A stretch of 64,000 bases of DNA, from positions 4,145,521 to 4,209,520 of the forward strand of contig CP036272.1 of NCBI GenBank assembly GCA_007745635.1. The letters are read 5' to 3'. Below are positions 1-64,000 of the stretch, one piece after another. Within the stretch, counting starts at the first letter, position 1. Each line of letters opens with the position of its first letter. Made by a program: the position numbers and the translations under genes. The notes beneath the pieces were generated by a model. It ran no database searches, had not been told where the DNA came from, and worked only from the letters and a program-made list of their open reading frames with translations. This DNA comes from Stieleria bergensis. Lineage in GTDB: Bacteria > Planctomycetota > Planctomycetia > Pirellulales > Pirellulaceae.

Positions 1-347
1 CGATTCGGCCTGAATCAGGTTTGCGATGATCGAAATGGCATGTCGACAACGAGTTGCTTGACTCGTTTCGTGATGATCGACTCGTGAACAAATGAAATCT
101 TTCCGACCCGGTGGACCAAACGTGTCACGGGGGTGGGCTTCAATGCTCGGACTGGCATTTGATAGCAAAGTTTTGCGTTGGGGGATTGTCTGGGTCAGGT
201 GGACATGTCTAGGATGACTTTCGGTGCAAAGTACGCACTTCACTTTTGCGGTTTGCCGGGCCGGTTGGTTCGGCGTGGCGGCGGGGGTGTGGTTGGGTCG
301 GTCGTGGGTGGCCGGCGTTTTCGTTTGGAGATTGGGAATATGAGTGA
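1..347. other. Non-coding left edge upstream of the repressor gene
   Basis: No reading frame here looks coding; the short open frames are G/T-rich shadows. The stretch precedes the XRE gene and probably holds its promoter. The only structure I see is the small inverted repeat listed at 224-238. No tRNA, integrase or attachment site is recognisable. Confidence 0.5.
224..238 (+). promoter_or_regulatory. Candidate repressor operator (GTGC-N7-GCAC)
   Basis: An inverted repeat GTGC-AAAGTAC-GCAC lies about 110 bp upstream of the XRE repressor gene. Its right half continues as GCACTT, matching in reverse the AAGTGC half of the inverted repeat at 1567-1581 on the other side of the repressor/peptidase pair. 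XRE-family phage repressors commonly bind such palindromes; assignment as operator is inference. Confidence 0.3.
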
Positions 348-761
348 ATGGATTGGGTTGCCTCGTTTTTCGGGGGCGGTGCGGTGAAAAAGGCGGTTCA
401 AAAGAAACGGACGACGACGGATTTCGGCGGTCGGCTGCGTGAAAAACGGCTGGCGAAGCAGATCACGTTGCGGAAGTTCGCGACCATGATCGGGGTGTCG
501 TCGACGTACCTGTCGCAGGTCGAACAGGGACGGTACGACCCGCCGACGGCGGATCGGGTGCGGCAGATCGCGGAGATCCTGGGCGAGGACGTGGACCTGT
601 GGATCGGGCTCGCTGACCGTGTGCCGGAGGACATGGAGGAGATTGTCAAAGAGCATCCCAAGGAGATGCCGGAACTGATGCGGGCGGCTCGGGGTTTGAC
701 GCCCGAACAATTCGCCAAACTTCAACAAACCATCGGACGCATGAGAGCAAAGGTGAAGTAA
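348..761 (+). CDS. XRE-family helix-turn-helix transcriptional regulator
   Basis: A 137-aa DNA-binding protein, probably the prophage repressor. Residues about 28-85 form a typical HTH_3 (Cro/C1) domain: RLREKRLAKQITLRKFA, then the recognition-helix stretch VSSTYLSQVEQGRYDPP. The C-terminal 50 residues are helical and charged, with no known fold. The ATG at 348 is the longest start; a GTG at 384 (residue 13) would drop a poorly conserved-looking leader and is a real alternative. The stop is 2 bp before the next start, so it is an operon with the ImmA/IrrE peptidase gene. That pairing is known from phages and conjugative elements, where the peptidase cleaves the repressor to induce the element. 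Confidence 0.85.
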   Translation: MDWVASFFGGGAVKKAVQKKRTTTDFGGRLREKRLAKQITLRKFATMIGVSSTYLSQVEQGRYDPPTADRVRQIAEILGEDVDLWIGLADRVPEDMEEIVKEHPKEMPELMRAARGLTPEQFAKLQQTIGRMRAKVK

Positions 762-763
762 CC

Positions 764-1495
764 ATGGTCGTGGATTTACTGGCACAGGGAATTGACGTGC
801 CCGAACTTTCGCCGGAAACAATCGCTGCGATGGCCAGCGACGTGCTGGCGGATTACGAGCGGATGGTCGGTGCGAACAACGAGGCTCCGATCGAAGTCGT
901 CGATATTGCGACCAGTCTGCTCGGGTTGGAGTTTGCGTTTGCGGATTTGCAAACGGAGTTCGAGGATCGCATCCATGGGGTGCTGTACACACGCCGGAAG
1001 TTGATTCACATCGACACGGAACTGGATCCGGATCGGTGTCCGGCGATGACGCCTCGGTTTAACTTCACGCTTGGGCATGAAATCGGGCATTGGGTTTTGC
1101 ACCGGCACTTGTTCATTGACGACGACGGCCATCCGTTGGTGTTCGATGACGACAACGCGCCCGACATCATCTGCCGTTCAACGGGTCGGCGGCCGTTGGT
1201 CGAACGACAAGCCGACGCATTCGCGGGTTGTCTGTTGATGCCGGAACCGTTGCTGCGGCAAGCGTGGAAATCGTTCGTCGGTGACGACGGTCCGATCAAC
1301 GATTCGGAAATCAAGAAATCTTCGCCGAAGGTCGATCCGAATCGGATCTCGTTCATTGATGGCGATGGCGAGCGAGCGACGGATCCGCAGCGACTGTTGC
1401 GGGAAGCGTTCTGCGAACCTTTGGCGGCGAAGTTCATCGTTTCTCAGGAGGCGATGCGGATTCAATTGGAAACACTGGGACTGTTCTCAGAGTAG
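764..1495 (+). CDS. ImmA/IrrE-family metallo-endopeptidase
   Basis: A 243-aa predicted zinc peptidase. The HEIGH motif at residues 105-109 supplies the two zinc ligands and catalytic Glu. It is followed by WVLHRH and, further on, by ERQADAFAGCLLMPEP, the typical third-ligand and substrate region of the COG2856 family. The gene follows the XRE repressor with a 2-bp gap. In ICEBs1-like elements the partner peptidase (ImmA) degrades the repressor after DNA damage or a quorum signal; the same role here is inference from gene order. Full length for the family, no defect seen. Confidence 0.85.
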   Translation: MVVDLLAQGIDVPELSPETIAAMASDVLADYERMVGANNEAPIEVVDIATSLLGLEFAFADLQTEFEDRIHGVLYTRRKLIHIDTELDPDRCPAMTPRFNFTLGHEIGHWVLHRHLFIDDDGHPLVFDDDNAPDIICRSTGRRPLVERQADAFAGCLLMPEPLLRQAWKSFVGDDGPINDSEIKKSSPKVDPNRISFIDGDGERATDPQRLLREAFCEPLAAKFIVSQEAMRIQLETLGLFSE

Positions 1496-1566
1496 AGGGG
1501 GACTTGCGGAGCGGTCGGCTTCGCGGGGTTGTGAACGCTTCCGCGTTGGGGGCGTTATTTTTTCAA

Positions 1567-1581
1567 AGCACATAAAGTGCT
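1567..1581 (+). promoter_or_regulatory. Inverted repeat AGCAC-N5-GTGCT, candidate operator
   Basis: A perfect 5-bp inverted repeat with a 5-bp spacer lies 35 bp upstream of the ATG at 1616 and 70 bp after the ImmA-like gene. It shares the GCAC/GTGC core with the repeat at 224-238, so the XRE protein could act on both sides of its own cassette. It is too weak for a terminator. Confidence 0.3.
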
Positions 1582-1615
1582 TACCTTGCACAGACTTTTC
1601 AGGGGAGCGGAAGCT

Positions 1616-2815
1616 ATGAGTTTAGGGGGATTCAATCCGAGGACGGTGTTGCGGCAGACGACCAACGGGTTACTGGATGAGTTGTTCGGGCGAATGGAAG
1701 TGCCCATGCGGTTGAATTGGTCGGACCTCGCAGAGATGGACGTTGACCCGATGTTTGAAGCGTATCAGTCGCTCGATGACAACGATCACGACCGTGCCGA
1801 GGTGATGTTGCGTGACCTTCATCTGATGACCGGCGAAGAAGCTCAACGGGTTGTGTTTCAACAGATCAAGCAAGCCAAGATGGATGACTTGCTGGCGGAA
1901 CTGGAACAACTGGAGAGTCGTTACGATTGTGCCGCGATCGCGTATTTGGAAGCACCGCAAGCGTACCAAGCGGCGATGCGTTTTTCCAAAGCCGACCGCG
2001 TGATCGGTGGTCGGTCATCGCAGCGGCGAGTCGATGTGCCGAAGGCGAAACCGCGGACTTCGCCGGAGGCACTCAGTGCGTTTGCCAATGCGATCTCCGC
2101 GTACTACTCGGCCAGGCAGGGACGAGGTCGGCATTGCCACGTCGAGTACTCGATGCGGCGTCCGGGGCTGCATTATCTGTTCGTCAGTTTGGACGATTAC
2201 CGGCAGACGTTCTTGAAACTGGTCGACGGCAAACATCGGTTTGAACGTCAGTGTGAGACGCATGCGTTCGAGAACGTGTTTGTGCATGACGAAACGAACC
2301 ACTACTTCGACATCTACGCGAAAGGCGGCAAGGAAGTGCACGCGGCATTGCAGCCGATCTTGGCTCGCGAGTTCCTCGGTGTGCATTTGCCACCTGAAGA
2401 CCCAGCGGCCGAACCATTCATGTTGGGCCGAATCCTGGATCCGTCGTTTCTGTTTCCGACCATGCCACAGGACGCGATCAAAGAGGTGATCGTGACTTCG
2501 GCTCGCATTAAGATTCGTGGTGCCAAGGCGGGAGCGACGTTCGAGCCGAACAATGAATACGGCGCGAGGTCGCTGCAACGATTCATTGATTGCTTCATCC
2601 GCGAAGACAATCTGCCGCGTGCATTGATGGAGTTGCGACGTGTCGAGTTGCGATTTCAAATGGCTGCTGGCGATGACTTTTCGCTTGCGATCACGAAGCC
2701 GAATCGCAGCACGCTGAAACAGTTGACCAACGTGCAACGGGTGTTGGCGGAAAAGTACCTCGCTTATTGGGGAGTCACGCATGCAGTCGATACCGACGCT
2801 GCTTCAGCTGCTTGA
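1616..2815 (+). CDS. Hypothetical protein (399 aa)
   Basis: I do not recognise the family. The ATG at 1616 is preceded by the good ribosome binding site AGGGGAGCGG, so it is preferred over the upstream GTG at 1577. The protein is mixed alpha/beta, rich in charged residues, with no signal peptide, membrane segment or Cys cluster. The end overlaps the next gene by 35 bp in another frame, so the two are translationally coupled. Location between the repressor cassette and the replication genes suggests an early phage function; nothing more can be inferred. Confidence 0.7.
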   Translation: MSLGGFNPRTVLRQTTNGLLDELFGRMEVPMRLNWSDLAEMDVDPMFEAYQSLDDNDHDRAEVMLRDLHLMTGEEAQRVVFQQIKQAKMDDLLAELEQLESRYDCAAIAYLEAPQAYQAAMRFSKADRVIGGRSSQRRVDVPKAKPRTSPEALSAFANAISAYYSARQGRGRHCHVEYSMRRPGLHYLFVSLDDYRQTFLKLVDGKHRFERQCETHAFENVFVHDETNHYFDIYAKGGKEVHAALQPILAREFLGVHLPPEDPAAEPFMLGRILDPSFLFPTMPQDAIKEVIVTSARIKIRGAKAGATFEPNNEYGARSLQRFIDCFIREDNLPRALMELRRVELRFQMAAGDDFSLAITKPNRSTLKQLTNVQRVLAEKYLAYWGVTHAVDTDAASAA

Positions 2816-3941
2816 ATGCGATTGGTCCGATACGGCAAGGTTGATGCGAAGTGAGCTGCGGTCCATCGCAGGTGAAGACGCGGCAACGATGCTGGAATCG
2901 TTGGGCATGATCTCGCCGGCAACGCCGAGCAACCAAGTGGATGGGTCGTGCGATTTTTGCGCGTCGCATGACGTCGTTCAAAACGGCGACGGCGACGATG
3001 CGGAGTTCTACGAGGTGTGTCCGTACGGAGAGGGCGGTCCGATCGACGCGGCGGAGTTGCAGACGTGGGCGGTCGATCCGGTGGGGATCGCCAATGTCCT
3101 TGCCAGCGCGGTCGAAGCTGGACAAATCGCCGAACCGCTGTTGCCCAATGCGGCTTGGCGGATCGGTGACGTGTCGATTGGCGGCGAGCCGTTTTCGGTG
3201 GTGTTCGCGACGCGGCGGGGTGCGTCCCAGTTGGCCGATCGCCGGGAAGCGTCACGGATGATCGCGATCGGCCATCGTTTGTCGGCCGATGCGTTCGCCG
3301 GCACGCTGACTTTGGCGGAGGCGTTTGCGTTCACGTCGGATAGCGTCGAGTTGCGACCGAATCGACTGCGGCAAGCGATTCCTTTGTCCACCGAGCGTCC
3401 CGGCAATGCGTTTTATCGCAAGGGTCAGGTATGGGTGGTTCGTTTCAACGGCGAAGAGACGTTTTTGGAAAACAATGTCGGGCCGTTGTACATCGCTCGG
3501 TTGTTGGCGACGCCTCATCAACCTGTGCCCGCCATCACTTTGTTGGCCAGTCGCATCGGGATCGACGAACAGAAGTTGATCGGGTCGTCGGGTGAATTGG
3601 CGGACCAGCAATCCGTCGATGAGTGCCGGCAGCGTTACCGAGAACTGATGTTGGAAATCGAGGAAGCTCGATCGAACAACGACCTCGGCAACTTGGAACG
3701 GTTGCAGGTCGAAGAAGATGCGTTGACGACCCACTTCGCATCCGTGTTGGGCAAGGGTGGCAAGCGTCGCGAGGTCGGCGATGTGATCAAGATCAGCAAG
3801 TCCGTTTCCATGGCCATTCGGCGAACCATCGACGCCTTGGAAACCGAGCTGAAACCGCTGGCCGACCATCTGAACGATGCGGTAACCCGCGGCGTCGCTC
3901 CCATTTACTCGCCGCGTTGTGAGCCCGATTGGTTGGTGTGA
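2781..3941 (+). CDS. Hypothetical protein (386 aa)
   Basis: Unrecognised. It begins inside the end of the preceding gene. A CDFCASH segment near residue 57 could bind a metal together with a later Cys (VCPYG), but the pattern is incomplete. Residues about 215-255 (QVWVVRFNGEE, then NVGPLYIARLLA) look like a beta-strand plus helix module of the winged-helix type, followed by a charged helical region (ELMLEIEEARSNNDLGNLER) with coiled-coil character. This is a plausible DNA-binding or regulatory protein, but the evidence is weak. Confidence 0.7.
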   Translation: MQSIPTLLQLLECDWSDTARLMRSELRSIAGEDAATMLESLGMISPATPSNQVDGSCDFCASHDVVQNGDGDDAEFYEVCPYGEGGPIDAAELQTWAVDPVGIANVLASAVEAGQIAEPLLPNAAWRIGDVSIGGEPFSVVFATRRGASQLADRREASRMIAIGHRLSADAFAGTLTLAEAFAFTSDSVELRPNRLRQAIPLSTERPGNAFYRKGQVWVVRFNGEETFLENNVGPLYIARLLATPHQPVPAITLLASRIGIDEQKLIGSSGELADQQSVDECRQRYRELMLEIEEARSNNDLGNLERLQVEEDALTTHFASVLGKGGKRREVGDVIKISKSVSMAIRRTIDALETELKPLADHLNDAVTRGVAPIYSPRCEPDWLV

Positions 3942-3999
3942 GTGATGCACCGATCAAATGATTGTTTTTTACTTGAACTTCAGAATTGGAATTGAATTG

Positions 4000-4707
4000 A
4001 TGAAACTTCGAGAACGTATCCAGACGGCATTGAAGCAGGAAAAAGGAATTCGCCTGACAGCGGCCGACGTGCAGGCGCTTGCTTCGCTTCACAACATCGG
4101 GTTTCCTGCGAAGCGACAATACCGCCGCAAGCCGTCACCGTCGAAAGAACCGATGAAGGGCAAGGAACGCCACATCTATCAAGGAGACTTGGACAGCGTC
4201 GTGGCGATCGACAACGCAGTTGCCGAACATCCTTGGAGCAAGGATGAGTATCTAAAGCGAATCCACGATCCGGACATCCGTGGCCGAGTGATCGAACTTC
4301 CCGGACGCGGCCGGCGTCCGCGGGCAGTGGTGGCTGCGGTGATCTACGAACGTCCTCGCAACCGATCATGGATCCAAATTGAACGGATCGTGGTGGAGCC
4401 GAAGTACCAGTTGCGGTCCTTCGGCCGGCAACTGATCGCGTTGCTGCAATCGGATTTACGTTTTGGCCGATTGACGCACATTGAGATGCACGTCGACGAG
4501 AGCAATCTTTCGCTGTTGCTGTTTCTCCGTGCCGTCGGCTTCACGGCGCTCGATGTTAGTCATGGCGAGGTGTTGATGTCGTACTACTGGGACAGCCATC
4601 CACGTCCATTCCACGAACCGGAGCTCGATCCGCCGCGTCAGCGTGAAGAATCCGACTGGAAGTCCTCGATCTACGACGACGGTGAAAGTGGCGACACGAA
4701 AGTTTAA
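4000..4707 (+). CDS. GNAT-family N-acetyltransferase
   Basis: A 235-aa protein with a RimI-like GNAT domain in its second half. IERIVVEPKYQLRSFGRQLI is the beta4/alpha3 acetyl-CoA pyrophosphate-binding motif (a variant of Q/R-x-x-G-x-G/A), and VDESNLSLLLFLRAVGF is the usual N-x-x-A-x-x-x-Y-x-x-x-GF-like end motif. The N-terminal 45 residues form a separate basic segment. I chose the ATG at 4000 over the ATG at 3958, whose extra 14 residues are hydrophobic and atypical. Substrate unknown. It could modify a host protein early in infection; that is inference. Confidence 0.7.
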   Translation: MKLRERIQTALKQEKGIRLTAADVQALASLHNIGFPAKRQYRRKPSPSKEPMKGKERHIYQGDLDSVVAIDNAVAEHPWSKDEYLKRIHDPDIRGRVIELPGRGRRPRAVVAAVIYERPRNRSWIQIERIVVEPKYQLRSFGRQLIALLQSDLRFGRLTHIEMHVDESNLSLLLFLRAVGFTALDVSHGEVLMSYYWDSHPRPFHEPELDPPRQREESDWKSSIYDDGESGDTKV

Positions 4708-4719
4708 AAACTTTCTTCC

Positions 4720-4754
4720 GGTAACTCCAAATGTGACCGGGTAACTCGAGATGT
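4720..4754 (+). repeat. Direct repeat GGTAACTCNANATGT, two copies 20 bp apart
   Basis: The 15-mer GGTAACTCCAAATGT (4720-4734) is repeated as GGTAACTCGAGATGT (4740-4754), two mismatches, exactly 20 bp (two helical turns) apart. It lies in the 193-bp gap before the sigma-factor gene, so an activator or repressor site for that gene is possible. Confidence 0.5.
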
Positions 4755-4900
4755 AGCGGCACGTCTTCGCTGTGAGGATGTGACGCTTCGATCCCCTCGC
4801 CGGCCGCCCGTGATTCGTGACTGATGATGTCGCGACGCGGTTTCTGTTGCGGTCTTTGGCGAGCGATGCGTCACTCAGATGCCTCCAGCCGGAGACAACG

Positions 4901-5533
4901 ATGAGTGAAGCGACTCAATCCGGCCAAACGAACGAAACGACGCCCCTCGGCGAAGCGATCCTGACCGAGTTCGCGTTTCGACAGGCCAAATTCAAAGGCG
5001 AACAATTGGCCCCGCGGCCGGAGTTCGCGGACTGCGACCCGGAAGACATCGAGCAAGAGTTGCTGATGTATTTGATCCAGAAGGCGGACCAGTTCGATCC
5101 GTCGCGGTCAAAGCTGAACACGTTCATCACTCGCGTGCTCGATTCGGGCGTTCGCGAATTGCTGCGTGCGAAGAAGCGACAAAAGCGCCATCCGATCCAG
5201 GACGACATTCAGTTGCAGTCGTTCGAGCAACCGATCGACACGGTCGATGAAACGTACGCGGATCTGGGCGGCGAGATTTCCGACAGCGATCTGTGCCGGC
5301 GGACGATGGGCATCCCGATGGATTCGATTGAGCAAGTCGATGAACGGGACGCGGTCGAGTTTGCGATGTCGAAGCTGACGCAAGAGCAACGCGATTTTAT
5401 CGTGTTTTTGTCGGATCACTCGTGCAGCGAAACGATGCGTCAATTTGGTCTTTCGCGCCGCAAGTGCAACAAGATGCGTGACGACATCGCGGCTCATTTC
5501 CGTCGCTGCGATGCGACGTTTTTCTGGGATTAG
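4901..5533 (+). CDS. Divergent sigma-70-family RNA polymerase sigma factor
   Basis: A 210-aa protein with the layout of a small sigma factor. Residues about 45-100 resemble region 2 (EDIEQELLMYLIQKADQFD, then SKLNTFITRVLDSGVRELLR, a helix-rich DNA-melting-type segment). The C-terminal 50 residues resemble region 4 (LTQEQRDFIVFLSDHSCSE, then FGLSRRKCNKMRDDI, a helix-turn-helix). The ATG at 4901 follows GGAGA at a good distance; the upstream in-frame ATG at 4817 adds an unlikely leader. Phages use such factors to direct host polymerase to phage promoters. The ten repeated promoter-like leaders at 16-22 kb are obvious candidates for its targets, by inference. Confidence 0.65.
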   Translation: MSEATQSGQTNETTPLGEAILTEFAFRQAKFKGEQLAPRPEFADCDPEDIEQELLMYLIQKADQFDPSRSKLNTFITRVLDSGVRELLRAKKRQKRHPIQDDIQLQSFEQPIDTVDETYADLGGEISDSDLCRRTMGIPMDSIEQVDERDAVEFAMSKLTQEQRDFIVFLSDHSCSETMRQFGLSRRKCNKMRDDIAAHFRRCDATFFWD

Positions 5534-5567
5534 CGGACACGTTTTTCAAAACGCGGCATAGGTAACC
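5534..5567 (+). repeat. 34-bp repeat, copy 1 (GCATAGGTAACC element)
   Basis: This 34-bp stretch, from CGGACAC to GGTAACC, recurs at 25063-25096 with a single mismatch. A 13-bp core CGGCATAGGTAAC also occurs on the minus strand at 21376-21364. Copy 1 starts right at the stop of the sigma-like gene. Its segment TTTCAAAACGCGG (5544-5556) pairs perfectly with CCGCGTTTTGAAA at 5600-5612, giving a 13-bp stem with a 43-nt loop that ends just before the next GTG start. Function unknown: phage promoter, leader RNA or mobile-element end. Confidence 0.7.
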
Positions 5568-5619
5568 AGGGGTGGACAACTTTGTTCGCCAAGAATCTTC
5601 CGCGTTTTGAAACCTGCTT

Positions 5620-5853
5620 GTGAACCCATTGGACATTGAACGCCGCGTCGCGATCTCACTCGCGGTCGGCCGGTACTTGCGATCGGCTGACCGCTTCAAC
5701 GAAGCGTCTCGCGAATTCACCGGAGCGTGCAAATCGCTCCGCAAGCAACTCGGCAACGAACAGCGTTTCGTCGTCCAAGTCGACTGGAAGCACTACCTCG
5801 TGACGTCCGATCGCGACGGCAACTTTGACATCGAACCGATCGCTTCGCTGTGA
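5620..5853 (+). CDS. Small hypothetical protein (77 aa)
   Basis: Starts with GTG at 5620, just 3' of the 13-bp inverted repeat at 5544-5612, which may therefore lie in its leader. The sequence is a helix (ERRVAISLAVGRYLRSADRF) followed by a short beta-rich end (RFVVQVDWKHYLVTSDRDG). No family recognised. Its counterpart at 25129-25326 also follows a copy of the 34-bp repeat, although the proteins are unrelated. Confidence 0.5.
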   Translation: MNPLDIERRVAISLAVGRYLRSADRFNEASREFTGACKSLRKQLGNEQRFVVQVDWKHYLVTSDRDGNFDIEPIASL

Positions 5854-5874
5854 TCGGCCGTGTTTTGATTCATC

Positions 5875-5898
5875 GACCTATCTACCTAACTATCTAAT
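5875..5898 (+). repeat. CTA-rich tandem repeat before the AAA ATPase gene
   Basis: A run of ACCTATCTACCTAACTATCT-type tetramer repeats about 20 bp upstream of the ATG at 5918. A near-identical stretch precedes the methyltransferase gene (13833-13882). It may be a binding site or a spacer; nothing else supports a function. Confidence 0.4.
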
Positions 5899-5917
5899 TT
5901 TGGAGTCCTGAAAAAGA

Positions 5918-6673
5918 ATGACCAGTTTGCTTGAAACCATCCAGTCGGGCCGGCAATCGAAGCCGCCTCGTGTGTTGCTTTACGGTGTCGAAGGCATCGG
6001 TAAGTCGACGTTCGGCAGCGAAGCCCCCAAACCCGTGTTCATTCAGACCGAAGACGGTTTAGATGAAATCGACTGCGACCGCTTTCCGCTCGCGACCAAG
6101 TTCGATGAAGTGCTCGCGGCGCTGAAAACGCTTGTTAACGAGAAGCACGATTTCGAGTCCGTTGTGATCGACTCGCTCGATTGGCTCGAACGTCTCGTCT
6201 GGGACAAGTTGTGCCAGCAATACGGCGTCGAGTCGATCGAAAAGGTCGACGGCGGGTACGCCCGTGGCTACATGCACGCATTGTCGTTGTGGCGTGAGGT
6301 GTTGGACTTGCTCAACGTGTTGCGATCGCGAGGCATGGTGGTCGTCTTGATCGCTCACTCGAAAGTCGAGCGGTTTGAAGATCCCGAGTCTTCGCCCTAC
6401 GACCGCTATTCGCCGCGTCTGCACAAGCACGCGGCGGCGCTCATCAAAGAATGGTGCGACGCGGTGTTGTTCGCCACTCGCAAGATGCGAACGCAAACCG
6501 AAGACGGTGGTTTCAACCGTAAACGCACGATCGCTCATGCGATTGGCAAGGACGGCGGCGAGCGGGTGATGCGTGCTTACGGATGCCCGTCTTGCGTGGC
6601 GAAAAATCGTTACGGCATCACGGACGAGTTGCCTCTGTCGTGGCCGGCGTTCGTCGGTGCGATGGCGAACTGA
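5918..6673 (+). CDS. Phage AAA-type ATP-binding protein (recombination-associated, AAA_24-like)
   Basis: A 251-aa P-loop protein. The Walker A motif GVEGIGKS is at residues 23-30. A hydrophobic strand ending in SVVIDSLDWLE is the Walker B region, and VVVLIAHSKV is a sensor-like strand. This is the usual form of the phage nucleotide-binding protein that sits beside a DUF669 protein in many siphophages, as it does here (next gene). The pair is thought to act in phage DNA recombination or replication as a RecA/Sak4-like single-strand annealing system; that function is known only for relatives. Start chosen at ATG 5918 after a weak GGAGTCCTG site. Confidence 0.8.
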   Translation: MTSLLETIQSGRQSKPPRVLLYGVEGIGKSTFGSEAPKPVFIQTEDGLDEIDCDRFPLATKFDEVLAALKTLVNEKHDFESVVIDSLDWLERLVWDKLCQQYGVESIEKVDGGYARGYMHALSLWREVLDLLNVLRSRGMVVVLIAHSKVERFEDPESSPYDRYSPRLHKHAAALIKEWCDAVLFATRKMRTQTEDGGFNRKRTIAHAIGKDGGERVMRAYGCPSCVAKNRYGITDELPLSWPAFVGAMAN

Positions 6674-6738
6674 TTCAGCCTGCTGCTGAACTTTCTTTCT
6701 CTTTTTCAAGAACTCCAGACTCAGGACTACAGACTCAC

Positions 6739-7197
6739 ATGGCAAATCTTCAAGGCTTTGACGCCAATCAAGTCGAACCGTCGCAAGACTTCACTCCGCT
6801 TCCCGCCGGCAGCTATGTCGCGGTCATCACGGACAGCGAAATGAAGCCGACGAAAACCGGTAATGGAAACTACCTGCAATTGACGTTTCAGATCGTGGAG
6901 GGTGAGCACGCAAACCGTCTTATCTGGGTGCGGCTCAACCTCGACAACCCCAATGCGACCGCGGTGGATATCGCCCGGCGGGAGTTGTCTTCGATCTGTC
7001 GGTCGGTCGGCGTCTTGGTGCCCACCGACTCGGCGGACCTGCATGACCTGCCGTTGGTCATTCAGGTCGGACTGAAACGTCGCAAGGACACCGACGAATT
7101 GCAAAGCGAGGTGAAAGGATACTCCAAAGTGAACGCGACCGCGGAGCCCAAACCGGCGACGCAGGTCAATGGCACCGACGCCCCTTGGAAGCGTTAG
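6739..7197 (+). CDS. DUF669 family protein
   Basis: A 152-aa protein beginning MANLQGFDANQVEPSQDF and containing the DUF669 pattern: PLPAGSYVAVITDSE, then GNYLQLTFQIVEGEHANR, RLNLDN and a helical LSSICRSVGVL segment. DUF669 proteins have an OB-like character and co-occur with Sak4/AAA_24 ATPases, so single-stranded-DNA binding is a reasonable inference. The ATG at 6739 is preferred over longer frames that run through the intergenic sequence. An intrinsic terminator follows at 7229-7263. Confidence 0.8.
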   Translation: MANLQGFDANQVEPSQDFTPLPAGSYVAVITDSEMKPTKTGNGNYLQLTFQIVEGEHANRLIWVRLNLDNPNATAVDIARRELSSICRSVGVLVPTDSADLHDLPLVIQVGLKRRKDTDELQSEVKGYSKVNATAEPKPATQVNGTDAPWKR

Positions 7198-7228
7198 CGG
7201 TTGCCCGACGCTAGCGTTTTCAAGCCCG

Positions 7229-7263
7229 ACAGCCGGCCGGCACGGATGCCGGCCGGCTGTTTT
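7229..7263 (+). terminator. Intrinsic terminator after the DUF669 gene
   Basis: A perfect 14-bp stem (ACAGCCGGCCGGCA at 7229-7242 pairing with 7247-7260), a CGGA tetraloop, then TTTT. It separates the ATPase/DUF669 pair from the resolvase-helicase genes, so the latter may need another promoter or partial readthrough. Confidence 0.8.
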
Positions 7264-7290
7264 CATTGAATCATCCCAAGAGTCCGCATC

Positions 7291-7812
7291 ATGTTCAAAC
7301 TCAAACTTCCCTTTCCGCCGTCGGTCAACACGTACTGGCGGCACGTCGGCAACCGCGTGCTGGTCAGCAAGAAGGGCCGGCAATACCAGGCGACGGTCAG
7401 TTCGATGTTGCATCGCAAGAAGTTGAAGACGCTCGAGGGCGATTTGATCGTTGACGTTCGTTTGATCCCGCCCGATCGCCGCCGGCGCGACGTGGACAAC
7501 TCAATGAAGGCGTTATTGGATGCGATGCAATTTGGCGGCGTCTATCTGGACGACAGTCAGATCGTGCGTTTGACGATCGAGAAGCACCAACCCGAACCAG
7601 CGGATCCGCGTGCCGAAGTCGTCGTGCAAAACATTCCGGCTCCGATGGGTAAGCAAGGCTTTCGATCGTGCCTTCGTTGCGACGAAGCATTTGTGTCGAC
7701 GGGACCGGGCAACCGAATTTGTGAGAGTTGCACGTTCTTGAACGCGTTGCTTCCCGATGCGATGCCAATCGAACGCGGACAGAAGTTCCACAACGGGGAG
7801 CCGATGCAATGA
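7291..7812 (+). CDS. RusA-like Holliday junction resolvase with a C-terminal zinc-finger extension
   Basis: A 173-aa protein. Residues 1-115 match RusA: LPFPPSVNTYWRH at the start, the catalytic pair in RRRDVDNSMKALLDAM (D67, D69) and the later GVYLDDSQI acidic strand. RusA dimers cut Holliday junctions symmetrically using these aspartates. An extension to residue 173 carries C-x-x-C ... C-x-x-C (SCLRCDE and ICESC), a probable zinc ribbon not present in the short E. coli protein. The stop overlaps the helicase start (ATGA). Confidence 0.85.
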   Translation: MFKLKLPFPPSVNTYWRHVGNRVLVSKKGRQYQATVSSMLHRKKLKTLEGDLIVDVRLIPPDRRRRDVDNSMKALLDAMQFGGVYLDDSQIVRLTIEKHQPEPADPRAEVVVQNIPAPMGKQGFRSCLRCDEAFVSTGPGNRICESCTFLNALLPDAMPIERGQKFHNGEPMQ

Positions 7813-9470
7813 AGCTGCGTGAATACCAACAAGCCGCCGTGGATGCGGTCTACGCTCACCTCCGCAACCGCGACGACAATCCGGTCGCCGTGCTGCCAAC
7901 CGGTGCCGGCAAGTCACTCGTGCTGGCAAAGATCGCATCCGATGCTGTGGGGCAATGGAACGGCCGCGTGCTGATCTTGGCTCACGTCAAGGAGTTGCTA
8001 GAACAGAACGCCGACAAGGTTCGCCGGTTGTGCCCCGACATCAATGTCGGATTGTATTCGGCTGGGCTGAAGAAGCGTGATACGAACACGCCCGTGTTGG
8101 TGGCCGGCATCCAGAGCATCTATCGACGAGCGTGTGACCTCGATCCGTTTGATCTGATCATCGTTGACGAAGCCCATCTGATTTCAAAGAAGGGTGATGG
8201 CATGTATCGGCAGTTCTTGGCCGATTGCAAGGTCATCAATCCGAATGTTCGAGTGATCGGTCTGACCGCGACGCCGTTTCGGTTGGACTCCGGCATGATC
8301 TGCTCTCCGGATCATTTTCTCAACAGCATCTGTTACGAAATCGGTATCAAGGAACTGATCGGCGATGGCTACCTCAGCCCGCTGGTTTCCAAAGCCGGCA
8401 TCAACCGAGCCGACTTTTCAGGCGTTCACGTCCGCGCCGGTGAGTTCATCGCCAGCGAAGTCGAGCAACTCGCCGGCGACGAGGCGCTCGTGTCGGCCGC
8501 GTGTGCCGAGATGGTGGAACTGACGGCCGATCGTCGGGCGGTCTTGATCTTTGCGTCGTCGGTGGCACACGGGCGGCAAGTCGTCGAAACGTTGCGTTCG
8601 CAACACGGCATCGACTGTGGTTTCGTGACGGGTGAAACGCCGGCCGATGAACGCGACGAACTGCTGGCCCGCTTCAGAGGCGACGCCCCAACATCGTTGC
8701 TCGAAACCGAACCGCTGGGTTTTCTGTGTAACGTCAACGTTCTGACGACCGGCTTCGATGCACCCCGTGTCGATTGCGTCGTAATGCTGCGACCAACGAT
8801 GTCACCCGGATTGCTCTACCAGTGCGTCGGCCGTGGATTCCGTTTGCATCCCGACAAACAGAACTGCCTGGTCCTCGACTTCGGCGGCAACATCGAACGC
8901 CACGGGCCGATCGACCAGATAAAACCCAAAGAAAAGGCATCGCGACCCGATCAAGAACCGCCGGCCAAAGAATGCGAGAAGTGCCACACGCTGGTCGCGT
9001 GCGGCTATGCAAACTGCCCAGAGTGCGGTCACCCGTTCCCGCCACCGGAACGTGAAGCGCACGACGCCAAGGCAAGCGAAGCCGGCGTGTTGTCTGGCGA
9101 GGTCACCGACACCGACTACGAAGTCCAAGACACCATCTATCGCATTCATCAAAAGCGTGGTGCCGACGAAGACGCACCGCGATGTTTGCGGGTCGATTAC
9201 ATGATCGGCCTGGAAAAGTGGCAAAGCGAGTTCATCTGCATCGAGCACTCTGGCTACGCCCGCCGCAAGGCCGAAACGTGGTGGAACGAACGATGCCTCG
9301 ATCCGTGCCCGACAACCGCCGAGGAGGCGATGGACATCGCCGTGTCTGGTCTGCTAGCCGGTCCGACGTCCATCACCGTTCGCAGCATCTCTGGCCAGCG
9401 GTACGACCAGATCATCAAGCAAACGCTGGGTGAGCAACCGCACGAAGCCCTCGAAGAAGCCCCCTTCTGA
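7809..9470 (+). CDS. DEAD/DEAH-box superfamily 2 helicase
   Basis: A 553-aa phage-type SF2 helicase. Walker A is PTGAGKS (residues 30-36), Walker B is VDEAH (about 119-123), motif III-like GLTATPFR follows, and the C-terminal RecA domain ends with YQCVGRGFRLHPDK (motif VI). A zinc-ribbon-like cluster CEKCHT...CPECGHPF lies near residues 390-410, then a tail of about 130 residues. The start ATG overlaps the RusA stop by 4 bp, which fixes it and shows translational coupling. Probably acts at the phage replication fork or on branched DNA together with the resolvase. Confidence 0.88.
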   Translation: MKLREYQQAAVDAVYAHLRNRDDNPVAVLPTGAGKSLVLAKIASDAVGQWNGRVLILAHVKELLEQNADKVRRLCPDINVGLYSAGLKKRDTNTPVLVAGIQSIYRRACDLDPFDLIIVDEAHLISKKGDGMYRQFLADCKVINPNVRVIGLTATPFRLDSGMICSPDHFLNSICYEIGIKELIGDGYLSPLVSKAGINRADFSGVHVRAGEFIASEVEQLAGDEALVSAACAEMVELTADRRAVLIFASSVAHGRQVVETLRSQHGIDCGFVTGETPADERDELLARFRGDAPTSLLETEPLGFLCNVNVLTTGFDAPRVDCVVMLRPTMSPGLLYQCVGRGFRLHPDKQNCLVLDFGGNIERHGPIDQIKPKEKASRPDQEPPAKECEKCHTLVACGYANCPECGHPFPPPEREAHDAKASEAGVLSGEVTDTDYEVQDTIYRIHQKRGADEDAPRCLRVDYMIGLEKWQSEFICIEHSGYARRKAETWWNERCLDPCPTTAEEAMDIAVSGLLAGPTSITVRSISGQRYDQIIKQTLGEQPHEALEEAPF

Positions 9471-9471
9471 C

Positions 9472-9687
9472 ATGCAAACCGACGACCTGCCGAAAGCCCC
9501 AACCCCACAACAGCTCGAAGCTTTCCGGTTTGTCGCCGAGTGGGCTTGGTCCAACCGGATCGTCCCGAGCGAGATCCATGACGCCGCCGCGTTCGCTCTG
9601 GATCGTTCGTCACTCGCCCACGGATTCTACACGCCGCCAAACCCAACCTCGATTCCTTCCCACGCCACGAAAGGGTGCCAGTTTTGA
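9472..9687 (+). CDS. Small hypothetical protein (71 aa)
   Basis: Begins at the ATG one base after the helicase stop. An in-frame GTG-type start at 9430 would overlap the helicase by 41 bp and is less likely. The body (TPQQLEAFRFVAEWAWSNRI) is helical and amphipathic. No family recognised. It overlaps the next gene by about 13 bp. Confidence 0.55.
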   Translation: MQTDDLPKAPTPQQLEAFRFVAEWAWSNRIVPSEIHDAAAFALDRSSLAHGFYTPPNPTSIPSHATKGCQF

Positions 9688-10259
9688 AACAACGCATTTA
9701 CTTGAACGACGGACCGCTCGATGACATCGAAGTGGTTGGCGATCACAAGCTGATCGGATTCATCACCGCGATCAATATCGAAGTCGCCGTGCCGGAGCCA
9801 AAACGAAAACAGCTTAGCCCAGAAGACATTGACTTCGACGATGACGACCTCGCGGCCCGTGCTGATTTAGATGAGGACGACGATGACGACGACGACGATG
9901 CGGCGCACGACTGCGATGACAACGAATTGACGGTCGACGAGCTGAACCTCGAAACGCATCGTTACGATCGGTTCGATAGCTGGACCGCGAAGAAGGAAAA
10001 CGAGATCCAGCACGCGTTCTTCCATGGAGCCAGCCAATCGTTCGATTCGCCGGTCACGACGGATTTGTGGTCGCGGGTCAACGAGATGATGACGGGACCG
10101 GACCGCGAGCGTTGGAACCATTGGCGTTACACGTTGTTCCGATCGCTTGAAAACGTCCGCGAAACCGCCCGGCAATACGGATGCAATTCGGTCGTGGACC
10201 AGCTTGAAGATTGCCAAACGCAGGTCACGGACATCCCGGTCATGACCGTTCCCGATTGA
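9675..10259 (+). CDS. Acidic hypothetical protein (194 aa)
   Basis: Starts with GTG at 9675 or TTG at 9684, both overlapping the preceding stop. Residues about 55-85 are a strongly acidic linker (DFDDDDLAARADLDEDD then a run of eight Asp). The C-terminal half is helical with Trp (ERWNHWRYTLFRSLENVRET). No family recognised. Position between helicase and primase suggests an accessory replication factor; acidic linkers of this kind are common in DNA mimics and chaperone-like phage proteins, but no such function can be assigned. Confidence 0.6.
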   Translation: MPVLKQRIYLNDGPLDDIEVVGDHKLIGFITAINIEVAVPEPKRKQLSPEDIDFDDDDLAARADLDEDDDDDDDDAAHDCDDNELTVDELNLETHRYDRFDSWTAKKENEIQHAFFHGASQSFDSPVTTDLWSRVNEMMTGPDRERWNHWRYTLFRSLENVRETARQYGCNSVVDQLEDCQTQVTDIPVMTVPD

Positions 10260-10311
10260 TTGTGCTTGATCGTCGTCGTTTCCGTCCGGTTCATCGTTTT
10301 GTGCAGTCGCC

Positions 10312-12519
10312 ATGTCATCATCCAGCCCCATCGACGTTCGATCGCAAGTCGCGATTTATCGACAACGAGGCTGGTACTGCGTGCCGCTGCGCCCCAGATC
10401 CAAGTCGCCGTCACGCCGCGACTGGACGAAACTGCGATTGAACCCGGAAGCGATCCCCGACAACGCGAACATCGGCATCATCCTCGGCGAGCCGTCCGGC
10501 TGGCTCATCGACGTTGATCTTGATTGCCCCGAAGCGATCGAACTGGCCGACAGCTACCTACCGCCGACGCTGGCGATAACCGGCCGGCCGTCGGCGCTGC
10601 GATCGCATCGTTGGTACATCGCGACCAACGCAACGACTGAAAAACACCAAGACCCGAGCGACGGTTCGATGATCGTTGAACTGCGGTCGACCGGAACGCA
10701 AACGGTCGTTGGCCCCAGCATTCATCCAGATGGCGAACCATACGATGTTCTCGACGCCGAACCCTCGACCGTTCCCGCTCCTATGCTGGCCGCTTGCGTG
10801 AAAGCTCTGGCCGACGCCGTGATCGTCAAACGCGGCGTGCCCGTTTCCAAACCAAAGCCGATCGCTCCATCACAGCCAGCGGTCGATGGTGATTTTGAAA
10901 CCCGAGCGGTCGCATACCTCAACGCAATGCCGCCAGCGATCGCTGGCAGTGCGGGGCACTCGCAAACGTTCGCCGCCGCAACCGCTCTCGTTCACGGTTT
11001 CGGTATCGAGCCTGATCGCGCTCTCGCGATCCTGCAAACCGAATACAACCCACGATGCGTTCCGCCGTGGTCCGATCGCGAACTGCAACACAAAATCAAC
11101 CAAGCGGCAACCAAGTCCCACGATCGAGCGTTCGGTTGGCTCAGCGATGACGGACCGCTTGAACCGGCGAACGACGTCGATTTGTCCGCATTCATGGCAA
11201 AGCCAAAGTCAACAACCAAAGTCGTCATCGTCGATCCGGAACCATCGAAACCAATCCCAGAAGATCCCGGCGTTTTGCCCGAGCGTTTGCTCCGCTGTCC
11301 CGGCTTCATTTCCGAGGTCATGGATCATTGCCTGGCGACCGCACCCTATCCCAATCCCGTGATGGCGTTCTGTGGTGCGTTGTCGCTGCAGGCAGTTCTT
11401 GCCGGCCGGCGTGTATCCGATCCAGGCGACAATCGAACGAACTTGTACCTGCTCGGCCTCGCCCATTCGGCAGCCGGTAAGGACTGGCCTCGCAAACTCA
11501 ACATGCGAATCTTACAAGAAGTCGGAATGGCGGATTGCGTTGGCGAGCGGTTCGCGTCGGGCGAGGGAATTCAAGACTCGTTGCACATGACCGAGTCGAT
11601 GTTGTTTCAAACCGACGAGATCGACGGGCTGCTGCAATCCATCAACAAATCACGCGACGCTCGATTCGAGCAAATCATGTCGACGCTGCTGACAATGTAT
11701 TCGTCGGCCAACAGTGTCTACCCGATGCGTCGCAAGGCGGGCAAAGAAGTCGCCGGCGTCATCAATCAACCGAACCTCGTCATCTTCGGCACCGCCATTC
11801 CGAACCACTACTACGCGGCGTTGTCCGAAAGAATGCTGACGAACGGGTTGTTCGCTCGAATGATCATTTTTGAATGTGGTAAGCGTGGCAAAGGCCAAGA
11901 ACCGAAAATCCGGCCCGTTCCGACATCGGTCGTAGAAACTGCGGCGTGGTGGGAAAACTATCGGCCGGGCCGCGGCAACCTCGTCGATTGGAATCCGACG
12001 CCAGCGATCGTGCCGCATGATAGAGCCGCTGCTGGATTGCTCGTCGATGCACGGCGAAACGCAGAGGCGGAGTACGACCAGGCCGAGGAGGCGAACGATT
12101 CCGTCGGCACGACGGTTTGGGGCCGCGTGAGCGAACAGACTCGCAAACTGGCGTTGTTGCACGCGATCAGTCGTCGTTGTCGCGATCCCGTGATCGACGC
12201 CGAGTCCGCTCGTTGGGCCATCGAGGTGGTCGAGCACCAAACGCGACGCATGTTGTTCATGGCGGCGTCGCATGTCGCCGAGAACCCGTTCCATGCCGAG
12301 TGCTTGAAGCTGCTCGAAAAGCTGCGTGGTGCGCCGGACCGGATGCTACCGCACAGCGTGTTGCTCAAACGGATGAAGACCGACTCGAAGACCTTCGTGC
12401 AATTGATTGACACGCTGATGCAACAAGGCGACGTCGAAATGGATAGCTCGGGAACCGCCGGTCGGCCCGTGCGGCTTTACAAAATGACCGACCAAGCCGC
12501 CGCCGATCGACCGGGGTGA
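10312..12519 (+). CDS. Primase-polymerase / DUF3987 replication protein
   Basis: A 735-aa replication protein in two parts. Residues about 10-180 are a bifunctional primase/polymerase (AEP, Prim-Pol) domain: the metal-binding DVDLD (D67, D69) follows GIILGEPSGWLI, and LRSHRWYIAT is the later His-containing strand. Residues about 190-280 resemble a primase C-terminal helical domain (DRELQHKINQAATKSHDRAF). The rest is DUF3987-like, with an atypical P-loop LAHSAAGKDWPR near residue 386. Such proteins prime and help unwind DNA at phage or plasmid origins. The stop lies inside the first GTGAA repeat of the origin-like region. Confidence 0.82.
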   Translation: MSSSSPIDVRSQVAIYRQRGWYCVPLRPRSKSPSRRDWTKLRLNPEAIPDNANIGIILGEPSGWLIDVDLDCPEAIELADSYLPPTLAITGRPSALRSHRWYIATNATTEKHQDPSDGSMIVELRSTGTQTVVGPSIHPDGEPYDVLDAEPSTVPAPMLAACVKALADAVIVKRGVPVSKPKPIAPSQPAVDGDFETRAVAYLNAMPPAIAGSAGHSQTFAAATALVHGFGIEPDRALAILQTEYNPRCVPPWSDRELQHKINQAATKSHDRAFGWLSDDGPLEPANDVDLSAFMAKPKSTTKVVIVDPEPSKPIPEDPGVLPERLLRCPGFISEVMDHCLATAPYPNPVMAFCGALSLQAVLAGRRVSDPGDNRTNLYLLGLAHSAAGKDWPRKLNMRILQEVGMADCVGERFASGEGIQDSLHMTESMLFQTDEIDGLLQSINKSRDARFEQIMSTLLTMYSSANSVYPMRRKAGKEVAGVINQPNLVIFGTAIPNHYYAALSERMLTNGLFARMIIFECGKRGKGQEPKIRPVPTSVVETAAWWENYRPGRGNLVDWNPTPAIVPHDRAAAGLLVDARRNAEAEYDQAEEANDSVGTTVWGRVSEQTRKLALLHAISRRCRDPVIDAESARWAIEVVEHQTRRMLFMAASHVAENPFHAECLKLLEKLRGAPDRMLPHSVLLKRMKTDSKTFVQLIDTLMQQGDVEMDSSGTAGRPVRLYKMTDQAAADRPG

Positions 12520-12595
12520 AACAAGGGGTGAACGAAGCCGTGAAAGGTGAAAGAAGTCGACACCGCGAGGGTGAAAGAGGGTGAAGAAAGGTGAA
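12516..12595 (+). repeat. GTGAA iteron cluster (seven copies)
   Basis: GTGAA, usually within GGTGAAAG, occurs at 12516, 12528, 12540, 12547, 12571, 12581 and 12591, with an eighth copy at 12724 in the inverted-repeat arm. Most spacings are 10-12 bp, close to one helical turn, as in iterons. The cluster sits directly 3' of the primase gene, so an origin of replication is a reasonable inference. Confidence 0.55.
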
Positions 12596-12648
12596 AGAAG
12601 AGAGAAAGAAGTTTTTAATAAAACACAACAAAAACACACACCTATTAC

Positions 12649-12741
12649 CTTCTTTCCCCGTTTCACCCCTACCCCCATGCACACACGAAAATGCCCGTTT
12701 TTGCGTGTGTGTATAAGCCGGGGGTGAAAGAGGGAAAGAAG
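12649..12741 (+). repeat. Nested long inverted repeat (cruciform-like), candidate origin or terminator
   Basis: The 21-nt arm 12649-12669 pairs with 12721-12741 with two mismatches. Inside the 51-nt loop a second stem pairs CACACACGAAAA with TTTTGCGTGTGTG (one bulged base). AT-rich sequence (TTTTTAATAAAACACAAC) lies just upstream. There is no T-run after the outer arm, so it is not a standard terminator. Next to the iterons and the primase it looks like a replication origin. Confidence 0.5.
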
Positions 12742-12803
12742 TCAAAACGACCCAACCAGCCAATCAACCGTTTCCGTTTCGCAATCTCGTTTTGAGGATC
12801 ACC

Positions 12804-13112
12804 ATGACCTGTACCGAATGCAAGTTCTATCAACCGCTCCAGTCGTGGCAGCGGCCTTACCTGCCCGTCAATGTTCGCTTCGGCGAATGTCGTCGCAGCC
12901 CGCCCGTTGCGTCTCGCCAACCCGACGAGCGCGACCACCAATATCAAGCGTCGTTCCCGACCGTAGAGGCCAACGATTGGTGCGGCCAGTTCGCCCCGCG
13001 AGCCGCGTTTGGCGGCCAACGTCGTGTTGACCAAGCCAACGCCGCACTCGACACCGCATCGCACCAGGACGCCACCGACGCGGCCGTGTGCGGTCTCCCC
13101 GCGACCAAATAG
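12804..13112 (+). CDS. Cys-rich small phage protein (102 aa)
   Basis: The ATG at 12804 follows GAGG at good spacing. The N-terminal half carries MTCTECKFYQ, then FGECRRSPP and NDWCGQF: four cysteines arranged as a probable single zinc site. The C-terminal third is low in structure. I recognise the pattern from small phage proteins in general, not a named family. It stands alone after the origin-like region. Confidence 0.55.
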   Translation: MTCTECKFYQPLQSWQRPYLPVNVRFGECRRSPPVASRQPDERDHQYQASFPTVEANDWCGQFAPRAAFGGQRRVDQANAALDTASHQDATDAAVCGLPATK

Positions 13113-13215
13113 GTACTCCCGGCCGATGTGTTCTCTGGTAAGGGCTACGGGAACAGCGGCCTTATTAGGCACAGTTACGTTTGAGTGTCCGAACAAATTT
13201 GAGACAGCAAAACAC

Positions 13216-13572
13216 ATGAAAAATCTCTGGCAACGCAAGGCCGGCAATCTCTGCAGCCGACTCAACGCGGACCATCGAAATCACCTCCTTCTCAACGATC
13301 CCTGGAGCTATCGAGCCTACATCATCGTCCAGAGTTGGCGCATCCTCGCCAGCCAAGGAAGACTCAACCCCGACCTCGAAAAGAAAACAAAGGTAACCAC
13401 ATGGAAGCAATCAGCGGAACGAATGAGAAACCGAATCCACAGTCGCCGGCAATCACGACTGCTCGACAAGACGACGTGGAACTACTGGGCCAACCACCTA
13501 CCGCAATTCAACCGCCGGTACGTTCCGACCAGGAAACGGACGTCGGAAAACCAACCGGCAAAATCAACGTGA
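13216..13572 (+). CDS. Hypothetical basic protein overlapping the HNH gene (118 aa)
   Basis: This frame starts MKNLWQRKAGNLCSRL and stays protein-like (WSYRAYIIVQSWRILASQG, later TWNYWANHLPQFNRRY), with many Trp, Arg and Lys. Its last 172 bp lie in a different frame over the 5' part of the HNH gene, whose own N-terminal 50 residues look low-complexity. Either two genes overlap, or a frameshift near 13560 would join this N-terminus to the HNH domain. The upstream site GAGAC is weak. Confidence 0.4.
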   Translation: MKNLWQRKAGNLCSRLNADHRNHLLLNDPWSYRAYIIVQSWRILASQGRLNPDLEKKTKVTTWKQSAERMRNRIHSRRQSRLLDKTTWNYWANHLPQFNRRYVPTRKRTSENQPAKST

Positions 13573-13802
13573 AGAACGTGATGCAGCTTTTGGAACACCA
13601 AGGCTACCAATGTGCTTTGACCGGCCGCGTCTTGACGCCTGAAATTGCGTCGCTCGATCACATCGTGCCGGTCCGAGACGGTGGCGAGCACGTCATCGAA
13701 AACACGCAGGTTCTGCACCGCGACATCAACCGCGCAAAGTCGATTCTGTCGAACGCGGACTTCATTCAAATGTGCCGCGAAGTCGCCGCCTTCGCGATGT
13801 AG
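13401..13802 (+). CDS. HNH endonuclease family protein
   Basis: A 133-aa protein. The last 80 residues form an HNH domain: HQGYQCALTGRVLTP, then SLDHIVPVRDGGEHVIEN and VLHRDINRAKSILS. The DHI-VP histidine, the Asn in VIENTQVLH and the final H-x-x-x-N-x-A-K are the metal and catalytic positions. The first CxxC pair usual in the family is reduced to a single Cys. Phage HNH nucleases act in DNA packaging or homing; here it is not next to the terminase. The ATG at 13401 is used; upstream 13335 adds a basic leader without support. Confidence 0.75.
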   Translation: MEAISGTNEKPNPQSPAITTARQDDVELLGQPPTAIQPPVRSDQETDVGKPTGKINVKNVMQLLEHQGYQCALTGRVLTPEIASLDHIVPVRDGGEHVIENTQVLHRDINRAKSILSNADFIQMCREVAAFAM

Positions 13803-13832
13803 CAACCCACGTCCGTCCGAACGCATCGGATC

Positions 13833-13882
13833 ATTACCTAACTACCTAAATTACCTACCGAACGACCTATCTACCTATCTAG
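13833..13882 (+). repeat. CTA-rich tandem repeat before the methyltransferase gene
   Basis: About 50 bp of ACCTA/TCTA repeats (ACCTAACTACCTAAATTACC and continuing) lie 40 bp upstream of the ATG at 13922. The 3' part, GACCTATCTACCTA, is identical to the element before the AAA ATPase gene at 5875-5898. Confidence 0.45.
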
Positions 13883-13921
13883 CCCTTCCACCCGTTTTCA
13901 CTCTTTGGGAAGGACTCTGCC

Positions 13922-15232
13922 ATGCAGGTCGAAATGTGGACGCTTGATCGAATCAAGCCTTACGAAAATAATCCTCGCATCAACGACGACGCGGTCGCCG
14001 ATGTGGTGCAAAGCATCAACGAATTCGGTTTCCGCCAACCGATTGTGGTCGACACCGCCGGCGTCATCATCGTCGGCCACACGCGGTTCAAGGCCGCGAA
14101 GCAACTCGCGCTGGCGGAAGTGCCGGTTCACGTTGCCAAAGACATGGAACCCGAAGCGGTCCGGGCCTACCGGATTGCAGACAATCGGACCGGCGAGAAC
14201 GCGGAGTGGGACTACGATCTGTTGCCGCTGGAAGTCGGAGCGTTGCAAGACTCGGGTTTTGATTGCGAACTGCTCGGTTTCGATTCCGACGAGTTGGCCG
14301 CATTGCTGGAACCCGGCGTCGGCCAGGGTTTGACCGATCCCGACGACGTTCCCGAACCGCCAGACGAAGCGATCACGCAGCGCGGCGACATTTGGATCCT
14401 CGGCGACCACCGTTTGATGTGCGGTGACTCGACCAGCGTTGAAGACCTCGACAAACTCTTGGCCGGCGCGAAGATTCAACTCTGCAACACAGATCCGCCG
14501 TATAATGTGCGGGTTGAGCCCCGCAGCAAGAACGCGATCGCCGCCGGCAACAGTTCCTTCGAGGCTGGCAAGGGCAAGACGAAGGAAGGGCCAAAGAAGA
14601 TGCGGGCCAAGGATCGTCCGCTTGAAAACGACTTCGTGTCCGACGAGGAGTTTGACCGGCTGCTCAAAGCCTGGTTCAGTAACATCACCCGCGTGCTCGA
14701 ACCCGGTCGGTCGTTTTACATTTGGGGCGGGTTCTCAAACATTGCCAACTATCCGCCGGTCCTCGCCGCGGCCGGTTTGTATTTCTCGCAAGCGATCATC
14801 TGGGACAAGCAACACCCAGTGATGACGCGCAAGGATTTCATGGGTGCTCACGAGTGGGCGTTCTACGGTTGGAAGGAAGGTGCCGGCCACAAGTATTTCG
14901 GACCGAACAACGCCACCGACCTTTGGCACGTCAAGAAGATCGCGCCGCAGAAACTCGAACACCTCACCGGCAAGCCGGCCGAACTGGCGGTCTTGGCGAT
15001 GCAGTACTCGTCCCGCCGCGGCGAAAACGTACTCGACCTGTTCGGCGGCAGCGGTTCGACCTTGATCGGAGCCGAACAAACCGGTCGCAAGGCGTTCTTG
15101 ATGGAACTCGATCCGCCGTATTGCGACGTGATTGTCGATCGGTACCAACGCTTCACCGGCAATAAAGCGGTCCTCGAACGCACCGGCGAGTCACCGATCC
15201 CGGTCGGTGCCCGCGAGGAGAACATGCGGTAA
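13922..15232 (+). CDS. ParB-domain DNA methyltransferase
   Basis: A 436-aa fusion. Residues 1-125 are a ParB/Srx-like nuclease domain (IKPYENNPRINDDAVADVV, then GFRQPIVVDTAGVIIVGHTR). The rest is an amino-methyltransferase of the N4-C/N6-A type: DPPY (residues 191-194) is catalytic motif IV, and DLFGGSGST (near 374) is the S-adenosylmethionine-binding motif I. The order IV before I is the beta class. No restriction partner is adjacent, so an orphan phage methylase that shields or marks phage DNA is likely. It is the last + strand gene before the inverted array; its stop lies 3 bp from the convergent gene at 15236. Confidence 0.88.
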   Translation: MQVEMWTLDRIKPYENNPRINDDAVADVVQSINEFGFRQPIVVDTAGVIIVGHTRFKAAKQLALAEVPVHVAKDMEPEAVRAYRIADNRTGENAEWDYDLLPLEVGALQDSGFDCELLGFDSDELAALLEPGVGQGLTDPDDVPEPPDEAITQRGDIWILGDHRLMCGDSTSVEDLDKLLAGAKIQLCNTDPPYNVRVEPRSKNAIAAGNSSFEAGKGKTKEGPKKMRAKDRPLENDFVSDEEFDRLLKAWFSNITRVLEPGRSFYIWGGFSNIANYPPVLAAAGLYFSQAIIWDKQHPVMTRKDFMGAHEWAFYGWKEGAGHKYFGPNNATDLWHVKKIAPQKLEHLTGKPAELAVLAMQYSSRRGENVLDLFGGSGSTLIGAEQTGRKAFLMELDPPYCDVIVDRYQRFTGNKAVLERTGESPIPVGAREENMR

Positions 15233-15235
15233 TGG

Positions 15236-15556
15236 TTAGAGTTCCAAACAGGACCAAGTTGCGTCGTCAAAGACATACAGGTACCGCGCCCCAAGGTTCT
15301 TGGCGTAGTCGACCAGTGCGTCTCGCGTCGGCAACTTGGCCGGCGAATCGCCGTTGTCGTAATACTCCGGATCACCGATCTCGGAATGCAGAAAACGAAT
15401 GTCGCCTCGATCAACCAACGCTTCGACTTGCTCGGCGTTCAAAAAATGCTCTTCGAGCAACCGACCGGCGTGCTCGGGATAGCCGTCGAAGTGCAGGTAG
15501 GTCGCAAGGTAGTCGCCGCTTGGCCGGCGGACTGCGATCGTGGCTCGGGTGGACAT
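15236..15556 (-). CDS. Hypothetical protein (106 aa), last gene of the minus-strand array
   Basis: Starts MSTRATIAVRRPSGDYLATY. Mixed alpha/beta with an acidic middle (EIGDPEYYDNGDSPAK). The opening TRATIAV...YLHFDGYPEHAGRLL strongly resembles small phage and plasmid proteins of unknown function. Third gene of an operon with the two genes to its right (gaps of 12 and 10 bp), all driven presumably by the leader at 16041-16130. It converges on the methyltransferase gene. Confidence 0.7.
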   Translation of the reverse strand: MSTRATIAVRRPSGDYLATYLHFDGYPEHAGRLLEEHFLNAEQVEALVDRGDIRFLHSEIGDPEYYDNGDSPAKLPTRDALVDYAKNLGARYLYVFDDATWSCLEL

Positions 15557-15568
15557 GGTTTCAAATCC

Positions 15569-15790
15569 TTATTGCGTGTCGGCCGCCGGCGGCGAAACCC
15601 GCTCGACGACATCCGGTGGAATGGAAAGCATCAATGACCGGTCGTTGTCCCAATCGACATCGACTTGCGTCCAACCTCGTTGTGGATACACGCCGGCGAC
15701 CGTTCCGGTGGTGCCGGCGGGAATTGGGTCGGGGTCGTCGGTCATCGAAACCAGGCGGACGCGGTCGCCCGCCTTGAGTTTGGTTTGCAT
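15569..15790 (-). CDS. DUF4314 domain protein
   Basis: A 73-aa protein: KAGDRVRLVSMTDDPDPIPA, then GTTGTVAGVYPQRGWTQVDV and DWDNDRSLMLSIPPDVV. This matches DUF4314, a small beta-barrel (KOW/SH3-like) domain common in phages and plasmids. Role unknown. Second gene of the three-gene operon behind leader 16041-16130. Confidence 0.78.
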   Translation of the reverse strand: MQTKLKAGDRVRLVSMTDDPDPIPAGTTGTVAGVYPQRGWTQVDVDWDNDRSLMLSIPPDVVERVSPPAADTQ

Positions 15791-15800
15791 GGTTACGTTC

Positions 15801-16040
15801 TCAGTTGCGAGCGTTGTTGGTTTCGTCGACCAGGGCGGCGACTTCGGAAAGCTGGGCGTTGATCAAGTTCAAAGCCCGGACGTGCGTCCATCGCAACGCC
15901 TTGTTGTCGGGTTTCAACATGCGATCGAGTTGCAATTCGATGTGTTGCAGCAGGTCGCGTGAAATTTGGTGGGCGTTGTCGTACGCCGCGGCCGGTTCGA
16001 TCGGCCGCGGGGCGAGGGTTTGAATGTTGGCGTTCTTCAT
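15801..16040 (-). CDS. Small helical protein of the array (79 aa), paralogue of 20359-20571
   Basis: The ATG at 16040 follows ACGGAGA at the usual distance, although the frame also stays open through the leader. The protein is helical, and RWTHVRALNLINAQLSEVAAL matches AAHVRALTLLENLHQRIED of the array gene at 20359-20571, so the two are probably paralogues. First gene of a three-gene operon. Confidence 0.65.
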   Translation of the reverse strand: MKNANIQTLAPRPIEPAAAYDNAHQISRDLLQHIELQLDRMLKPDNKALRWTHVRALNLINAQLSEVAALVDETNNARN

Positions 16041-16130
16041 GTCGTTTCTCCGTTTGGGAAAGGAATCGTTTCGCGGTTTGCGTGTGACACATGGAGCCAT
16101 GACGTTTCGCCGGCAGCAAGCGAAGTCCGG
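16041..16130 (-). promoter_or_regulatory. Array leader 1 (TTGCTG-N17-CTCCAT, ACGGAGA)
   Basis: On the minus strand: CTTCGC-TTGCTG (16119-16114), 17 bp, CTCCAT (16096-16091), then CCAAACGGAGA just before the ATG at 16040. The box order and spacing are shared with nine other copies, which fits a promoter plus ribosome binding site. No experimental promoter is known to me with this sequence. Confidence 0.6.
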
Positions 16131-16235
16131 CAAACATTCCAAAAGAACTCGAATGTTTTTCAACGCCGGCGAACAACCGCAACAAACGCCGCGTGTCGGC
16201 CGGTTCCGGTGCGCGGGATGGTTTGCCGCACAACG

Positions 16236-16262
16236 AAAAAACGCCCGGCAGCCGCGGGCGTT
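16236..16262 (-). terminator. Intrinsic terminator of array gene 16293-16529
   Basis: Minus-strand hairpin of 8 bp (AACGCCCG/CGGGCGTT, arms 16255-16262 and 16240-16247) followed by six T. It ends the transcript of the 78-aa gene before the next leader. Confidence 0.75.
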
Positions 16263-16292
16263 GGGCGTGTCTCGCGAAGCCGCGTTCTCCGG

Positions 16293-16529
16293 CTAGAAAG
16301 GGATGACCGAATGCGGGTTGTCGCCGGTAATTCGGAATTGGTTACCGGTTGTCATCTCGGCGTACAGCTCGTGGTCGCGTCGCGTGACCCATTTCACATC
16401 GCCGGGTTCGCGGTCGGCGGTTCCCGGTCGCCAGCATTCGTAGCGGCAACCCGGTTCGGGATAAATCTTCTCGCCTTCTGCGAGGTGCGAAAAGCAGCCG
16501 ATGTCGCTGATGTAGAATTTAGTGTCCAT
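16293..16529 (-). CDS. Small array protein (78 aa), paralogue of the 76-aa neighbour
   Basis: Starts MDTKFYISDIGCFSHLAEG; the ATG at 16529 follows AACGGAGACA. The C-terminal half, with VTRRDHELYAEMTTGNQF and RITGDN-H, parallels ITRRGNRILATTTNGREF and AVTGPN-H in the next gene (16783-17013), pointing to a duplicated beta-rich domain. No known family. It has its own leader and its own terminator. Confidence 0.62.
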   Translation of the reverse strand: MDTKFYISDIGCFSHLAEGEKIYPEPGCRYECWRPGTADREPGDVKWVTRRDHELYAEMTTGNQFRITGDNPHSVIPF

Positions 16530-16625
16530 GTTTTGTCTCCGTTGAAAGAAGTTTTTCTGTACGCCCCGTTGGCGTGTGACACATGGAGCCATGACTTTTT
16601 TCAACGCAGCAAGCGAAGGCCGGCG
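16530..16625 (-). promoter_or_regulatory. Array leader 2 (TTGCTG-N18-CTCCAT)
   Basis: TTGCTG at 16612-16607, 18 bp (the only copy not at 17), CTCCAT at 16588-16583, and AACGGAGACA before the ATG at 16529. The upstream flank carries the CGACACGCGGCGTTTGTC motif also seen above leaders 1, 6, 7 and 9. Confidence 0.58.
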
Positions 16626-16733
16626 AACAGTCCGAAGAATGTTGAATGTTTTTCATTGCCGGCCAACGACCACGACAAACGCCGCGTGTCGGCCGACTCC
16701 GGTGCGTGGCATGGTTGGCCGCACAACGAGAGA

Positions 16734-16761
16734 ACGCCCGACCGTGGCCAACGTCGGGCGT
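16734..16761 (-). terminator. Hairpin after array gene 16783-17013
   Basis: A 9-bp stem ACGCCCGAC/GTCGGGCGT (16753-16761 with 16734-16742) just past the stop, followed on the minus strand by TTCTCTC. It is the same kind of element as the other array terminators but with a poor T-run. Confidence 0.55.
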
Positions 16762-16782
16762 GAGTGGCGAAACGTTCGCCGG

Positions 16783-17013
16783 CTAGAAGGAAAGTGGAAC
16801 CAAGACGTGAGCGTTCGGTCCGGTTACCGCGAACTCGCGTCCGTTGGTTGTCGTGGCGAGGATGCGGTTGCCGCGGCGGGTGATCCCGACCACGGTCCCG
16901 CGTTCAAACCGGCCGGCGATCGTCCGCAGCTCGTAACCCATGTCGGCTTCCGGCTTGGCGGTTTCGCCGTCAACCAAATCCTCGATCTCGCGTATGTCAC
17001 CAATCGTTTTCAT
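16783..17013 (-). CDS. Small array protein (76 aa), paralogue of the 78-aa neighbour
   Basis: MKTIGDIREIEDLVDGETAK at the start, then a beta-rich domain with ITRRGNRILATTTNGREF, matching the gene at 16293-16529. It lacks the repeated leader: it begins 15 bp after the HARE-HTH gene and has a strong GGGGAGG site, so it is the second gene of that operon. Confidence 0.62.
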   Translation of the reverse strand: MKTIGDIREIEDLVDGETAKPEADMGYELRTIAGRFERGTVVGITRRGNRILATTTNGREFAVTGPNAHVLVPLSF

Positions 17014-17028
17014 GGCGTCGCCTCCCCT

Positions 17029-17505
17029 TCAAACTCGAACCGTGAACCGGCCGCGTTCGGTTTTGACAAACCGGCTTTCGTCGCCGCGTTTGAGGTCGCG
17101 AAGGATCGCCGAGTACAGCGTCGCGTGCGGAGTTTTGCCGCCGGGGCTTTCCCAGAGGTTTTGTTCCACCATGGCGGAAATCATTTCTTGCGAGTTCATC
17201 GGTTCGCCGGCGGTTTCCAAAACCTGCAAGGCCGCTTTGACGCACGAAAGCTTTTTCTCGCCGCCGGCTGCCGTTTCGGTTTTCGCTTTCTTCTTCAACA
17301 CGCGTTTCGTTTCGCTGGCTGGCGTGGTTGCGCGGGCCGGCCCTTGAAGCCGGGCGGCGGTTTTGATGCGGACCTTTTTGTTGGTCGCCAAGTTGGTCGC
17401 GTCCCAGCCGCCCGACGAATTCTCCGCGTCGATCCGGATCGTGACCTTTTTGTTGGTGACCTTCGCGAAGTACTCACCACCGATTTTTACGTCTGCCTTT
17501 TTCAT
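17029..17505 (-). CDS. HARE-HTH (HB1/ASXL) domain protein
   Basis: A 158-aa protein. Residues about 88-158 (LSCVKAALQVLETAGEPMNS, then MISAMVEQNLWESPG and LYSAILRDLKRG-ES-F) are a HARE-HTH winged helix. This domain occurs in restriction enzymes, RNA polymerase delta and chromatin proteins and is thought to read DNA or modified bases. The N-terminal 40 residues form a small beta domain, joined by a Lys/Ala-rich linker. The ATG at 17505 follows AAACGGAGAGA. In the array it is the only clear DNA-binding protein and could regulate the repeated leaders; that is inference. Confidence 0.75.
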   Translation of the reverse strand: MKKADVKIGGEYFAKVTNKKVTIRIDAENSSGGWDATNLATNKKVRIKTAARLQGPARATTPASETKRVLKKKAKTETAAGGEKKLSCVKAALQVLETAGEPMNSQEMISAMVEQNLWESPGGKTPHATLYSAILRDLKRGDESRFVKTERGRFTVRV

Positions 17506-17574
17506 CTTTGTCTCTCCGTTTGGAATCGTTCGTGGTTGGCTGCCATCGTCAGGCCGCGGAAACCATCCGCGACG

Positions 17575-17603
17575 ACGCCGGCCCTTTGCGGGTGAGCCGG
17601 CGT
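17575..17603 (-). terminator. Hairpin between array genes 17613-17879 and 17029-17505
   Basis: An 8-bp stem ACGCCGGC/GCCGGCGT (17596-17603 with 17575-17582) just past the stop of the 88-aa gene. No T-run follows on the minus strand, so it may stall rather than end transcription into the HARE-HTH gene. Confidence 0.4.
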
Positions 17604-17612
17604 TTCGGCTTT

Positions 17613-17879
17613 TCAAACCCAACGCATGATCGGGGGCACCCGTCGGCGGACTGGCCGGCGAAACATGTCGTACCAGCGGTCAAACGCTTCGCTGCAATCC
17701 GACCGTTTGATGCCGATCGAGTCGTACGTGACGTGTCGGTTCGGGTCACCGTGTTCGGCGTATTTCTCCTCGGTGATCAATTCCCATTCGCGGCCGTGGA
17801 AGGTGACGAAGTAGCCCTCGTCGCGTCCGTTGACCCAGACGGTGCCGGCGTAGCTTTCAACTTCAAAAGAAAAGTCCAT
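17613..17879 (-). CDS. Small array protein (88 aa)
   Basis: Starts MDFSFEVESYAGTVWVNGRD; aromatic, beta-rich N-terminus, then a helical acidic-to-basic end. No family recognised. It stands directly behind array leader 3 and presumably heads the operon with the HARE-HTH gene. Confidence 0.6.
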   Translation of the reverse strand: MDFSFEVESYAGTVWVNGRDEGYFVTFHGREWELITEEKYAEHGDPNRHVTYDSIGIKRSDCSEAFDRWYDMFRRPVRRRVPPIMRWV

Positions 17880-17975
17880 GGTTTCGTTCTCCGGTGCGGG
17901 GGTTGGTTATTTTCCGCTGCGTTGCGGTGACACACATGAGCCATGGTTTTTCAAACAGCTCAAGCGAAGTCCGAC
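17880..17975 (-). promoter_or_regulatory. Array leader 3 (TTGAGC-N17-CTCATG)
   Basis: TTGAGC at 17963-17958, 17 bp, CTCATG at 17940-17935, then CGGAGAACGAAACC before the ATG at 17879. The downstream half (17880-17925) is the most diverged of the copies, while the two boxes and spacing are intact. Confidence 0.6.
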
Positions 17976-18082
17976 AGGTTTCTGGAATGTTTCTCGATGT
18001 ATTGCTTGGCCGGCGACGTTGCCGCGTGTGGCCGGCACTTGCGCGTGGGCATGGTTTGCCGAACATGCCGGCAAGCGGGCGA

Positions 18083-18107
18083 CACCGGCGGGCCGTGGCC
18101 GCCGGTG
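18083..18107 (-). terminator. Hairpin after array gene 18130-18384
   Basis: A 9-bp G/C-rich stem (CACCGGCGG at 18083-18091 with CCGCCGGTG at 18099-18107) lies 23 bp past the stop. No T-run is visible, so termination is uncertain. Confidence 0.4.
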
Positions 18108-18129
18108 CCGCGTCCGTGCGGCCGGCGGT

Positions 18130-18384
18130 CTAAACCACCCCGCCCAGGTTGCTTTGGCGAAGCAGGTCGTACATTTGGGCGAAGATGTAGTGTTCGTCCA
18201 AAAGCGGGCCGGCCTTCGCCCCCAGGTCGGCGTCGGCCATTTCAAGGGCGTCCGCGAGCGGTTTGAGGTTGTCCGCGATCCGGTAGAAGTCTTCGCGGAT
18301 ACGTTGGTACGCGTCCGGGTCCAGCTTTTGCATCTCGGTGCGAAGGTTGGCGATCGCGGTCTTTTGGGTTTCGTTCAAAGCCAT
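18130..18384 (-). CDS. Small helical array protein (84 aa)
   Basis: MALNETQKTAIANLRTEMQK followed by continuous helix (ADNLKPLADALEMADADLG). It is acidic and has no Cys. No family recognised. It has its own leader and a hairpin behind it. Confidence 0.6.
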   Translation of the reverse strand: MALNETQKTAIANLRTEMQKLDPDAYQRIREDFYRIADNLKPLADALEMADADLGAKAGPLLDEHYIFAQMYDLLRQSNLGGVV

Positions 18385-18480
18385 GGTTTGGTCTCTCTCG
18401 GAAAGGGTTTTGAAAAAGCGTTTTGCCGTTCGGCGTTAACACACATGAGCCATGACTTTGAAAACACCTCAAGCGAGTTC
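18385..18480 (-). promoter_or_regulatory. Array leader 4 (TTGAGG-N17-CTCATG)
   Basis: TTGAGG at 18472-18467, 17 bp, CTCATG at 18449-18444, then a GAGAGAGACC site before the ATG at 18384. In this copy the short reading frame starting at ATGGCTCATG meets a stop after five codons, which argues against a conserved leader peptide. Confidence 0.6.
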
Positions 18481-18548
18481 GGGCAGCTTTTCGCAGCCTT
18501 TTTCCATGTTTCTGGAAAGCGGCGATAACTCGCGACACACGGGCGAAT

Positions 18549-18770
18549 TCAGTCTTTGAAATTCTTTTGGAACTTCGCCAACAACCCGTCGACTTCGTCG
18601 TGCAGGTCGTCCAATTCACCGAATGTTTCGGTCAACCCGCGTCGCGAAACCGCGTCGGCCAGCGGTATGTTGGCGACCGCGTCGCGTAGTTGTTCGATCA
18701 AAAGCAACCCCGACGTTTGGGCGTAGAGAACGTCGGCGGTCGAAGGTCGATTTTGGGTGGCGGTTGCCAT
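18549..18770 (-). CDS. Small helical array protein (73 aa)
   Basis: MATATQNRPSTADVLYAQTS, then two helices ending DDLHDEVDGLLAKFQKNF. The ATG at 18770 follows AAACGGAGACA; the in-frame extension through the leader is not used, because most other copies run out of frame. The start MATATQNR resembles MRTATQIN of the next gene. No family recognised. Confidence 0.58.
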   Translation of the reverse strand: MATATQNRPSTADVLYAQTSGLLLIEQLRDAVANIPLADAVSRRGLTETFGELDDLHDEVDGLLAKFQKNFKD

Positions 18771-18860
18771 GGGTGTGTCTCCGTTTGGAAGGGTTGGAAA
18801 GAACCGTTTCGGTGACACACATGAGCTATGCGTTTGCGAACGCATCAAGCGGAATCTGCC
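18771..18860 (-). promoter_or_regulatory. Array leader 5 (TTGATG-N17-CTCATG)
   Basis: TTGATG at 18848-18843, 17 bp, CTCATG at 18825-18820, AAACGGAGACACACCC before the ATG at 18770. The 3' 50 bp are almost identical to leader 6. Confidence 0.6.
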
Positions 18861-18925
18861 GGCGGTCGGCAATCATTCAAAAAGTTTTTCAAATGACCGC
18901 GACCGCCGGCGTTCGCCGCGGTCGG

Positions 18926-19204
18926 CTATCGGCCAATGTCGTCGTGAAGCGTCGCGTTCAACTCCATCAGCCCGTCGTAGAACCGTTGCAGCGCCGGGTA
19001 GACGTGCTGGCCGTCTTCGGGGGCGTAGATGCCTTCGGGGTCAAAGTTGTCGACGTAGTCGGTCAACTCCGAAAGCATTTCGAGCGTTGCCGCCTTCAAG
19101 CAGCAATCCGCCGCTTGGCGTTGCCGCGCCGCGTAGCGTCTTTGCAAAACTTCGAGGCGGTTGGGGCGAGGGCGGCGGCCGTTGATTTGGGTTGCGGTTC
19201 GCAT
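18926..19204 (-). CDS. Small array protein (92 aa)
   Basis: MRTATQINGRRPRPNRLEVL, then a long helical region (AADCCLKAATLEMLSELTDY) and an acidic end. No family recognised. It has its own leader (19205-19300) and ends close to leader 5, with an imperfect G/C hairpin between. Confidence 0.58.
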   Translation of the reverse strand: MRTATQINGRRPRPNRLEVLQRRYAARQRQAADCCLKAATLEMLSELTDYVDNFDPEGIYAPEDGQHVYPALQRFYDGLMELNATLHDDIGR

Positions 19205-19300
19205 GGGTGTGTCTCCGTTTGGGAAAGGAATGAAAAACCGTTTCGGTGACACACATGAGCCATGGGTTTCCAAACAGCTCAAGCGAAGTTCGGCAGCAAT
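19205..19300 (-). promoter_or_regulatory. Array leader 6 (TTGAGC-N17-CTCATG)
   Basis: TTGAGC at 19282-19277, 17 bp, CTCATG at 19259-19254, AAACGGAGACACACCC before the ATG at 19204. Upstream, from 19283 to about 19325, it is nearly identical to leader 7, including GCCGAACTTCGC and GCGAATTGCTGCCG. Confidence 0.65.
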
Positions 19301-19395
19301 TCGCAGGGTTTTTGAATGTTTTCAGATGTCGCGAACGTGCCCGATAAACGCCGCGTGTCGCGTCGTCAAATCTCACCGGCAAACAATGCCCGAAC

Positions 19396-19432
19396 AAGAA
19401 AACGCCGCGGCGTTGGGGCAACGTCGCGGCGT
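19396..19432 (-). terminator. Intrinsic terminator of array gene 19451-20104
   Basis: Minus-strand hairpin with 13-nt arms (19420-19432 and 19402-19414, one mismatch) followed by TTTTCTTG. Near-identical to the terminator at 20296-20331. Confidence 0.75.
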
Positions 19433-19450
19433 GTTAGGGATGCCGGCGTG

Positions 19451-20104
19451 CTATCGAAGATGCCGGTCAAATTGTTTCGCCGCTTTCCAAATCGCGTGGT
19501 GCAATTCGTCGGCCGCGAGTTTGCAGATCGCTTCGGTTTCGAGGTCGCCCGGTTCGATGTCTTCCAAGTCACCAACGTCGGACGTCAGTTGCCCCAAGAT
19601 GTGAAGCGTTGCGAACACGGTTTCGCCAAGCGATTTGTATTGGGGCGGGCGTTCGCTGGGTTGTCCGTTTGTATTGGTCGCCGGCGTCGTGATTGCTCGC
19701 GACGTTGCGACCGTAGTGCGAGCGGCTGGCGTCGTCGCTGCGGTTCGTTGCCGTTGCGGTTCGACGGTTGCTGGCGTCGTGGCGGGCGTTGCAACCGTGG
19801 CCGGTTGGGCGGGCGTTTCGTCTTCCGATCCGTCGGGCATGATGACCGGCAGCGAACTTTGGCCCATAACCGCGATCGCGCTTTGCACGCGGTTGTATTC
19901 GGCCATCAACAAGTCGCGTTCTTCGCGGTCAAAGCGGTGTGCGGCGTCTTCAAGATATTCGGACAAGTAGTACAGGTTGTCCCAAAGGTCGTCGAACGCC
20001 GATCGAATATTGCGGGCTTCGCTCGGTGCCCGTCGATCGAGGTGGTTGAAGATTCGGCGGATGGTGACGTCGTTTGGGTTGGTGGTTGGGGCTGCGTTGG
20101 ACAT
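19451..20104 (-). CDS. Array protein with Thr/Pro/Ala linker (217 aa)
   Basis: Two helical domains joined by a long Ala/Thr/Pro linker. The first includes ARNIRSAFDDLWDNLYYLSE and EERDLLMAEYNRVQ. The linker (residues about 105-160, PATVATPATTPATVEPQ-like) is followed by LGETVFATLHILGQLTSDV and an acidic tail. No family recognised. The ATG at 20104 follows CAACGGAGACAAAC. Longest array gene after the amidoligase. Confidence 0.62.
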   Translation of the reverse strand: MSNAAPTTNPNDVTIRRIFNHLDRRAPSEARNIRSAFDDLWDNLYYLSEYLEDAAHRFDREERDLLMAEYNRVQSAIAVMGQSSLPVIMPDGSEDETPAQPATVATPATTPATVEPQRQRTAATTPAARTTVATSRAITTPATNTNGQPSERPPQYKSLGETVFATLHILGQLTSDVGDLEDIEPGDLETEAICKLAADELHHAIWKAAKQFDRHLR

Positions 20105-20195
20105 GTTTGTCTCCGTTGAGAAAGGGTTTGAAAACCGTCTTGCGGTGACACACATGAGCCATGGGTTTCTAAAGAGCTCAAGCGAAGTTCGGCAG
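20105..20195 (-). promoter_or_regulatory. Array leader 7 (TTGAGC-N17-CTCATG)
   Basis: TTGAGC at 20181-20176, 17 bp, CTCATG at 20158-20153, CAACGGAGACAAAC before the ATG at 20104. The CGACGCCACACGCGGCGTTT motif lies further upstream near 20250. Confidence 0.65.
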
Positions 20196-20295
20196 CAATT
20201 CGCAGGGTTTTTGAATGTTTTGCGATGCCGCCGACGCGGCCGATAAACGCCGCGTGTGGCGTCGTCAAAACTCGCCGGCGAACCATGCGGAAACG

Positions 20296-20331
20296 GAAAA
20301 ACGCCGCGGCGTTGGGCGAACGTCGCGGCGT
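20296..20331 (-). terminator. Intrinsic terminator of array gene 20359-20571
   Basis: Minus-strand hairpin with 13-nt arms (20319-20331 and 20301-20313, one mismatch) followed by TTTTT. The best terminator of the array. Confidence 0.78.
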
Positions 20332-20358
20332 GTGGCGGAGCGGCGAACTCGCCGGCGG

Positions 20359-20571
20359 TCAATCGTTTTCGCCGCCCTCCATCAACTCCTCGAGGCGAGC
20401 ACAAAGATGCCGAAGCGAGCCGACGTCGTCCCATCCGATCGCCGGCCCGTCGTCCGATGGTGCCGGCGTGTCTTCGATGCGTTGGTGCAAGTTTTCGAGA
20501 AGCGTCAAAGCCCGAACGTGGGCGGCGGTGTATTCGGCTTCGATGCGTTGGTGGTTGGTGGCGCTGGCCAT
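20359..20571 (-). CDS. Small helical array protein (70 aa), paralogue of 15801-16040
   Basis: MASATNHQRIEAEYTAAHVR, then ALTLLENLHQRIED and an acidic end. Shares the HVRAL-LL helix with the gene at 15801-16040. It has a ribosome binding site (ACACGGAGAACC) but no upper leader boxes, so it is the second gene behind the 53-aa gene. Confidence 0.6.
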   Translation of the reverse strand: MASATNHQRIEAEYTAAHVRALTLLENLHQRIEDTPAPSDDGPAIGWDDVGSLRHLCARLEELMEGGEND

Positions 20572-20610
20572 GGTTGGTTCTCCGTGTTGGAAGGGAAGGT
20601 TTGGTTTCGT

Positions 20611-20772
20611 TCAGTCTGTGGCGATTGGCGTTTCGAGCGTGGCGACCTCGATTCGTGTTCCGTCGGCCAGCGGTATGTAGAAGCCGCCGAAGGTTGGTCG
20701 AGCGGTATCGAAGACCTCAACGCCGTTAATTCGGTCGCCGGGTTTGATCTCGTGGGCTCTGCGTTGCGTCAT
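20611..20772 (-). CDS. Very small array protein (53 aa)
   Basis: MTQRRAHEIKPGDRINGVEV, then FYIPLADGTRIEVA: a small all-beta domain like a KOW/SH3 fold, comparable in size with the DUF4314 gene but not clearly the same family. The ATG at 20772 follows AAACGGAGACAACG. First gene behind leader 8. Confidence 0.5.
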   Translation of the reverse strand: MTQRRAHEIKPGDRINGVEVFDTARPTFGGFYIPLADGTRIEVATLETPIATD

Positions 20773-20860
20773 CGCGTTGTCTCCGTTTGCGGGAATGAAA
20801 AACCGTCGTGCGTTGACACACATGAGCCATGCGGTTTTGATCCCAGCAAGCGAAGTTCGG
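20773..20860 (-). promoter_or_regulatory. Array leader 8 (TTGCTG-N17-CTCATG)
   Basis: TTGCTG at 20849-20844, 17 bp, CTCATG at 20826-20821, AAACGGAGACAACG before the ATG at 20772. Drives a two-gene unit (53-aa and 70-aa proteins). Confidence 0.6.
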
Positions 20861-20904
20861 AAAACATTCGAGATGTTTTCCGAACTTCTTTTCGCCGGCC
20901 GCGG

Positions 20905-21180
20905 CTAGCAATCGCGGCAGGTCTCCCACGCCCGTTTGCTGCCGTAGCAGATCTGGCCGCCTTCGACGATGTAGACCATCGCGTCGTCGGCGACGTCTTG
21001 GTCGTCGAAGAATTCGCTGGCGTCTTCTTCGCTCGCTTCGTTCATCTCCGCGCCGCTGGTCAGGCCGGCGATGCGGTTTTCAAAGGGCCAGTTTTGCTGC
21101 GTCATCAACCGCACTTCGCAGTCGTCGCCGTGCGTTTCGCGGTACTCTTCCAAAAGCGTCATCAGTTCGGAAACCGTCAT
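20905..21180 (-). CDS. Acidic array protein (91 aa)
   Basis: MTVSELMTLLEEYRETHGDD, then CEVRLMTQQNWPFENRI and a strongly acidic middle (EASEEDASEFFDDQD) before VYIVEGGQICYG. The opening helix plus strand resembles small phage proteins that contain a D-C-EV-L pattern, family not named. ATG at 21180 after AAACGGAGAGACAAAC. Confidence 0.62.
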   Translation of the reverse strand: MTVSELMTLLEEYRETHGDDCEVRLMTQQNWPFENRIAGLTSGAEMNEASEEDASEFFDDQDVADDAMVYIVEGGQICYGSKRAWETCRDC

Positions 21181-21270
21181 GTTTGTCTCTCCGTTTGGGT
21201 GAATGAAAAACCGTCTTGCGATGACACACATGAGCCATGCATTTCGAGACGCAGCAAGCCGCTCCCGGCA
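21181..21270 (-). promoter_or_regulatory. Array leader 9 (TTGCTG-N17-CTCATG)
   Basis: TTGCTG at 21257-21252, 17 bp, CTCATG at 21234-21229, AAACGGAGAGACAAAC before the ATG at 21180. About 90 bp further upstream lies the minus-strand GCATAGGTAAC motif (21376-21364). Confidence 0.62.
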
Positions 21271-21363
21271 GCAATTTGCAGGGTTTTTCCATGTTTTGAG
21301 ATGTCGCCGACGGGGCCGACAAACGCCGCGTGTCGGGCCGGCCGAAACAGTCGGCCCCTACCT

Positions 21364-21376
21364 GTTACCTATGCCG
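21364..21376 (-). repeat. Third, partial copy of the GCATAGGTAAC element
   Basis: The minus strand reads CGGCATAGGTAAC, identical over 13 bases to the core of the 34-bp repeat at 5534-5567 and 25063-25096, and is also preceded by AAA. It lies between the amidoligase terminator and leader 9, so all three copies sit upstream of a gene and point the same way as it. Confidence 0.5.
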
Positions 21377-21414
21377 TTTCGCCGACAGGTTGCCCGCCTT
21401 CGGCCGACAAACCG

Positions 21415-21443
21415 AAGAAACGCCGCGGGGCAAACCGCGGCGT
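21415..21443 (-). terminator. Intrinsic terminator of the amidoligase gene
   Basis: Minus-strand hairpin ACGCCGCGG/CCGCGGCGT (9 bp, arms 21435-21443 and 21420-21428) followed by TTTCTT, 26 bp past the stop. Confidence 0.7.
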
Positions 21444-21468
21444 TGGTGATGCGGCAAGCCGCCGGCCG

Positions 21469-22329
21469 TTAAACCGCCCGGTCGTACTTGCGAGCCATTT
21501 CGAGAAGCTTCTTTTTGACCGGTTTCCATTCACAGGTTTGGTCGCCGGCGGTCAGTTCGCCGAACCGTTTGTTGCGAAGGTCGCCCTTGTACCAACCCTT
21601 CGTCCAACCGAGCCGGTAGAAGAGCCGGTTGAGTTCCGTTTCGCCTTCGCCGGCACCCGGTCGGTCCCAGCAAGATTTGGTGCCGGGCTTTTTGGCGTAG
21701 TCCCAACCGCTGCACCGTTTGCTATTCAAGGCGAGTTCTACCAAGCCGAGTACGAGTTGCAGGTAGCCGGCGATTTTGTCTTTGTTGAGGCTGCCGGCGA
21801 AGGCCCGAATCTCGATGCGGTTTTTGCCGCGGGCAAGGTGGGTCAGGTTGAGCAAGTGGTAGCGATCCGATTCGCATTGGCGTTTCGCGGCGTCTTTGTT
21901 GCCGTAGTCTTTGATCCGCTTCGTCCAACGGTTTTGTTCGCGGCGTCGCGTGCCGGTAGAAGCGTAGATGGCTCGTTCGTGGTTGCCGATCAGCGAGATG
22001 AGTCGCGAAAGGGCCGCGGCGTCGTTATCAAACCCAACAGTGACGTGGATTCCCGTGCTGAAATTTACTTTCCCGCCGCGGGCCGTGATCGCGTCGACAG
22101 CGGTCAAGACGCTTTGCAGCCCTTCGTAGCCGCGAAGGACCGGTGAAACAAATTCGCATCCTTTGCGGTTCGCGGCGAGCGTCTGGATGCTCGAATCCCG
22201 TTCGGCTTTCCAACCCGCCGGCAGCCAGGCGACCGGCAATCCGTTGTGGTATCCGCCGATCGGCGTGGTGTCGGTGGCGGGCATGGTGGTTTCGAGTTCG
22301 ATGCCGAAAGCGATGTCGTTGGCGTTCAT
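21469..22329 (-). CDS. Predicted amidoligase (Amidoligase_2, glutamine-synthetase-like fold)
   Basis: A 286-aa protein with the order of motifs typical of the COOH-NH2 amidoligase family: IAFGIELETTM at the start (metal-binding Glu pair), GWKAERDSSIQ, GCEFVSPVLRGYEGL, GKVNFSTGIHVTVGF (the conserved H-x-x-x-G) and, later, KNRIEIRAFAGSLNKDKI. Family members are predicted to use ATP to join a carboxyl and an amine, modifying peptides or cell-wall fragments. The ATG at 22329 follows TCGGAGAGACAAAG. It is the largest and only enzyme-like gene in the array, first in transcription order, with its own leader and terminator. Substrate unknown; one of the small array proteins or a host target is possible. 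Confidence 0.78.
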   Translation of the reverse strand: MNANDIAFGIELETTMPATDTTPIGGYHNGLPVAWLPAGWKAERDSSIQTLAANRKGCEFVSPVLRGYEGLQSVLTAVDAITARGGKVNFSTGIHVTVGFDNDAAALSRLISLIGNHERAIYASTGTRRREQNRWTKRIKDYGNKDAAKRQCESDRYHLLNLTHLARGKNRIEIRAFAGSLNKDKIAGYLQLVLGLVELALNSKRCSGWDYAKKPGTKSCWDRPGAGEGETELNRLFYRLGWTKGWYKGDLRNKRFGELTAGDQTCEWKPVKKKLLEMARKYDRAV

Positions 22330-22412
22330 CTTTGTCTCTCCGAAAGGCGTGTGAATTCGTTTGTTGAATGCACATGAAGCCATGCGTTTTGAGACACCTC
22401 AAGCGAAGCTCG
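22330..22412 (-). promoter_or_regulatory. Array leader 10 (TTGAGG-N17-CTTCAT)
   Basis: TTGAGG at 22402-22397, 17 bp, CTTCAT at 22379-22374, then TCGGAGAGACAAAG before the ATG at 22329. The most diverged of the ten copies around the lower box, and the first of the array. Confidence 0.55.
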
Positions 22413-22578
22413 GCAGTAATGTTTCAGTAATTCGCAGCTTTCTTTTGATCCCCATATGCGGCCGGTGTTGGCCCAACGTGGTTGGCCGAAACCTGCGGCC
22501 GACCATGCCAAACATGCAACTTCTCGCGACCGTTGCCAACGTGTGCGGCGTGTCGCGATTCCTCCCAATGAGCCCGTC

Positions 22579-22785
22579 ATGGAAGACAAACCGAAGTCCG
22601 CAAACCCAAATCGGTTGACGCCGGAAGATCTCGCGACGTTGCTATCGAACCGCCGAAAGAAACGCGTCGAACTCGAACACATCCAGGCCGACATCGAAGC
22701 CGGCGCACCGACGAATGCCGACGGCACCCTCAGCGTCGTCGCGTACGCCGCTTGGCTCTTGCAGGAGAAACACCGTGGCGATTGA
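22579..22785 (+). CDS. Small hypothetical protein before the terminase (68 aa)
   Basis: MEDKPKSANPNRLTPEDLAT, then basic helix SNRRKKRVELEHIQADIEAG and AAWLLQEKHRGD. It overlaps the terminase large subunit start by 11 bp. Position fits a small terminase component or a coupling peptide, but it is much shorter than usual small terminases and shows no helix-turn-helix. Unrecognised. Confidence 0.55.
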   Translation: MEDKPKSANPNRLTPEDLATLLSNRRKKRVELEHIQADIEAGAPTNADGTLSVVAYAAWLLQEKHRGD

Positions 22786-25042
22786 TCCCTTGAAAATGCG
22801 GCCGAGCGAATGCTGCCGGACGCTCAATAGCACGCCTTTGGGAACGGTGCTGACGGATCGGCAGCTGTATCGCTACCGAACCGAAGCCGGTGTGTTGATC
22901 GGCGATGGCACGCATGTCGATCTTCTTCGGTTCACCGCTTGGCTAATCGACAAGCGTCACGCTCCGAAACCCCCAGCCGACGCCGATCCTTATGCGAAGG
23001 TCAAAGAGTCGGCCCGTGCCCGAAACGCCGCGGTCGCTCTGGCCGGCCGCGACATTGGCGATCTACCAGTCGTCGAAGATCCGCAGCGCAAAGCCAGGGC
23101 TGCCGGCAGTTTTCAATTCTTTTGTGAAGCGTATTTCAAACTGACGTTTCATCTTTCGTGGTCACCGGACCATTTGAAAGTGATGCGAAAGATCGAAGAG
23201 GCGGTCGTTCGCGGCGGCTTGTTCTCGCTCGCGATGGCACGCGGAAGCGGCAAAAGCTCTCTGGCCGAGGTCGCCTGCATTTGGGCAGTGCTCAATGGCT
23301 ATCGCGATTTCGTCTGTTTGATCGGAAGCGATGAAGGCCACGCCTGCGACATGCTCGATTCGATCAAGACGGAACTCGACGCGAACGAAAAACTGCTGGC
23401 CGACTACCCGGAGGTCTGCTTTCCTATTCAAGCGTTGGACGGAATCTCGAACCGAGCGAACGGCCAACTTTATAAAGGGAAGCGAACGCAGATCGGATGG
23501 ACGGCCAAAGAGGTCGTTTTGCCATCCATTGCCGGCAGCAAAGCCAGCGGTGCCATCATCAAGGTTGCCGGTCTGACGGGCCGCATCCGCGGAATGAAGT
23601 TCAAGCGGCCGGATGGCAAAACTGTTCGGCCTTCGTTGGTTGTGCTTGACGACCCGCAAACCGACGAGTCTGCTCGTTCGCTATCGCAATGTGCGAACCG
23701 CGAAGCAATTCTCGCCGGTGCGGTGCTGGGACTCGCCGGCCCTGGTAAAAAGATCTCCGGCATCATGCCATGCACGGTAATTCGCCCCGGCGACATGGCC
23801 GATAGCATTCTGGATCGCGACAAACATCCCGAATGGAATGGCGAACGCACTCGAATGGTCGATTCGTTCCCGACCAACGAAACGTTGTGGGAACGCTACG
23901 CCGAGATTCGCAGCGAGGGATTCCGTGCGGGCGATGGCGGCGCGGCCGGCACCGAGTTCTACCGTCGGAACCAAGACGAGATGGATGCCGGCGCGGCTGT
24001 CTCGTGGAAGGAGCGGTTCAACGAAGACGAACTGTCGGCAATTCAACATGCGATGAATCTGAAGTTGCAAGACGAGGCCGCATTCTTCGCCGAATACCAA
24101 AACGATCCGCTGCCGACCGAAACCGTCGACACCGATCAGTTAAACGCTGACCAGGTCGCCGAGAAAGTCAACAACATGCCGCGGCGAACCATCCCGATTG
24201 CCGGCAACCATCTGACCGCGTTCATTGACGTCCAAGGAAAGCTTCTGTTCTACGTCGTTGCCGCGTGGGAGGACGATTTCACTGGCTACGTCGTCGACTA
24301 TGGAACGTATCCCGATCAACAACGAACGCACTTCACGCTGCGTGATGCTCGCCATACGCTTGCCACCGCCAGTGAAGGCACGGGACTCGAAGGCAGCATC
24401 TACGCCGGCCTTGATGCGTTGACGCAGGATTTGCTCGGCCGCGAGTGGCAGCGAGACGACGGCGCAGCGATGAAGATTGGGCGTTGTCTGATCGACGCGA
24501 ACTGGGGCCACTCAACCAACGTCGTTTACCAATTTTGCCGGCAAAGCCCGCACGCGTCGATCTTGCTTCCGTCGCACGGCCGCTTCGTCGGGGCGTCATC
24601 GAATCCGTTCAGCGAATACAAACGCCGGCCGGGCGATCGCGTCGGCTTGAATTGGCGAGTGCCGTCGATCAATGGCAAACGAGCGATCCGTCACGTGATC
24701 TACGACACGAATTGGTGGAAGTCCTTCACGCACGCGAGGCTCGCCGTTGCGATGGGTGATCGCGGTTGCCTTTCAATCTTCGGTGACCGCGCCGAGCAAC
24801 ATCGCATGTTCGCCGAACAAGTCACGGCCGAGTACTTCATCAAAACCGAGGGTCGCGGCCGAACCGTGGACGAATGGAAAGCCCGACCAGAACAGCCTGA
24901 CAACCATTGGCTCGATTGCCTCGTTGGATGTGCCGTCGGTGCGTCGATGCAGGGAGCGTTGTTGTTTGGAACCGACATCGAACGTGCGCCGTCGCGGAAG
25001 CGAGTCAGCTTCAAAGAACTTCAGCAACAAAGGCAGCGATAA
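22775..25042 (+). CDS. terL: Phage terminase, large subunit
   Basis: A 755-aa DNA-packaging motor. The ATPase domain has Walker A ARGSGKSS (about residue 155) and a Walker B strand LVVLDDPQTDESA. The C-terminal half should hold the RNase-H-like nuclease (FIDVQGKLLFYVVAAWEDD supplies a first Asp, and CLIDANWGHST a second). The GTG at 22775 follows GCAGGAG at ideal spacing and is preferred over the upstream ATG-frame start at 22715. Longer than most TerL proteins by about 150 residues, mainly at the N-terminus. It begins the structural arm of the prophage. Confidence 0.88.
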   Translation: MAIDPLKMRPSECCRTLNSTPLGTVLTDRQLYRYRTEAGVLIGDGTHVDLLRFTAWLIDKRHAPKPPADADPYAKVKESARARNAAVALAGRDIGDLPVVEDPQRKARAAGSFQFFCEAYFKLTFHLSWSPDHLKVMRKIEEAVVRGGLFSLAMARGSGKSSLAEVACIWAVLNGYRDFVCLIGSDEGHACDMLDSIKTELDANEKLLADYPEVCFPIQALDGISNRANGQLYKGKRTQIGWTAKEVVLPSIAGSKASGAIIKVAGLTGRIRGMKFKRPDGKTVRPSLVVLDDPQTDESARSLSQCANREAILAGAVLGLAGPGKKISGIMPCTVIRPGDMADSILDRDKHPEWNGERTRMVDSFPTNETLWERYAEIRSEGFRAGDGGAAGTEFYRRNQDEMDAGAAVSWKERFNEDELSAIQHAMNLKLQDEAAFFAEYQNDPLPTETVDTDQLNADQVAEKVNNMPRRTIPIAGNHLTAFIDVQGKLLFYVVAAWEDDFTGYVVDYGTYPDQQRTHFTLRDARHTLATASEGTGLEGSIYAGLDALTQDLLGREWQRDDGAAMKIGRCLIDANWGHSTNVVYQFCRQSPHASILLPSHGRFVGASSNPFSEYKRRPGDRVGLNWRVPSINGKRAIRHVIYDTNWWKSFTHARLAVAMGDRGCLSIFGDRAEQHRMFAEQVTAEYFIKTEGRGRTVDEWKARPEQPDNHWLDCLVGCAVGASMQGALLFGTDIERAPSRKRVSFKELQQQRQR

Positions 25043-25062
25043 CGAGAGTTTTTGCATTTTAT

Positions 25063-25096
25063 CGGACACGTTTTCCAAAACGCGGCATAGGTAACC
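25063..25096 (+). repeat. 34-bp repeat, copy 2 (GCATAGGTAACC element)
   Basis: Matches 5534-5567 at 33 of 34 positions. It begins 20 bp after the terminase stop and ends 32 bp before the ATG of a 65-aa gene, so both full copies lie in short gaps upstream of a small gene. Here the long 13-bp stem of copy 1 is not kept; only a short GTAAC/GTTAC pairing is possible. Confidence 0.7.
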
Positions 25097-25128
25097 TGAG
25101 AAGGACATATTTATTTCGCGAGTTACTG

Positions 25129-25326
25129 ATGCCAGACAACCTCGAAGACGAAATTCGCGAGAACGCATCTGGCCCAGCCAAGGCGTCCGGCGATGCCGGT
25201 TCGGTTGAGCAGCACAAGCTGACCGATCAAATCGCGGCTGACAAACATCTCGCCGGCAAGAAGGCCGTTGCCAAACCGCATCGCGGACTTCGCTTCAACA
25301 AGATCGTGCCGCCGTCGGCTGGCTGA
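25129..25326 (+). CDS. Small hypothetical protein between terminase and portal (65 aa)
   Basis: MPDNLEDEIRENASGPAKAS, then SVEQHKLTDQIAADKHLAG and a basic end. The first half is acidic and Ala/Gly-rich. The slot between TerL and portal is where lambda-like phages carry the head-tail joining protein gpW; this protein does not clearly match it. Unrecognised. Confidence 0.6.
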   Translation: MPDNLEDEIRENASGPAKASGDAGSVEQHKLTDQIAADKHLAGKKAVAKPHRGLRFNKIVPPSAG

Positions 25327-25389
25327 TCTTTCTTTCAAATCAATATCACGACCACAGGGCTGCCGGGGACGGCAACAGGAACAGCACGG

Positions 25390-26889
25390 ATGCTGAAACG
25401 TTTGTCAGGGATAATCGAGCAATTGCGCGGGCGGAGTCACCTTCCTCCGAACGCCTCTGGACGCTCGCCCCGGCAGCCCTTTTTCTCACGTTTGCGAGCG
25501 AAGTACGACGCGGCGAACACGACGCTCGACAACATGAAGCACTGGTCGCGAGCCGATGGGCTTTCGGCCTCGTCCGCGAACAGTCCCGAGGTTCGTCGAA
25601 CGCTTCGCAACCGATCGCGTTACGAAGTCGCCAACAACAGTTACGCACGCGGCATCACGCTGACGCTGGCGAACGACGTGGTCGGAACCGGTCCGCGTTT
25701 GCAAATGCTGACTGCGGATGACGCCGCGAACCGTTTTGTCGAAGCGGAATTTTTCGCTTGGTGCGAAGCGATCGGTTTAGCGGAAAAGCTGCGAACGATG
25801 CGGCTTGCACGCGTTTCCGATGGTGAATCGTTCGGTTTGCTGACTAGCAACGAGCGACTCGATACGCCGGTCAATCTCGATCTACGTTTGATCGAAGCCG
25901 ACCAAGTCGCGTCACCGACGCTTGCGAACGATTCCGCACGCTACATCGACGGTATCCGCTTCGACGCCGACGGCAACCCGATCAGCTATGACGTGCTTCG
26001 CCATCACCCTGGCGATGACTTCTTCGCGTACGAGGAAGAATACAACACCGTGCCGGCCGCCGCGGTGCTGCACTACTTCCGCTGCGATCGACCAGGACAG
26101 ACCCGCGGCATCCCGGACATCACGCCGGCGTTGCCGTTGTTCGCACAACTTCGCCGGTTCACGCTCGCAGTCCTTGCCGCCGCTGAAACCGCCGCCGAGT
26201 TCGCTGGCATCCTTTACACGGACGCGCCGGCAAATGGCGAAGCCGACTCTGCCGAACCGTTCGAGCCAATCGAACTCGAAAAGCGAATGCTTCTCACCAT
26301 GCCCGGTGGCTGGAAGATGGCTCAGATGAAGAGCGAGCAACCGGCAACCACTTACGCCGAGTTCAAGAAAGAAATCCTCAACGAAATCGCTCGTTGTTTG
26401 AACATGCCCTTCAATGTCGCCGCTGGCAATTCGTCGGGATACAACTATGCCAGTGGCCGTTTAGACCATCAAACCTACTTCAAGTCGATCCGCGTTGAGC
26501 AAACTCAACTTGCTCGCGTTGTCCTGGATCGAATCCTGACCGCTTGGCTCCGCGAAGCCATTCTCATCGAGGGCTATCTGCCCAATTCGCTTCGCACGCT
26601 CGACAGCACCTTCGAGCATCAATGGTTCTGGGACGGGCATGAACATGTCGATCCCGCCAAAGAAGCCAACGCCCAAAAGATCCGTCTCGCCAGTCATACG
26701 ACAACTCTGGCCATCGAATTCGCGCGGCAGGGGCGTGACTGGGAGACGGAACTTAAACAACGTGCGAAAGAACTCGCACTGATGCGTGACCTCGGTCTGA
26801 CGATCGAGTCCGACGAATCTGATTCACAACCCGAAACCGAGGTCACGGAAGACAATGCCGAAGAGTCTCAAAGCCAACAGCCCAATTGA
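25390..26889 (+). CDS. Phage portal protein, lambda family
   Basis: A 499-aa portal subunit. The typical lambda-type core is present: YEVANNSYARGITLTLANDV, VGTGPRLQM, ARVSDGESFGLL, RLIEADQVASP and VLHYFRCDRPGQTRGIPD, then the long helix of the channel crown. The portal dodecamer forms the vertex for DNA entry and the tail joint. It overlaps the protease-capsid gene by 35 bp. Confidence 0.9.
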   Translation: MLKRLSGIIEQLRGRSHLPPNASGRSPRQPFFSRLRAKYDAANTTLDNMKHWSRADGLSASSANSPEVRRTLRNRSRYEVANNSYARGITLTLANDVVGTGPRLQMLTADDAANRFVEAEFFAWCEAIGLAEKLRTMRLARVSDGESFGLLTSNERLDTPVNLDLRLIEADQVASPTLANDSARYIDGIRFDADGNPISYDVLRHHPGDDFFAYEEEYNTVPAAAVLHYFRCDRPGQTRGIPDITPALPLFAQLRRFTLAVLAAAETAAEFAGILYTDAPANGEADSAEPFEPIELEKRMLLTMPGGWKMAQMKSEQPATTYAEFKKEILNEIARCLNMPFNVAAGNSSGYNYASGRLDHQTYFKSIRVEQTQLARVVLDRILTAWLREAILIEGYLPNSLRTLDSTFEHQWFWDGHEHVDPAKEANAQKIRLASHTTTLAIEFARQGRDWETELKQRAKELALMRDLGLTIESDESDSQPETEVTEDNAEESQSQQPN

Positions 26890-28897
26890 AGCCGAAGCCG
26901 AATCGGTCCCCAGTTCGCTGCGTATCGTCTGCGATGACGCCGCGACGATCCAATTGGCCGCCGCCGAAGTTCCGATCGAAGGCGAAGACAAACCCGCGCT
27001 TCGCAAATTCAGCATGACCGCCTACACCGGCGGCGCGATGCGATTGGGAGGTTGGCCTTACCCAGTCGTCGTTGACCTCGCCGGCATGCGGGTGACTCGC
27101 AAGTCACGCCCGATCCTCAAAGACCACGATCGCGGCAGCATCGTCGGGCACACCGACGATATCACGATCAACGACAAGTCACTCGTTGTCGCCGGTGTCA
27201 TCTCGGGCGTCGGAACAACCGCTCAAGAAGTCATCGCCACCAGCGAGAACGGATTCCCGTGGCAAGCGTCGCTCGGTGCCAGTGCCGACAAGGTCGTCTT
27301 TATCCCCGAAGGCAAGACCGCACAAGCCAACGGTCGCGAACAAAAAGGCCCGGTCTACATCGCCCGCAAGTCAACACTCGGCGAAGTCTCCTTCGTCGCT
27401 CTTGGTGCCGACGACAACACGGAAGCCCGAGTGGCCGCCGGCAACTACGCCGACGTCGAAGACCCCGGCGACGAAACCGACGACACCGAACCTGAAACCA
27501 CCGACGACCTCGAACCCGTCAACGCAAGTTTGAACATGAGCACGAAACCCAAAACCGAAACGAAACCCGCCGAGAAGTCGCCGGTTGAGGAAATGCGTGC
27601 TCAAGCCGCGGCCGAATCCCGACGCATCGCCGGCATTCGCAAGCTGTGTGCCGAAAACCATCCCGACATCGAAGCCGACGCGATCGAGCAAGGCTGGTCC
27701 ACCACCAAGACGGAACTCGCCGTGCTGCGAAGCGAACGCCCCAAGGCTCCCGAGCAAACTCAAAACCAACCGCGTCACTCGCGTGAAGTTCTCGAAGCCG
27801 CCGCGTGTCTCTCGGTCGGCATCGAAGAAAAGGTTCTTCTGGCCAGCTACGGCGAGAAGACACTTAACGCCGCCGACCCATTCCGCCACATCGGCTTGCG
27901 AGAACTCGTCGCCGAATGTGCCCGCAGCGAAGGCATCGACGTTCCGCGAGTGTTCGGCGACGGAACGGCAACGATCCGCGCCGGTTTCAGTTCCATGAGT
28001 TTGCCCAGCATCATGGAAAACGTCATGAACAAGACATTGCTAGCGGCTTACCAGAACACACCGATCGCCGCGTTCGATCTGTGCAGCGTTGGCACCGTCA
28101 CCGACTTCAAAGAAGTGGCCCGCTACCGCTTGCTGGGTACCGGCGGCTTTGAGCAAGTCGCACCCGACGGCGAATTGAAGCACGGAAAACTGTCGGAACA
28201 GAAATACAGCAACAAAGCCGACACTTACGGTCAGATCCTGACGCTGACCCGTCACGACATCATCAATGATGATTTGTCCGCGTTCATGGACATCCCACGT
28301 CAGATGGGACGATCCGGTGCGGAGTCGATCGACGATCTGTTCTTCACTCTGTTGCTCAAGAACGCCGGTTTCTTCTCATCGTCGAACGCCAACTTGCTGC
28401 AAGGTGCCGACACCAAGTTCGGCCCCGACGCGCTGACCGTCGCTAAGACCACCTTCCGTAAACAGAAGGCTGGCCCTGGCGGCAAACCCAAGGACCAAAA
28501 GCCGATCAACATTCGGCCCGAGTACTTGGTCGTGCCGGTGGAACTAGAAACCGAAGCCGAACTGCTCATGGGCAGTTCGCAGTTGATGATCGACGCTCAG
28601 GGATCGCCCACCAAGATCCCCGTCGATAACCCGCACCGCAACAAGTACCGCATCATTTCGACGCCGCACCTGTCGGATTCTTACTACCCCGGCGCGAGCG
28701 CCGCTGCTTGGTACCTGTTCGCCAATCCGAACGTGCTGCCGGCATTCGAGATTGTGTTCCTCAACGGCCGTCGCACGCCGATCATCGAACGGGTCGAGAT
28801 GCCGCCGAACACGCTCGGCATGGGCTTCCGGTCTTACATCGACTTCGGTGTGAACAGCCAAGACCACCGCGCCGCCGTGAAAGTCGCCGGCGAGTGA
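26855..28897 (+). CDS. Prohead protease - major capsid protein fusion
   Basis: A 680-aa fusion. Residues about 45-200 resemble an HK97-type prohead protease: PILKDHDRGSIVGH carries the catalytic His, and the strand WQASLGASAD the catalytic Ser. An acidic linker (ETDDTEPETTDDLEPV) leads to a scaffold-like helical delta region (residues about 235-330). From about residue 370 the rest is a Mu gpT/HK97-like major capsid protein (DFKEVARYRLLGTGGFEQV, then ADTYGQILTLTRHDIINDD, GYRSYIDFGV-type end). Fusion implies that the protease frees the capsid subunits during maturation. Confidence 0.85.
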   Translation: MPKSLKANSPIEAEAESVPSSLRIVCDDAATIQLAAAEVPIEGEDKPALRKFSMTAYTGGAMRLGGWPYPVVVDLAGMRVTRKSRPILKDHDRGSIVGHTDDITINDKSLVVAGVISGVGTTAQEVIATSENGFPWQASLGASADKVVFIPEGKTAQANGREQKGPVYIARKSTLGEVSFVALGADDNTEARVAAGNYADVEDPGDETDDTEPETTDDLEPVNASLNMSTKPKTETKPAEKSPVEEMRAQAAAESRRIAGIRKLCAENHPDIEADAIEQGWSTTKTELAVLRSERPKAPEQTQNQPRHSREVLEAAACLSVGIEEKVLLASYGEKTLNAADPFRHIGLRELVAECARSEGIDVPRVFGDGTATIRAGFSSMSLPSIMENVMNKTLLAAYQNTPIAAFDLCSVGTVTDFKEVARYRLLGTGGFEQVAPDGELKHGKLSEQKYSNKADTYGQILTLTRHDIINDDLSAFMDIPRQMGRSGAESIDDLFFTLLLKNAGFFSSSNANLLQGADTKFGPDALTVAKTTFRKQKAGPGGKPKDQKPINIRPEYLVVPVELETEAELLMGSSQLMIDAQGSPTKIPVDNPHRNKYRIISTPHLSDSYYPGASAAAWYLFANPNVLPAFEIVFLNGRRTPIIERVEMPPNTLGMGFRSYIDFGVNSQDHRAAVKVAGE

Positions 28898-28946
28898 TCG
28901 CGGGCTGACCTTTGACCTTCTTCCTCAACCGTAAACACCGAGACCC

Positions 28947-29276
28947 ATGCAAGCTCAATACATCCACGACGGCAAACAAGTCGACTTCACACCCGACGTT
29001 GACGTGCCCGTCGGATCACTCGTCATTCAAGGCGACCTGGTCGGCATTACCAAACGCGATCTCAAAGCCGACACGCTCGGTTCGATCGCAGTCGAGGGCG
29101 TGTTCGACATGCCCAAAGATCCCGCCGACGCAGAAACCTACACCGCCGGACAGAAGGTCTACGCGACCAATGACGGCATCGTCACCGAAGTCCCCGACGG
29201 ATCGGTGTTCCTCGGCAAGGTCGTCGACGATGCCGAGCCAACCGACAACGTCGTCCGCGTTCGCCTGAGCCAGTGA
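28947..29276 (+). CDS. DUF2190 capsid-associated protein, copy 1
   Basis: A 109-aa beta-rich protein with the DUF2190 pattern: VDVPVGSLVIQGDLVGITKR, SIAVEGVFDMPKD, then YTAGQKVYATNDGIV. DUF2190 proteins are small capsid cement proteins in several siphophages. It is followed 9 bp later by a second copy of the same fold. Confidence 0.75.
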   Translation: MQAQYIHDGKQVDFTPDVDVPVGSLVIQGDLVGITKRDLKADTLGSIAVEGVFDMPKDPADAETYTAGQKVYATNDGIVTEVPDGSVFLGKVVDDAEPTDNVVRVRLSQ

Positions 29277-29285
29277 TGAACCGCC

Positions 29286-29636
29286 GTGAGCAATCCCATC
29301 ATCGCACCCATCGGGGCGACGTTCGTCCACGAGGGCGTGGCGATCCCGATTGTTACCGAAGCTGAAATTCCCGCTGGCAACGTTGTCGTGCTCGGCAAAC
29401 TGGTCGGCGTTGCCAAGTATGGCATCTGTCCGAACTCACGCGGCAGCATCACGGTCGCAGGCGTCTTCAACCTCGTCAAAGACCCTACGACCAACATCCC
29501 CGCCGGCACCATTCTTTACTGGTCCAAGATCAGTCACCACGTCATCAAGAACGCCTACCAACACTCGATGATCGGCATCGCCGTCGAAGACGCACCGCCG
29601 AGCACGCTGCGAGTGATGGTGCGACTCAAACAATAA
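29286..29636 (+). CDS. DUF2190 capsid-associated protein, copy 2
   Basis: A 116-aa paralogue of the preceding gene: EIPAGNVVVLGKLVGVAKYG, SITVAGVFNLVKDPT, then IPAGTILYWSKISHHV. Starts with GTG at 29286. The two copies suggest two decoration positions on the capsid or a recent duplication followed by divergence. Confidence 0.72.
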   Translation: MSNPIIAPIGATFVHEGVAIPIVTEAEIPAGNVVVLGKLVGVAKYGICPNSRGSITVAGVFNLVKDPTTNIPAGTILYWSKISHHVIKNAYQHSMIGIAVEDAPPSTLRVMVRLKQ

Positions 29637-29650
29637 GGACGCATCCCGTC

Positions 29651-31234
29651 ATGGACGAAAAACTGCAATCGCTCTTTCAATCGCGACGCTTCTGGGTGGC
29701 AGCCGGTGGTGTTGTTCTCGTGTTTTTGCTGCCGTTCGAGGTCAAACTATTGGTCACACTTCTCCTTGCCGCCTGGATCATCGGTGATTCGATCCGATCG
29801 ACGAAGGCAATCTTGCTTGCGTTGACGCTTGCTGTTGCCGCACCAGGCTTCGCGATCGCCGGCGACTTACACGACACCTGCCGCGAAGCCACCGTGCGAA
29901 TCCGCAACGGCAACTCGATGGGCAGTGGCACGCTGTTCCGCGAAAGCGAAGAGCATCTTTATATTCTCACCAATGCCCACGTCGCTGGGACAGGCCTCGG
30001 CAATCGTGTCGAGGTTGAGTTCTGGAAAGCAGGTCACCAATCGCGACCGATCGAAGCCGAAACGGTCGCGGTTGCCTACATCCCGCGAGCGTACCGCGAC
30101 ATCGCAGTCGTCCGCATCGACCGCCGAGCACTCGGCAACTACCGCCCGCCGGTGATCCCGCTTGCCGGATCGCAAGACTCGTTCAACTACCAGAACATCT
30201 TCTCGGTCGGTTGCCCCAGCGGACGATGGCCAACCGCCTTTGAAGGTTTCGCCCTCCGTCGACAAGCCAACGGAGGCGACACGATTCACTTCGTGCCGAT
30301 GCCAGCCGGTGGACGATCGGGCAGTGCGATCTTCGACGTCAATAGTGGCGAAGCACAAATCATCGGCTTGATCGCTTGGCGAAGCACTGACAGTGGCGGT
30401 CACGGTCTCGATGGCCGTGGTGAGACGCACGGTTATGGCATCGCGATGACGCATCAAGAAGTCTGGGCAGGCTTGAGTGGCAAGCAAACCACATCGTCGG
30501 TCTTGCTCGTCCCGCCACCAAACGCAGTGCCACTCGGAACCAAGGTCGAACCTGAACCCGATGCAAAGCAAGATACCAAACCCGAAGTCGTCGACGGCGA
30601 AGAGAACCAAGGCGAATCCGACGAGGTCATCCTCAAATACTCCGACCCCTTCGCGATTGAACGCGACGTCGAATCCATCCGAGCCCAACGCTTGCCAAGC
30701 GGCATCCCAGCCACCGGTTCCGATCGCGACATCATGTTGCTTTACCAGGACTCTGTCACCGAAGGGCCACAATCCAGCCCACCCGCGCTCGCGTACCAAG
30801 GAAGCTGTTGCCAAAACTGCGGCTGCTATCTCACGACCGCCGGAAATTGTCCCAACGGCCAATGCCCGTTGCCGCAACGCCAGCAACAGCAACCTCAGCA
30901 ATACGGCCAAGACCAAGGCGGTGGCGGCCTATTCCCCAGTCTGCCACGCAATCGCGAACAAGGTGATCTGAACAACCGCTTGCTTCCACGCCCCGGCGAA
31001 CGCTTGCGAGAACTCTGGCCGCTTCCCTCTGTGAAAGAAATCGTGCTCTGGTCCATCATCGGTTTCTTCGTCATCTACTTCATCGGTCAGTTCTTCAAAG
31101 CAAGGCTCAAACGCTTCATCGGTGATCTGGCCACGAACCTCGCGAACACCGACGTCGAAGACGAACCGCCGGCACCAAAGCCGCGAGCCAAACCAGCGGC
31201 AACACGGACCCGCAAACGCACCGCCGCCAAATGA
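29651..31234 (+). CDS. Membrane-anchored trypsin-like serine protease
   Basis: A 527-aa protein. Two hydrophobic segments lie at the start (residues about 14-32 and 35-50), and a third near 60-75 ends at a signal-peptide-like AIAGD. A trypsin/DegP-type domain follows: ILTNAHVAG with H110, RDIAVVRID with D150 and GGRSGSAIF with S223. Then comes a Cys-rich patch (SCCQNCGCYLTTAGNCPNGQ), a Gln-rich stretch and a C-terminal membrane helix (IVLWSIIGFFVIYFIGQFF). A complete catalytic triad in a membrane protein is very unusual between capsid and connector genes. It may process a virion or host envelope protein, or act in superinfection exclusion. Confidence 0.75.
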   Translation: MDEKLQSLFQSRRFWVAAGGVVLVFLLPFEVKLLVTLLLAAWIIGDSIRSTKAILLALTLAVAAPGFAIAGDLHDTCREATVRIRNGNSMGSGTLFRESEEHLYILTNAHVAGTGLGNRVEVEFWKAGHQSRPIEAETVAVAYIPRAYRDIAVVRIDRRALGNYRPPVIPLAGSQDSFNYQNIFSVGCPSGRWPTAFEGFALRRQANGGDTIHFVPMPAGGRSGSAIFDVNSGEAQIIGLIAWRSTDSGGHGLDGRGETHGYGIAMTHQEVWAGLSGKQTTSSVLLVPPPNAVPLGTKVEPEPDAKQDTKPEVVDGEENQGESDEVILKYSDPFAIERDVESIRAQRLPSGIPATGSDRDIMLLYQDSVTEGPQSSPPALAYQGSCCQNCGCYLTTAGNCPNGQCPLPQRQQQQPQQYGQDQGGGGLFPSLPRNREQGDLNNRLLPRPGERLRELWPLPSVKEIVLWSIIGFFVIYFIGQFFKARLKRFIGDLATNLANTDVEDEPPAPKPRAKPAATRTRKRTAAK

Positions 31235-31611
31235 GCGACATGCTGCACAAGGGTCAGTCTTGGCTCGCCGCCAAGCTGACCCGGTTCGCCTCGCGGATGG
31301 TCACCTACCAACGCGATGAAGTTTCCGTCGACTTGCCCGCCACGATCGGCAAGTCCGAATACGAACAAGACGACGGCGAAGGCGTCATCACCCGCGCCCA
31401 AGTCCGCGACTTCCTGATCAACACCAATGACCTGCTCGGCAGCGTCATCGGAACCTGGCCCCGCCGTGGCGATCGCATCCTCGAAACCGACGGCGAAACC
31501 ACGTTCGTCTACGAGTTGATGTCGATCGGCAACGAACCGCCGTGGCGATACAGCGATCCCTTTCGAGTCAAACTCCGCATCCATACCAAACTGGTCGAAA
31601 CCATCACATGA
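31231..31611 (+). CDS. Phage head-tail connector-like protein (126 aa)
   Basis: ATGA overlap with the protease stop fixes the start. The sequence has SRMVTYQRDEVSVDLPATIG, DFLINTNDLLGSVIGTWPRR and a beta-rich end VKLRIHTKLVETIT. Size, composition and place just before the 150-aa and gp10-like genes fit a head-closure or neck protein. Family not securely recognised. Confidence 0.6.
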   Translation: MSDMLHKGQSWLAAKLTRFASRMVTYQRDEVSVDLPATIGKSEYEQDDGEGVITRAQVRDFLINTNDLLGSVIGTWPRRGDRILETDGETTFVYELMSIGNEPPWRYSDPFRVKLRIHTKLVETIT

Positions 31612-32060
31612 CTGCCACCGCCGCCACGCCCGCCACCGTCATCCAAATCGCCGACAGCGTCGTGGCCGAGATCAACGCCGCCGACCTATCGAAGAAGAAC
31701 ATCAACGCGGCTCGCTTGTACGTCCCCGACTTCGACCTCGAGGACATGAAGGAACTGCGAGTCACCGTGGTGCCCCGCGAGGTCGAATACCTCCCGCTCG
31801 ATCGAGCCACCAACAAGTACCACGCGACCATCGACGTCGCGGTGCAAAAGAAGTTCAGCAAGGGCGACGCCAAAGAGATCGACCCGCTGGTGTTCTTCGT
31901 CGAAGAGATCGCCGACTACTTCCGGCTCAAACGACTCAACTCCTACGTCGCGGCCCGCTGCATCAAGGTCGAAAACGCAGTCCTATACTCCACAGAGCAT
32001 TGGACGCAGTTCAATCAGTTCACGAGTCTGCTGACGCTCACGTTTGAACTCGCCAAATGA
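31608..32060 (+). CDS. Phage neck/tail-terminator-like protein (150 aa)
   Basis: The ATG at 31608 overlaps the previous stop (ATGA); the longer frame from 31542 is not needed. Residues about 40-95 are strand-rich (LRVTVVPREVEYLPLDRA), followed by FFVEEIADYFRLKRL, a helix. The order neck - tail terminator - gp10-like - tube is typical, and the fold looks like the small tail terminators. Assignment by position mainly. Confidence 0.55.
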   Translation: MTATAATPATVIQIADSVVAEINAADLSKKNINAARLYVPDFDLEDMKELRVTVVPREVEYLPLDRATNKYHATIDVAVQKKFSKGDAKEIDPLVFFVEEIADYFRLKRLNSYVAARCIKVENAVLYSTEHWTQFNQFTSLLTLTFELAK

Positions 32061-32614
32061 TCCACATTCGGACGCGGGTTCGCTTCAACGCCAACCGCGT
32101 CAAGAAGAAGGCTGACCAAGCGTCCTTCAATTCGCTCGGTCACGCCGGTGGTGCGATTCGCAAGACCGCGTACCGCTCGATCCGCAAACGCAAGAATCCG
32201 TCGCGGCCCGGCACCGCCCCCAGTTCGCCCACCGGCCGACTGCGACGATCGTTCCGCTACGAAGTCGATCGAAGCACTCCCGGCGTCGTCATCGGCCCCG
32301 TCAACGAGATCGCTGGCCAACTCTGGAACCTCCACGAGTTCGGTGGCGTTGCCAACAAACGTCGCAAGCTCAAGCGGCATCGCTTCCGAGTCGGCCAGCA
32401 CGGCCCAATACGACTGATCCGGCCCGGCAAGTTCGCTCGCATCGAACTGCGAACCGCCGCCCAGGCTAATCGAGCACGCCGATTGATTGAAGAAGAGAAC
32501 GAACGACGGGGTGGGAGCAAACCAAGGCGATACCCCAAACGCCCGTTCATGAAGCCGGCCCTCGACACGCACCGAGCCCAACTCCCGAAATTCTGGCGGG
32601 ACTCCGTCAAGTAA
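32057..32614 (+). CDS. HK97 gp10-like tail-completion protein
   Basis: A 185-aa very basic protein, start coupled by ATGA. The end PRRYPKRPFMKPALDTHRAQ matches the R-P-F-x-x-P-A-L signature of gp10/minor tail Z proteins, and PSSPTGRLRRSFRYEVD with VGPVNEIAGQLWNLHEFG is the usual core. These proteins finish the tail end that joins the head. Confidence 0.72.
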   Translation: MIHIRTRVRFNANRVKKKADQASFNSLGHAGGAIRKTAYRSIRKRKNPSRPGTAPSSPTGRLRRSFRYEVDRSTPGVVIGPVNEIAGQLWNLHEFGGVANKRRKLKRHRFRVGQHGPIRLIRPGKFARIELRTAAQANRARRLIEEENERRGGSKPRRYPKRPFMKPALDTHRAQLPKFWRDSVK

Positions 32615-32662
32615 ACCCCTGCCTTCAAGTAGATCCCAGTCCACGGATGGAAACGAAACCCT

Positions 32663-33076
32663 ATGTCCGCTGAAGTTAAACTCGGTCTTGACGCCGTCCT
32701 GACCATCGACGGTGCCGAGATCAAAAACGTCAAAGACCTGACGGTTAGTCTCGAAAAGGCCGAAGCCGACGCATCCACCCGCGACAACAACGGCTGGCGA
32801 GCCACCGTCGGCACGCTCAAAGACGCGTCCATCGAGTTCACGGTTCTCAACAAGAACGGCGACACCTCGTTCGGAATGCTGCAAGGCTTGTGGGCATCCG
32901 GCACGCCAACCGACGTTGGTATCTCCGACGCCGGCGGATCGCTGACGCTGACGTGCGAAGTGATGAACTTCAACGTCAATCAGAACCTCGAAGAAGTCGT
33001 CTCGGCTGATGTCACGCTCAAGCCAACGCAATCATCGTCTGGTGGTGGGATGAATGTCGGCGGTGGCGGACCTTGA
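32663..33076 (+). CDS. Major tail tube protein
   Basis: A 137-aa beta-rich protein: AVLTIDGAEIKNVKDLTVSL at the start, then DNNGWRATVGTLKDASIEF and a C-terminal Gly-rich tail. This matches phage tail tube proteins of the TP901-1 type, hexameric rings stacked along the tape measure protein. It lies just before a minus-strand inserted gene and the tail chaperone genes. Confidence 0.78.
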   Translation: MSAEVKLGLDAVLTIDGAEIKNVKDLTVSLEKAEADASTRDNNGWRATVGTLKDASIEFTVLNKNGDTSFGMLQGLWASGTPTDVGISDAGGSLTLTCEVMNFNVNQNLEEVVSADVTLKPTQSSSGGGMNVGGGGP

Positions 33077-33106
33077 TGAATGTGCTGGGAGACAAACACC
33101 ATTTTA

Positions 33107-33427
33107 TCAAGCAGACGCGTCGCCATCGAATTCACCATCGCGAATGCGTTGTAAGAGTGTGAACAAGCCTTGTCGGTTCGTTGCACCATCTTCGGCTCCA
33201 AGCCATTTGTCATCATATCGCTGTAGGTCCGCGTCGATGTTCTCGGGGATTTTCCAAGAGCCAGCCCCACGAAGCATTGCTCCAATATTGTGAAGCGAAT
33301 CAAGGTAATCGTGTACCTCAGCCATTGTGACTGAGTCTGCGTAACGTATCCGCATTCTTAGGACGATGATCGCCTGCTCGAGCAAGAGCGTGTACTGATA
33401 CCGAAGCTCATCTGACAGCGGCTCCAT
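33107..33427 (-). CDS. Minus-strand moron (106 aa), unknown function
   Basis: MEPLSDELRYQYTLLLEQAI, then VLRMRIRYADSVTMAEVHDY and a helical, acidic remainder. It points against every neighbour, sits in a gap between the tail tube and chaperone genes, and its flanks (33428-33536) look more A/T-rich than the surrounding genes. These are the usual marks of a moron expressed from the prophage. Function unknown; no toxin or immunity motif seen. Confidence 0.65.
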   Translation of the reverse strand: MEPLSDELRYQYTLLLEQAIIVLRMRIRYADSVTMAEVHDYLDSLHNIGAMLRGAGSWKIPENIDADLQRYDDKWLGAEDGATNRQGLFTLLQRIRDGEFDGDASA

Positions 33428-33536
33428 GTTTATTGTTCCGAAAGCGTTTCAACGTAATCCAGCAGCTACGACGAGTGTACTCAGCTCCGTCATTTTAACT
33501 CAGAACCCTTCACCGTAATCAAAGAACATAAGTCCC

Positions 33537-34037
33537 ATGCAAAAGTTCGTTGACCGCCACGGTCGCGTTTGGATCGTTGACATCGACAACACCACGCTTC
33601 GCCGAGTCAAAACCCTCACCGGTGTTCGCTTGCTTGACGCGGTCGATGGTGATTTGATCCCACAGATGACGCAGGACTTCCTGTTGCTCGGTGAAGTCCT
33701 GTTCGCAGTCTGCAAGCCGCAAGCCGACAAGGACACCGTCGATCAAGAAGTGTTCGAGTCTGGATTGTCGGGCAATTGCCTGACCGAAGCTCGCAACGCA
33801 CTCGTCGAAGCGTTGTTGGATTTCCTCCCGGAGGACCAACGCCGTCTGCTGAGCAAAGCGGTGACGCATCAACGCGAGGTGACGGCACGCGGGATGGAGA
33901 TGCTGCATCGCAAGCTGGACGATCCGACCCTGGCGGACAAGATGGTGGCGGAACTGGAAGCGAACCTGGAGGTGCCCGGCTTGAACGCGAAATCTGTCAC
34001 CTCGCCGGCATCCTCGGCGTCGACCCCGGACCGTTAA
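33537..34037 (+). CDS. Tail assembly chaperone, G-like (166 aa)
   Basis: MQKFVDRHGRVWIVDIDNTT is a beta start; residues 40-150 are helical (DLIPQMTQDFLLLGEVLFAV and LPEDQRRLLSKAVTHQREV). Size, position between tube and tape measure, and the following overlapping frame fit the G member of the lambda G/GT pair, which binds the tape measure protein and guides tail assembly. Confidence 0.68.
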   Translation: MQKFVDRHGRVWIVDIDNTTLRRVKTLTGVRLLDAVDGDLIPQMTQDFLLLGEVLFAVCKPQADKDTVDQEVFESGLSGNCLTEARNALVEALLDFLPEDQRRLLSKAVTHQREVTARGMEMLHRKLDDPTLADKMVAELEANLEVPGLNAKSVTSPASSASTPDR

Positions 34038-34270
34038 CGCTGCGGCAGATGGTCTGGATGATCGACGCCAAGCGTAAACACGATTGGCAACTCGCCAGCA
34101 CGCTCGTGTGGATCACCGCCGAAGTCAATCGCGATCGCAAACGCCGCCGCAAACCATTCAAACCCGACGATTTCAATCCCTGCGTCACGACACGGACCGT
34201 GCCCGCAAAGGCGAGTGTCGAACAAGTCGCCTCGCTTCTCGGTGCCAAGTTCACCAAAGCTAATCGCTAA
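33776..34270 (+). CDS. Tail assembly chaperone, T-like extension (possible -1 frameshift or own start)
   Basis: This frame is open from 33776 to 34270 and overlaps the G-like gene in the -1 frame. Its convincing part is ICHLAGILGVDPGPLTLRQM followed by VWMIDAKRKHDWQLASTLVW and FKPDDFNPC, which reads as a real domain beginning before the ATG at 34049. I find no canonical slippery heptamer in the overlap, and the only early start is TTG at 33776. So the domain may be made by non-standard frameshifting, by reinitiation at 34049, or from 33776. As in other siphophages, a G-T fusion made in small amounts is the expected product. Confidence 0.5.
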   Translation: MPDRSSQRTRRSVVGFPPGGPTPSAEQSGDASTRGDGTRDGDAASQAGRSDPGGQDGGGTGSEPGGARLEREICHLAGILGVDPGPLTLRQMVWMIDAKRKHDWQLASTLVWITAEVNRDRKRRRKPFKPDDFNPCVTTRTVPAKASVEQVASLLGAKFTKANR

Positions 34271-34286
34271 CAGCTAAAGGCTAACC
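34259..34286 (+). repeat. Four tandem 7-bp repeats (GCTAANN)
   Basis: GCTAATC-GCTAACA-GCTAAAG-GCTAACC fills the space from the end of the T-like frame to just before the tape measure start. Exact period 7. It gives stops in several frames and may be a translational spacer or operator. Confidence 0.5.
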
Positions 34287-34294
34287 GCTTCCCC

Positions 34295-37200
34295 ATGTCC
34301 CAAGTCCGTGCCGGAGCCGCTTTCGTCGAATTGACGCTGAAGAACTCAGCGTTGGTTAAGGGCCTGCGTTCGGCACAGAAACAATTGTCCTCGTTCGCAT
34401 CATCGACGTCGATGATGGGTGCAAAGCTGACCGGCCTGGGTGTTGCGATGGCCGCGCCGCTCGGCGATGGCATTCGCAAGTTCGCTGAGTACGACGATGC
34501 GATCCGCCAAGTCGGTGCAATCACCGGAGCGACCGGTGCCGCGTTCGATCGTTTGAACGCCAAAGCCAAGCAACTCGGAGCGACCACCAGTTTCTCCGCC
34601 GTCGAAGTCGCCAACCTGATGACCGAACTTGGGCGTGCCGGTTTCGACTCCAAACAGATTGAGGACATGACCGGCAGCGTCATGAACCTGGCCCGCGCGA
34701 CCGGCACCGATGCAACGCTCGCATCGGGCATCTTCGCAGCCGCAATTCGTCAATTCAACATGGAAGCCGGTGATGCCTCGCGAGTCGCCGACGGACTGAC
34801 CGCCGCGGCCAACAAGAGCTTCAATAGCGTTGAGTCGCTCGGCGAAGCGTTGAAATACGCTGGGCCAGTCGCAGCCGACGCCAACATGAGCCTCGAAGAA
34901 ACGCTCGCGATCCTTGGGACGCTCGGTAACGTCGGCATCCAAGGCTCATCGGCCGGTAACGCACTGAAACGATTGCTGACATTGTCGGCCGCCGAGTCCG
35001 AGAAGTTTCAAAAGGTATTCGGTGTCGCGACCAAAGACGCGGCCGGCAACGCTCGACCGCTGGTCGTTGTGTTGGGCGAAGTCGCTCAGGCTACCAAAGA
35101 CCTAGGATCATCCGACCGCGCCGCCAAGTTCAACGAAGTCTTCGGGATGCTCGGCATCACCGCAGCATCCGCAATCGGTAAAACGGTCACGGACACTCGC
35201 GAGTTGCTCGGTGAACTGGAAGGTGCCGGCGGCATCGCGAAGAAGACAGCCGACAAAATGGAATCCGGTCTCGGCGGAGCGTTCCGAGTTCTCGCCAGTT
35301 CCTTTGAAGCGGTTCGCATCGCGATCGGAGAAGCCCTCGAAAAGCCAATCCAACGTTTGACGGAAAACCTCTCGTTCGCTGCATCCGCGATCACCGATTG
35401 GATCGGCGAAAACAAACGTGCCGTCCAAGTCGCCGCGTTGGTCGCAGCGAGCGTCGTCGCCGCCGGTGCCGCGTTGCTGACGATCGGGTCGGCCGCCGCA
35501 GCGGCATCCGTTGCCGTTGGCGGGTTGCTCGGCATCTTCTCCGCGATTGGCAATGTGATTGGCATGGCGGGAACAGCCGTCGCCGCACTGCTATCCCCCA
35601 TCGGCTTAGTCGTCGCCGGTGTCGCGGGACTTGGCATCTATCTTGCCAAGACATCTGGCCTGCTCGCCCGAGTGTCCGCGTTCTTCAAAACCGCATTCGC
35701 TCAAATCGCGGTCGATTCGCAAGCCGCCTTCAAAGCCATCGCGGCATCGCTTGCATCGGGTGACATCACCGGCGCGGCCAAAGTCATGTGGGCCTACCTG
35801 CGTGGCTTATGGAAACAAGGCGTCGCGGCGCTCGCTGACGCTTGGGATCAACTGTCATCGAGCCTCGATGGTTTCGCCGGCGGATTATTGTCGGCGGTCG
35901 GCAGCTTGCTTCGCAGCACATTGGCGTGGGCGAGCGAAAACCGCACCGCGATCCTAACCGCCGTCGCCGGTTTCGCCGCGATGAAGGTCGCTGCCACCGG
36001 TGTCGGTGCCGCGATGCTCGCACTCAAAGGCATCACGATCGGATTGTCCGTCGCCTCGAAAACGCTCGCGGCAACTTGGGCAGTGTTGAAAGCCGTTGGC
36101 ACAGGCATCAAAGCGGTTTTCATCGGTTTGGCCGCGGTCAAGAAGATCAACATCGCACTTGCCGGTGTCTATGCCGCGGTCACCGCCGGTCTGTCAGGTG
36201 CGTTCGGCTTGCTGACCGGCGCGATCAGTGCCGCGGCCGGTGCGATGGCTTTGTTGTTCTCGCCACTGGGTTTGGTTGTCGCCGGCGTCGTCGCTCTCGG
36301 TGCCTACTTCCTTTACACGTCGGGAGCCATCGGCAGTTCGATCGACTTCCTCAAAGGAGCGTTCCAAAACCTGAAGGCCCACACGCTGGCCGCATTCGGT
36401 GCAATCGCCAACGCCCTGCGAGCCGGCGACATCAACGCGGCCGTTGATGTGCTGTGGTCCTACATCAAACTGCAATGGACCAAGGGCACGACCTGGCTGT
36501 CGGGCATGTGGTCACGCTTCACCGCTTACCTGTCCGACGCTTGGGGCGACGCAGTCTACAAACTGGCCGATCAACTCATGCAAGGTTTCGGCGGCTTGCG
36601 AGCGATCTGGAACAGCACGGTCGCCTATCTCGCCGACGGTTGGACAATCCTCACGTCCGCCGTCCAGAAAGGTTGGAACAACACAGTCGGGTTTCTGAAG
36701 AAAGGTTTCCTGAAACTTCACGAACTGGTCGACATCGCCGGCGACGTTGCGATCCAAATCGGCGGCGTGCTGGTCAACGCTCTGGCCGGCGTCGAAGGAG
36801 CCTGGGTGGAAACGATCGACTACCTCGCGGATTCCTGGGCGGTGTTCGTCGGCGAAGTCCGCAAGATGTGGAACAGCACGGTCGGGTTCCTCCGCAAGGC
36901 CTGGGTGAAGTTGAAATCACTCTTCGACGACGACATCAACGTCGAAGCCGAAGTGCGGCGAATCGACAACGAAACCAACGCCAACAACGCGGAAGAACAA
37001 CGCAAACGCCAAACCGCGATCGCCGGCCGCGCCGAACGTCGCCGCAAACGCAAGTCCGAGATCGAAGCCAACCGCAAGGCGATGCAGGAAGACCTGCAAC
37101 GTCAACTCGACCAACGCAAGAAGTCCCGCGAAGGCCAAGACCTCGACGCCGACCTCGCCGCGATCGACGCTGAAACCGACCAGCAAAACAACGCTGTCGA

Positions 37201-38221
37201 CGCCGAGCGCGATCGTCAGTTCGATGCCAACGCGAAAGCCAACGAGCAACGCACCGCTGACACCGAGGAGTTCACGGCCGGCGTCCGCGACACACTCGAC
37301 GAAATGCGACGTCAAGCGAAAGCCGACGCTGCCGCCAAACGAGCGGAACGGTCGCTCGCGGAAGCCGATCGTCAAACCAAAGTTGCCGAGGCCGAAGCAG
37401 ACTTCCAAGCTGCCGTCGACAAAGCCAACGCACTGAAACCTGAAGGTGACGAGCAAGCGACAGACACCGAAACCACATCGCCAAAGATCTCCGACGACCT
37501 GGCCGCGGCCATCGCCGAAGCCAAAGCGTCACTCGAAGCCGCTCAGACCGACGCGGCACTAACTGGTGAAGATGCCGCCGGCAATGAGCGTCTCGACAAA
37601 CTCAAGGCCGGCATCGCGGCGATGGAAGCCAAGGCCACCGCGATCACCGATCAAGCTGGCAACGAAGGCAAACTCAAACTGCCGCCCGCAGAACTCGATG
37701 ACGATTCAGTCGCGTTGGAACTCGATCGCGACGCCCAAGCCTCGATCGACAATTTTGCAGGCACCGATGTTGGCGAACAATCCAGCGAATCCGTCACTGG
37801 CAAGTTCGATTCACGCGGACTGAACATCGGCAGCGGTGCCCGCAAGCTGGAACCGATCGGTCTTGATGCTCCCGCTGAGAAGTTGAAACCTGAACCGCTC
37901 GACGAAGAACCTGAAGTCATCGTCGCACCGAAGCTGGCCATCGACGATCAACCCGACGATGCGATTGCTCAGCAAAAACCTGGTGCTGAAGCCATCGCTG
38001 ACTCAGGCCTGCAGCAAATCAACGATCGCCTCGTCGCCATCGGTCAACACTTGATGAAGTCCAACGAACTCCTCGCTGGTGGATCCGGCAACCTTAGCGA
38101 ATCCGGCGAACGATCTGGCCTGGGCCTTAGCGAAGACGTTCAACGAGCGATCGTCGAGACCGCCAACAACACTCGCAAGCTCGCCGAACGATCCACCGGC
38201 GGCGGGCTGGTGTTCAGCTGA
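34295..38221 (+). CDS. Tail tape measure protein, TP901 family
   Basis: A 1308-aa tail-length ruler. The N-terminal 350 residues are the TP901 tape measure domain: SFSAVEVANLMTELGRAGFD, MNLARATGTDATLASGIF, EALKYAGPVAADANMSLEE and GSSAGNALKRLL. Two clusters of hydrophobic segments (about 375-450 and 580-675) follow, then WS-rich repeats and a long acidic-basic coiled coil (880-1200). At about 1.5 Angstrom per residue, the family rule predicts a tail near 190-200 nm. The start ATG at 34295 directly follows the 7-bp repeats. Confidence 0.88.
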   Translation: MSQVRAGAAFVELTLKNSALVKGLRSAQKQLSSFASSTSMMGAKLTGLGVAMAAPLGDGIRKFAEYDDAIRQVGAITGATGAAFDRLNAKAKQLGATTSFSAVEVANLMTELGRAGFDSKQIEDMTGSVMNLARATGTDATLASGIFAAAIRQFNMEAGDASRVADGLTAAANKSFNSVESLGEALKYAGPVAADANMSLEETLAILGTLGNVGIQGSSAGNALKRLLTLSAAESEKFQKVFGVATKDAAGNARPLVVVLGEVAQATKDLGSSDRAAKFNEVFGMLGITAASAIGKTVTDTRELLGELEGAGGIAKKTADKMESGLGGAFRVLASSFEAVRIAIGEALEKPIQRLTENLSFAASAITDWIGENKRAVQVAALVAASVVAAGAALLTIGSAAAAASVAVGGLLGIFSAIGNVIGMAGTAVAALLSPIGLVVAGVAGLGIYLAKTSGLLARVSAFFKTAFAQIAVDSQAAFKAIAASLASGDITGAAKVMWAYLRGLWKQGVAALADAWDQLSSSLDGFAGGLLSAVGSLLRSTLAWASENRTAILTAVAGFAAMKVAATGVGAAMLALKGITIGLSVASKTLAATWAVLKAVGTGIKAVFIGLAAVKKINIALAGVYAAVTAGLSGAFGLLTGAISAAAGAMALLFSPLGLVVAGVVALGAYFLYTSGAIGSSIDFLKGAFQNLKAHTLAAFGAIANALRAGDINAAVDVLWSYIKLQWTKGTTWLSGMWSRFTAYLSDAWGDAVYKLADQLMQGFGGLRAIWNSTVAYLADGWTILTSAVQKGWNNTVGFLKKGFLKLHELVDIAGDVAIQIGGVLVNALAGVEGAWVETIDYLADSWAVFVGEVRKMWNSTVGFLRKAWVKLKSLFDDDINVEAEVRRIDNETNANNAEEQRKRQTAIAGRAERRRKRKSEIEANRKAMQEDLQRQLDQRKKSREGQDLDADLAAIDAETDQQNNAVDAERDRQFDANAKANEQRTADTEEFTAGVRDTLDEMRRQAKADAAAKRAERSLAEADRQTKVAEAEADFQAAVDKANALKPEGDEQATDTETTSPKISDDLAAAIAEAKASLEAAQTDAALTGEDAAGNERLDKLKAGIAAMEAKATAITDQAGNEGKLKLPPAELDDDSVALELDRDAQASIDNFAGTDVGEQSSESVTGKFDSRGLNIGSGARKLEPIGLDAPAEKLKPEPLDEEPEVIVAPKLAIDDQPDDAIAQQKPGAEAIADSGLQQINDRLVAIGQHLMKSNELLAGGSGNLSESGERSGLGLSEDVQRAIVETANNTRKLAERSTGGGLVFS

Positions 38222-39012
38222 TGAGCTTTTCATACGGAGGCTACAACTTCGACGTTGCTGCGTTGTCGGAGAAAGCGTCACGTGGCAAAACGAACTCTGA
38301 CTTCACCGCCTACGTCGCAACCAACGGTGGAAACGTCAGTCCGCCGGCCGCCGCGAGTGCCGCCCGCTCGTACTACGAAGACAACTTCCCCGACCTGATT
38401 CCGTTCCTGCAAGTCGATTCGGAATTCATCAACGCCAAGCACGCGTTGGTTAGCGTCACGCTCAACGAAACCAAGCTCGATCCGGTCTCCTTCAACACCA
38501 CCGGAGCGACCACACACATCAACCAGAGTTTGCTGACGCGAGGTATCTACGCCGCGCCCGGTAAGTCCGCCCCGGACTACCGCGGCGCGATCGGCGTGAG
38601 TGATTCGGGTGTCTCCGGCGTCGACGTCACGGTGCCGGCGTTCGAGTTCTCGGTCCGCAGAAAGTTTGAGTTCGTTTCGACCTCGTATCTATTGGCCGTC
38701 GTCTCCATGACAGGCCGAACAAACTTCGCAGCATGGTCGATCTTCGGTCCGGGCGAAGCGTTGTTCCTCGGTGGCGAAGGAGGCGAGGACGACAACAACT
38801 GGGTCGACATCACCTACCACTTCGCCGCTCGCCCCAATCAGCCCGCATTGCAACTCGGCAACATTGGCAGCGTCAGCAAACGAGGGTGGGATTACTTGTG
38901 GGTGAAGCATGATGAAGAGGTCGTCGGCGACCGAGTCTTACAAACGCCGGCGGCGGCCTATGTCGAACAGGTTTATCCCGATGGAAATTTCGCAGCTCTA
39001 GGACTTTCGTAG
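38221..39012 (+). CDS. Distal tail protein-like (263 aa)
   Basis: The start overlaps the tape measure stop by one base (TGATG). MSFSYGGYNFDVAALSEKAS opens a beta-rich protein with many aromatic residues; GKTNSDFTAYVATNGGNVSP and WSIFGPGEALFLGGEGG stand out. Position after the tape measure gene fits a distal tail or tail-tip protein. Family not recognised by sequence. Confidence 0.6.
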   Translation: MSFSYGGYNFDVAALSEKASRGKTNSDFTAYVATNGGNVSPPAAASAARSYYEDNFPDLIPFLQVDSEFINAKHALVSVTLNETKLDPVSFNTTGATTHINQSLLTRGIYAAPGKSAPDYRGAIGVSDSGVSGVDVTVPAFEFSVRRKFEFVSTSYLLAVVSMTGRTNFAAWSIFGPGEALFLGGEGGEDDNNWVDITYHFAARPNQPALQLGNIGSVSKRGWDYLWVKHDEEVVGDRVLQTPAAAYVEQVYPDGNFAALGLS

Positions 39013-41838
39013 GTGGCAAGACGTGTTCGACCCGGCGACAGTCTCAACATCACCGCGGTCGAATACAACCGGCTGCTGGCGGCGGCCGAGGCGTCACATC
39101 GCAACCGTCTGCCCGGCGGCGGTGGTCCGCGAACGCACCTGCGAAACGCATCGACGGTTCGCGTTCACAACACGTCGGGTGCCGTCGTTCCGATCGGCGG
39201 CATCGCTGGTTTCGATTCGCCCATCACGGATCCCGAAGCCGGCCCAGTTGAACTAGCCCGCTTCGTCCGTGACGCGACCATCGAAACGGTTCGCCCAACC
39301 GAAGACGAACACACGGGCCGAATCGGCGTCGCGATTGAACCAATCCGCGATGGTGAAGTCGGCCGAGTCGTCTTTGACGGAGTCGTCGCGGCCCAAGTCG
39401 ATGTCACCAAAACGTGGCATCGCTTCGCCGACGTCGCGGAATCCGGTGGCGACATATTGCAGTCGAAGCCCGACGGATCAGCCCAAGTCCTGTGGCGTAA
39501 AGATCCGTCAAAGATTGGCCGGCAATGGGCCGTCGTTCGTGTCGGCCGGCCTGCCGATCCGGTTTACCTCGTCAAAGTCCCGTCCGGCGGAATCGCGGCT
39601 CGGCTTGGGATGCGAACCGGCAGCGCCGATTGCGACCTGTTCGAGTTGGACAGAGACGGCGAGATTAAGCCCGTAGACGATCCCGCCGGTGGCGTGGTCC
39701 GCATCACCGCTCGCAATCATTCGGCTCAGCGAATCCGCGGTCCGATCGAAGGCAGCGGCGAAGACCAATATCTCGTCGTCAACTTTGATGGTCACCGGTC
39801 TTGGGTCATCGACCCGCCCAAGCAAACGCTTCTTTGCAAACCAACCAAACGGCTCAAGGCTAAATCATGGGGCACCGCGCGTGAGTTGCGTTTCGACGGA
39901 GCACGTTGGCGACCGCTCGGCGTCCGCGTCTCGGTTTACAACGTCTGCGACTACGCGCTGCTGGCGTCGCAACAAATCATCTGCCACTTCCACGAGGACA
40001 CCGGCAGCTATGTGACGATTGGATGCCGGTGTTGCGACGGCAGCAGCTCATCCAGCTCATCATCTTCGTCAAGCAGTTCGCATTCGAGCGTCTCGTCTTC
40101 ATCAAGCTCATCGTCTTCCTCATCGAGCAAACCATCTTCATCGTCCTCGAGCAGCCCGTCATCGAGTAGCAGCAGCTCATCACCGAGCAACAGTTCATCG
40201 AGCATCTCGTCGATCAGCAGTTCGAGTTCGAGCCTCTCGTCGTCCAGTTCCAGCAGCACGCCCTCGAGTTCATCGTCATCATCACCAAGCTCAAGCTCAT
40301 CGTCGCCCAGTTCTTCGTCACCCTCGAGCAGCTCGCACCCAAGCTCGTCTTCCATCCCATCCTCGAGCAGCTCGTCTACTTCGCCCTCGTCGTCTTCTAG
40401 CAGCCAGTCATCATCACCGAGTTCATCCTCGGTCAGCGATTCATCGTCGAGCAAGTCATCAAGCGTTTCGGATTCTTCATCCAGCAAATCCTCCAGCGTC
40501 TCGGATTCATCCAGCAGCACGCCGTCCGAATCATCCTCGTCTGCGCCACCAAGTTCCAGTTCCTATTCAACGGTCACGGATTCATCGAGCAGCAGTTCAT
40601 CCAGCGATAGCGGTTCATCAAGCGAAAGCGAATCCTCCAGCACCAGCGCGGATTCATCCAGCACACCATCGTCCAGTGGCAGCGATTCGGGTTCCTCGTC
40701 AGCTTCAGAATCAACATCGGGTTCCGCCTCCAGCGATTCCGAATCAACCAGCGACCATTCAGGATCGTCGTATGTGTCGCACTCGGTCGTCACAAACTCC
40801 AGTAGTTCATCGTCCGCGAGCGACTCGTCCGGCGGCAGTTCGGAGTCGTCGCAATCAGTGTCGGAGTCGGCATCGAGTAGGTCGGCCAGCGATTCATCTG
40901 ATTCCGTTTCGGATTCAAGCGAATCCGAAAGTGATTCTCAAAGTGCATCCGAGAGCGAAAGCGACAGCAATTCACATTCGACAGCGTCCGATGACTCGCT
41001 GTCGACAAGTGACAACAGCGACTCCGGATCGCCCGACTCTGTTTCATCAACGTCTGTATCGGAATCCGAGTCTGGCTCCGAATCAACGTCGACATCTGAA
41101 TCCATCAGTGAATCGGCTAGCGAGTCCGATAGCGAGTCCGATAGCGAGACATCGGTCGATGACAGTTCCGACTCGAGAAGCAATCAAAGCGGATCGCCGC
41201 CTTGGGAGAGCGGATCCGAAAGTGGTTCAGGTTCGCACGCGAGCGCTTCAACATCCGCGAGCGTTTCAGATGGATCAGAGTCCGACAGTGATGATTCGGG
41301 GTCAAATGGTTCGGCATCAGACGGCTCAGGGTCGGACGCATCCGTCAGCGAAGCTTCCAACGATTCAGGATCGGACACCAGCGAAGAGTCGGACGAAGAT
41401 TCCGGCGGTGGCGACAGCGATTCATCCGGCGACAGCGGCAGCGACGAATCTGAAGACTCCGCGTCCGAAGTCAGCAACGCGTCCGACGACGATTCCGAAG
41501 ATGATTCTGGCGACACGTCTGACGGTGAATCTGGTGGTGGAAGCGGCTCGGGCAGCAATAACGAGTCAACCGACGAAAGCGTCGATGACTCGGGAGGCGA
41601 AGACTCCGGAGGTGATTCGGGCGACGATGATTCAGGCGGGGACGACTCTGAAGGCGAAGACTCGGGCGGTGATGAATCCGATGGCGAAGAGAGTAGTGAC
41701 GGGTCCAGCGACGCTTGCGAAAGCACCTGGATCTGGTCGTGCGGCTGGGAATTGCAAGGCAGCGACTGTGAGGACGCCGGCGATCCTCCGTCCAGCAGCG
41801 GTTCCTATGACGGCGAAGTGGTCACCGTTTCTGCCTAG
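39013..41838 (+). CDS. Serine/aspartate-repeat tail protein (941 aa)
   Basis: Starts with GTG one base after the preceding stop. Residues 1-340 form a globular, beta-rich domain (VEYNRLLAAAEASHRNRLPG opening; several strand-rich stretches). Residues about 343-900 are a huge low-complexity region: first mainly Ser, then Ser with Asp and Glu, and Gly near the end. The last 40 residues form a Trp/Cys module (ESTWIWSCGWELQGSDC). The layout resembles an extended, acidic spike or fibre: a base bound to the tail tip, a long flexible stalk and a small tip domain. Serine-rich stalks are also glycosylation substrates, and a glycosyltransferase cassette follows directly. Confidence 0.72.
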   Translation: MARRVRPGDSLNITAVEYNRLLAAAEASHRNRLPGGGGPRTHLRNASTVRVHNTSGAVVPIGGIAGFDSPITDPEAGPVELARFVRDATIETVRPTEDEHTGRIGVAIEPIRDGEVGRVVFDGVVAAQVDVTKTWHRFADVAESGGDILQSKPDGSAQVLWRKDPSKIGRQWAVVRVGRPADPVYLVKVPSGGIAARLGMRTGSADCDLFELDRDGEIKPVDDPAGGVVRITARNHSAQRIRGPIEGSGEDQYLVVNFDGHRSWVIDPPKQTLLCKPTKRLKAKSWGTARELRFDGARWRPLGVRVSVYNVCDYALLASQQIICHFHEDTGSYVTIGCRCCDGSSSSSSSSSSSSSHSSVSSSSSSSSSSSSKPSSSSSSSPSSSSSSSSPSNSSSSISSISSSSSSLSSSSSSSTPSSSSSSSPSSSSSSPSSSSPSSSSHPSSSSIPSSSSSSTSPSSSSSSQSSSPSSSSVSDSSSSKSSSVSDSSSSKSSSVSDSSSSTPSESSSSAPPSSSSYSTVTDSSSSSSSSDSGSSSESESSSTSADSSSTPSSSGSDSGSSSASESTSGSASSDSESTSDHSGSSYVSHSVVTNSSSSSSASDSSGGSSESSQSVSESASSRSASDSSDSVSDSSESESDSQSASESESDSNSHSTASDDSLSTSDNSDSGSPDSVSSTSVSESESGSESTSTSESISESASESDSESDSETSVDDSSDSRSNQSGSPPWESGSESGSGSHASASTSASVSDGSESDSDDSGSNGSASDGSGSDASVSEASNDSGSDTSEESDEDSGGGDSDSSGDSGSDESEDSASEVSNASDDDSEDDSGDTSDGESGGGSGSGSNNESTDESVDDSGGEDSGGDSGDDDSGGDDSEGEDSGGDESDGEESSDGSSDACESTWIWSCGWELQGSDCEDAGDPPSSSGSYDGEVVTVSA
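40041..41713 (+). repeat. Serine/aspartate codon repeat region
   Basis: About 1.67 kb of degenerate TCA/AGC/TCG and GAC/GAT repeats in frame with the 941-aa tail gene. Codon choice drifts along the region, from nearly all Ser at the start to Ser with Asp/Glu, then Ser-Gly-Asp. It also creates long open frames in the two other phases and on the opposite strand, which are not genes. Confidence 0.85.
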
Positions 41839-41856
41839 CCCTGATTGCACCCGGCA

Positions 41857-42216
41857 CTAGACAAACGTGCCGACATGCCAAAGTACGCCGGACGGATCGT
41901 GAATGAAATACTCGCGGCCCCAATCTTCTGTCCGGATCCCGCTGACGCGAACACCTTTGAATTGAGAAGGAAGGTTCAAACCCATTGTGTCCGCGTGATG
42001 TTTGTCCAAGTCATCGACTTCCAGGAATAACATCGTGTTGTCGACCCAATCTTTCACGTAAGCATCCTGCAAGTAGAAAGCCAACCCGCCTGGTATCTGG
42101 AACAACGATATGTCCGGTGAGATGACAACCTCCTCAAATCCCATGGCCGAATAGAAGGATTTTGACACTGCGAAGTCAGCGCAGCCAACGAATGGTCTCA
42201 GAGTCTTCATAGTCAA
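41857..42216 (-). CDS. VOC (glyoxalase/bleomycin resistance) family protein
   Basis: A 119-aa protein with two beta-alpha-beta-beta-beta units: FVGCADFAVSKSFYSAMGFE and DISLFQIPGGLAFYLQDAYV, then LFLEVDDLDKHHADTMG and EYFIHDPSGVLWHVG. This matches the small vicinal-oxygen-chelate fold of glyoxalase and bleomycin-resistance proteins. The C-terminal F-x-D-P-x-G-x-x-W-x-x is the family hallmark. Minus strand inside a plus-strand late operon, hence a moron-like insertion. Substrate unknown. Confidence 0.82.
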   Translation of the reverse strand: MTMKTLRPFVGCADFAVSKSFYSAMGFEEVVISPDISLFQIPGGLAFYLQDAYVKDWVDNTMLFLEVDDLDKHHADTMGLNLPSQFKGVRVSGIRTEDWGREYFIHDPSGVLWHVGTFV

Positions 42217-42279
42217 TCATCTTGGTGCTTGTTGCTCGTACGGTTGTGAGTGTATCCGTTCTTCGGAATCCGTGTTGTC

Positions 42280-42846
42280 ATGATCCACTGCCCGCATCTC
42301 ACTCCCGACAACCAATGCGAAGTTTCCGCCGGGATGGCGGGATGCAAGGTTCGGACATCGCCCGCCGCCTGCAACGCTTGCCAAAACGAAACAAATCCAC
42401 GAGCGATCAACGTCGTCACAATCGGCATGGCACTGGTCAACAAGCGAAGGCGTAAAGGCGACGTCGGCGAACTGTCTGCGATGCTCGCCAACTACATGCC
42501 CGACCGCGACGAGTTGCCGGCGACGCTGAAGATCGCGGACTATCGGCCTGGCCCCGGAAACGAACTCAAAAAGATGCTGGCGTGGTTCGCCAAGCCGAGC
42601 GAAACGTGCAACTGTGAAACTCGCGTCGACACGATGAATGATTGGGGCGTCGAAGGGTGCCTTCGCAACGTCGACACAATCACGGAATGGTTACTCGAAG
42701 AAGCCCAGCTAAGAGGCATGCCCCATGGAAGGTTCACCCGCGTCATCGCGAAATCACTTGTCAACACAGCGATCCGAAAGTTCCAACGCAAGTTCCCCGA
42801 CGGAGCACCCGAGCCGGATGACGACGATGATCGCTACCGACAGTAA
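42280..42846 (+). CDS. Cys-rich hypothetical protein (188 aa)
   Basis: The N-terminal 40 residues contain a row of cysteines (MIHCPHLTPDNQCEVSAG, then GCKVRTSPAACNACQNE), fit for a zinc or iron-sulfur site. The rest is helical (GNELKKMLAWFAKPSETCNC and ITEWLLEEAQLRGM). I recognise no family. The ATG at 42280 is preferred over the 42250 frame start, which lacks a clear ribosome site. It leads the glycosylation cassette and overlaps the next gene by about 29 bp. Confidence 0.6.
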   Translation: MIHCPHLTPDNQCEVSAGMAGCKVRTSPAACNACQNETNPRAINVVTIGMALVNKRRRKGDVGELSAMLANYMPDRDELPATLKIADYRPGPGNELKKMLAWFAKPSETCNCETRVDTMNDWGVEGCLRNVDTITEWLLEEAQLRGMPHGRFTRVIAKSLVNTAIRKFQRKFPDGAPEPDDDDDRYRQ

Positions 42847-44203
42847 GATCGTCGAACGTTGCTTCCTGATGAACCTGGATCGTCGCTGCGATCGCTTGCG
42901 AGATTGGATGAAGCAACTGCCGCAGCCTTGGCCATTCCCGCAACCCGAACGCTTCGCCGCCGTCGACGGTCGTCACATCGCAACGCCTCCGCAATGGCGA
43001 GCAGGCAACGGCGCGTGGGGCTGCTACCGTTCGCATTGCCTCATTCTGGAAAAGTGTTTGCTCGAGGGCATCGACTCGTACGTCGTGTTCGAGGACGACG
43101 CTGGCTTCGCTGAAGATTTCCAAGATCGTCTGCAAGAGTACGTCAACGAACTTCCCGCCGACTGGGGACTCGCCTATCTCGGTGGCCAGCATCTTTACGC
43201 CGGCAAGCATCCGCCGCACAAAGTCAGCGAGCGAGTCTATCGACCGTACAACGTGAACCGGACGCACGCGTTCATGGTTCGCGGGCGCGACAACATGAAA
43301 GCGTTGTACCGTCACCTTCACTGGAATGATTGGCACACCAAACACCACATCGACCACCACCTCGGTCGCCTGGCCCAACGTCGCTACCAAGCGTTGGTGC
43401 AAGGCAAGAACGTCGACAAAGAATCCATCGCCGTTTACACACCCGACCGCTGGCTCGTCGGCCAACTACCAACAAAATCGAACATCTGCGGTCGCAAGTG
43501 GAGTCAAACGCGGTTCTTTAACGACGCCAAGAACGCCGATCACTCCGACGCTCCGTTCTTCGCGGTCCTTGGACCACACCGCGCCGGTACGTCCTGCGTC
43601 GCGATGGTGATGCACCATCTCGGTGCCCACATGGGCAACCAGCTCGGTGGCTACGAAACGACCGGCGGAGGCGAAGCCGTCGGACTCGCTCAACTCTGCG
43701 AGAAAGCGATGCGTTTCCCCGCCGTCGATCCCACGATGTCCGATGCTCAACTCACCCAGCAACTCAAGTCTTGGATCGTCACCCGCAAAGCCGAAGCCAA
43801 CCGAGACAAAACCGTCGCCGGAGCCAAGTACCCGCACCTGTGTCGCTTCGTTGAGCATTTGCACGCTGGCCTCGGTGACTCCCTGCGAATCGTCAGCGTC
43901 GAACGAGACATCGAAGCCTCGATCCGTAGCTTGCAATCACGCAGCGAAAAGCACCGTGGGCAATGGTTCGCTGCGACAGACGAACAGTGCGAAACGCTGC
44001 AGCGAAGTCTTCTCCAGCATCGCGACGACTTCATCAAGTCACACCCCGACGTTCCCGTCTTCCGAATCGAGTTCGCCGAGTTGGTGACGTACCCCGAAGA
44101 AGTTATCAAAAACCTGATCGAGTTCCTCGGCATCGAACCAACCGAAGAAGAGATCGCGTCCGCCATCGACCACGTTAATCCGGAACTACGCAAGCACGGA
44201 TGA
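42818..44203 (+). CDS. Glycosyltransferase family 25 - sulfotransferase-like fusion protein
   Basis: A 461-aa protein. Residues about 10-215 match GT25 (LPS-type) glycosyltransferases: RCFLMNLDRRCDRLRDWMKQ, ERFAAVDGRHI, GAWGCYRSHCLILEKCL and YVVFEDDAGF with the E-D-D acceptor motif. Residues about 235-461 resemble a sulfotransferase: FFAVLGPHRAGTSCVAMVMH is the 5'-phosphosulfate loop, and SVERDIEASIRSLQSRS the later 3'-phosphate region. A single protein could add a sugar and then a sulfate to the same surface structure. Start ATG 42818 or 42827, both inside the preceding gene. Confidence 0.72.
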   Translation: MTTMIATDSKIVERCFLMNLDRRCDRLRDWMKQLPQPWPFPQPERFAAVDGRHIATPPQWRAGNGAWGCYRSHCLILEKCLLEGIDSYVVFEDDAGFAEDFQDRLQEYVNELPADWGLAYLGGQHLYAGKHPPHKVSERVYRPYNVNRTHAFMVRGRDNMKALYRHLHWNDWHTKHHIDHHLGRLAQRRYQALVQGKNVDKESIAVYTPDRWLVGQLPTKSNICGRKWSQTRFFNDAKNADHSDAPFFAVLGPHRAGTSCVAMVMHHLGAHMGNQLGGYETTGGGEAVGLAQLCEKAMRFPAVDPTMSDAQLTQQLKSWIVTRKAEANRDKTVAGAKYPHLCRFVEHLHAGLGDSLRIVSVERDIEASIRSLQSRSEKHRGQWFAATDEQCETLQRSLLQHRDDFIKSHPDVPVFRIEFAELVTYPEEVIKNLIEFLGIEPTEEEIASAIDHVNPELRKHG

Positions 44204-44916
44204 ACGAGCACCCAAGGCCAACCGAAGACCTCGGCGTGATGTACATCGCAATCGGCGGCAAGTCTCTGTGGCAACTTCGCCGCTCGATTGCATCTCTTCG
44301 CCACCATTGCCCCAACGTCCCAGTCGCGTTGTTCACTAACCAACCGGCCGAAGCCTGCCCGATGGTCGAGTACCGTTTCGAGGTGTCAGCCACTGGCGGC
44401 TATCACGTCAAGCCACGGTTCATTCCTTGGCTGCCGTTTGATCGAACCGTCTATCTCGACGCCGACACCGTGGTGCTCAGCCCATCTGCGATCGAGCCCG
44501 CTGGCTTGTTGACCGACCGGTTCGGCTACGAGGCAATCTACGTTCATGGCGTTTCACGTCGCTGTGACAAAGTCCGCATCTGCGGCGTGCCGTCCATGAA
44601 CTCCGGCGTCGTGATGCTGAAGAAGTGCCGGCGTGTTCTCGATGCTCTCGCTCATTGGCGGCGGTACTACCAAGGCGGCAACGATGAAATCTTGCTGACC
44701 AAAGCATTGCTTCACCACGCTGTGCCATCTTTTGTTTTGCCAGCCGAATGGAACTGTCGGGATCGTTCCCAGGTCCGCCACTACTCAACCATTCGCATCA
44801 CGCACCATCGCCAGGTTCTGCGGTTGGTCCAGCCCGATGGATCGGTGCCGGATGAGTTACTCAAACGTTGGTGGGAAACCGGCGTCGCCGAAAATCATGG
44901 AGATGTTGTTCGATGA
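44200..44916 (+). CDS. Glycosyltransferase, GT8-like (GT-A fold)
   Basis: A 238-aa protein coupled by ATGA to the gene before. FDRTVYLDADTVVL holds the metal-binding D-x-D (D87, D89), and VPSMNSGVVMLKK is the usual next motif of GT8-type enzymes. A helical end follows. It would transfer a sugar from a nucleotide donor; the acceptor is probably a virion or cell-surface glycan. Confidence 0.75.
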   Translation: MNEHPRPTEDLGVMYIAIGGKSLWQLRRSIASLRHHCPNVPVALFTNQPAEACPMVEYRFEVSATGGYHVKPRFIPWLPFDRTVYLDADTVVLSPSAIEPAGLLTDRFGYEAIYVHGVSRRCDKVRICGVPSMNSGVVMLKKCRRVLDALAHWRRYYQGGNDEILLTKALLHHAVPSFVLPAEWNCRDRSQVRHYSTIRITHHRQVLRLVQPDGSVPDELLKRWWETGVAENHGDVVR

Positions 44917-45359
44917 TCAGTTCCGACGTTCGCGGAGTGCTTGGTCGCATTCGAGCACGATACCTGTTGTTTGGAACGTTCGCGCTCCAAGTCCATGGCT
45001 TCAGCTTCGGTAGTCCGGACACGGATCTATGGCTCGATCCGTCCTTGGGTAACGAGGGTTGGAAAGACACGGTGCGCGAGATTGCCGGCCCGCACGAGAT
45101 TTTGTTCCGCGATCATCCCGAAGCCGATCCGCCCTGCCAGTCCGCTCGGATTCATTGCACGCCGCACATGGACATCATCAGCCGGCCGAGCGGGCACACC
45201 GACGCGGACTTTGAACCGCTTTATTGGCTCTCGACACAGTCCCGTTACGGACGCTTGCCACCGGTAAAAGTGTTGCTGCGAAGCAAGCTGCACGCGGGCC
45301 GACCGAAAGACTACCGACACGTCATGCGGGTCGGTCGGCAAATCCTCAACATTTGGTGA
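44913..45359 (+). CDS. Nucleotidyltransferase-like protein (148 aa)
   Basis: Start ATG 44913 overlaps the previous stop by 4 bp. RYLLFGTFALQVHGFSFGSP, then DTDLWLDPS, is the G-x-x-A-x-x-x-H-G...D-x-D core of small nucleotidyltransferases (the MNT/AbiEii-like fold). The rest (KLHAGRPKDYRHVM) fits the usual helical end with RPKD. Inside a glycosyltransferase operon it may activate a sugar or modify a protein with a nucleotide. Relatives in toxin-antitoxin pairs exist, but no partner is here. Confidence 0.62.
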   Translation: MISSDVRGVLGRIRARYLLFGTFALQVHGFSFGSPDTDLWLDPSLGNEGWKDTVREIAGPHEILFRDHPEADPPCQSARIHCTPHMDIISRPSGHTDADFEPLYWLSTQSRYGRLPPVKVLLRSKLHAGRPKDYRHVMRVGRQILNIW

Positions 45360-45363
45360 AGCT

Positions 45364-46107
45364 GTGGTCCAACTCTCCGAAATCACATTTTGCATCAAGA
45401 CGATCCATCGTCCGTGGTCATGCCACCGGCTGGTCGAGTCACTGTGCAAACACATCGCCGATCCCAAGATCATCGTGGTCGACGACGGGCATCCCGATCG
45501 TCGCTTTCTGCCCGCGTACCCGGAGACCGCCGCAAAGTGCCAAGTCATCCAGTTGGCCCGCGTCGATGTTGGCGTTGGAGTTGGACGAAACATCGCCGTG
45601 GACGCGGTGAGAACCGAGCACATGTTCTTGCTGGACGATGACCACGTCATCACCGAGAATTTTAACCTTGATCGACTTTGCGATCGCTTCAATCCAAATG
45701 AAACCGACATCCTCGGCGTCCGCCAAGGTAGTGGTGGCCGGCCGACGATGTTGTCCAGGCTGATGAATGGTCAAAGGATTTGGATTCATCGCGGCGAGAC
45801 CCGACGCAACGGTTACGTCGCTTGGTGCGACATGTCATCCAATGCGTTCCTCGCTCGCACCGAAACGATCCAAACCTTGCGGTGGGACGAAGAAATCAAA
45901 ACGTTTGAGCACTGGGAGTTCTTCTATCGTGCCAAGCTCGATGAATTGAAAGTCGCCGTCGCCGGCGATTGCTTTGTCAAACACGCCCACGTCGAATCCG
46001 AAGACTACCGGCGGCTCCGCAAACGAGCCAAATACCGTTCGATGGGGCTTCGCAAACACGGCTTCCATTCAATGCGCTATCCCGGCGGAGGTATCGTTCG
46101 TGCGTGA
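45364..46107 (+). CDS. Glycosyltransferase family 2-like, copy 1
   Basis: A 247-aa GT-A enzyme. ITFCIKTIHRPWSCHRLVES opens the nucleotide-binding strand, KIIVVDDGHPD is the first Asp motif and MFLLDDDHVIT the metal-binding one. FEHWEFFYRAKLDEL supplies the catalytic acidic helix. Starts with GTG at 45364. It is a tandem paralogue of the next gene and shares the TFCIKTIHRP start. Confidence 0.78.
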   Translation: MVQLSEITFCIKTIHRPWSCHRLVESLCKHIADPKIIVVDDGHPDRRFLPAYPETAAKCQVIQLARVDVGVGVGRNIAVDAVRTEHMFLLDDDHVITENFNLDRLCDRFNPNETDILGVRQGSGGRPTMLSRLMNGQRIWIHRGETRRNGYVAWCDMSSNAFLARTETIQTLRWDEEIKTFEHWEFFYRAKLDELKVAVAGDCFVKHAHVESEDYRRLRKRAKYRSMGLRKHGFHSMRYPGGGIVRA

Positions 46108-46813
46108 TCAAGTCACCTTCTGCATCAAGACGATCCATCGACCGCAGTGTTGCGCAGCATTGGTCCGCAGCATCCATCGGCGCTATGGCGAGGATCGACC
46201 GTTGATCCACGTGCTCGACGATGGAAAGCCCGAATTGCGGTTCTCGACGAACTGTCCTGGTGAAGCGGCGATGGTCGATCGGCTGATCGAGACCGACTAC
46301 GACATTGGCCTGTCGGCTGGCCGAAACCAATTGCTAGACGCCGGCGATACGCCAATCGTGGTGTTCACCGACGACGATCATTTGGTGACGGTGGAAACAC
46401 GGTTGCCGGAACTGGTCCGCAAGCTAAATCGGCATCACGACGTCGACTTGCTGGCGGCACTGAGCAACCAACAAGAACGTCCCAAGATGATGAGCGTCGC
46501 GAACAAGACGCTTCGCATCCCGCACGGCAACTACAAACGACGCGGCTCGATTCGATGGTGCCACTACGTCGGCAATTGCTTCGTCGCCTACCGCGACATC
46601 CTTCAAGCGATCGGCTGGGACGAGTCGCTCAAGGTCGAAGAACATTGGGACTTCTTTTGGCGATGCAAACTCGCCGGTGTGAATGTCGCATGCGACATCG
46701 ACCACTCCTTCAAGCATGAACACGTTGATCCGCCGGGCTACGTGCGCCGGCGGCCGGAGTTCCTCAAAGCCAGCCTTCGCAAACACGGATTGGAAAGAGT
46801 CGTATGGAAATGA
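46100..46813 (+). CDS. Glycosyltransferase family 2-like, copy 2
   Basis: A 237-aa paralogue: VTFCIKTIHRPQCCAALVRS, HVLDDGKPELRF, VVFTDDDHLVT and EEHWDFFWRCKLAGV align one to one with the preceding gene. The GTG at 46100 overlaps the previous stop by 8 bp and gives the same start residues as copy 1. The longer frame from 45974 is a read-in over copy 1. Confidence 0.78.
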   Translation: MRDQVTFCIKTIHRPQCCAALVRSIHRRYGEDRPLIHVLDDGKPELRFSTNCPGEAAMVDRLIETDYDIGLSAGRNQLLDAGDTPIVVFTDDDHLVTVETRLPELVRKLNRHHDVDLLAALSNQQERPKMMSVANKTLRIPHGNYKRRGSIRWCHYVGNCFVAYRDILQAIGWDESLKVEEHWDFFWRCKLAGVNVACDIDHSFKHEHVDPPGYVRRRPEFLKASLRKHGLERVVWK

Positions 46814-47841
46814 ACACGCCAACCAAAGTCATCGCGGTCCTCGATTTGCCGCCACGGCGGGCACCGAAGAATGTCCGAGCGAGCTACGAAGCCGCGGCAG
46901 AACGTTGGGGTGCAGAACTGTTGTGGATCGACCGCAACTTGCATCCGGTTCATCCGTTCTGGCAGAAGATGTTTGTCTGCAAGCATGTGCGGCGGATGTT
47001 TGGTGACGCCCATGTGCTGCAGCTCGATAACGACATGCTGATCCGATCCGATTGCCCGTCGCCGTTCGAGTTGGTCGGACCCAAGCAATTCGGTTTGGTG
47101 GCGGAGCGTCAGTGTGCGTTGAACCGAATCGACGACGGCGGCTGGCAACGACGAGCCCACGAGATTTGGGCAACGCGATGTGGTCTGCAGCCCGCGTTTA
47201 CTTGGTTGCATCCCAACGGTGGTTTGTACCTGTACGAAACCGCGATGTACGAGCCAATGTTCGATCGCATCATTCGGCATCTGATTCCGTCTTGGGGCGC
47301 GAGCGACCAGGCGACCGACGAATCGTTGATCAGTAATCAATTGTTCAACGATCACGCCGGCTACATCAATTTCCTACCCGGCGATTTCAACATCAGCGTC
47401 CAGCAGAATCCCGAGTGGGCTGCCAATCCGGTGATGCAGTCGTACATCTACCACTTTATTGGCAAGAGCAAGCCGTACATGAAGGCGTGCCGATGGCGAC
47501 GCTTCGACCCGCCGGAGTTACCGTTCCCCGGCGACGCCAAAGCGAAAGCCTTGATCCGCGACTGGGGCAAGCAACCGCCGGGCGAACATGACATCGGTCC
47601 GATCTTCACTCCCCGCCACGCCGCCAACCTGCTGGCTGTTTATCCAGACCTGATCGTGACTGGCGATTGGTCGCATGAATCGTTTCGTCTCGACCCGCGA
47701 TTACTTTCCCATGCCGAAACCGCATCGTCGCATCTCGTGTTGACCCGTTTCTTGCTCCGCCTAGGCGTGAACGCTCGCCGCTTCCGACTACGCATCACGG
47801 AGGATGCCGATGGATCGACGCTTCAACCTGCCGGCACTTGA
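46804..47841 (+). CDS. Glycosyltransferase, GT8-like (345 aa)
   Basis: HVLQLDNDMLIRSD holds the D-x-D (D75, D77); FTWLHPNGGLYLYETAMYEP and ATDESLISNQLFNDHAGYIN follow the order seen in GT8-like enzymes that read planar targets. A C-terminal part of about 110 residues shows a second, separate region ending in the overlap with the radical SAM gene. The start overlaps the preceding gene by 10 bp. Confidence 0.7.
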   Translation: MEMNTPTKVIAVLDLPPRRAPKNVRASYEAAAERWGAELLWIDRNLHPVHPFWQKMFVCKHVRRMFGDAHVLQLDNDMLIRSDCPSPFELVGPKQFGLVAERQCALNRIDDGGWQRRAHEIWATRCGLQPAFTWLHPNGGLYLYETAMYEPMFDRIIRHLIPSWGASDQATDESLISNQLFNDHAGYINFLPGDFNISVQQNPEWAANPVMQSYIYHFIGKSKPYMKACRWRRFDPPELPFPGDAKAKALIRDWGKQPPGEHDIGPIFTPRHAANLLAVYPDLIVTGDWSHESFRLDPRLLSHAETASSHLVLTRFLLRLGVNARRFRLRITEDADGSTLQPAGT

Positions 47842-48625
47842 GTACCACGTCGCGCACGGTTGCAACCTCTCATGCCAACAGTGCAGCCATTACAGCGACC
47901 ATCACCTCGCCGGTTCGCTGCCAACCGTCGAACAAGCCGACGCGGACTATTCCAACTGGTCGCATCGCCTGAAGCCACGAAGGTTCGCATTACTCGGCGG
48001 CGAGCCGTTGTTGAATCCGCAAGTCGTCCAGCACATCCAACTCGCGAGACAGCATTGGTCCGACAGCAACCTGATGCTCGTCACCAATGGATTCTTCCTG
48101 CATCGGTTCCCCGAGTTGCCAGCGGTGCTTGTTGACACGAACTGCCGGCTCGAAGTCAGCCAGCACGGAACGCACGACGAATACGATCGACGCTTTCTGG
48201 AAGTGAAACAACTCGTCTGGCGATGGCGTGACAAACACGCGGGCATCCAAATCAAGATTCGCCAATCGCACCGCGGTTGGATGCGGCAATACAGCGTCGA
48301 GAACGGCAAGCCGATGCCGTTCGATTCCAAGCCGGACGCCGCATTCAAAGTCTGCATGCAGAAGACCTGCACGCAGCTCATTGATGGTTGTCTCGCAAAA
48401 TGTCCCGCGTTGGCCTACTTCGCCAAGCTCCAAGCCAAGCTGCGACTGCAAGACGTCCCGCAGTGGCAACTATTCCGCGACTACCAAGCCTGCCGGCCCG
48501 ACTGCACCGACGAAGAACTGCAAACGTTCCTCGCCACCAAGTCCATCCCGCAGTGCGGCCTTTGCCCCAGCAAACGCACCGCGTTCGTCCACCCTGATCC
48601 TTTGAAACGGAGTTCACCGCAATGA
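47810..48625 (+). CDS. Radical SAM enzyme with C-terminal Cys cluster (SPASM-like)
   Basis: A 271-aa protein. HGCNLSCQQCSH holds C18-x3-C22-x2-C25, the [4Fe-4S] site that splits S-adenosylmethionine, and LLGGEPLLNP the GGE motif. The C-terminal 90 residues carry more cysteines: CMQKTCTQLIDGCLAKCP, CRPDC and CGLCPSK, like the auxiliary-cluster SPASM domain of peptide-modifying members. The ATG at 47810 follows GGAGG at ideal spacing. Its stop overlaps the start of the Pro-rich gene (ATGA). A role in modifying a peptide or sugar is likely; the coupled neighbour is the obvious candidate substrate. Confidence 0.78.
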   Translation: MDRRFNLPALEYHVAHGCNLSCQQCSHYSDHHLAGSLPTVEQADADYSNWSHRLKPRRFALLGGEPLLNPQVVQHIQLARQHWSDSNLMLVTNGFFLHRFPELPAVLVDTNCRLEVSQHGTHDEYDRRFLEVKQLVWRWRDKHAGIQIKIRQSHRGWMRQYSVENGKPMPFDSKPDAAFKVCMQKTCTQLIDGCLAKCPALAYFAKLQAKLRLQDVPQWQLFRDYQACRPDCTDEELQTFLATKSIPQCGLCPSKRTAFVHPDPLKRSSPQ

Positions 48626-49107
48626 GCACGCCAGGCCCGTACCGACCACCCATGCCGCCTTACCCGTTCGTCCCGCCATTCGATCCGCCCGATAGCGAAC
48701 CACCGTATGCACCGGAGCCACCGGTCATTGGCATCCCGCTACCGATCCCGCCGGACCCACCGCCGCCAGTCTGGCCTGACGATTACCCGCCCGGCACGCC
48801 CGATCCCGGCCCACGTCCCGACTGGTGGCCCGACGACTACGACTGGCCGCCGCGTCCCGAGACCCCTACCGTGATCGAGTGCTACCCACCGATCCACACG
48901 TGGCCGCGACTACCACCCGACCATCCCTACCACGTCCCCGAAGGCTACTCCGCCCCCGACCATCTGCCGCCCGGCCATCCAGGCGAAGCCTACCCCGCCA
49001 TGCCCGACTACCCCGTCGTCCACCCCGGCGACTGGGGCGAAGACTGGCCCAGCTACCCCGGCATCCTCGACGACTGGCCGCCAACCTACGAAGACGACGA
49101 AGAGTAG
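48622..49107 (+). CDS. Proline-rich protein (161 aa, 34% Pro)
   Basis: An extremely Pro-rich protein: 55 of 161 residues are Pro, with many Asp, Trp, Tyr and Gly and few hydrophobic aliphatic residues. Short repeated motifs include WPDDY, PDHLPPGHP and DWPP. It should form an extended polyproline-type rod. The ATG overlaps the radical SAM stop by 4 bp, and a strong terminator follows, so it is the last gene of the late operon. It could be a tail or surface fibre, or the substrate of the neighbouring radical SAM enzyme. One Cys only. Confidence 0.7.
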   Translation: MSTPGPYRPPMPPYPFVPPFDPPDSEPPYAPEPPVIGIPLPIPPDPPPPVWPDDYPPGTPDPGPRPDWWPDDYDWPPRPETPTVIECYPPIHTWPRLPPDHPYHVPEGYSAPDHLPPGHPGEAYPAMPDYPVVHPGDWGEDWPSYPGILDDWPPTYEDDEE

Positions 49108-49134
49108 TCGCCACAAACAACTGACATCACGCCA

Positions 49135-49169
49135 CGGCTGCATTGGACAATCCAATGCAGCCGTTTTTT
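49135..49169 (+). terminator. Strong intrinsic terminator at the end of the late operon
   Basis: A perfect 13-bp stem (CGGCTGCATTGGA at 49135-49147 with 49151-49163), loop CAA, then TTTTTT. It closes the + strand phage genes; everything to the right reads as metal resistance, so the prophage boundary lies near here. Confidence 0.9.
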
Positions 49170-49318
49170 CGTGTTTTGTTTCGTGCTTCACTTTCAGTCA
49201 TTTGATTGTTAGTTGTTCGGCACGTCACTTGCCTATCCTACGGGGTCATATTTCCACCATCGCTCTACAATCGGTTTGACCATGGAAATTCGGCCGCGGT
49301 CCCGATGGAGAACTCCCC

Positions 49319-49789
49319 ATGTCCTACAAACTATTCGCCGGCATGATCGCCACATCGACCACGGTCATGTACGGATTGATGTATCTGAACACCTACGCCT
49401 TCGATCACGTCTTCTGGAGCGAAACGCGTTTCTACATGGCTCTGCTGATGGGGGCGGCGATGGCGATGATCATGCTCGGATTCATGCTGGGCATGTACAA
49501 AAACAAGAAGGCCAATATCGGTATCTTTGCAACTAGCACGGTGGTTTTTCTTGGAACACTGTGGTTGGTCCGCAGCCAGGAAACCGTCCAAGACGTGTCA
49601 TGGATGAAAGCCATGATCCCCCACCACTCGATCGCGATCCTGACCAGCGAACGAGCCGAAATCAGCGACCCCCGAGTCCGCGAACTCGCCGACGAGATCA
49701 TCGAAGCTCAACGACGAGAAATCGCTGAGATGAAACAATTGATTGCGGACTTGGAGGGTGAAGCGACAACCGCGATGGCTTCTCGATAG
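49319..49789 (+). CDS. DUF305 domain membrane protein
   Basis: A 156-aa protein. Three hydrophobic segments lie in the first 85 residues (MIATSTTVMYGLMYL, FYMALLMGAAMAMIMLGFML, IGIFATSTVVFLGTLWL). The soluble C-terminal part, SWMKAMIPHHSIAILTSERA and VRELADEIIEAQRREIAEMK, is DUF305. Members occur beside copper and other metal-resistance genes and carry the H-H-x4-L motif seen here. Stands convergent to the P1B ATPase gene, 3 bp apart. Confidence 0.82.
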   Translation: MSYKLFAGMIATSTTVMYGLMYLNTYAFDHVFWSETRFYMALLMGAAMAMIMLGFMLGMYKNKKANIGIFATSTVVFLGTLWLVRSQETVQDVSWMKAMIPHHSIAILTSERAEISDPRVRELADEIIEAQRREIAEMKQLIADLEGEATTAMASR

Positions 49790-49792
49790 TGG

Positions 49793-52282
49793 TCACTCAC
49801 CTCGAGGTTTGTACGCCAGCAAACGCAGTGCATTGAAGACGACGACGAGCGTGCTGCCTTCGTGCAATGCAACCGCGGGGCCGATGTTAAGGCCGAGGAT
49901 CGTGGCCGGCACGAGGAACGCGACCATGCCGAGACTCATCCAGAGGTTTTGACGGATGATGCGGCGGGTTGCGCGGCTGAGTCCGATGGCCAGCGGCAAG
50001 TGGTCGAGGTTGTCGGCCATTAAAGCGACGTCGGCGGTTTCGAGGGCGACATCGCTACCGGCGGCTCCCATTGCGATGCCGACGGAGGCGGATGCCATCG
50101 CCGGTGCGTCGTTGACTCCGTCGCCGACCATGGCGACGCCGCCTTCGCTTTGCAGCTTCTTGATTTCGTTGACCTTATCGTCGGGCATCAGGTCGCCTCT
50201 TGCTTCATCGAGGCCGACTTCCTTGGCGACCGCGTCAGCGACCTTCTGGTTGTCGCCTGAGATCATGATCATTCGCTTGATGCCGAGTTCGCGAAGCCGC
50301 GAGATGGTTCGCTTTGAGGCTTCGCGGGGTGTATCCATCAAACCGATGACGCCGAGGTAACGATCACCGCGCCGGACGATCATCGTTGTGCGTCCGTTTT
50401 CTTCGAGCGACTCGACAACCTCGCGAATGCTTTCTGGCAGCGGCGGCCCGGCGACTTCGGCGAACAGATCGTCATTGCCGATGTGAACGATGTCGCCTTC
50501 GACCGTCGCTTGGATGCCGCGTCCCGTGATGCTTTTTAATTCCGTGGCAACCGGAACTGACTGCCCTTCGCTCAATCGCTTCTTTCCATCGCGGACAACT
50601 GCCTTGGCAAGTGGATGTTTGCTGAGGTCTTCCACCGCGATCGCGGTGCGCAACAATTCGGTTTCATCGACACCTTCAGCGGTGCGAACATCGGTGACTT
50701 TAGGTTCGCCTTCTGTGAGCGTTCCAGTTTTATCGAACGCGATCGCGTCCAGACTGCCGAGGCTTTCCAGTGGCCCGCCACCTTTGACGAGGATGCCGCC
50801 GCGTGCCGCTCGGGCGACGCCGCTGAGCACCGCACTGGGTGTTGCGATCGCCAACGCACAGGGGCTTGCGGCGACCAGAACCGCCATAGCTCGGTAGAAC
50901 GATTCGCTGAAGGTTTCGTCGATGACCAGCGGTGCGAACAGCAACAATATGACACCGGCTATGACGGACGGCACAAAGTATCGCTCGAACTTCTTGGTGA
51001 ACTTCTGTGTCGGCGATACTCGCGTTTCCGCTTCGCTGACCATCGTGACGACGCGAGCCAGCGTGTTTTCGGATGCGAGCTTGGTGACTTGAATTTCGAG
51101 CGACCCCGATTGGTTGATCGTTCCAGCGAAGGCGCGATGTTCTGGCGGAAGCGACTCGGGATCGGATGCGGCAGTGGCAACGTCCTCGACGGGGCGTTTG
51201 TCGACCGGCACGCTTTCGCCCGTGATCGGTGCTTGGTTGACGCTGGACTCGCCCGCGATCACGAAACCATCTGCCGGGACTCGCTCGTCGGGTTTGATGA
51301 TGACGATGTCGCCAACGATTAATTCCTCGACCGGAACTTCTGATTCGTTGCCGTCGCGTCGAACTCGTGCGGTTTTGGGGGCTAGATCGGACAAGGCTTC
51401 AATAGCACGTTTGGCTCGCCCCATCGCGTAGCCTTCCAAGGCATGTCCGATGCTGAACAGGAACAACAGCAACGCACCTTCGGCCCATGCTCCCAGCGAA
51501 GCCGCACCGGCGGCGGCCACGATCATCAAGAAGTCGATCTCGAACTTCCCTGCCCGAATCTTTTCGATTGCTTCGCTGACGGTGTAGTAGCCCCCGAAGA
51601 AGTAGGCGGCGATGTAGCAACCCAGCGGAATCCACTGGTTCAGTTCCGCGAAGGTTCCGATTAGCCAGCCGACCAGTAAAAACACACCGCAAAGGACCGC
51701 GAAGATCAACTCCGACTTCGGCCCGAAGATGCCGCCGTGGGCATGGTTGTGTCCAGAATGATTGTGGTCGTCTTTGTGACCTTCTTCATCGTGCCGATGG
51801 CCCTCATGCTCATCGTGTTCTTTCAGGTCAGACGATGACCATTCATCCAGCGCCCTTTTGATCGACGAGGCGTCGGTTGTTTGACGGTCGAATTCAACCC
51901 GAACGGCACCGTCCGGGGAGACAACCGACTCGATGACACCTTCGATGCGAGCTATCCGCGACTCGATGGCGGACGCTCGGCGTGCGTGCATCGGCTCGAT
52001 TCGCTGATGCCAATGCCCGTACCGTTGATCAAGTTCTGCACCGACTTGATGAGCGAACTGGCGAACTTCGGAAACCGATATGGCATCGGGATTAAAGTGA
52101 ATGCAAAAGCTGGCTGGTTTGGTGTTGCCAGACGACTCGGCTTCGTTTTCGATGACGTGAACCTTGTCGACGCCACGCTTCGCCGATATCAAGTCGATGA
52201 AGCGGCCCATGCACCGATCATCTTGGTCGTGAACGCCAGGCAGGATTGCATTGACCTGAAAACGGCTCTTGTTGTCTATCAT
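49793..52282 (-). CDS. P1B-type heavy-metal ATPase (P1B-4-like, SPC motif)
   Basis: An 829-aa pump. The N-terminus holds two small alpha/beta domains without the CxxC of copper-binding domains, then a His/Asp-rich stretch (HDEHEGHRHDEEGHKDDHNH). The transmembrane metal site is SPC (AASPCALAIATP), which marks P1B-4 pumps (Co/Zn/Cd-type), not CPC of Cu or Cd/Pb pumps. Phosphorylation site DKTGT, KHPLAKA (HP locus) and GDGVNDAPA hinge are intact. A perfect 13-bp hairpin lies 33 bp upstream (52315-52359). Exports divalent metal from the cytoplasm. Confidence 0.88.
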   Translation of the reverse strand: MIDNKSRFQVNAILPGVHDQDDRCMGRFIDLISAKRGVDKVHVIENEAESSGNTKPASFCIHFNPDAISVSEVRQFAHQVGAELDQRYGHWHQRIEPMHARRASAIESRIARIEGVIESVVSPDGAVRVEFDRQTTDASSIKRALDEWSSSDLKEHDEHEGHRHDEEGHKDDHNHSGHNHAHGGIFGPKSELIFAVLCGVFLLVGWLIGTFAELNQWIPLGCYIAAYFFGGYYTVSEAIEKIRAGKFEIDFLMIVAAAGAASLGAWAEGALLLFLFSIGHALEGYAMGRAKRAIEALSDLAPKTARVRRDGNESEVPVEELIVGDIVIIKPDERVPADGFVIAGESSVNQAPITGESVPVDKRPVEDVATAASDPESLPPEHRAFAGTINQSGSLEIQVTKLASENTLARVVTMVSEAETRVSPTQKFTKKFERYFVPSVIAGVILLLFAPLVIDETFSESFYRAMAVLVAASPCALAIATPSAVLSGVARAARGGILVKGGGPLESLGSLDAIAFDKTGTLTEGEPKVTDVRTAEGVDETELLRTAIAVEDLSKHPLAKAVVRDGKKRLSEGQSVPVATELKSITGRGIQATVEGDIVHIGNDDLFAEVAGPPLPESIREVVESLEENGRTTMIVRRGDRYLGVIGLMDTPREASKRTISRLRELGIKRMIMISGDNQKVADAVAKEVGLDEARGDLMPDDKVNEIKKLQSEGGVAMVGDGVNDAPAMASASVGIAMGAAGSDVALETADVALMADNLDHLPLAIGLSRATRRIIRQNLWMSLGMVAFLVPATILGLNIGPAVALHEGSTLVVVFNALRLLAYKPRGE

Positions 52283-52314
52283 GGTTTCGTCGTCTTTTGT
52301 CTATCAATAAAAGC

Positions 52315-52359
52315 GGCTCCCGACCCAACGAGGGCTAGTCGTATGATGGGTCGGGAGCC
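52315..52359 (-). terminator. Perfect 13-bp inverted repeat in the P1B ATPase leader
   Basis: GGCTCCCGACCCA (52315-52327) pairs perfectly with 52347-52359; loop 19 bp. On the minus strand it is followed by GCTTTTATTG, so it may end the transcript of the upstream lipoprotein gene or act as an attenuator in the leader of the ATPase gene. Confidence 0.55.
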
Positions 52360-52447
52360 TTGCCGTCTACGGTGACACACCGCAAACGACTGGAGCAAAT
52401 CGTATTCCCGCTTGATGGGGCAATCATCAATCGTGGCTTTCTCGTTC

Positions 52448-52954
52448 TTAGTGGTCATGATCGTGAGCATGCGAAAGCTTGCCGGTGTAGGATTTGCCTT
52501 CGATTTGCACGATGACCGCACCCTCGGCCTCGGCTTCGAGCCACTGGTCCATCTCGGCATTGGTTGAAGTGAATCGTGATGACTTGCCCGATGCGTCTTC
52601 GGCTTGCGGGTCGGCGGGAAGCTCGAATGACTTCACTTTGCCATCGTGCTTTAGGCTGACGGTTAGCTTGTCGGCTTCGATCGGGACCGGCTGCGTTGCC
52701 GAACCGTCGAGCACATACATGGCGACCGCTCCGGTGCCGTGCATCACTTCGATGTGGAACGCTTCTTTGCCAAGTTCGACCAGCTCGCCGCCGTGGGGTC
52801 CGTGCTCGGGATGCCCATCCATCTCAATCATCGGCGGCATTTCGTCTATCTCGACCGGGCCGGATGCTTGCGGTGCTTCGGAGACCTGCACGTCGTTCTC
52901 GGAACATCCGAGGAGAGTGAAGCAAGAGAGGGTCAGGGCGAATAGATATTTCAT
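52448..52954 (-). CDS. His-rich lipoprotein of the metal island (168 aa)
   Basis: MKYLFALTLSCFTLLGCSEN gives a lipoprotein signal peptide (LLGC). A region EMDGHPEHGPHGGELVELGK resembles the metal-binding segment of RND-associated efflux proteins, and the end SHAHDHDH is His-rich. The ATG at 52954 is chosen because the signal peptide follows directly; the 53020 frame start is a TTG read-in. Probably a periplasmic metal-binding helper of the efflux system. Confidence 0.75.
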   Translation of the reverse strand: MKYLFALTLSCFTLLGCSENDVQVSEAPQASGPVEIDEMPPMIEMDGHPEHGPHGGELVELGKEAFHIEVMHGTGAVAMYVLDGSATQPVPIEADKLTVSLKHDGKVKSFELPADPQAEDASGKSSRFTSTNAEMDQWLEAEAEGAVIVQIEGKSYTGKLSHAHDHDH

Positions 52955-53044
52955 TTCAGATTTTCGATTGAAGATTGGAGATTGAAAGAGAAGGCGAGAC
53001 CGGCGACTGCAAATCGGCAATCGCCAATCTCAAATCTTCAACGG

Positions 53045-53389
53045 TCAGTGGGCGTGCTGGGTCTCGAAGCCGAGCTTCTTCAACCATGCTTCCCACTGGT
53101 GAGCTTCTTCGTGGCTCTTCAAAGCCATCTGCTGCCACTTTGGACAGCGGTAGTTGACGTCCATGTGTCCGCCGTGTGAGCCGACTTTGACTTCGCAGCG
53201 AAGTTTCTTCAGCGTGCCGACCAACTTGTCCGCCTTCTCGCCTTCGCTGTGCGTGGTTTTCCACTTTTCCAAGCGATACGACACCAGTTCTTTGGCAGCC
53301 GTGTTTGGCTCAGCGGCCTTTGCCAACATGCCTCCCAACGAAACCGATGCGACCAAAGCTGCGACTGCAATCATCCGTAAATTCAACAT
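53045..53389 (-). CDS. Small secreted protein of the metal island (114 aa)
   Basis: MLNLRMIAVAALVASVSLGG followed by MLAKAAEPN gives a signal peptide ending at AKA. The mature part (LRCEVKVGSHGGHMDVNYRC, then WQQMALKSHEEAHQWEAWLK) has two Cys and several His. Family not named, but small proteins of this look accompany RND metal pumps in planctomycetes. It is in the same operon direction as the pump. Confidence 0.7.
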   Translation of the reverse strand: MLNLRMIAVAALVASVSLGGMLAKAAEPNTAAKELVSYRLEKWKTTHSEGEKADKLVGTLKKLRCEVKVGSHGGHMDVNYRCPKWQQMALKSHEEAHQWEAWLKKLGFETQHAH

Positions 53390-53457
53390 TTCAAATCCTC
53401 CGTGGAAACCTTTTCAAACCAAAAAACATCGCTCCGGCAACGCACCGGAACGAACAA

Positions 53458-56400
53458 CTAACTTGTGACCAATTCAGGTTCAGGACTGAGAGTATTTTTT
53501 CCCGTTCCTAAATCCTCATTTCCCATGCCTCCCGCCTGATCGCGAACAATCTGCTTGCCCGCGCCGACACCGATCGTCCAAAACAACGCCGGACGAACGA
53601 AGAACTCCGCCAGCGTGCTGGTCAGCAAACCGCCGACGATCACGGTGGCGATCGGGTACAAAATCTCTTTACCGGGTTCACCCGCGGCGAGTGCGAGCGG
53701 CAGCAAACCGATGCCGGACGTCAGTGCCGTCATCAGCACCGGAGCCATCCGTTCTTGGCCTGCGCGACGCACCATTTCGCGAGTCCAAGATTCGCCTTCG
53801 TGTTCGACTAAGTGGATGTAGTGATTCAGTAGCAGGATGCCGTTGCGACTGGCGATGCCGCACAACGAGATGAAACCGACCATCGCTGCGACCGTCAGGT
53901 TTTGATCCGTGATGACGAGTGCCGCGACGGCTCCGATGAACGCGGTTGGCAAAGCAACCAACACCTGCATCGAGAAGTTCACGTTGCCGAAAAGCGTGTA
54001 GAGCACCAGGAACATGCCCAACAGCGCGACGCCCGAAAGAATCATCAATCGACGCGTTGCCGATTGCTGGCTTTCAAATTGGCCGCCGTATTCGATGAAG
54101 TAGCCCGGCTCCAATTCCAAATCGGCCAATCGCGTTTTGATGTCGCTGACAACATCCACAACGCCCCGCTCGGATACGTTGGCTTGCAACACGATTCGAC
54201 GACGTACTTGTTCACGCTTGATCATGTTCGGCCCGCCGCTTTCGTAGATGTTCGCCACCGCTTCCAGCGGCAGAGTGCCGCCGCCGGGAAGTGGAACGGC
54301 AAGCCGTTTGAGTTTGGTGACGTCCTCGCGGTACGATTCATCCATTCGTAGCATCAGGTCAAACGTGCGTTGGCCGAGCAGAACTTGGCTGATGACTTGC
54401 CCGTTCATCGCCGTCTCGACCAGCTCCATGACGTTGGCCGGTCGCAGTCCGTTTTGCGTCAGCGCTTTGCGATTCAGCTCGATGCGAAGCTGCGGAATGT
54501 TGGTCTGCTGTTCGATCATCACGTCGGCCAAGCCTGGCACGTCCGCGATGCGTCGTTTCATCTCTTCCGCCTTGTTTCGCAACACGTCTAGATCGTCACC
54601 AAAAAGCTTGATGCCGATCTGCGCCTTGACGCCCGAGATCATGTGACTGATCAGGTGGGCCAGCGGTTGCTCGGTGCTCGACACCACGCCCGGAATGTCC
54701 TCCATCGTTTCGCGAATTTGCTGGATCGTGCCTTCACGATCCGCGTCGTCAGCGATTTCCAAGAACAACTCCGTGACGTTGACGCCTTCGGCATGTTCGT
54801 CCAGCTCCGCTCGGCCCGTTCGACGTGCGACCGACTTGACCGATTCGATCTTCAACAACTCCTCTTGCACGCTTTGCCCGATCTGGTTGCTGGTCGCCAG
54901 CGACGTGCCCGGTGCCAGCAACGCGTTGACCTGAACGGCTCCCTCGTTGAACGGCGGCAAGAAGTCACGTTCGAGTTGCGAAACCGCGAACAATGCGAAC
55001 GCCACCATGACGGCCGCAACGCCCAACACGGGACCGGCGAATTTGGTGCTGAAGTTGATCGCCAAACCGGCAATGCCTTTGAGTCCCTCCAGCAACCGGC
55101 CTTCCTCGGCTTCGGGACCACCGAGCAGTCGTTCGGTCACTTGAATCAGAACCCAAACCACGGGCGTCAGGACGAGCGACCACCACAGCGGATTGCCGGG
55201 CAATTCAAACGGCAAATGCAGAATGTGAATTGCACGCGGAACGACCCAGTACATCGTTAGGGCAGCGATGCCGAAAGCTAGAATCGGCACCACGACTTGC
55301 CAGACTCGTTTGCCGACCAACAGTAACGATGCCAGTACCGGCGTGACGGTCAGCGAGACGCCCAGCGACGCGATCAGCGAGACAACGTACCCCATCGCCA
55401 ACGGCACAAAGAGCTTGCCTTCCATGCCTTCGAGAGCAAACAGCGGGATGAATACCAAAACGACAATCGCCGTCCCGTAAACCACGCTGCTCCGCACCTC
55501 GATGCTGGCGTCGTAAACCACGGCGAGTGTCGGTCGTGGTGCTTCCGATAGGCGGTTCTCTTTCAGACGCCGAAAGATGTTTTCCACGTCAACGATCGCA
55601 TCGTCAACAAGCTCGCCGATCGCGACGGCAAGCCCACCGAGCGTCATCGTGTTAATCGACAGGCCGAAAGCAGCGAACACGCACGCGGTCGCGATGATGG
55701 AAAGCGGAATCGCGGTGAGCGTGATAAACGTCGTGCGAAAGTTCAGCAAGAAGAGGAACAGGATCACCAGGACCAGCACACCGCCATCGGCAAGAGCTTC
55801 GACGACGTTGTCGATGGCTCGGTCGATGAACGAACGCTGCGAGTAGACGTTTGCGATTCGGATGTCATCGGGCAGGGACACCTTCAATTCTTCTAACGCT
55901 TCAGCAATCGCCTGATCGACGGCGCGAGTGTCGCTGCCCGGCTGTTTGTTGATCGTCAAAACCACTGCGGGGCCGCCTTCGACCGTTCCATCATCAGTGC
56001 GTAGATATGCGGACGAATCGCCACGCATGACTTGCGGGCCTTCGACGACTTTGGCAACATCGCCCAAAGTGATCGGGCGACCGTCCCGCAGTGTGATCGC
56101 AATCTCTTTCAGGTCGGCAAGGCTGGTGATCCGCCCGAGTCCACGAACCAGCAATTCGTTCGCGCCACGCTGATCCAGGTAACCACCGGTCGCGTTCAGG
56201 TTCGATTCACTGACTGCGGTGTGGACATCGTCCATGGTCAGGCCGAATTCCCGCAGCGCGTCTGGATTGACCAGCACTTGGTACTGCATCCGGCCGCCGC
56301 CCATTGAGAAGACTTGCGACACGCCGGGGATGGTCAGTAATCGTTGACGGACGACCCAATCGGCCAGCGTGCGAACCTCCATCGGTTCGGTTTCGCCGCC

Positions 56401-56841
56401 TTCGCTCCACATGCCGTACATGAGAATCTGTCCCATGATCGACGAGATCGGTGCGAGCGTTGGTTTCACGCCGTCGGGCAATTGCTCAGCGGCGAGTTGC
56501 AAACGTTCATTGACGACTTGCCGGTCGTTGTAGATGTCCGTGTCCCACTCGAATTCGACGTAGATCACTGACAGACCAATGCCGCTGCTGCTGCGGACTG
56601 CCTCGACGCCGCTGGCACCATTGAACGTAGTCTCCAACGGAAACGTGATCAGCGTCTCAACTTCTTCAGGTGCCATCCCTGGCGCTTCGGTGATGACCAC
56701 CACGCGCGGCCGGTTTAAGTTTGGAAACACGTCGATCGGCAATTGCAATGATTGCCACGCACCGACGCCCAGCATGATCGCGGCAACCGCCAAGACGATT
56801 AGCCGGTTGTTCAACGAGAAGTGAATGATTTTATCTAGCAT
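53458..56841 (-). CDS. Heavy-metal efflux RND pump (CusA/CzcA family)
   Basis: A full-length 1127-aa inner-membrane pump. It opens MLDKIIHFSLNNRLIVLAVA (TM1), with two large periplasmic loops. TM4 carries GELVDDAIVDVENIFRRL, the proton-relay Asp/Glu motif of HME-type RND proteins. The C-terminal part has LYTLFGNVNFSMQVLVALPT and GFISLCGIASRNGILLLNHY. Uses the proton gradient to drive metal from the periplasm through the adaptor and outer-membrane channel encoded just upstream in the operon. Substrate cannot be read with certainty; Cus or Czc type are both possible. Confidence 0.9.
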   Translation of the reverse strand: MLDKIIHFSLNNRLIVLAVAAIMLGVGAWQSLQLPIDVFPNLNRPRVVVITEAPGMAPEEVETLITFPLETTFNGASGVEAVRSSSGIGLSVIYVEFEWDTDIYNDRQVVNERLQLAAEQLPDGVKPTLAPISSIMGQILMYGMWSEGGETEPMEVRTLADWVVRQRLLTIPGVSQVFSMGGGRMQYQVLVNPDALREFGLTMDDVHTAVSESNLNATGGYLDQRGANELLVRGLGRITSLADLKEIAITLRDGRPITLGDVAKVVEGPQVMRGDSSAYLRTDDGTVEGGPAVVLTINKQPGSDTRAVDQAIAEALEELKVSLPDDIRIANVYSQRSFIDRAIDNVVEALADGGVLVLVILFLFLLNFRTTFITLTAIPLSIIATACVFAAFGLSINTMTLGGLAVAIGELVDDAIVDVENIFRRLKENRLSEAPRPTLAVVYDASIEVRSSVVYGTAIVVLVFIPLFALEGMEGKLFVPLAMGYVVSLIASLGVSLTVTPVLASLLLVGKRVWQVVVPILAFGIAALTMYWVVPRAIHILHLPFELPGNPLWWSLVLTPVVWVLIQVTERLLGGPEAEEGRLLEGLKGIAGLAINFSTKFAGPVLGVAAVMVAFALFAVSQLERDFLPPFNEGAVQVNALLAPGTSLATSNQIGQSVQEELLKIESVKSVARRTGRAELDEHAEGVNVTELFLEIADDADREGTIQQIRETMEDIPGVVSSTEQPLAHLISHMISGVKAQIGIKLFGDDLDVLRNKAEEMKRRIADVPGLADVMIEQQTNIPQLRIELNRKALTQNGLRPANVMELVETAMNGQVISQVLLGQRTFDLMLRMDESYREDVTKLKRLAVPLPGGGTLPLEAVANIYESGGPNMIKREQVRRRIVLQANVSERGVVDVVSDIKTRLADLELEPGYFIEYGGQFESQQSATRRLMILSGVALLGMFLVLYTLFGNVNFSMQVLVALPTAFIGAVAALVITDQNLTVAAMVGFISLCGIASRNGILLLNHYIHLVEHEGESWTREMVRRAGQERMAPVLMTALTSGIGLLPLALAAGEPGKEILYPIATVIVGGLLTSTLAEFFVRPALFWTIGVGAGKQIVRDQAGGMGNEDLGTGKNTLSPEPELVTS

Positions 56842-56880
56842 CTTGATCCCTCAATGATTTGGTTTGGCAAAGCGAACAAC

Positions 56881-58422
56881 TCAGTGGTTGTGCCCTGCGT
56901 GGGGATCAATGGCTCCGCCCGCTTGGTTCTTCATCGCCATCTGCAATTGATGAGCACCGCTAACGGCGATCATCTGGCCGGGCCAAACTTGCCCGTCGTT
57001 CTTGATCGCGACGTTGACGCTGTCCGACGCAATGACTTCCACCGGCACACGGTCAAAATGGTCGCCGTTCTCAACGAATAGGAATCGCTCGGGGCCTTCT
57101 TCGGCAACTGCGTCCTTGGGAACAACGATGGCGTCATCGACTTGCGACTGCGGAAGCCGAACGGTCAGTCGTTGGCCGGGCTTGTATCGCCAACTGACGT
57201 AGCGTTTGTCACCACGCTGTTCGCTGCGTTCGATCTCATTGGTCAGTCCGACATAGAACGGCAGCGATCGAGATTCGGTGCCGACTTCGTTGCCGATGTA
57301 GACCACGTTCAATCCCGTGATCGTTTCGACTTCGTCGCCCGCACCGGTCATCGTGGCTTGCAATTCGGCACCCGAATCGGCGGCCTTTCGCAACAGACTT
57401 GCATCACGCTGGTACGCTTGGCCTTCGATCAGCAAGCGGCTGTAGTTCGACAACTGAGCCATCTGCTGACCGGCGTCAACGGATTCGCCACGTCGCACAT
57501 TCAGTTCTGTGACCAAGAACTCCGCGTCAATGTGATTGTGCGAAGGCAGCGACATCGGCGGCGGTTGCATTGCGGCCAATCGAGCCGTCGGGTTGCCCGC
57601 GACTCGGTTAGCGGCTTCTTCCAAAGCGTCGTGATGGAGCGAGTCGTCTTCGTGAATCAGCGGTGCGGTAACCACCACTTCGCGAACCAATGTGCGAGTG
57701 CGTTCGATGCTTGCGATTTGGTCTTCACTCAAACCGTGCAGCAACATCGACTGCTTCGCCGCACGGACCTTCGCCTGCAATTTGTCGCGTTCGTACTCGC
57801 GAGTGATTCGCGTTTTCCCAGCGATCGCGCCCGAACGGGATGCGGAAGTCAGCCGCTGAATCTCCCGCTCCTCGACATCCAATTGCCCAAGCTGCGAAAG
57901 GAAGTCTTCTTGAGTATTGACGAGGTCTTGATGCGTCAGTCGAAGCGTGAACAACGGCTCGCCGCTCTTAATCATCTCGCCACGAGAGATATTGATCGCG
58001 TTAATGACGCCCGTCAGTGGCGACGTGATCGAAACATGCGTCTCACCGGGCCATCGCGTCACCATGCCGGGGACTTCGATGTAGCTCGTGTACGGACCGA
58101 CCGTGACGGCCTCCGTCTTCAGCCGCAAGTTCGCACGAGCCTGTTGGCTCAATTCGATCGACTGGGCCGCATCGTGACCCTCGTGATCATGTCCGGCGTG
58201 GTCGTCTTCGTCATGGCCATCTTCATCATGGTCATCGTGTTCGCCGGGACCGTGATCGTGACCCGCGTGCGGATCGGACTTATCGACCGACGCGGTGACA
58301 AGACCAAGTTGTTGTGGATAGTCGGTGAAGGCGAACGCGCCGATGACGATAGCGATGGCCATCGCCAGGACGGTCAAAACGGGGCCGCGCAGGCGCACCA
58401 GCCAAGCTTTTAGCGTGGACAT
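56881..58422 (-). CDS. RND efflux periplasmic adaptor (CusB/CzcB family)
   Basis: A 513-aa membrane-fusion protein. An N-terminal anchor (LTVLAMAIAIVIGAFAF) is followed by a His/Asp-rich stretch (residues about 50-85, DPHAGHDHGPGEHDDHDED) that should bind metal. Then come the barrel-sandwich strands (YTSYIEVPGMVTRWPGETHV, SPLTGVINAINISRGEMIKS), the long hairpin helix and the C-terminal barrel (YKPGQRLTVRLPQSQVDDAI). The end HAGHNH is again His-rich. It lies 40 bp upstream of the pump gene and works with it. Confidence 0.88.
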   Translation of the reverse strand: MSTLKAWLVRLRGPVLTVLAMAIAIVIGAFAFTDYPQQLGLVTASVDKSDPHAGHDHGPGEHDDHDEDGHDEDDHAGHDHEGHDAAQSIELSQQARANLRLKTEAVTVGPYTSYIEVPGMVTRWPGETHVSITSPLTGVINAINISRGEMIKSGEPLFTLRLTHQDLVNTQEDFLSQLGQLDVEEREIQRLTSASRSGAIAGKTRITREYERDKLQAKVRAAKQSMLLHGLSEDQIASIERTRTLVREVVVTAPLIHEDDSLHHDALEEAANRVAGNPTARLAAMQPPPMSLPSHNHIDAEFLVTELNVRRGESVDAGQQMAQLSNYSRLLIEGQAYQRDASLLRKAADSGAELQATMTGAGDEVETITGLNVVYIGNEVGTESRSLPFYVGLTNEIERSEQRGDKRYVSWRYKPGQRLTVRLPQSQVDDAIVVPKDAVAEEGPERFLFVENGDHFDRVPVEVIASDSVNVAIKNDGQVWPGQMIAVSGAHQLQMAMKNQAGGAIDPHAGHNH

Positions 58423-58544
58423 GCAGAACCATTGATGATTTGAGATTGAAGAATGTAGATTTCAAAAGAGGATTGAAGGATTCAACAATCTGGCGACGCG
58501 CGAACGCCCCTCCAAATCGTCAATCTTCAATCAACAATCTTCAA
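58423..58544. repeat. Intergenic GATTGAAGATT-type repeats
   Basis: A 120-bp gap with several partly inverted copies of GATTGAAGA / TCTTCAATC (for example TTGAGATTGAAGAATGTAG and CAATCTTCAATCAACAATCT). Similar copies lie at 52963-52990 and 53023-53042. They look like short REP-type repeats of the host genome. Confidence 0.5.
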
Positions 58545-59045
58545 TCAAATGATCCACGTGCAGAGAGAAGCACAGTGAGAAAGAGAGTCCGTCGCAACCT
58601 GCGGCGACCGCTGATTCAAATGACGAGTCGATAGCGAACCAATGAAGCTCATCATCGGATCGTGCTCATAAGTCACGAACGCGACCAACGGAGCATCAAT
58701 GATGAACACGACATCACTTGAAGGCACAAAACTGCATTCGACGACGCCATGGCACCCCGGATGGTTCCCATCACAGGGTTGCGATTCGCAGGCACAACAC
58801 GGAGCCGTTAAGTCGCCCGCATTGTCGATCGACTCGACCGTCTCGTCTTCACCCGAGCAATCATGCTCGTGGTCGTGGCCACACACGTGATCGTCTGGGA
58901 CACTTGGTGAATCAGCCGCTAAACAGGTGTGCTGGCATCCGTCATGGTCGTGGTGCCCACACGCGTCAGCATGATGCAGCGAACACCCGAAAATCAGGTG
59001 CAGCAGCAATGCGGCGACGGTGGTGAGACGACAAACGACAGACAC
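58545..59045 (-). CDS. His/Cys-rich secreted metal-binding protein (166 aa)
   Basis: MSVVCRLTTVAALLLHLIFG, then CSLHHADACGHHDHDG: a lipoprotein-like or secreted leader followed by a metal-binding region (CQHTCLAAD, DHVCGHDHEHDC, CCACESQPCDGNHPGCHG). It has about a dozen Cys and as many His in the first 110 residues. Known small His/Cys-rich proteins next to RND metal pumps capture periplasmic metal. Family not named. Confidence 0.7.
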   Translation of the reverse strand: MSVVCRLTTVAALLLHLIFGCSLHHADACGHHDHDGCQHTCLAADSPSVPDDHVCGHDHEHDCSGEDETVESIDNAGDLTAPCCACESQPCDGNHPGCHGVVECSFVPSSDVVFIIDAPLVAFVTYEHDPMMSFIGSLSTRHLNQRSPQVATDSLSHCASLCTWII

Positions 59046-59172
59046 AAAAACATCCTTCGGGTACGGTACACCGGTATTATCGGTTGATACGGTGGAAACG
59101 ACCAGACCAGTTCAACCGAATTATCAATGTTTCGTCAGACTCCCCACCTTAGCTATCCGAGTTGCGGTGTCT

Positions 59173-60753
59173 TCACAGGCTCAAAGTCACCAGCAGACCC
59201 TCGATCTCGGCAGCAGCTTGTTTGGCTTGTCCGGCGGCATCCAAGACGTTCAATTGCGTCGTGAAGAGCGTTCGTTGTGCTGTTAACAGTTGTAGGAAAT
59301 CGGTTTCGCCAGCATCAAACGCTTCCAGCGATAGCTTGTACGTTTCCTCCGAGGTCGGCACGACAGATTCCTGCAATCGTGTATAGCGTTCCAACGCAAC
59401 TTGGTAGCGGCCGACGGCTTCGGCAAGCCGGGCTTCTAGGCTGAGTTGCGTGTTCTGGATCGCCGCTGACGCCGCGGCGATGTCGGCTCGGGCACTGCGT
59501 ATGTTGCCCTGATTGCGGTTGCGAATGGGAAGCGGAACGCTGACGCCAATGACCGCGAACGTATCGTCCGTAGCGGCATCGACACCAACGCCGACAGTTC
59601 CCGTCACGTTCGGAGTCACTTGCGCACAGGCGAGTTGCAACGACCACTTGGCTCGCTCAAGCTCCGATCCGGCCCGCGATAGTTCGGGACTGTTGGTCGA
59701 GATATCGGCGAGCAATGATTCCCACGGCGCGGCGGTCAGATCGTCACCCACGTTGCCGCCGAGCGGTCCGGGCGGCAGTGTTTGCATCCCGGCAGCCGCT
59801 GCAAGTGTCCGCAGGTTGGCTTGCAACTGCGTTCGAGCGTTCTCCGCCGTAATCCGCGCTTGCTCGGCTTCGACACGAGCCTGCAACAAAGCGATTTTGG
59901 AGACCTCTTCGGCTTCCAATAGGGCATTCACTGACTCGATCGACTTCTCAGCCAGCTCGACAATCTGGTTAGCAATCTCGGCCCTTCGCTGCGATACGAT
60001 GGCTGTCGCAAACGCAGCACGAATGCGAGTCAAAACGCGAAGCTCCGCAATTCGTAGAGCGGCTTGTTGTTTTTGGATCTCGCGGGCCTGAACCTGTTGA
60101 GCAATCCCCAGCTTGTTGGCGGTGACGAACTGCTGAGACATCTGCACCGAATGCAGACCGGTGGAGTCTTCGTTGCCGATCTCATCCGACTGATATTGCA
60201 GCACCGGATTGAACGGCAAACCGGCTTGGACATACTGCCCGCGCGTTGATTCGACACGAGCACGAGCTTCCGCGATGGCCGGATGCGAACCCAACGCCAT
60301 CGACTCAATGGACTCAAGCGTCAGCCCTATAGGTTGCTCAAAACCATAGGAATACTGGTCCTGAATGACCGGATCGGTTTCGGCCGTCTCGTTCGCCGCG
60401 TCCAAAGCCATCGCGTCGCGTAGAGACGCGGGATCATTGGCGGACTCAGCATCTTCCGAATCGACATCTTCAAGCTCAACGTCAAGTTCGTCCAATTCGT
60501 CGAGATCTTCAGCCCGCAAGTCGTCAGCATCACCGTCTTCGGTGAACGCGACTGTCTGAACCGCAACGGTCCGATCATCAGCCCGCGTTTGATTCGTTGT
60601 CGAGAAGCGTTCATTCGGCGTCGACTGAGCAACATTCTGCCCAACCGACTGACAGCCACTCGTGAAACCCAAAGCTGCCAACAACAACAAGCGTTTCGCC
60701 CGCCGTCGGCGCGTACTGGTCCTATCGTTCGCGATCACCGCGTCTCCCTCCAT
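59173..60753 (-). CDS. TolC-family outer-membrane efflux protein (CusC/CzcC-like)
   Basis: A 526-aa channel subunit. RAKRLLLLAALGFTSGCQSV is a lipoprotein signal; residues about 60-130 are acidic and disordered (a non-standard insert). From about 140 the TolC repeats start: LESIESMALGSHPAIAEARA, EARARVESTRGQYVQAGLPF, GIAQQVQAREIQKQQAALRI and later LVLSLEARLAEAV-type helices. Two beta strands per repeat form the barrel, long helices the tunnel. Partner of the adaptor and pump genes in the same operon direction. Confidence 0.85.
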   Translation of the reverse strand: MEGDAVIANDRTSTRRRRAKRLLLLAALGFTSGCQSVGQNVAQSTPNERFSTTNQTRADDRTVAVQTVAFTEDGDADDLRAEDLDELDELDVELEDVDSEDAESANDPASLRDAMALDAANETAETDPVIQDQYSYGFEQPIGLTLESIESMALGSHPAIAEARARVESTRGQYVQAGLPFNPVLQYQSDEIGNEDSTGLHSVQMSQQFVTANKLGIAQQVQAREIQKQQAALRIAELRVLTRIRAAFATAIVSQRRAEIANQIVELAEKSIESVNALLEAEEVSKIALLQARVEAEQARITAENARTQLQANLRTLAAAAGMQTLPPGPLGGNVGDDLTAAPWESLLADISTNSPELSRAGSELERAKWSLQLACAQVTPNVTGTVGVGVDAATDDTFAVIGVSVPLPIRNRNQGNIRSARADIAAASAAIQNTQLSLEARLAEAVGRYQVALERYTRLQESVVPTSEETYKLSLEAFDAGETDFLQLLTAQRTLFTTQLNVLDAAGQAKQAAAEIEGLLVTLSL

Positions 60754-60903
60754 GAAAATACAGACCAGCCCACTTGTTCCATCGGTTCATCAACACCGAA
60801 ACATCAGGCACAAACCTCACGACCAAACGTGAAACGCGAGTCGAAGTTCCGGCTGTAGGGATTACGGTGTCAGGCCAGTCGCCATCAAACTGTGGTAACG
60901 GCA

Positions 60904-61497
60904 TTACGTTTCCTGCCGGACGTCTGTCAAAATTTTCACTCCCCCGCGAACCACGACGGCCGCAATTAGGATGCCGATGATCAGGTCGGGGATTTGTGAG
61001 CCGCTAAGCTTGACGATCAGGCCGGAGATGATGACGCCGATGTTGGCGATCACATCGTTGGCGGAGAAGATGTAGGAGGCGCGGAAGTTGACGTCGCCGC
61101 CTTTGTGCTTGGCGATCAGACGTAGGCAATACGAATTGGCGGTCAGGGCGACCACACCCATTCCCATCATCAAGAGACCAACAGGTTCGCCGCCGCTAAC
61201 GAATCGTCGGCCAGCCTCGGCAAGAACACCGATGCCCAAAATTAGTTGCAACACTCCGCTGGCGGTTGCCGCACCACGTCGGATGCGGGCCGCTCGTCCA
61301 ACGGCGTAAAGACTGATCGCGTACACGCTGGCGTCCGCCAACATGTCTAGCGAGTCCGCAATCAGGCCCGTCGAACCGGCAACGATCCCGACCACGATCT
61401 CCGTTAAGAACATCGCCGCGTTGATGACCAGAACGACGCGCAGCGTACTTCGCTGTGCGTCGTTCTCGGCTTCCAATTCGCATCCGCAATCGGCCAT
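60904..61497 (-). CDS. Cation diffusion facilitator-like transporter (short, CDF family)
   Basis: A 197-aa membrane protein. Six segments with CDF-like motifs: VLVINAAMFLTEIVVGIVAG, STGLIADSLDMLADASVYAI (second helix, with Asp in place of the usual His of the metal site) and ASYIFSANDVIANIGVIISG (fifth helix, again no His). The cytoplasmic C-terminal domain is missing. Cys lie at MADCGCELE near the start. A short, substituted CDF may carry a different ion or act only with a partner. It stands between the small lipoprotein gene and the TolC-like gene. Confidence 0.72.
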   Translation of the reverse strand: MADCGCELEAENDAQRSTLRVVLVINAAMFLTEIVVGIVAGSTGLIADSLDMLADASVYAISLYAVGRAARIRRGAATASGVLQLILGIGVLAEAGRRFVSGGEPVGLLMMGMGVVALTANSYCLRLIAKHKGGDVNFRASYIFSANDVIANIGVIISGLIVKLSGSQIPDLIIGILIAAVVVRGGVKILTDVRQET

Positions 61498-61499
61498 GT

Positions 61500-61841
61500 C
61501 TATTCCGTCGGTTGAGGTGGCTGCTCACCGAACTTAGCTTCGTAGCGAGCGGCGAACTGGGTGAAGTTGTCGGGATTACAGGTGAAGCATTGCGAGTCGG
61601 GGCGATTGTGTTCGTCACACCAATCGCCTTTCTCTTTAAAGTCGCCGACCAAGCTCGTGTCGCACAAAGGACACTCCTCTTCGGGGACGCCGTGCTCGAC
61701 GCACCACCAACCGCTGTGATCGCCCATCGACACTTCGGCAACCGGCTCTTCCGTCGCCGGGGCTTCGTTGCCGCCGCAGCCCGTTACGCCGACGAACAAC
61801 AAGGCAGCAACCGCAAACGACATTCCATAGATCAAACGCAT
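61500..61841 (-). CDS. Small lipoprotein with repeated WC-x-EH...C-x-x-C motifs (113 aa)
   Basis: MRLIYGMSFAVAALLFVGVT then GCGGNE gives a lipoprotein signal. Two metal-binding-type repeats follow: WWCVEHGVPEEECPLCD and DWCDEHNRPDSQCFTCN. The pattern occurs at the N-terminus of some RND adaptors, so this may be a stand-alone periplasmic metal donor. The ATG at 61841 is used; the 62030 frame start overlaps the second RND gene and adds a non-secretory leader. It is followed 3 bp later by the CDF gene. Confidence 0.72.
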   Translation of the reverse strand: MRLIYGMSFAVAALLFVGVTGCGGNEAPATEEPVAEVSMGDHSGWWCVEHGVPEEECPLCDTSLVGDFKEKGDWCDEHNRPDSQCFTCNPDNFTQFAARYEAKFGEQPPQPTE

Positions 61842-61866
61842 TTCATTTCCTTTGTGAAGAGACTTC

Positions 61867-64000
61867 TCATTTCGCTCCGGCCCCGAAACGTTCGGGGTCG
61901 GTTGCGACGCCATCAGCGCCGCGTGGTTCGTAAACACGCCCATTGCTTTGATGTGTCTTGGTGCCGTCAACAGACGTTTTGTCATTGGAGATCGGCGATT
62001 GAAAAACCATGTAAAGCACTCGCAGGACAAGCAAGGACATCACCATCGCGCTGATCACGCCGCCGATCACCACTGTGGCCAGCGGACGTTGCACTTCCGC
62101 GCCCATGCCGGTGCTGAACGCCATCGGGACGAATCCCAGAGCGGCGACCAGCGTCGTCATCAACACAGGCCGCAATCGAGTGAGTGCCGCTTCCTCGACC
62201 GCTTTTTCCAAACCGAGTCCACGCTGTCGCAGGGCACGTATCGTCGACACCAACAACATGTCATCCAGCACCGCGACGCCCGACAACGCGACGAACCCGA
62301 TGGCCGCCGAGATCGAAAACGGCATGTCTCGCAGCCACAGCGCGATGATGCCGCCGATCCACGCGAACGGGATGCCGGTGAAGACGCGAACCGTGTCGAC
62401 GATATTGCCATAAGTCATGTAGAGCAACGAGAAGATCAGCACGAGCGCGACGGGCACGACGATCATCAAGCGATGTCTGGCCCGAATCATGTTCTCGAAT
62501 TGCCCACCGAACTCGACGTAATAGCGAGCCGAGGGCATCACAATCTGTTCGTCGATCTTGCGGCGCGCTTCTGCGACGAAGCTGCCAACGTCGCGTCCTC
62601 GAACGTTGACCGACACCGTGACGCGGCGTTGGCCCCACTCGCGAGCGATCTGCGACGGACCGGTGGTGACGTCCACGTCAGCCAAGCGGCCCAGTGGAAT
62701 TTGCTCGCCGCGCGGCGTCGTGATCGGGATCGCTCGGATCGACTCGGGGTCGCCGCGGTCCTCATCCGGCAATCGAACGGTCAATGGGAATCGCAACTGG
62801 CCTTCAAACACATCGCCGACCGGACGGTTGCCGATCGCTTCGACGATGTTCAACACCGCACTGGCCGGAACTCCGTAGCGAGCGATCTCGTCCTGCCGGA
62901 TTTTGATTTGCAACATCGGTTGGCCAGTCAACTGCGTCGCACCGACGTCGGCCGCACCATCGACCGTCAACAGCACGCGTTCGATTTCGGAGGCCTTGTC
63001 GGACAGCAAATCCAAATCGTCGCCGTATAGCTTGACCGCGATGTCGGAACGACTGCCGGTACCGAGTTCATCCAGTCGTAGCTTGATCGGTTGCGTGTAA
63101 GCCAATCGTTGGCCGGGCAAGTCGCGGAGTGTTTCCTCGAACAATCGAGTCAGCTGTGCTTGCGTGCTTGCTTTTTGCCACTGCGAACGCGGACGCAGCG
63201 TGATGAACACGTCGGTCAACTCAAGTCCCATCGGATCGGTCGCGATTTCCGCCGATCCGATGCGACTCCAAACGTGAGCGACCTCGTCGGGAAAAGCGTT
63301 CAGCAATGCCGTTTCCATTCGCGTGTTGAATTGGATCGAATCGTCCAGTTCTGTGCCGGCTAAACGGACCACATTGATCGCCACCGCACCTTCGCTTAGC
63401 TGAGGCATGAACTCGGTGCCCAGGTTGGGTGCGATCATCCCAAATGCGACGACCAGCACCGCCAACGCGAACCCGATCACCGCGATCCGTTGGTGCATCG
63501 TGAAATGCAAGATCGGCCGGTAGATGCGTTTGATCATTCGCACCAGCAACGGCTCGCGATGACTGATCTTCTTCGGCAATAGCAAACTGGCGAGCACCGG
63601 CATCAATGTCATCGACAACAGCATCGAACCGGCAAGCGCGAAGATGACAGTCAACGCCATCGGACGAAACATCTTGCCCTCGACCCCTTCGAGCGTCAGG
63701 ATCGGTAGGTACACAATCATGATGATCAGCTCGCCGAACATCGTCGGCCCGCGAACTTCGACCGCTGCGTCGCGGATGCGTTCGAGTCGACTTCGATTCA
63801 GCGGGTTCGCCAAACTCAAATGCCGGACGCAGTTCTCCACCATCACGACGCTGCTATCGACGACCAAGCCGAAGTCGATCGCACCGAGACTGAGCAAACT
63901 TGCCGCGATACCGAACCGCCACATGCCCGTGAACGCGAACAACATCGACAGCGGAATTGCCATCGCGACGATCAAACCGGCTCGCAAATTCCCTAGAAAC
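61867..64000 (-). CDS. Second heavy-metal RND pump (CzcA-type), cut at the window edge
   Basis: The C-terminal 710 residues of an RND pump; the frame runs off the right edge (the last bases read F-L-G-N-L-R-A-G, a standard TM3-4 loop). TM4 has LGAIDFGLVVDSSVVMVENC, the D-F-G-x-x-V-D signature of Czc-type (HME1) pumps. FGGQFENMIRARHRLMIVVP and GFVALSGVAVLDDMLLVSTI follow as expected. The tail (about 50 residues) is hydrophilic. N-terminus and partners lie outside the window. Confidence 0.88.
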   Translation of the reverse strand, partial: FLGNLRAGLIVAMAIPLSMLFAFTGMWRFGIAASLLSLGAIDFGLVVDSSVVMVENCVRHLSLANPLNRSRLERIRDAAVEVRGPTMFGELIIMIVYLPILTLEGVEGKMFRPMALTVIFALAGSMLLSMTLMPVLASLLLPKKISHREPLLVRMIKRIYRPILHFTMHQRIAVIGFALAVLVVAFGMIAPNLGTEFMPQLSEGAVAINVVRLAGTELDDSIQFNTRMETALLNAFPDEVAHVWSRIGSAEIATDPMGLELTDVFITLRPRSQWQKASTQAQLTRLFEETLRDLPGQRLAYTQPIKLRLDELGTGSRSDIAVKLYGDDLDLLSDKASEIERVLLTVDGAADVGATQLTGQPMLQIKIRQDEIARYGVPASAVLNIVEAIGNRPVGDVFEGQLRFPLTVRLPDEDRGDPESIRAIPITTPRGEQIPLGRLADVDVTTGPSQIAREWGQRRVTVSVNVRGRDVGSFVAEARRKIDEQIVMPSARYYVEFGGQFENMIRARHRLMIVVPVALVLIFSLLYMTYGNIVDTVRVFTGIPFAWIGGIIALWLRDMPFSISAAIGFVALSGVAVLDDMLLVSTIRALRQRGLGLEKAVEEAALTRLRPVLMTTLVAALGFVPMAFSTGMGAEVQRPLATVVIGGVISAMVMSLLVLRVLYMVFQSPISNDKTSVDGTKTHQSNGRVYEPRGADGVATDPERFGAGAK

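Follow-up and report, generated by a model that had tools for sequence, protein, structure and literature searches.

Why should a block of small genes lie in reverse orientation in the middle of a prophage, and do the similar leaders in front of many of these genes represent one set of promoters? The 64,000-nucleotide stretch of Stieleria bergensis DNA analysed here (the window) carries terminase, portal, head and tape-measure genes, which identify a tailed-phage prophage. As to an integrase and attachment sites, the window gave no PF00589 match and no tRNA. Planctomycete phages seem little described, and a literature search of titles and abstract openings found no paper on one.

An inverted array of small genes

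As originally predicted, about 15 small minus-strand genes sit inside the plus-strand prophage: 15 were called, of 53-286 aa, between 15236 and 22329. One weak plus-strand ORF (16024-16296) was also retained among the gene calls within the array. The array and its flanks are given below with homologue counts among 27 compared phages, the window being counted as one of them.

13922..15232, plus: ParB_N and DNA methylase gene, conserved array flank (27/27)
15236..15556, minus: 106-aa gene without leader (phrog_1987, 3.3e-23; 25/27)
15569..15790, minus: 73-aa DUF4314 gene without leader (PF14192, 1.7e-10; 25/27)
15801..16040, minus: 79-aa gene, leader 10 (21/27)
16240..16262, minus: terminator-like hairpin
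16293..16529, minus: 78-aa paralogue of 16783-17013, leader 9 (96% in G217; 29-41% matches elsewhere)
16783..17013, minus: 76-aa gene without leader, core (25/27)
17029..17505, minus: HARE-HTH gene, 158 aa, without leader, hammerhead upstream (PF05066, 5.7e-15; 27/27)
17613..17879, minus: 88-aa gene, leader 8, accessory (2/27)
18130..18384, minus: 84-aa gene, leader 7, core (25/27)
18549..18770, minus: 73-aa gene, leader 6, accessory by close homology, clusters with 15801 and 20359 (5/27)
18926..19204, minus: 92-aa gene, leader 5, accessory (3/27)
19401..19414, minus: terminator-like hairpin
19451..20104, minus: 217-aa gene, leader 4, accessory, clusters with 18130-18384 (3/27)
20300..20313, minus: terminator-like hairpin
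20359..20571, minus: 70-aa gene without own leader (14/27)
20611..20772, minus: 53-aa gene, leader 3, accessory (5/27)
20905..21180, minus: 91-aa gene, leader 2, core (26/27)
21419..21444, minus: terminator-like hairpin, 3' of the amidoligase gene
21469..22329, minus: amidoligase-like gene, 286 aa, leader 1 (PF12224, Amidoligase_2, 1.2e-17; 25/27)
22579..22785, plus: 68-aa gene, divergent from leader 1 (27/27)
22775..25042, plus: terminase large subunit, conserved flank (PF20454, 4.9e-26; phrog_38)

The description of these genes as orphans is only partly right, since three of the 15 exceed Pfam cut-offs (HARE-HTH, DUF4314 and Amidoligase_2), one matches phrog_1987, and for nine, the paralogue at 16293 being excluded, homologues occur in 14 or more of the 27 phages; HARE-HTH is the sole array gene present in all 27. 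At the DNA level nothing in the annotated phage collection matches the 9-kb array region, and the amidoligase and terminase proteins have distant matches only (24-33% identical among the matches listed). Terminator-like hairpins do follow genes at the four minus-strand positions above, but the two strands together have 19, not far from the 15.8 (sd 3.8) that shuffled sequence gives on average. The proposed role in host takeover or anti-defence gained no support, a PADLOC search of 10 of the 15 array genes giving a single match (E 0.0089).

Sequence and geometry of the leaders

All ten expected leaders were found, and they share CTTG-N15-CATGGCTCATGTG, with N16 in one leader and one extra base within the block in three. 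Their cores are as follows:

22371..22403, minus: leader 1, variant CTTG-N15-CATGGCTTCATGTG
21227..21258, minus: leader 2, CTTG-N15-CATGGCTCATGTG
20819..20850, minus: leader 3, canonical
20151..20182, minus: leader 4, canonical
19252..19283, minus: leader 5, canonical
18818..18849, minus: leader 6, CATAGCTCATGTG
18442..18473, minus: leader 7, canonical
17933..17964, minus: leader 8, canonical
16580..16613, minus: leader 9, N16 and CATGGCTCCATGTG
16088..16120, minus: leader 10, N15 and CATGGCTCCATGTG

With up to three mismatches, CATGGCTCATGTGTGTCA occurs at seven sites, all within the array, against 0.09 expected from shuffles, a search that misses the three leaders carrying an extra base. The signature first put forward, GCCGAACTTCGC, did not hold up: it is exact in only two of the ten leaders, and with up to three mismatches it gives 156 sites in the window against 128.6 expected, a number reached by none of 100 shuffles. 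We rejected it as a weak signature, the conserved part being CTTG and the block. The spacing proposed, 17 bp in nine copies and 18 bp in one, is equivalent to the CTTG-to-CATGG distance of 15 in nine and 16 in one that we observe. The CTCATG-like box is exact in seven leaders, while two read CTCCATG and one CTTCATG, and CGGAGA, the predicted ribosome site, precedes the start codon in nine of the ten. From core end to start codon the distance is 41-57 nt.

The same geometry extends to a set of 294 distinct sites, found with a seed that fixes CTTG and the block letters and leaves the spacer free: N15 is present in 290, over an allowed range of 14-17. At 17 bp, the -35 position reads TTGA in 71% and TTGC in 26%, CTTG having belonged to the search seed. 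A-tracts recur with a period of 10.5 bp (98 sites), a result matched by none of 1000 column permutations. The -10 hexamer, with consensus CTCATG, is not TATAAT-like, and a sigma-70 scan of 15200-22500 returned no promoters. A sigma-32-like reading of CTTGA...CCCAT was dropped for its spacing mismatch (by eye).

Sequence evidence of this kind supports the prediction of promoter-like leaders with fixed geometry and one common recognition sequence, and the ten leaders are probably copies of one promoter specific to this phage lineage, each inherited as a unit with its gene. Each leader would drive one small gene, or a short operon, in the orientation opposite to that of the other phage genes, from a TTGA-type -35 element at 17-bp spacing with a conserved GGCT-CATGTG block in place of TATAAT, the phased A-tracts acting like an UP element and possibly as curved DNA. 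We infer a transcription start about 7 nt past CTCATG, followed by the Shine-Dalgarno site and the start codon.

The block might instead be an operator for a dimeric regulator, or part of an RNA leader, rather than a promoter element, which we regard as improbable. CATG-GCT-CATG forms a short dyad, and the variant CACTGCTCAGTG retains one; as judged by eye, however, most variants alter the left arm and leave the right one intact, and a palindromic operator was rejected on this independent variation of the arms. Small hairpins lie downstream of the block in 54 of 98 leaders, against 41.5 (sd 4.1) or 44.9 (sd 3.8) in two shuffle sets. This modest excess led us to discard a uniform 5' hairpin, and such non-uniformity speaks against an RNA leader, as do the fixed CTTG spacing and the phased upstream A-tracts, which lie outside any plausible one.

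Distribution of the motif

The motif search over related genomes that had been suggested as a check found the motif again in arrays of related phages. Among 27 phage sequences, all 133 sites lie within the array, none outside it in 1.18 Mb, and none is on the phage-gene strand. The host chromosome, searched with up to three mismatches in 19, has 12 sites, all in two prophages and none elsewhere (reversed-pattern control, 0). The 16-mer is carried by 87 stretches of viral contigs, many in arrays, of which at least three (L025, L035 and L083) have no correctly spaced CTTG and, judged by eye, look unrelated. In family genomes the motif is present in 46 of 199 (control, 0), and of 47 genome stretches, seven are not near any array or flanking phage gene (three from Photorhabdus, two from Bacteroidetes, L137 and L143). 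A start codon stands directly downstream of 144 of the 148 array sites. When amidoligase leaders were sampled by protein and not by motif, 46 of 75 scored at least 15/17, the maximum being 11 with one shuffle each, and 18 scored no higher than shuffled sequence. Since most records come from one phage lineage, co-occurrence of the parts is partly common descent.

Leaders are inherited with their genes

With the core masked, 127 of 143 leaders have as their nearest match a leader from another phage that stands before a gene of the same family, and one has its nearest match in its own phage, indicating no homogenisation within a phage. Of 39 genes in accessory families (present in at least two phages), 35 have their own leader, compared with 109 among 233 core genes (Fisher p 2e-7); adding singleton accessory genes makes this 35 of 48 (p 0.001). 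Because a leader descends together with its gene and most accessory genes bear one, cassettes come and go together with their leaders, and the gain and loss of genes that had been foreseen is borne out by cassettes that differ between phages. Free variation of leaders ahead of kept genes had been named beforehand as the outcome that would speak against the prediction; the opposite is seen, in that flanks drift and the core stays, although some distant relatives do have diverged blocks. Under the promoter reading, a leader and its gene would form a unit by which cassettes are added, duplicated and lost, accessory genes arriving with a leader and core genes often being placed behind another gene. 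Separate switching of each unit is unsupported, because there are ten leaders for 15 genes and HARE-HTH has a hammerhead instead of a leader.

That cassettes at these positions differ between phages would also be expected if the repeat were a recombination or cassette-insertion site whose position ahead of genes is a by-product. We already disfavour this reading and consider it very improbable, as the leaders follow the gene across phages without being homogenised within one, and it leaves the A-tracts, spacing and ribosome sites unexplained.

Which factor reads the leaders?

The controlling factor is most likely specified by the phage, because the host chromosome, searched with up to three mismatches, has no site beyond its prophages. 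A candidate and its neighbouring gene are encoded here:

4901..5533, plus: phage sigma-family protein, 210 aa, candidate reader (PF04542, 1.9e-6, over cut-off; phrog_1740, 1.3e-11)
5620..5853, plus: 77-aa gene adjoining the sigma gene (23/27 phages)

Its PF04542 match, which is region 2, places it in the sigma-70 family; region 4 is recognised through the family profile only (FliA and SigA, E 7e-5 to 1e-4), this profile matching ECF SigE and FliA/SigA chains, and the single protein has no Pfam region 4 match. Such a protein might act as a specificity factor that redirects host RNA polymerase to the array promoters, a possible but doubtful assignment. Besides its family and the absence of host sites, its distribution is favourable: the profile finds a homologue in 26 of 27 array phages, the 27th contig beginning at the neighbouring 77-aa gene; six of these records lie outside the profile, and all six match; and PF04542 alone matches 22 of 31 virus records, 17 over cut-off. 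A single-protein query of viral contigs confirmed none of five stretches, probably because the family is too divergent for such a query. A third host locus with a sigma gene, at 6.64 Mb, is a remnant without an array.

The co-divergence expected of a reader and its motif is absent, however, and we do not accept the sigma protein as a proven reader. Array phages retain the core motif although their sigma proteins are as little as 17% identical to one another (median 28%, 325 pairs), and sigma identity is nearly uncorrelated with methylase identity (rho 0.11). The sigma of L301 is 39% identical to that of the window (local alignment) and yet its block differs, whereas that of prophage 2 is 27-29% identical and its block is canonical; homologues are also present in relatives whose blocks have diverged (L291, L301, L306, L308), and the putative -35 recognition helix varies between types (by eye). 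Motif divergence against sigma gives a Mantel value of 0.11 (p 0.16), or -0.07 given TerL (29 phages), and tracks the phage backbone only (TerL, 0.56, 29 phages). HARE-HTH was rejected as motif reader in the same way, its values of 0.37 (41 phages) and 0.49 (29) falling to 0.02 and 0.04 given TerL, although they persist given methylase (0.23, p 0.03, 41 phages) or sigma (0.48, 29 phages).

A motif that follows the backbone and neither sigma nor HARE-HTH is as expected if host machinery constrains it, and host RNA polymerase with a host sigma factor could read the leaders as very strong promoters, like T4 early promoters. TTGA at -35, a TGn in the extended -10 position and A-tracts resembling UP elements agree with this, but the CTCATG hexamer does not have the A and T that matter most in TATAAT, and the lack of host sites outside prophages also weighs against it; on balance we think it unlikely.

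A hammerhead ribozyme ahead of the HARE-HTH gene

One unit of the array is preceded by a predicted ribozyme:

17534..17610, minus: type II hammerhead ribozyme (RF02276, 50 bits against a gathering score of 37, full model)

It lies between the stop of the gene at 17613-17879 and the HARE-HTH ribosome site. The hammerhead core consists of CUGANGA, GAAA and a cleavable NUH, and the alignment contains CUGACGA, CGAAAC and GUC, as the type II class requires. Of 31 virus records with the motif, 28 contain this family, 27 of them above the gathering score; both prophages contain it too, and none of 14 control genomes does. The HARE-HTH gene has no leader of its own in 24 of 24 arrays examined. The ribozyme may cut the HARE-HTH mRNA from the upstream transcript.

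Bacterial hammerheads, type II included, flank prophage genes, and their supposed role is to divide long transcripts into mRNAs of gene length (PMC3088659). The present one resembles them in its prophage location beside a gene and differs in that one ribozyme has been retained ahead of HARE-HTH across much of a lineage of planctomycete phages; the passages of that paper available to us make no mention of an association with HARE-HTH, and the predicted hammerhead ahead of this gene is a new observation here. Its conservation makes the role of phage ribozymes in mRNA leaders a testable question.

Comparison with known systems

More tentatively, this planctomycete phage lineage may possess its own promoter class, in which the -10 block departs from TATAAT and a phage-specified factor does the reading; the class would serve one modular, inverted cassette array with HARE-HTH freed by the hammerhead, so that a transcription switch and an RNA cutter would let small genes be plugged in without rewiring; the inverted array looks like a plug-in board for such genes. 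Should the leaders prove to be promoters, the accessory genes of an entire lineage would be recognisable by a single short sequence, so that pattern searches could pick out new cassettes, and a phage-dependent expression tool for planctomycetes could follow.

Morons are extra phage genes with their own promoter and terminator; the array differs as an ordered cluster with one shared, predicted promoter type and many lineage core genes. T4 early promoters, as described in PMC2988021, are likewise many and strong, with a consensus beyond the usual elements (-35, TGn, UP), but they keep a good -10 for host sigma-70 where the array reads CTCATG, and the predicted array promoters are confined to one inverted cluster. 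The parallel originally drawn with the start-associated sequences (SAS) of mycobacteriophages is, as claimed, one of layout only. SAS, with the sequence GGGATAGGAGCCC, usually lies 3-7 bp away from the start codon and takes in the ribosome site (PMC3203893), and ESAS carries imperfect 17-bp inverted repeats next to an SAS (PMC3203893, PMC12699233). Shared with cluster K SAS/ESAS are a single conserved, asymmetric sequence that precedes many non-structural genes, almost always in the same orientation, and a host without an exact copy. The array core, in contrast to SAS, ends 41-57 nt ahead of the start codon and has another sequence, and in contrast to ESAS no inverted repeat is common to its leaders; a perfect 16-nt inverted repeat (20852-20888) lies directly upstream of the leader 3 core, in that leader alone.

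The array and its leaders

The window lies on a single chromosome of 7.1 Mb and carries, from about 0.3 to 49.8 kb, a tailed prophage of plus-strand genes that include a repressor, sigma factor, Sak4, SSB, RusA, helicase, primase, ParB-methylase, terminase, portal, head protease and tape measure, with no match to the tyrosine integrase family PF00589 in window 1-49800. According to the gene calls, 15 opposite-strand genes of 53-286 aa form an inverted array bounded by two phage genes:

13922-15232, ParB-methylase gene, array flank
22775-25042, terminase, array flank

Alignment bore out the original prediction that ten of these genes share a leader with a near-fixed spacer and a ribosome site. 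Each leader consists of CTTG, a spacer of 15 bases (16 in one) and the block CATGGCTCATGTG or a near variant, the start codon follows 41-57 nt past the end of this core, and CGGAGA precedes it in nine of the ten. Searching the window for the 18-base block alone, allowing up to 3 mismatches, gives 7 sites where 0.09 would be expected. Leader 3 is directly preceded by a perfect inverted repeat of 16 nt (20852-20888); inspection by eye showed similar repeats ahead of certain leaders of other phages, e.g. at loci L014 and L017. A sigma-70 promoter scan of the array returned no sites, and the -10 position of the leaders does not fit sigma-70. Terminator-like hairpins in the region are near chance in number, with four minus-strand hairpins bearing T runs at the expected places. 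The -10 misfit, the near-chance hairpin count, the negative sigma comparison described below and the shared descent of most phages compared all weigh against a promoter reading of the leaders.

As putative promoters, the leaders would work most like T4 early promoters yet lack a defining feature of them; the proposed parallel with the SAS elements of cluster K phages stands for layout, which is alike, but a defining feature of SAS is lacking. The suggestion that the genes serve host takeover or anti-defence found no support, PADLOC giving only one weak match (E 0.0089) among 10 array genes.

Distribution of the motif

Allowing up to 3 mismatches, a search of the entire chromosome for the 19 fixed bases gives 12 sites (11 exact, one with a single mismatch; reversed control 0), all within two prophages, that of the window and a related one at 6.59 Mb, which has a homologous array at the equivalent place, likewise inverted relative to the phage genes. 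Outside the prophages the chromosome has no sequence close to the motif, which speaks against a host regulon. The motif is present in 46 of 199 genomes of the family; a phylum sample of 392 has it, at a spacer of 15-16, in 7 genomes, control matches being 0 in both, and 40 of 47 stretches from named genomes have homologues of the array or its flanking phage genes at the locus. Viral contigs add 87 stretches with the 16-mer, many as arrays; at least three of the 87 seem unrelated. Three Photorhabdus genomes (L103, L113, L138) each hold one exact match, its spacer 17 bases long, in a neighbourhood free of array genes; these are probably chance matches shared by descent.

In 27 phages (25 virus records, 11 of them covered in part, and the two prophages; 1.18 Mb), all 133 motif sites lie inside the array, with none on the phage-gene strand and none elsewhere. 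The arrays with genes called, 24 in number and leaving out records G207, G209 and G211, span 4.3-9.0 kb with 2-10 sites each, and 144 of 148 sites stand directly before a start codon.

The spacer is of 15 bases in 290 of 294 distinct sites when 14-17 are permitted. The letters of CTTG and the block were set by the search seed and are uninformative alone, so that the information lies in the flanks. A set of 98 sites under 70% alike shows A-rich positions at about -38, -28, -17 and -6 before CTTG, repeated with a period of 10.5 bp that none of 1000 column permutations equalled in strength, and AGGA or GGAG follows the motif in 85 (shuffled mean 31.7). Amidoligase leaders, sampled through the protein without use of the motif, scored at least 15 of 17 in 46 of 75 cases, whereas one shuffle of each leader reached 11 at most. 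Scores of 12-13 were seen in 11 others and of 10-11 in 18, these last being by score alone indistinguishable from chance. Read by eye, variants and distant relatives retain, at equal spacing, either CTTG or CTGG (some GTTG); their blocks mostly consist of GGCT and ATGTG separated by 1-3 bases, with other blocks in the most distant relatives.

A candidate reader of the motif

A sigma-family gene (window 4901-5533, plus strand) was found by profile search in 26 of the 27 phages, the contig of the 27th beginning at the 77-aa gene, which the sigma gene adjoins wherever both are found. All six records outside the profile building also match, and among PDB chains the profile matches region 2 of ECF sigma and region 4 of FliA/SigA. 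Array phages share as little as 17% identity in this protein (median 28%), which places its gene among the more diverse of those compared. This identity hardly correlates with that of the methylase (rho 0.11, p 0.047); the gene appears to pass between phages almost without regard to the backbone. Over 29 phages, the blocks of the distant ones picked by eye, motif distance tracks the terminase large subunit, TerL (0.56); no such link is seen for sigma (0.11, p 0.16; -0.07 given TerL), and HARE-HTH, an array gene product, gave no signal beyond TerL. Sigma homologues are present also in relatives with diverged blocks. Either all sigma types have one specificity, or the motif is read by something else. 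A third host locus (L274, chromosome 6640672-6644004), probably a prophage remnant, has a sigma gene together with the 77-aa gene and a partial RusA, but no array.

A predicted hammerhead ribozyme before the HARE-HTH gene

17029-17505, minus strand, HARE-HTH gene
17534-17610, minus strand, type II hammerhead (Rfam; 50 bits, gathering score 37)

The hammerhead, absent from the original prediction, contains CUGACGA, CGAAAC and GUC and lies after the stop of the upstream gene and before the HARE-HTH ribosome site. The HARE-HTH gene occurs in all 27 phages and has its own leader in none of the 24 arrays. The core pattern is at this position in 19 of the 27, and the covariance model finds more. Of the 31 virus records bearing the motif, 28 have the family (27 above the gathering score; no match in G209, G214 and G216), as do both host prophages and 7 of 16 distant methylase relatives; the 14 control genomes gave 0. 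Judged by sequence, this putative ribozyme is kept in most of the phage lineage. Gene-flanking hammerheads have been described in prophages, with a proposed role in cutting long transcripts (PMC3088659); among the literature listings consulted, no report links one with HARE-HTH.

Evolution of the cassettes

Of 39 accessory genes, those whose family occurs in two or more phages but in less than half of them, 35 carry a leader of their own; for core genes the number is 109 of 233 (p 2e-7). Counting singletons too, several of which resemble mobile-element genes or doubtful calls, gives 35 of 48 (p 0.001). Once the core is masked, 127 of 143 leaders find their nearest match in the same gene family of another phage, 15 in another family of another phage and one in its own phage. 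Some paralogous cassettes stand in tandem, e.g. 16783/16293. Together, the masked-leader matching and these cassette patterns argue that leader and gene move and descend as one unit.

The original prediction was open to challenge if leaders varied freely while their genes were kept. For genes 35-75% identical, masked leaders are 48% identical (497 pairs), near the 44-46% seen for unrelated leaders, so that the core is held while the flanks drift, an outcome favoured by the choice of leaders on a minimum core match.

A further 68 methylase loci, more distant (L287-L354) and in many cases fragments or other phages, include 19 with a HARE-HTH homologue on the opposite strand; in the 18 of these read by eye the block there is mostly short and has either near-canonical sites (one or two), a diverged block or, as in L302, none visible. 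The array appears to have expanded from a short unit of this kind through added and duplicated cassettes.

In the second prophage, three consecutive tyrosine recombinase genes split the amidoligase gene (L100, chromosome 6592047-6594476) and resemble a recombinase-in-trio element.
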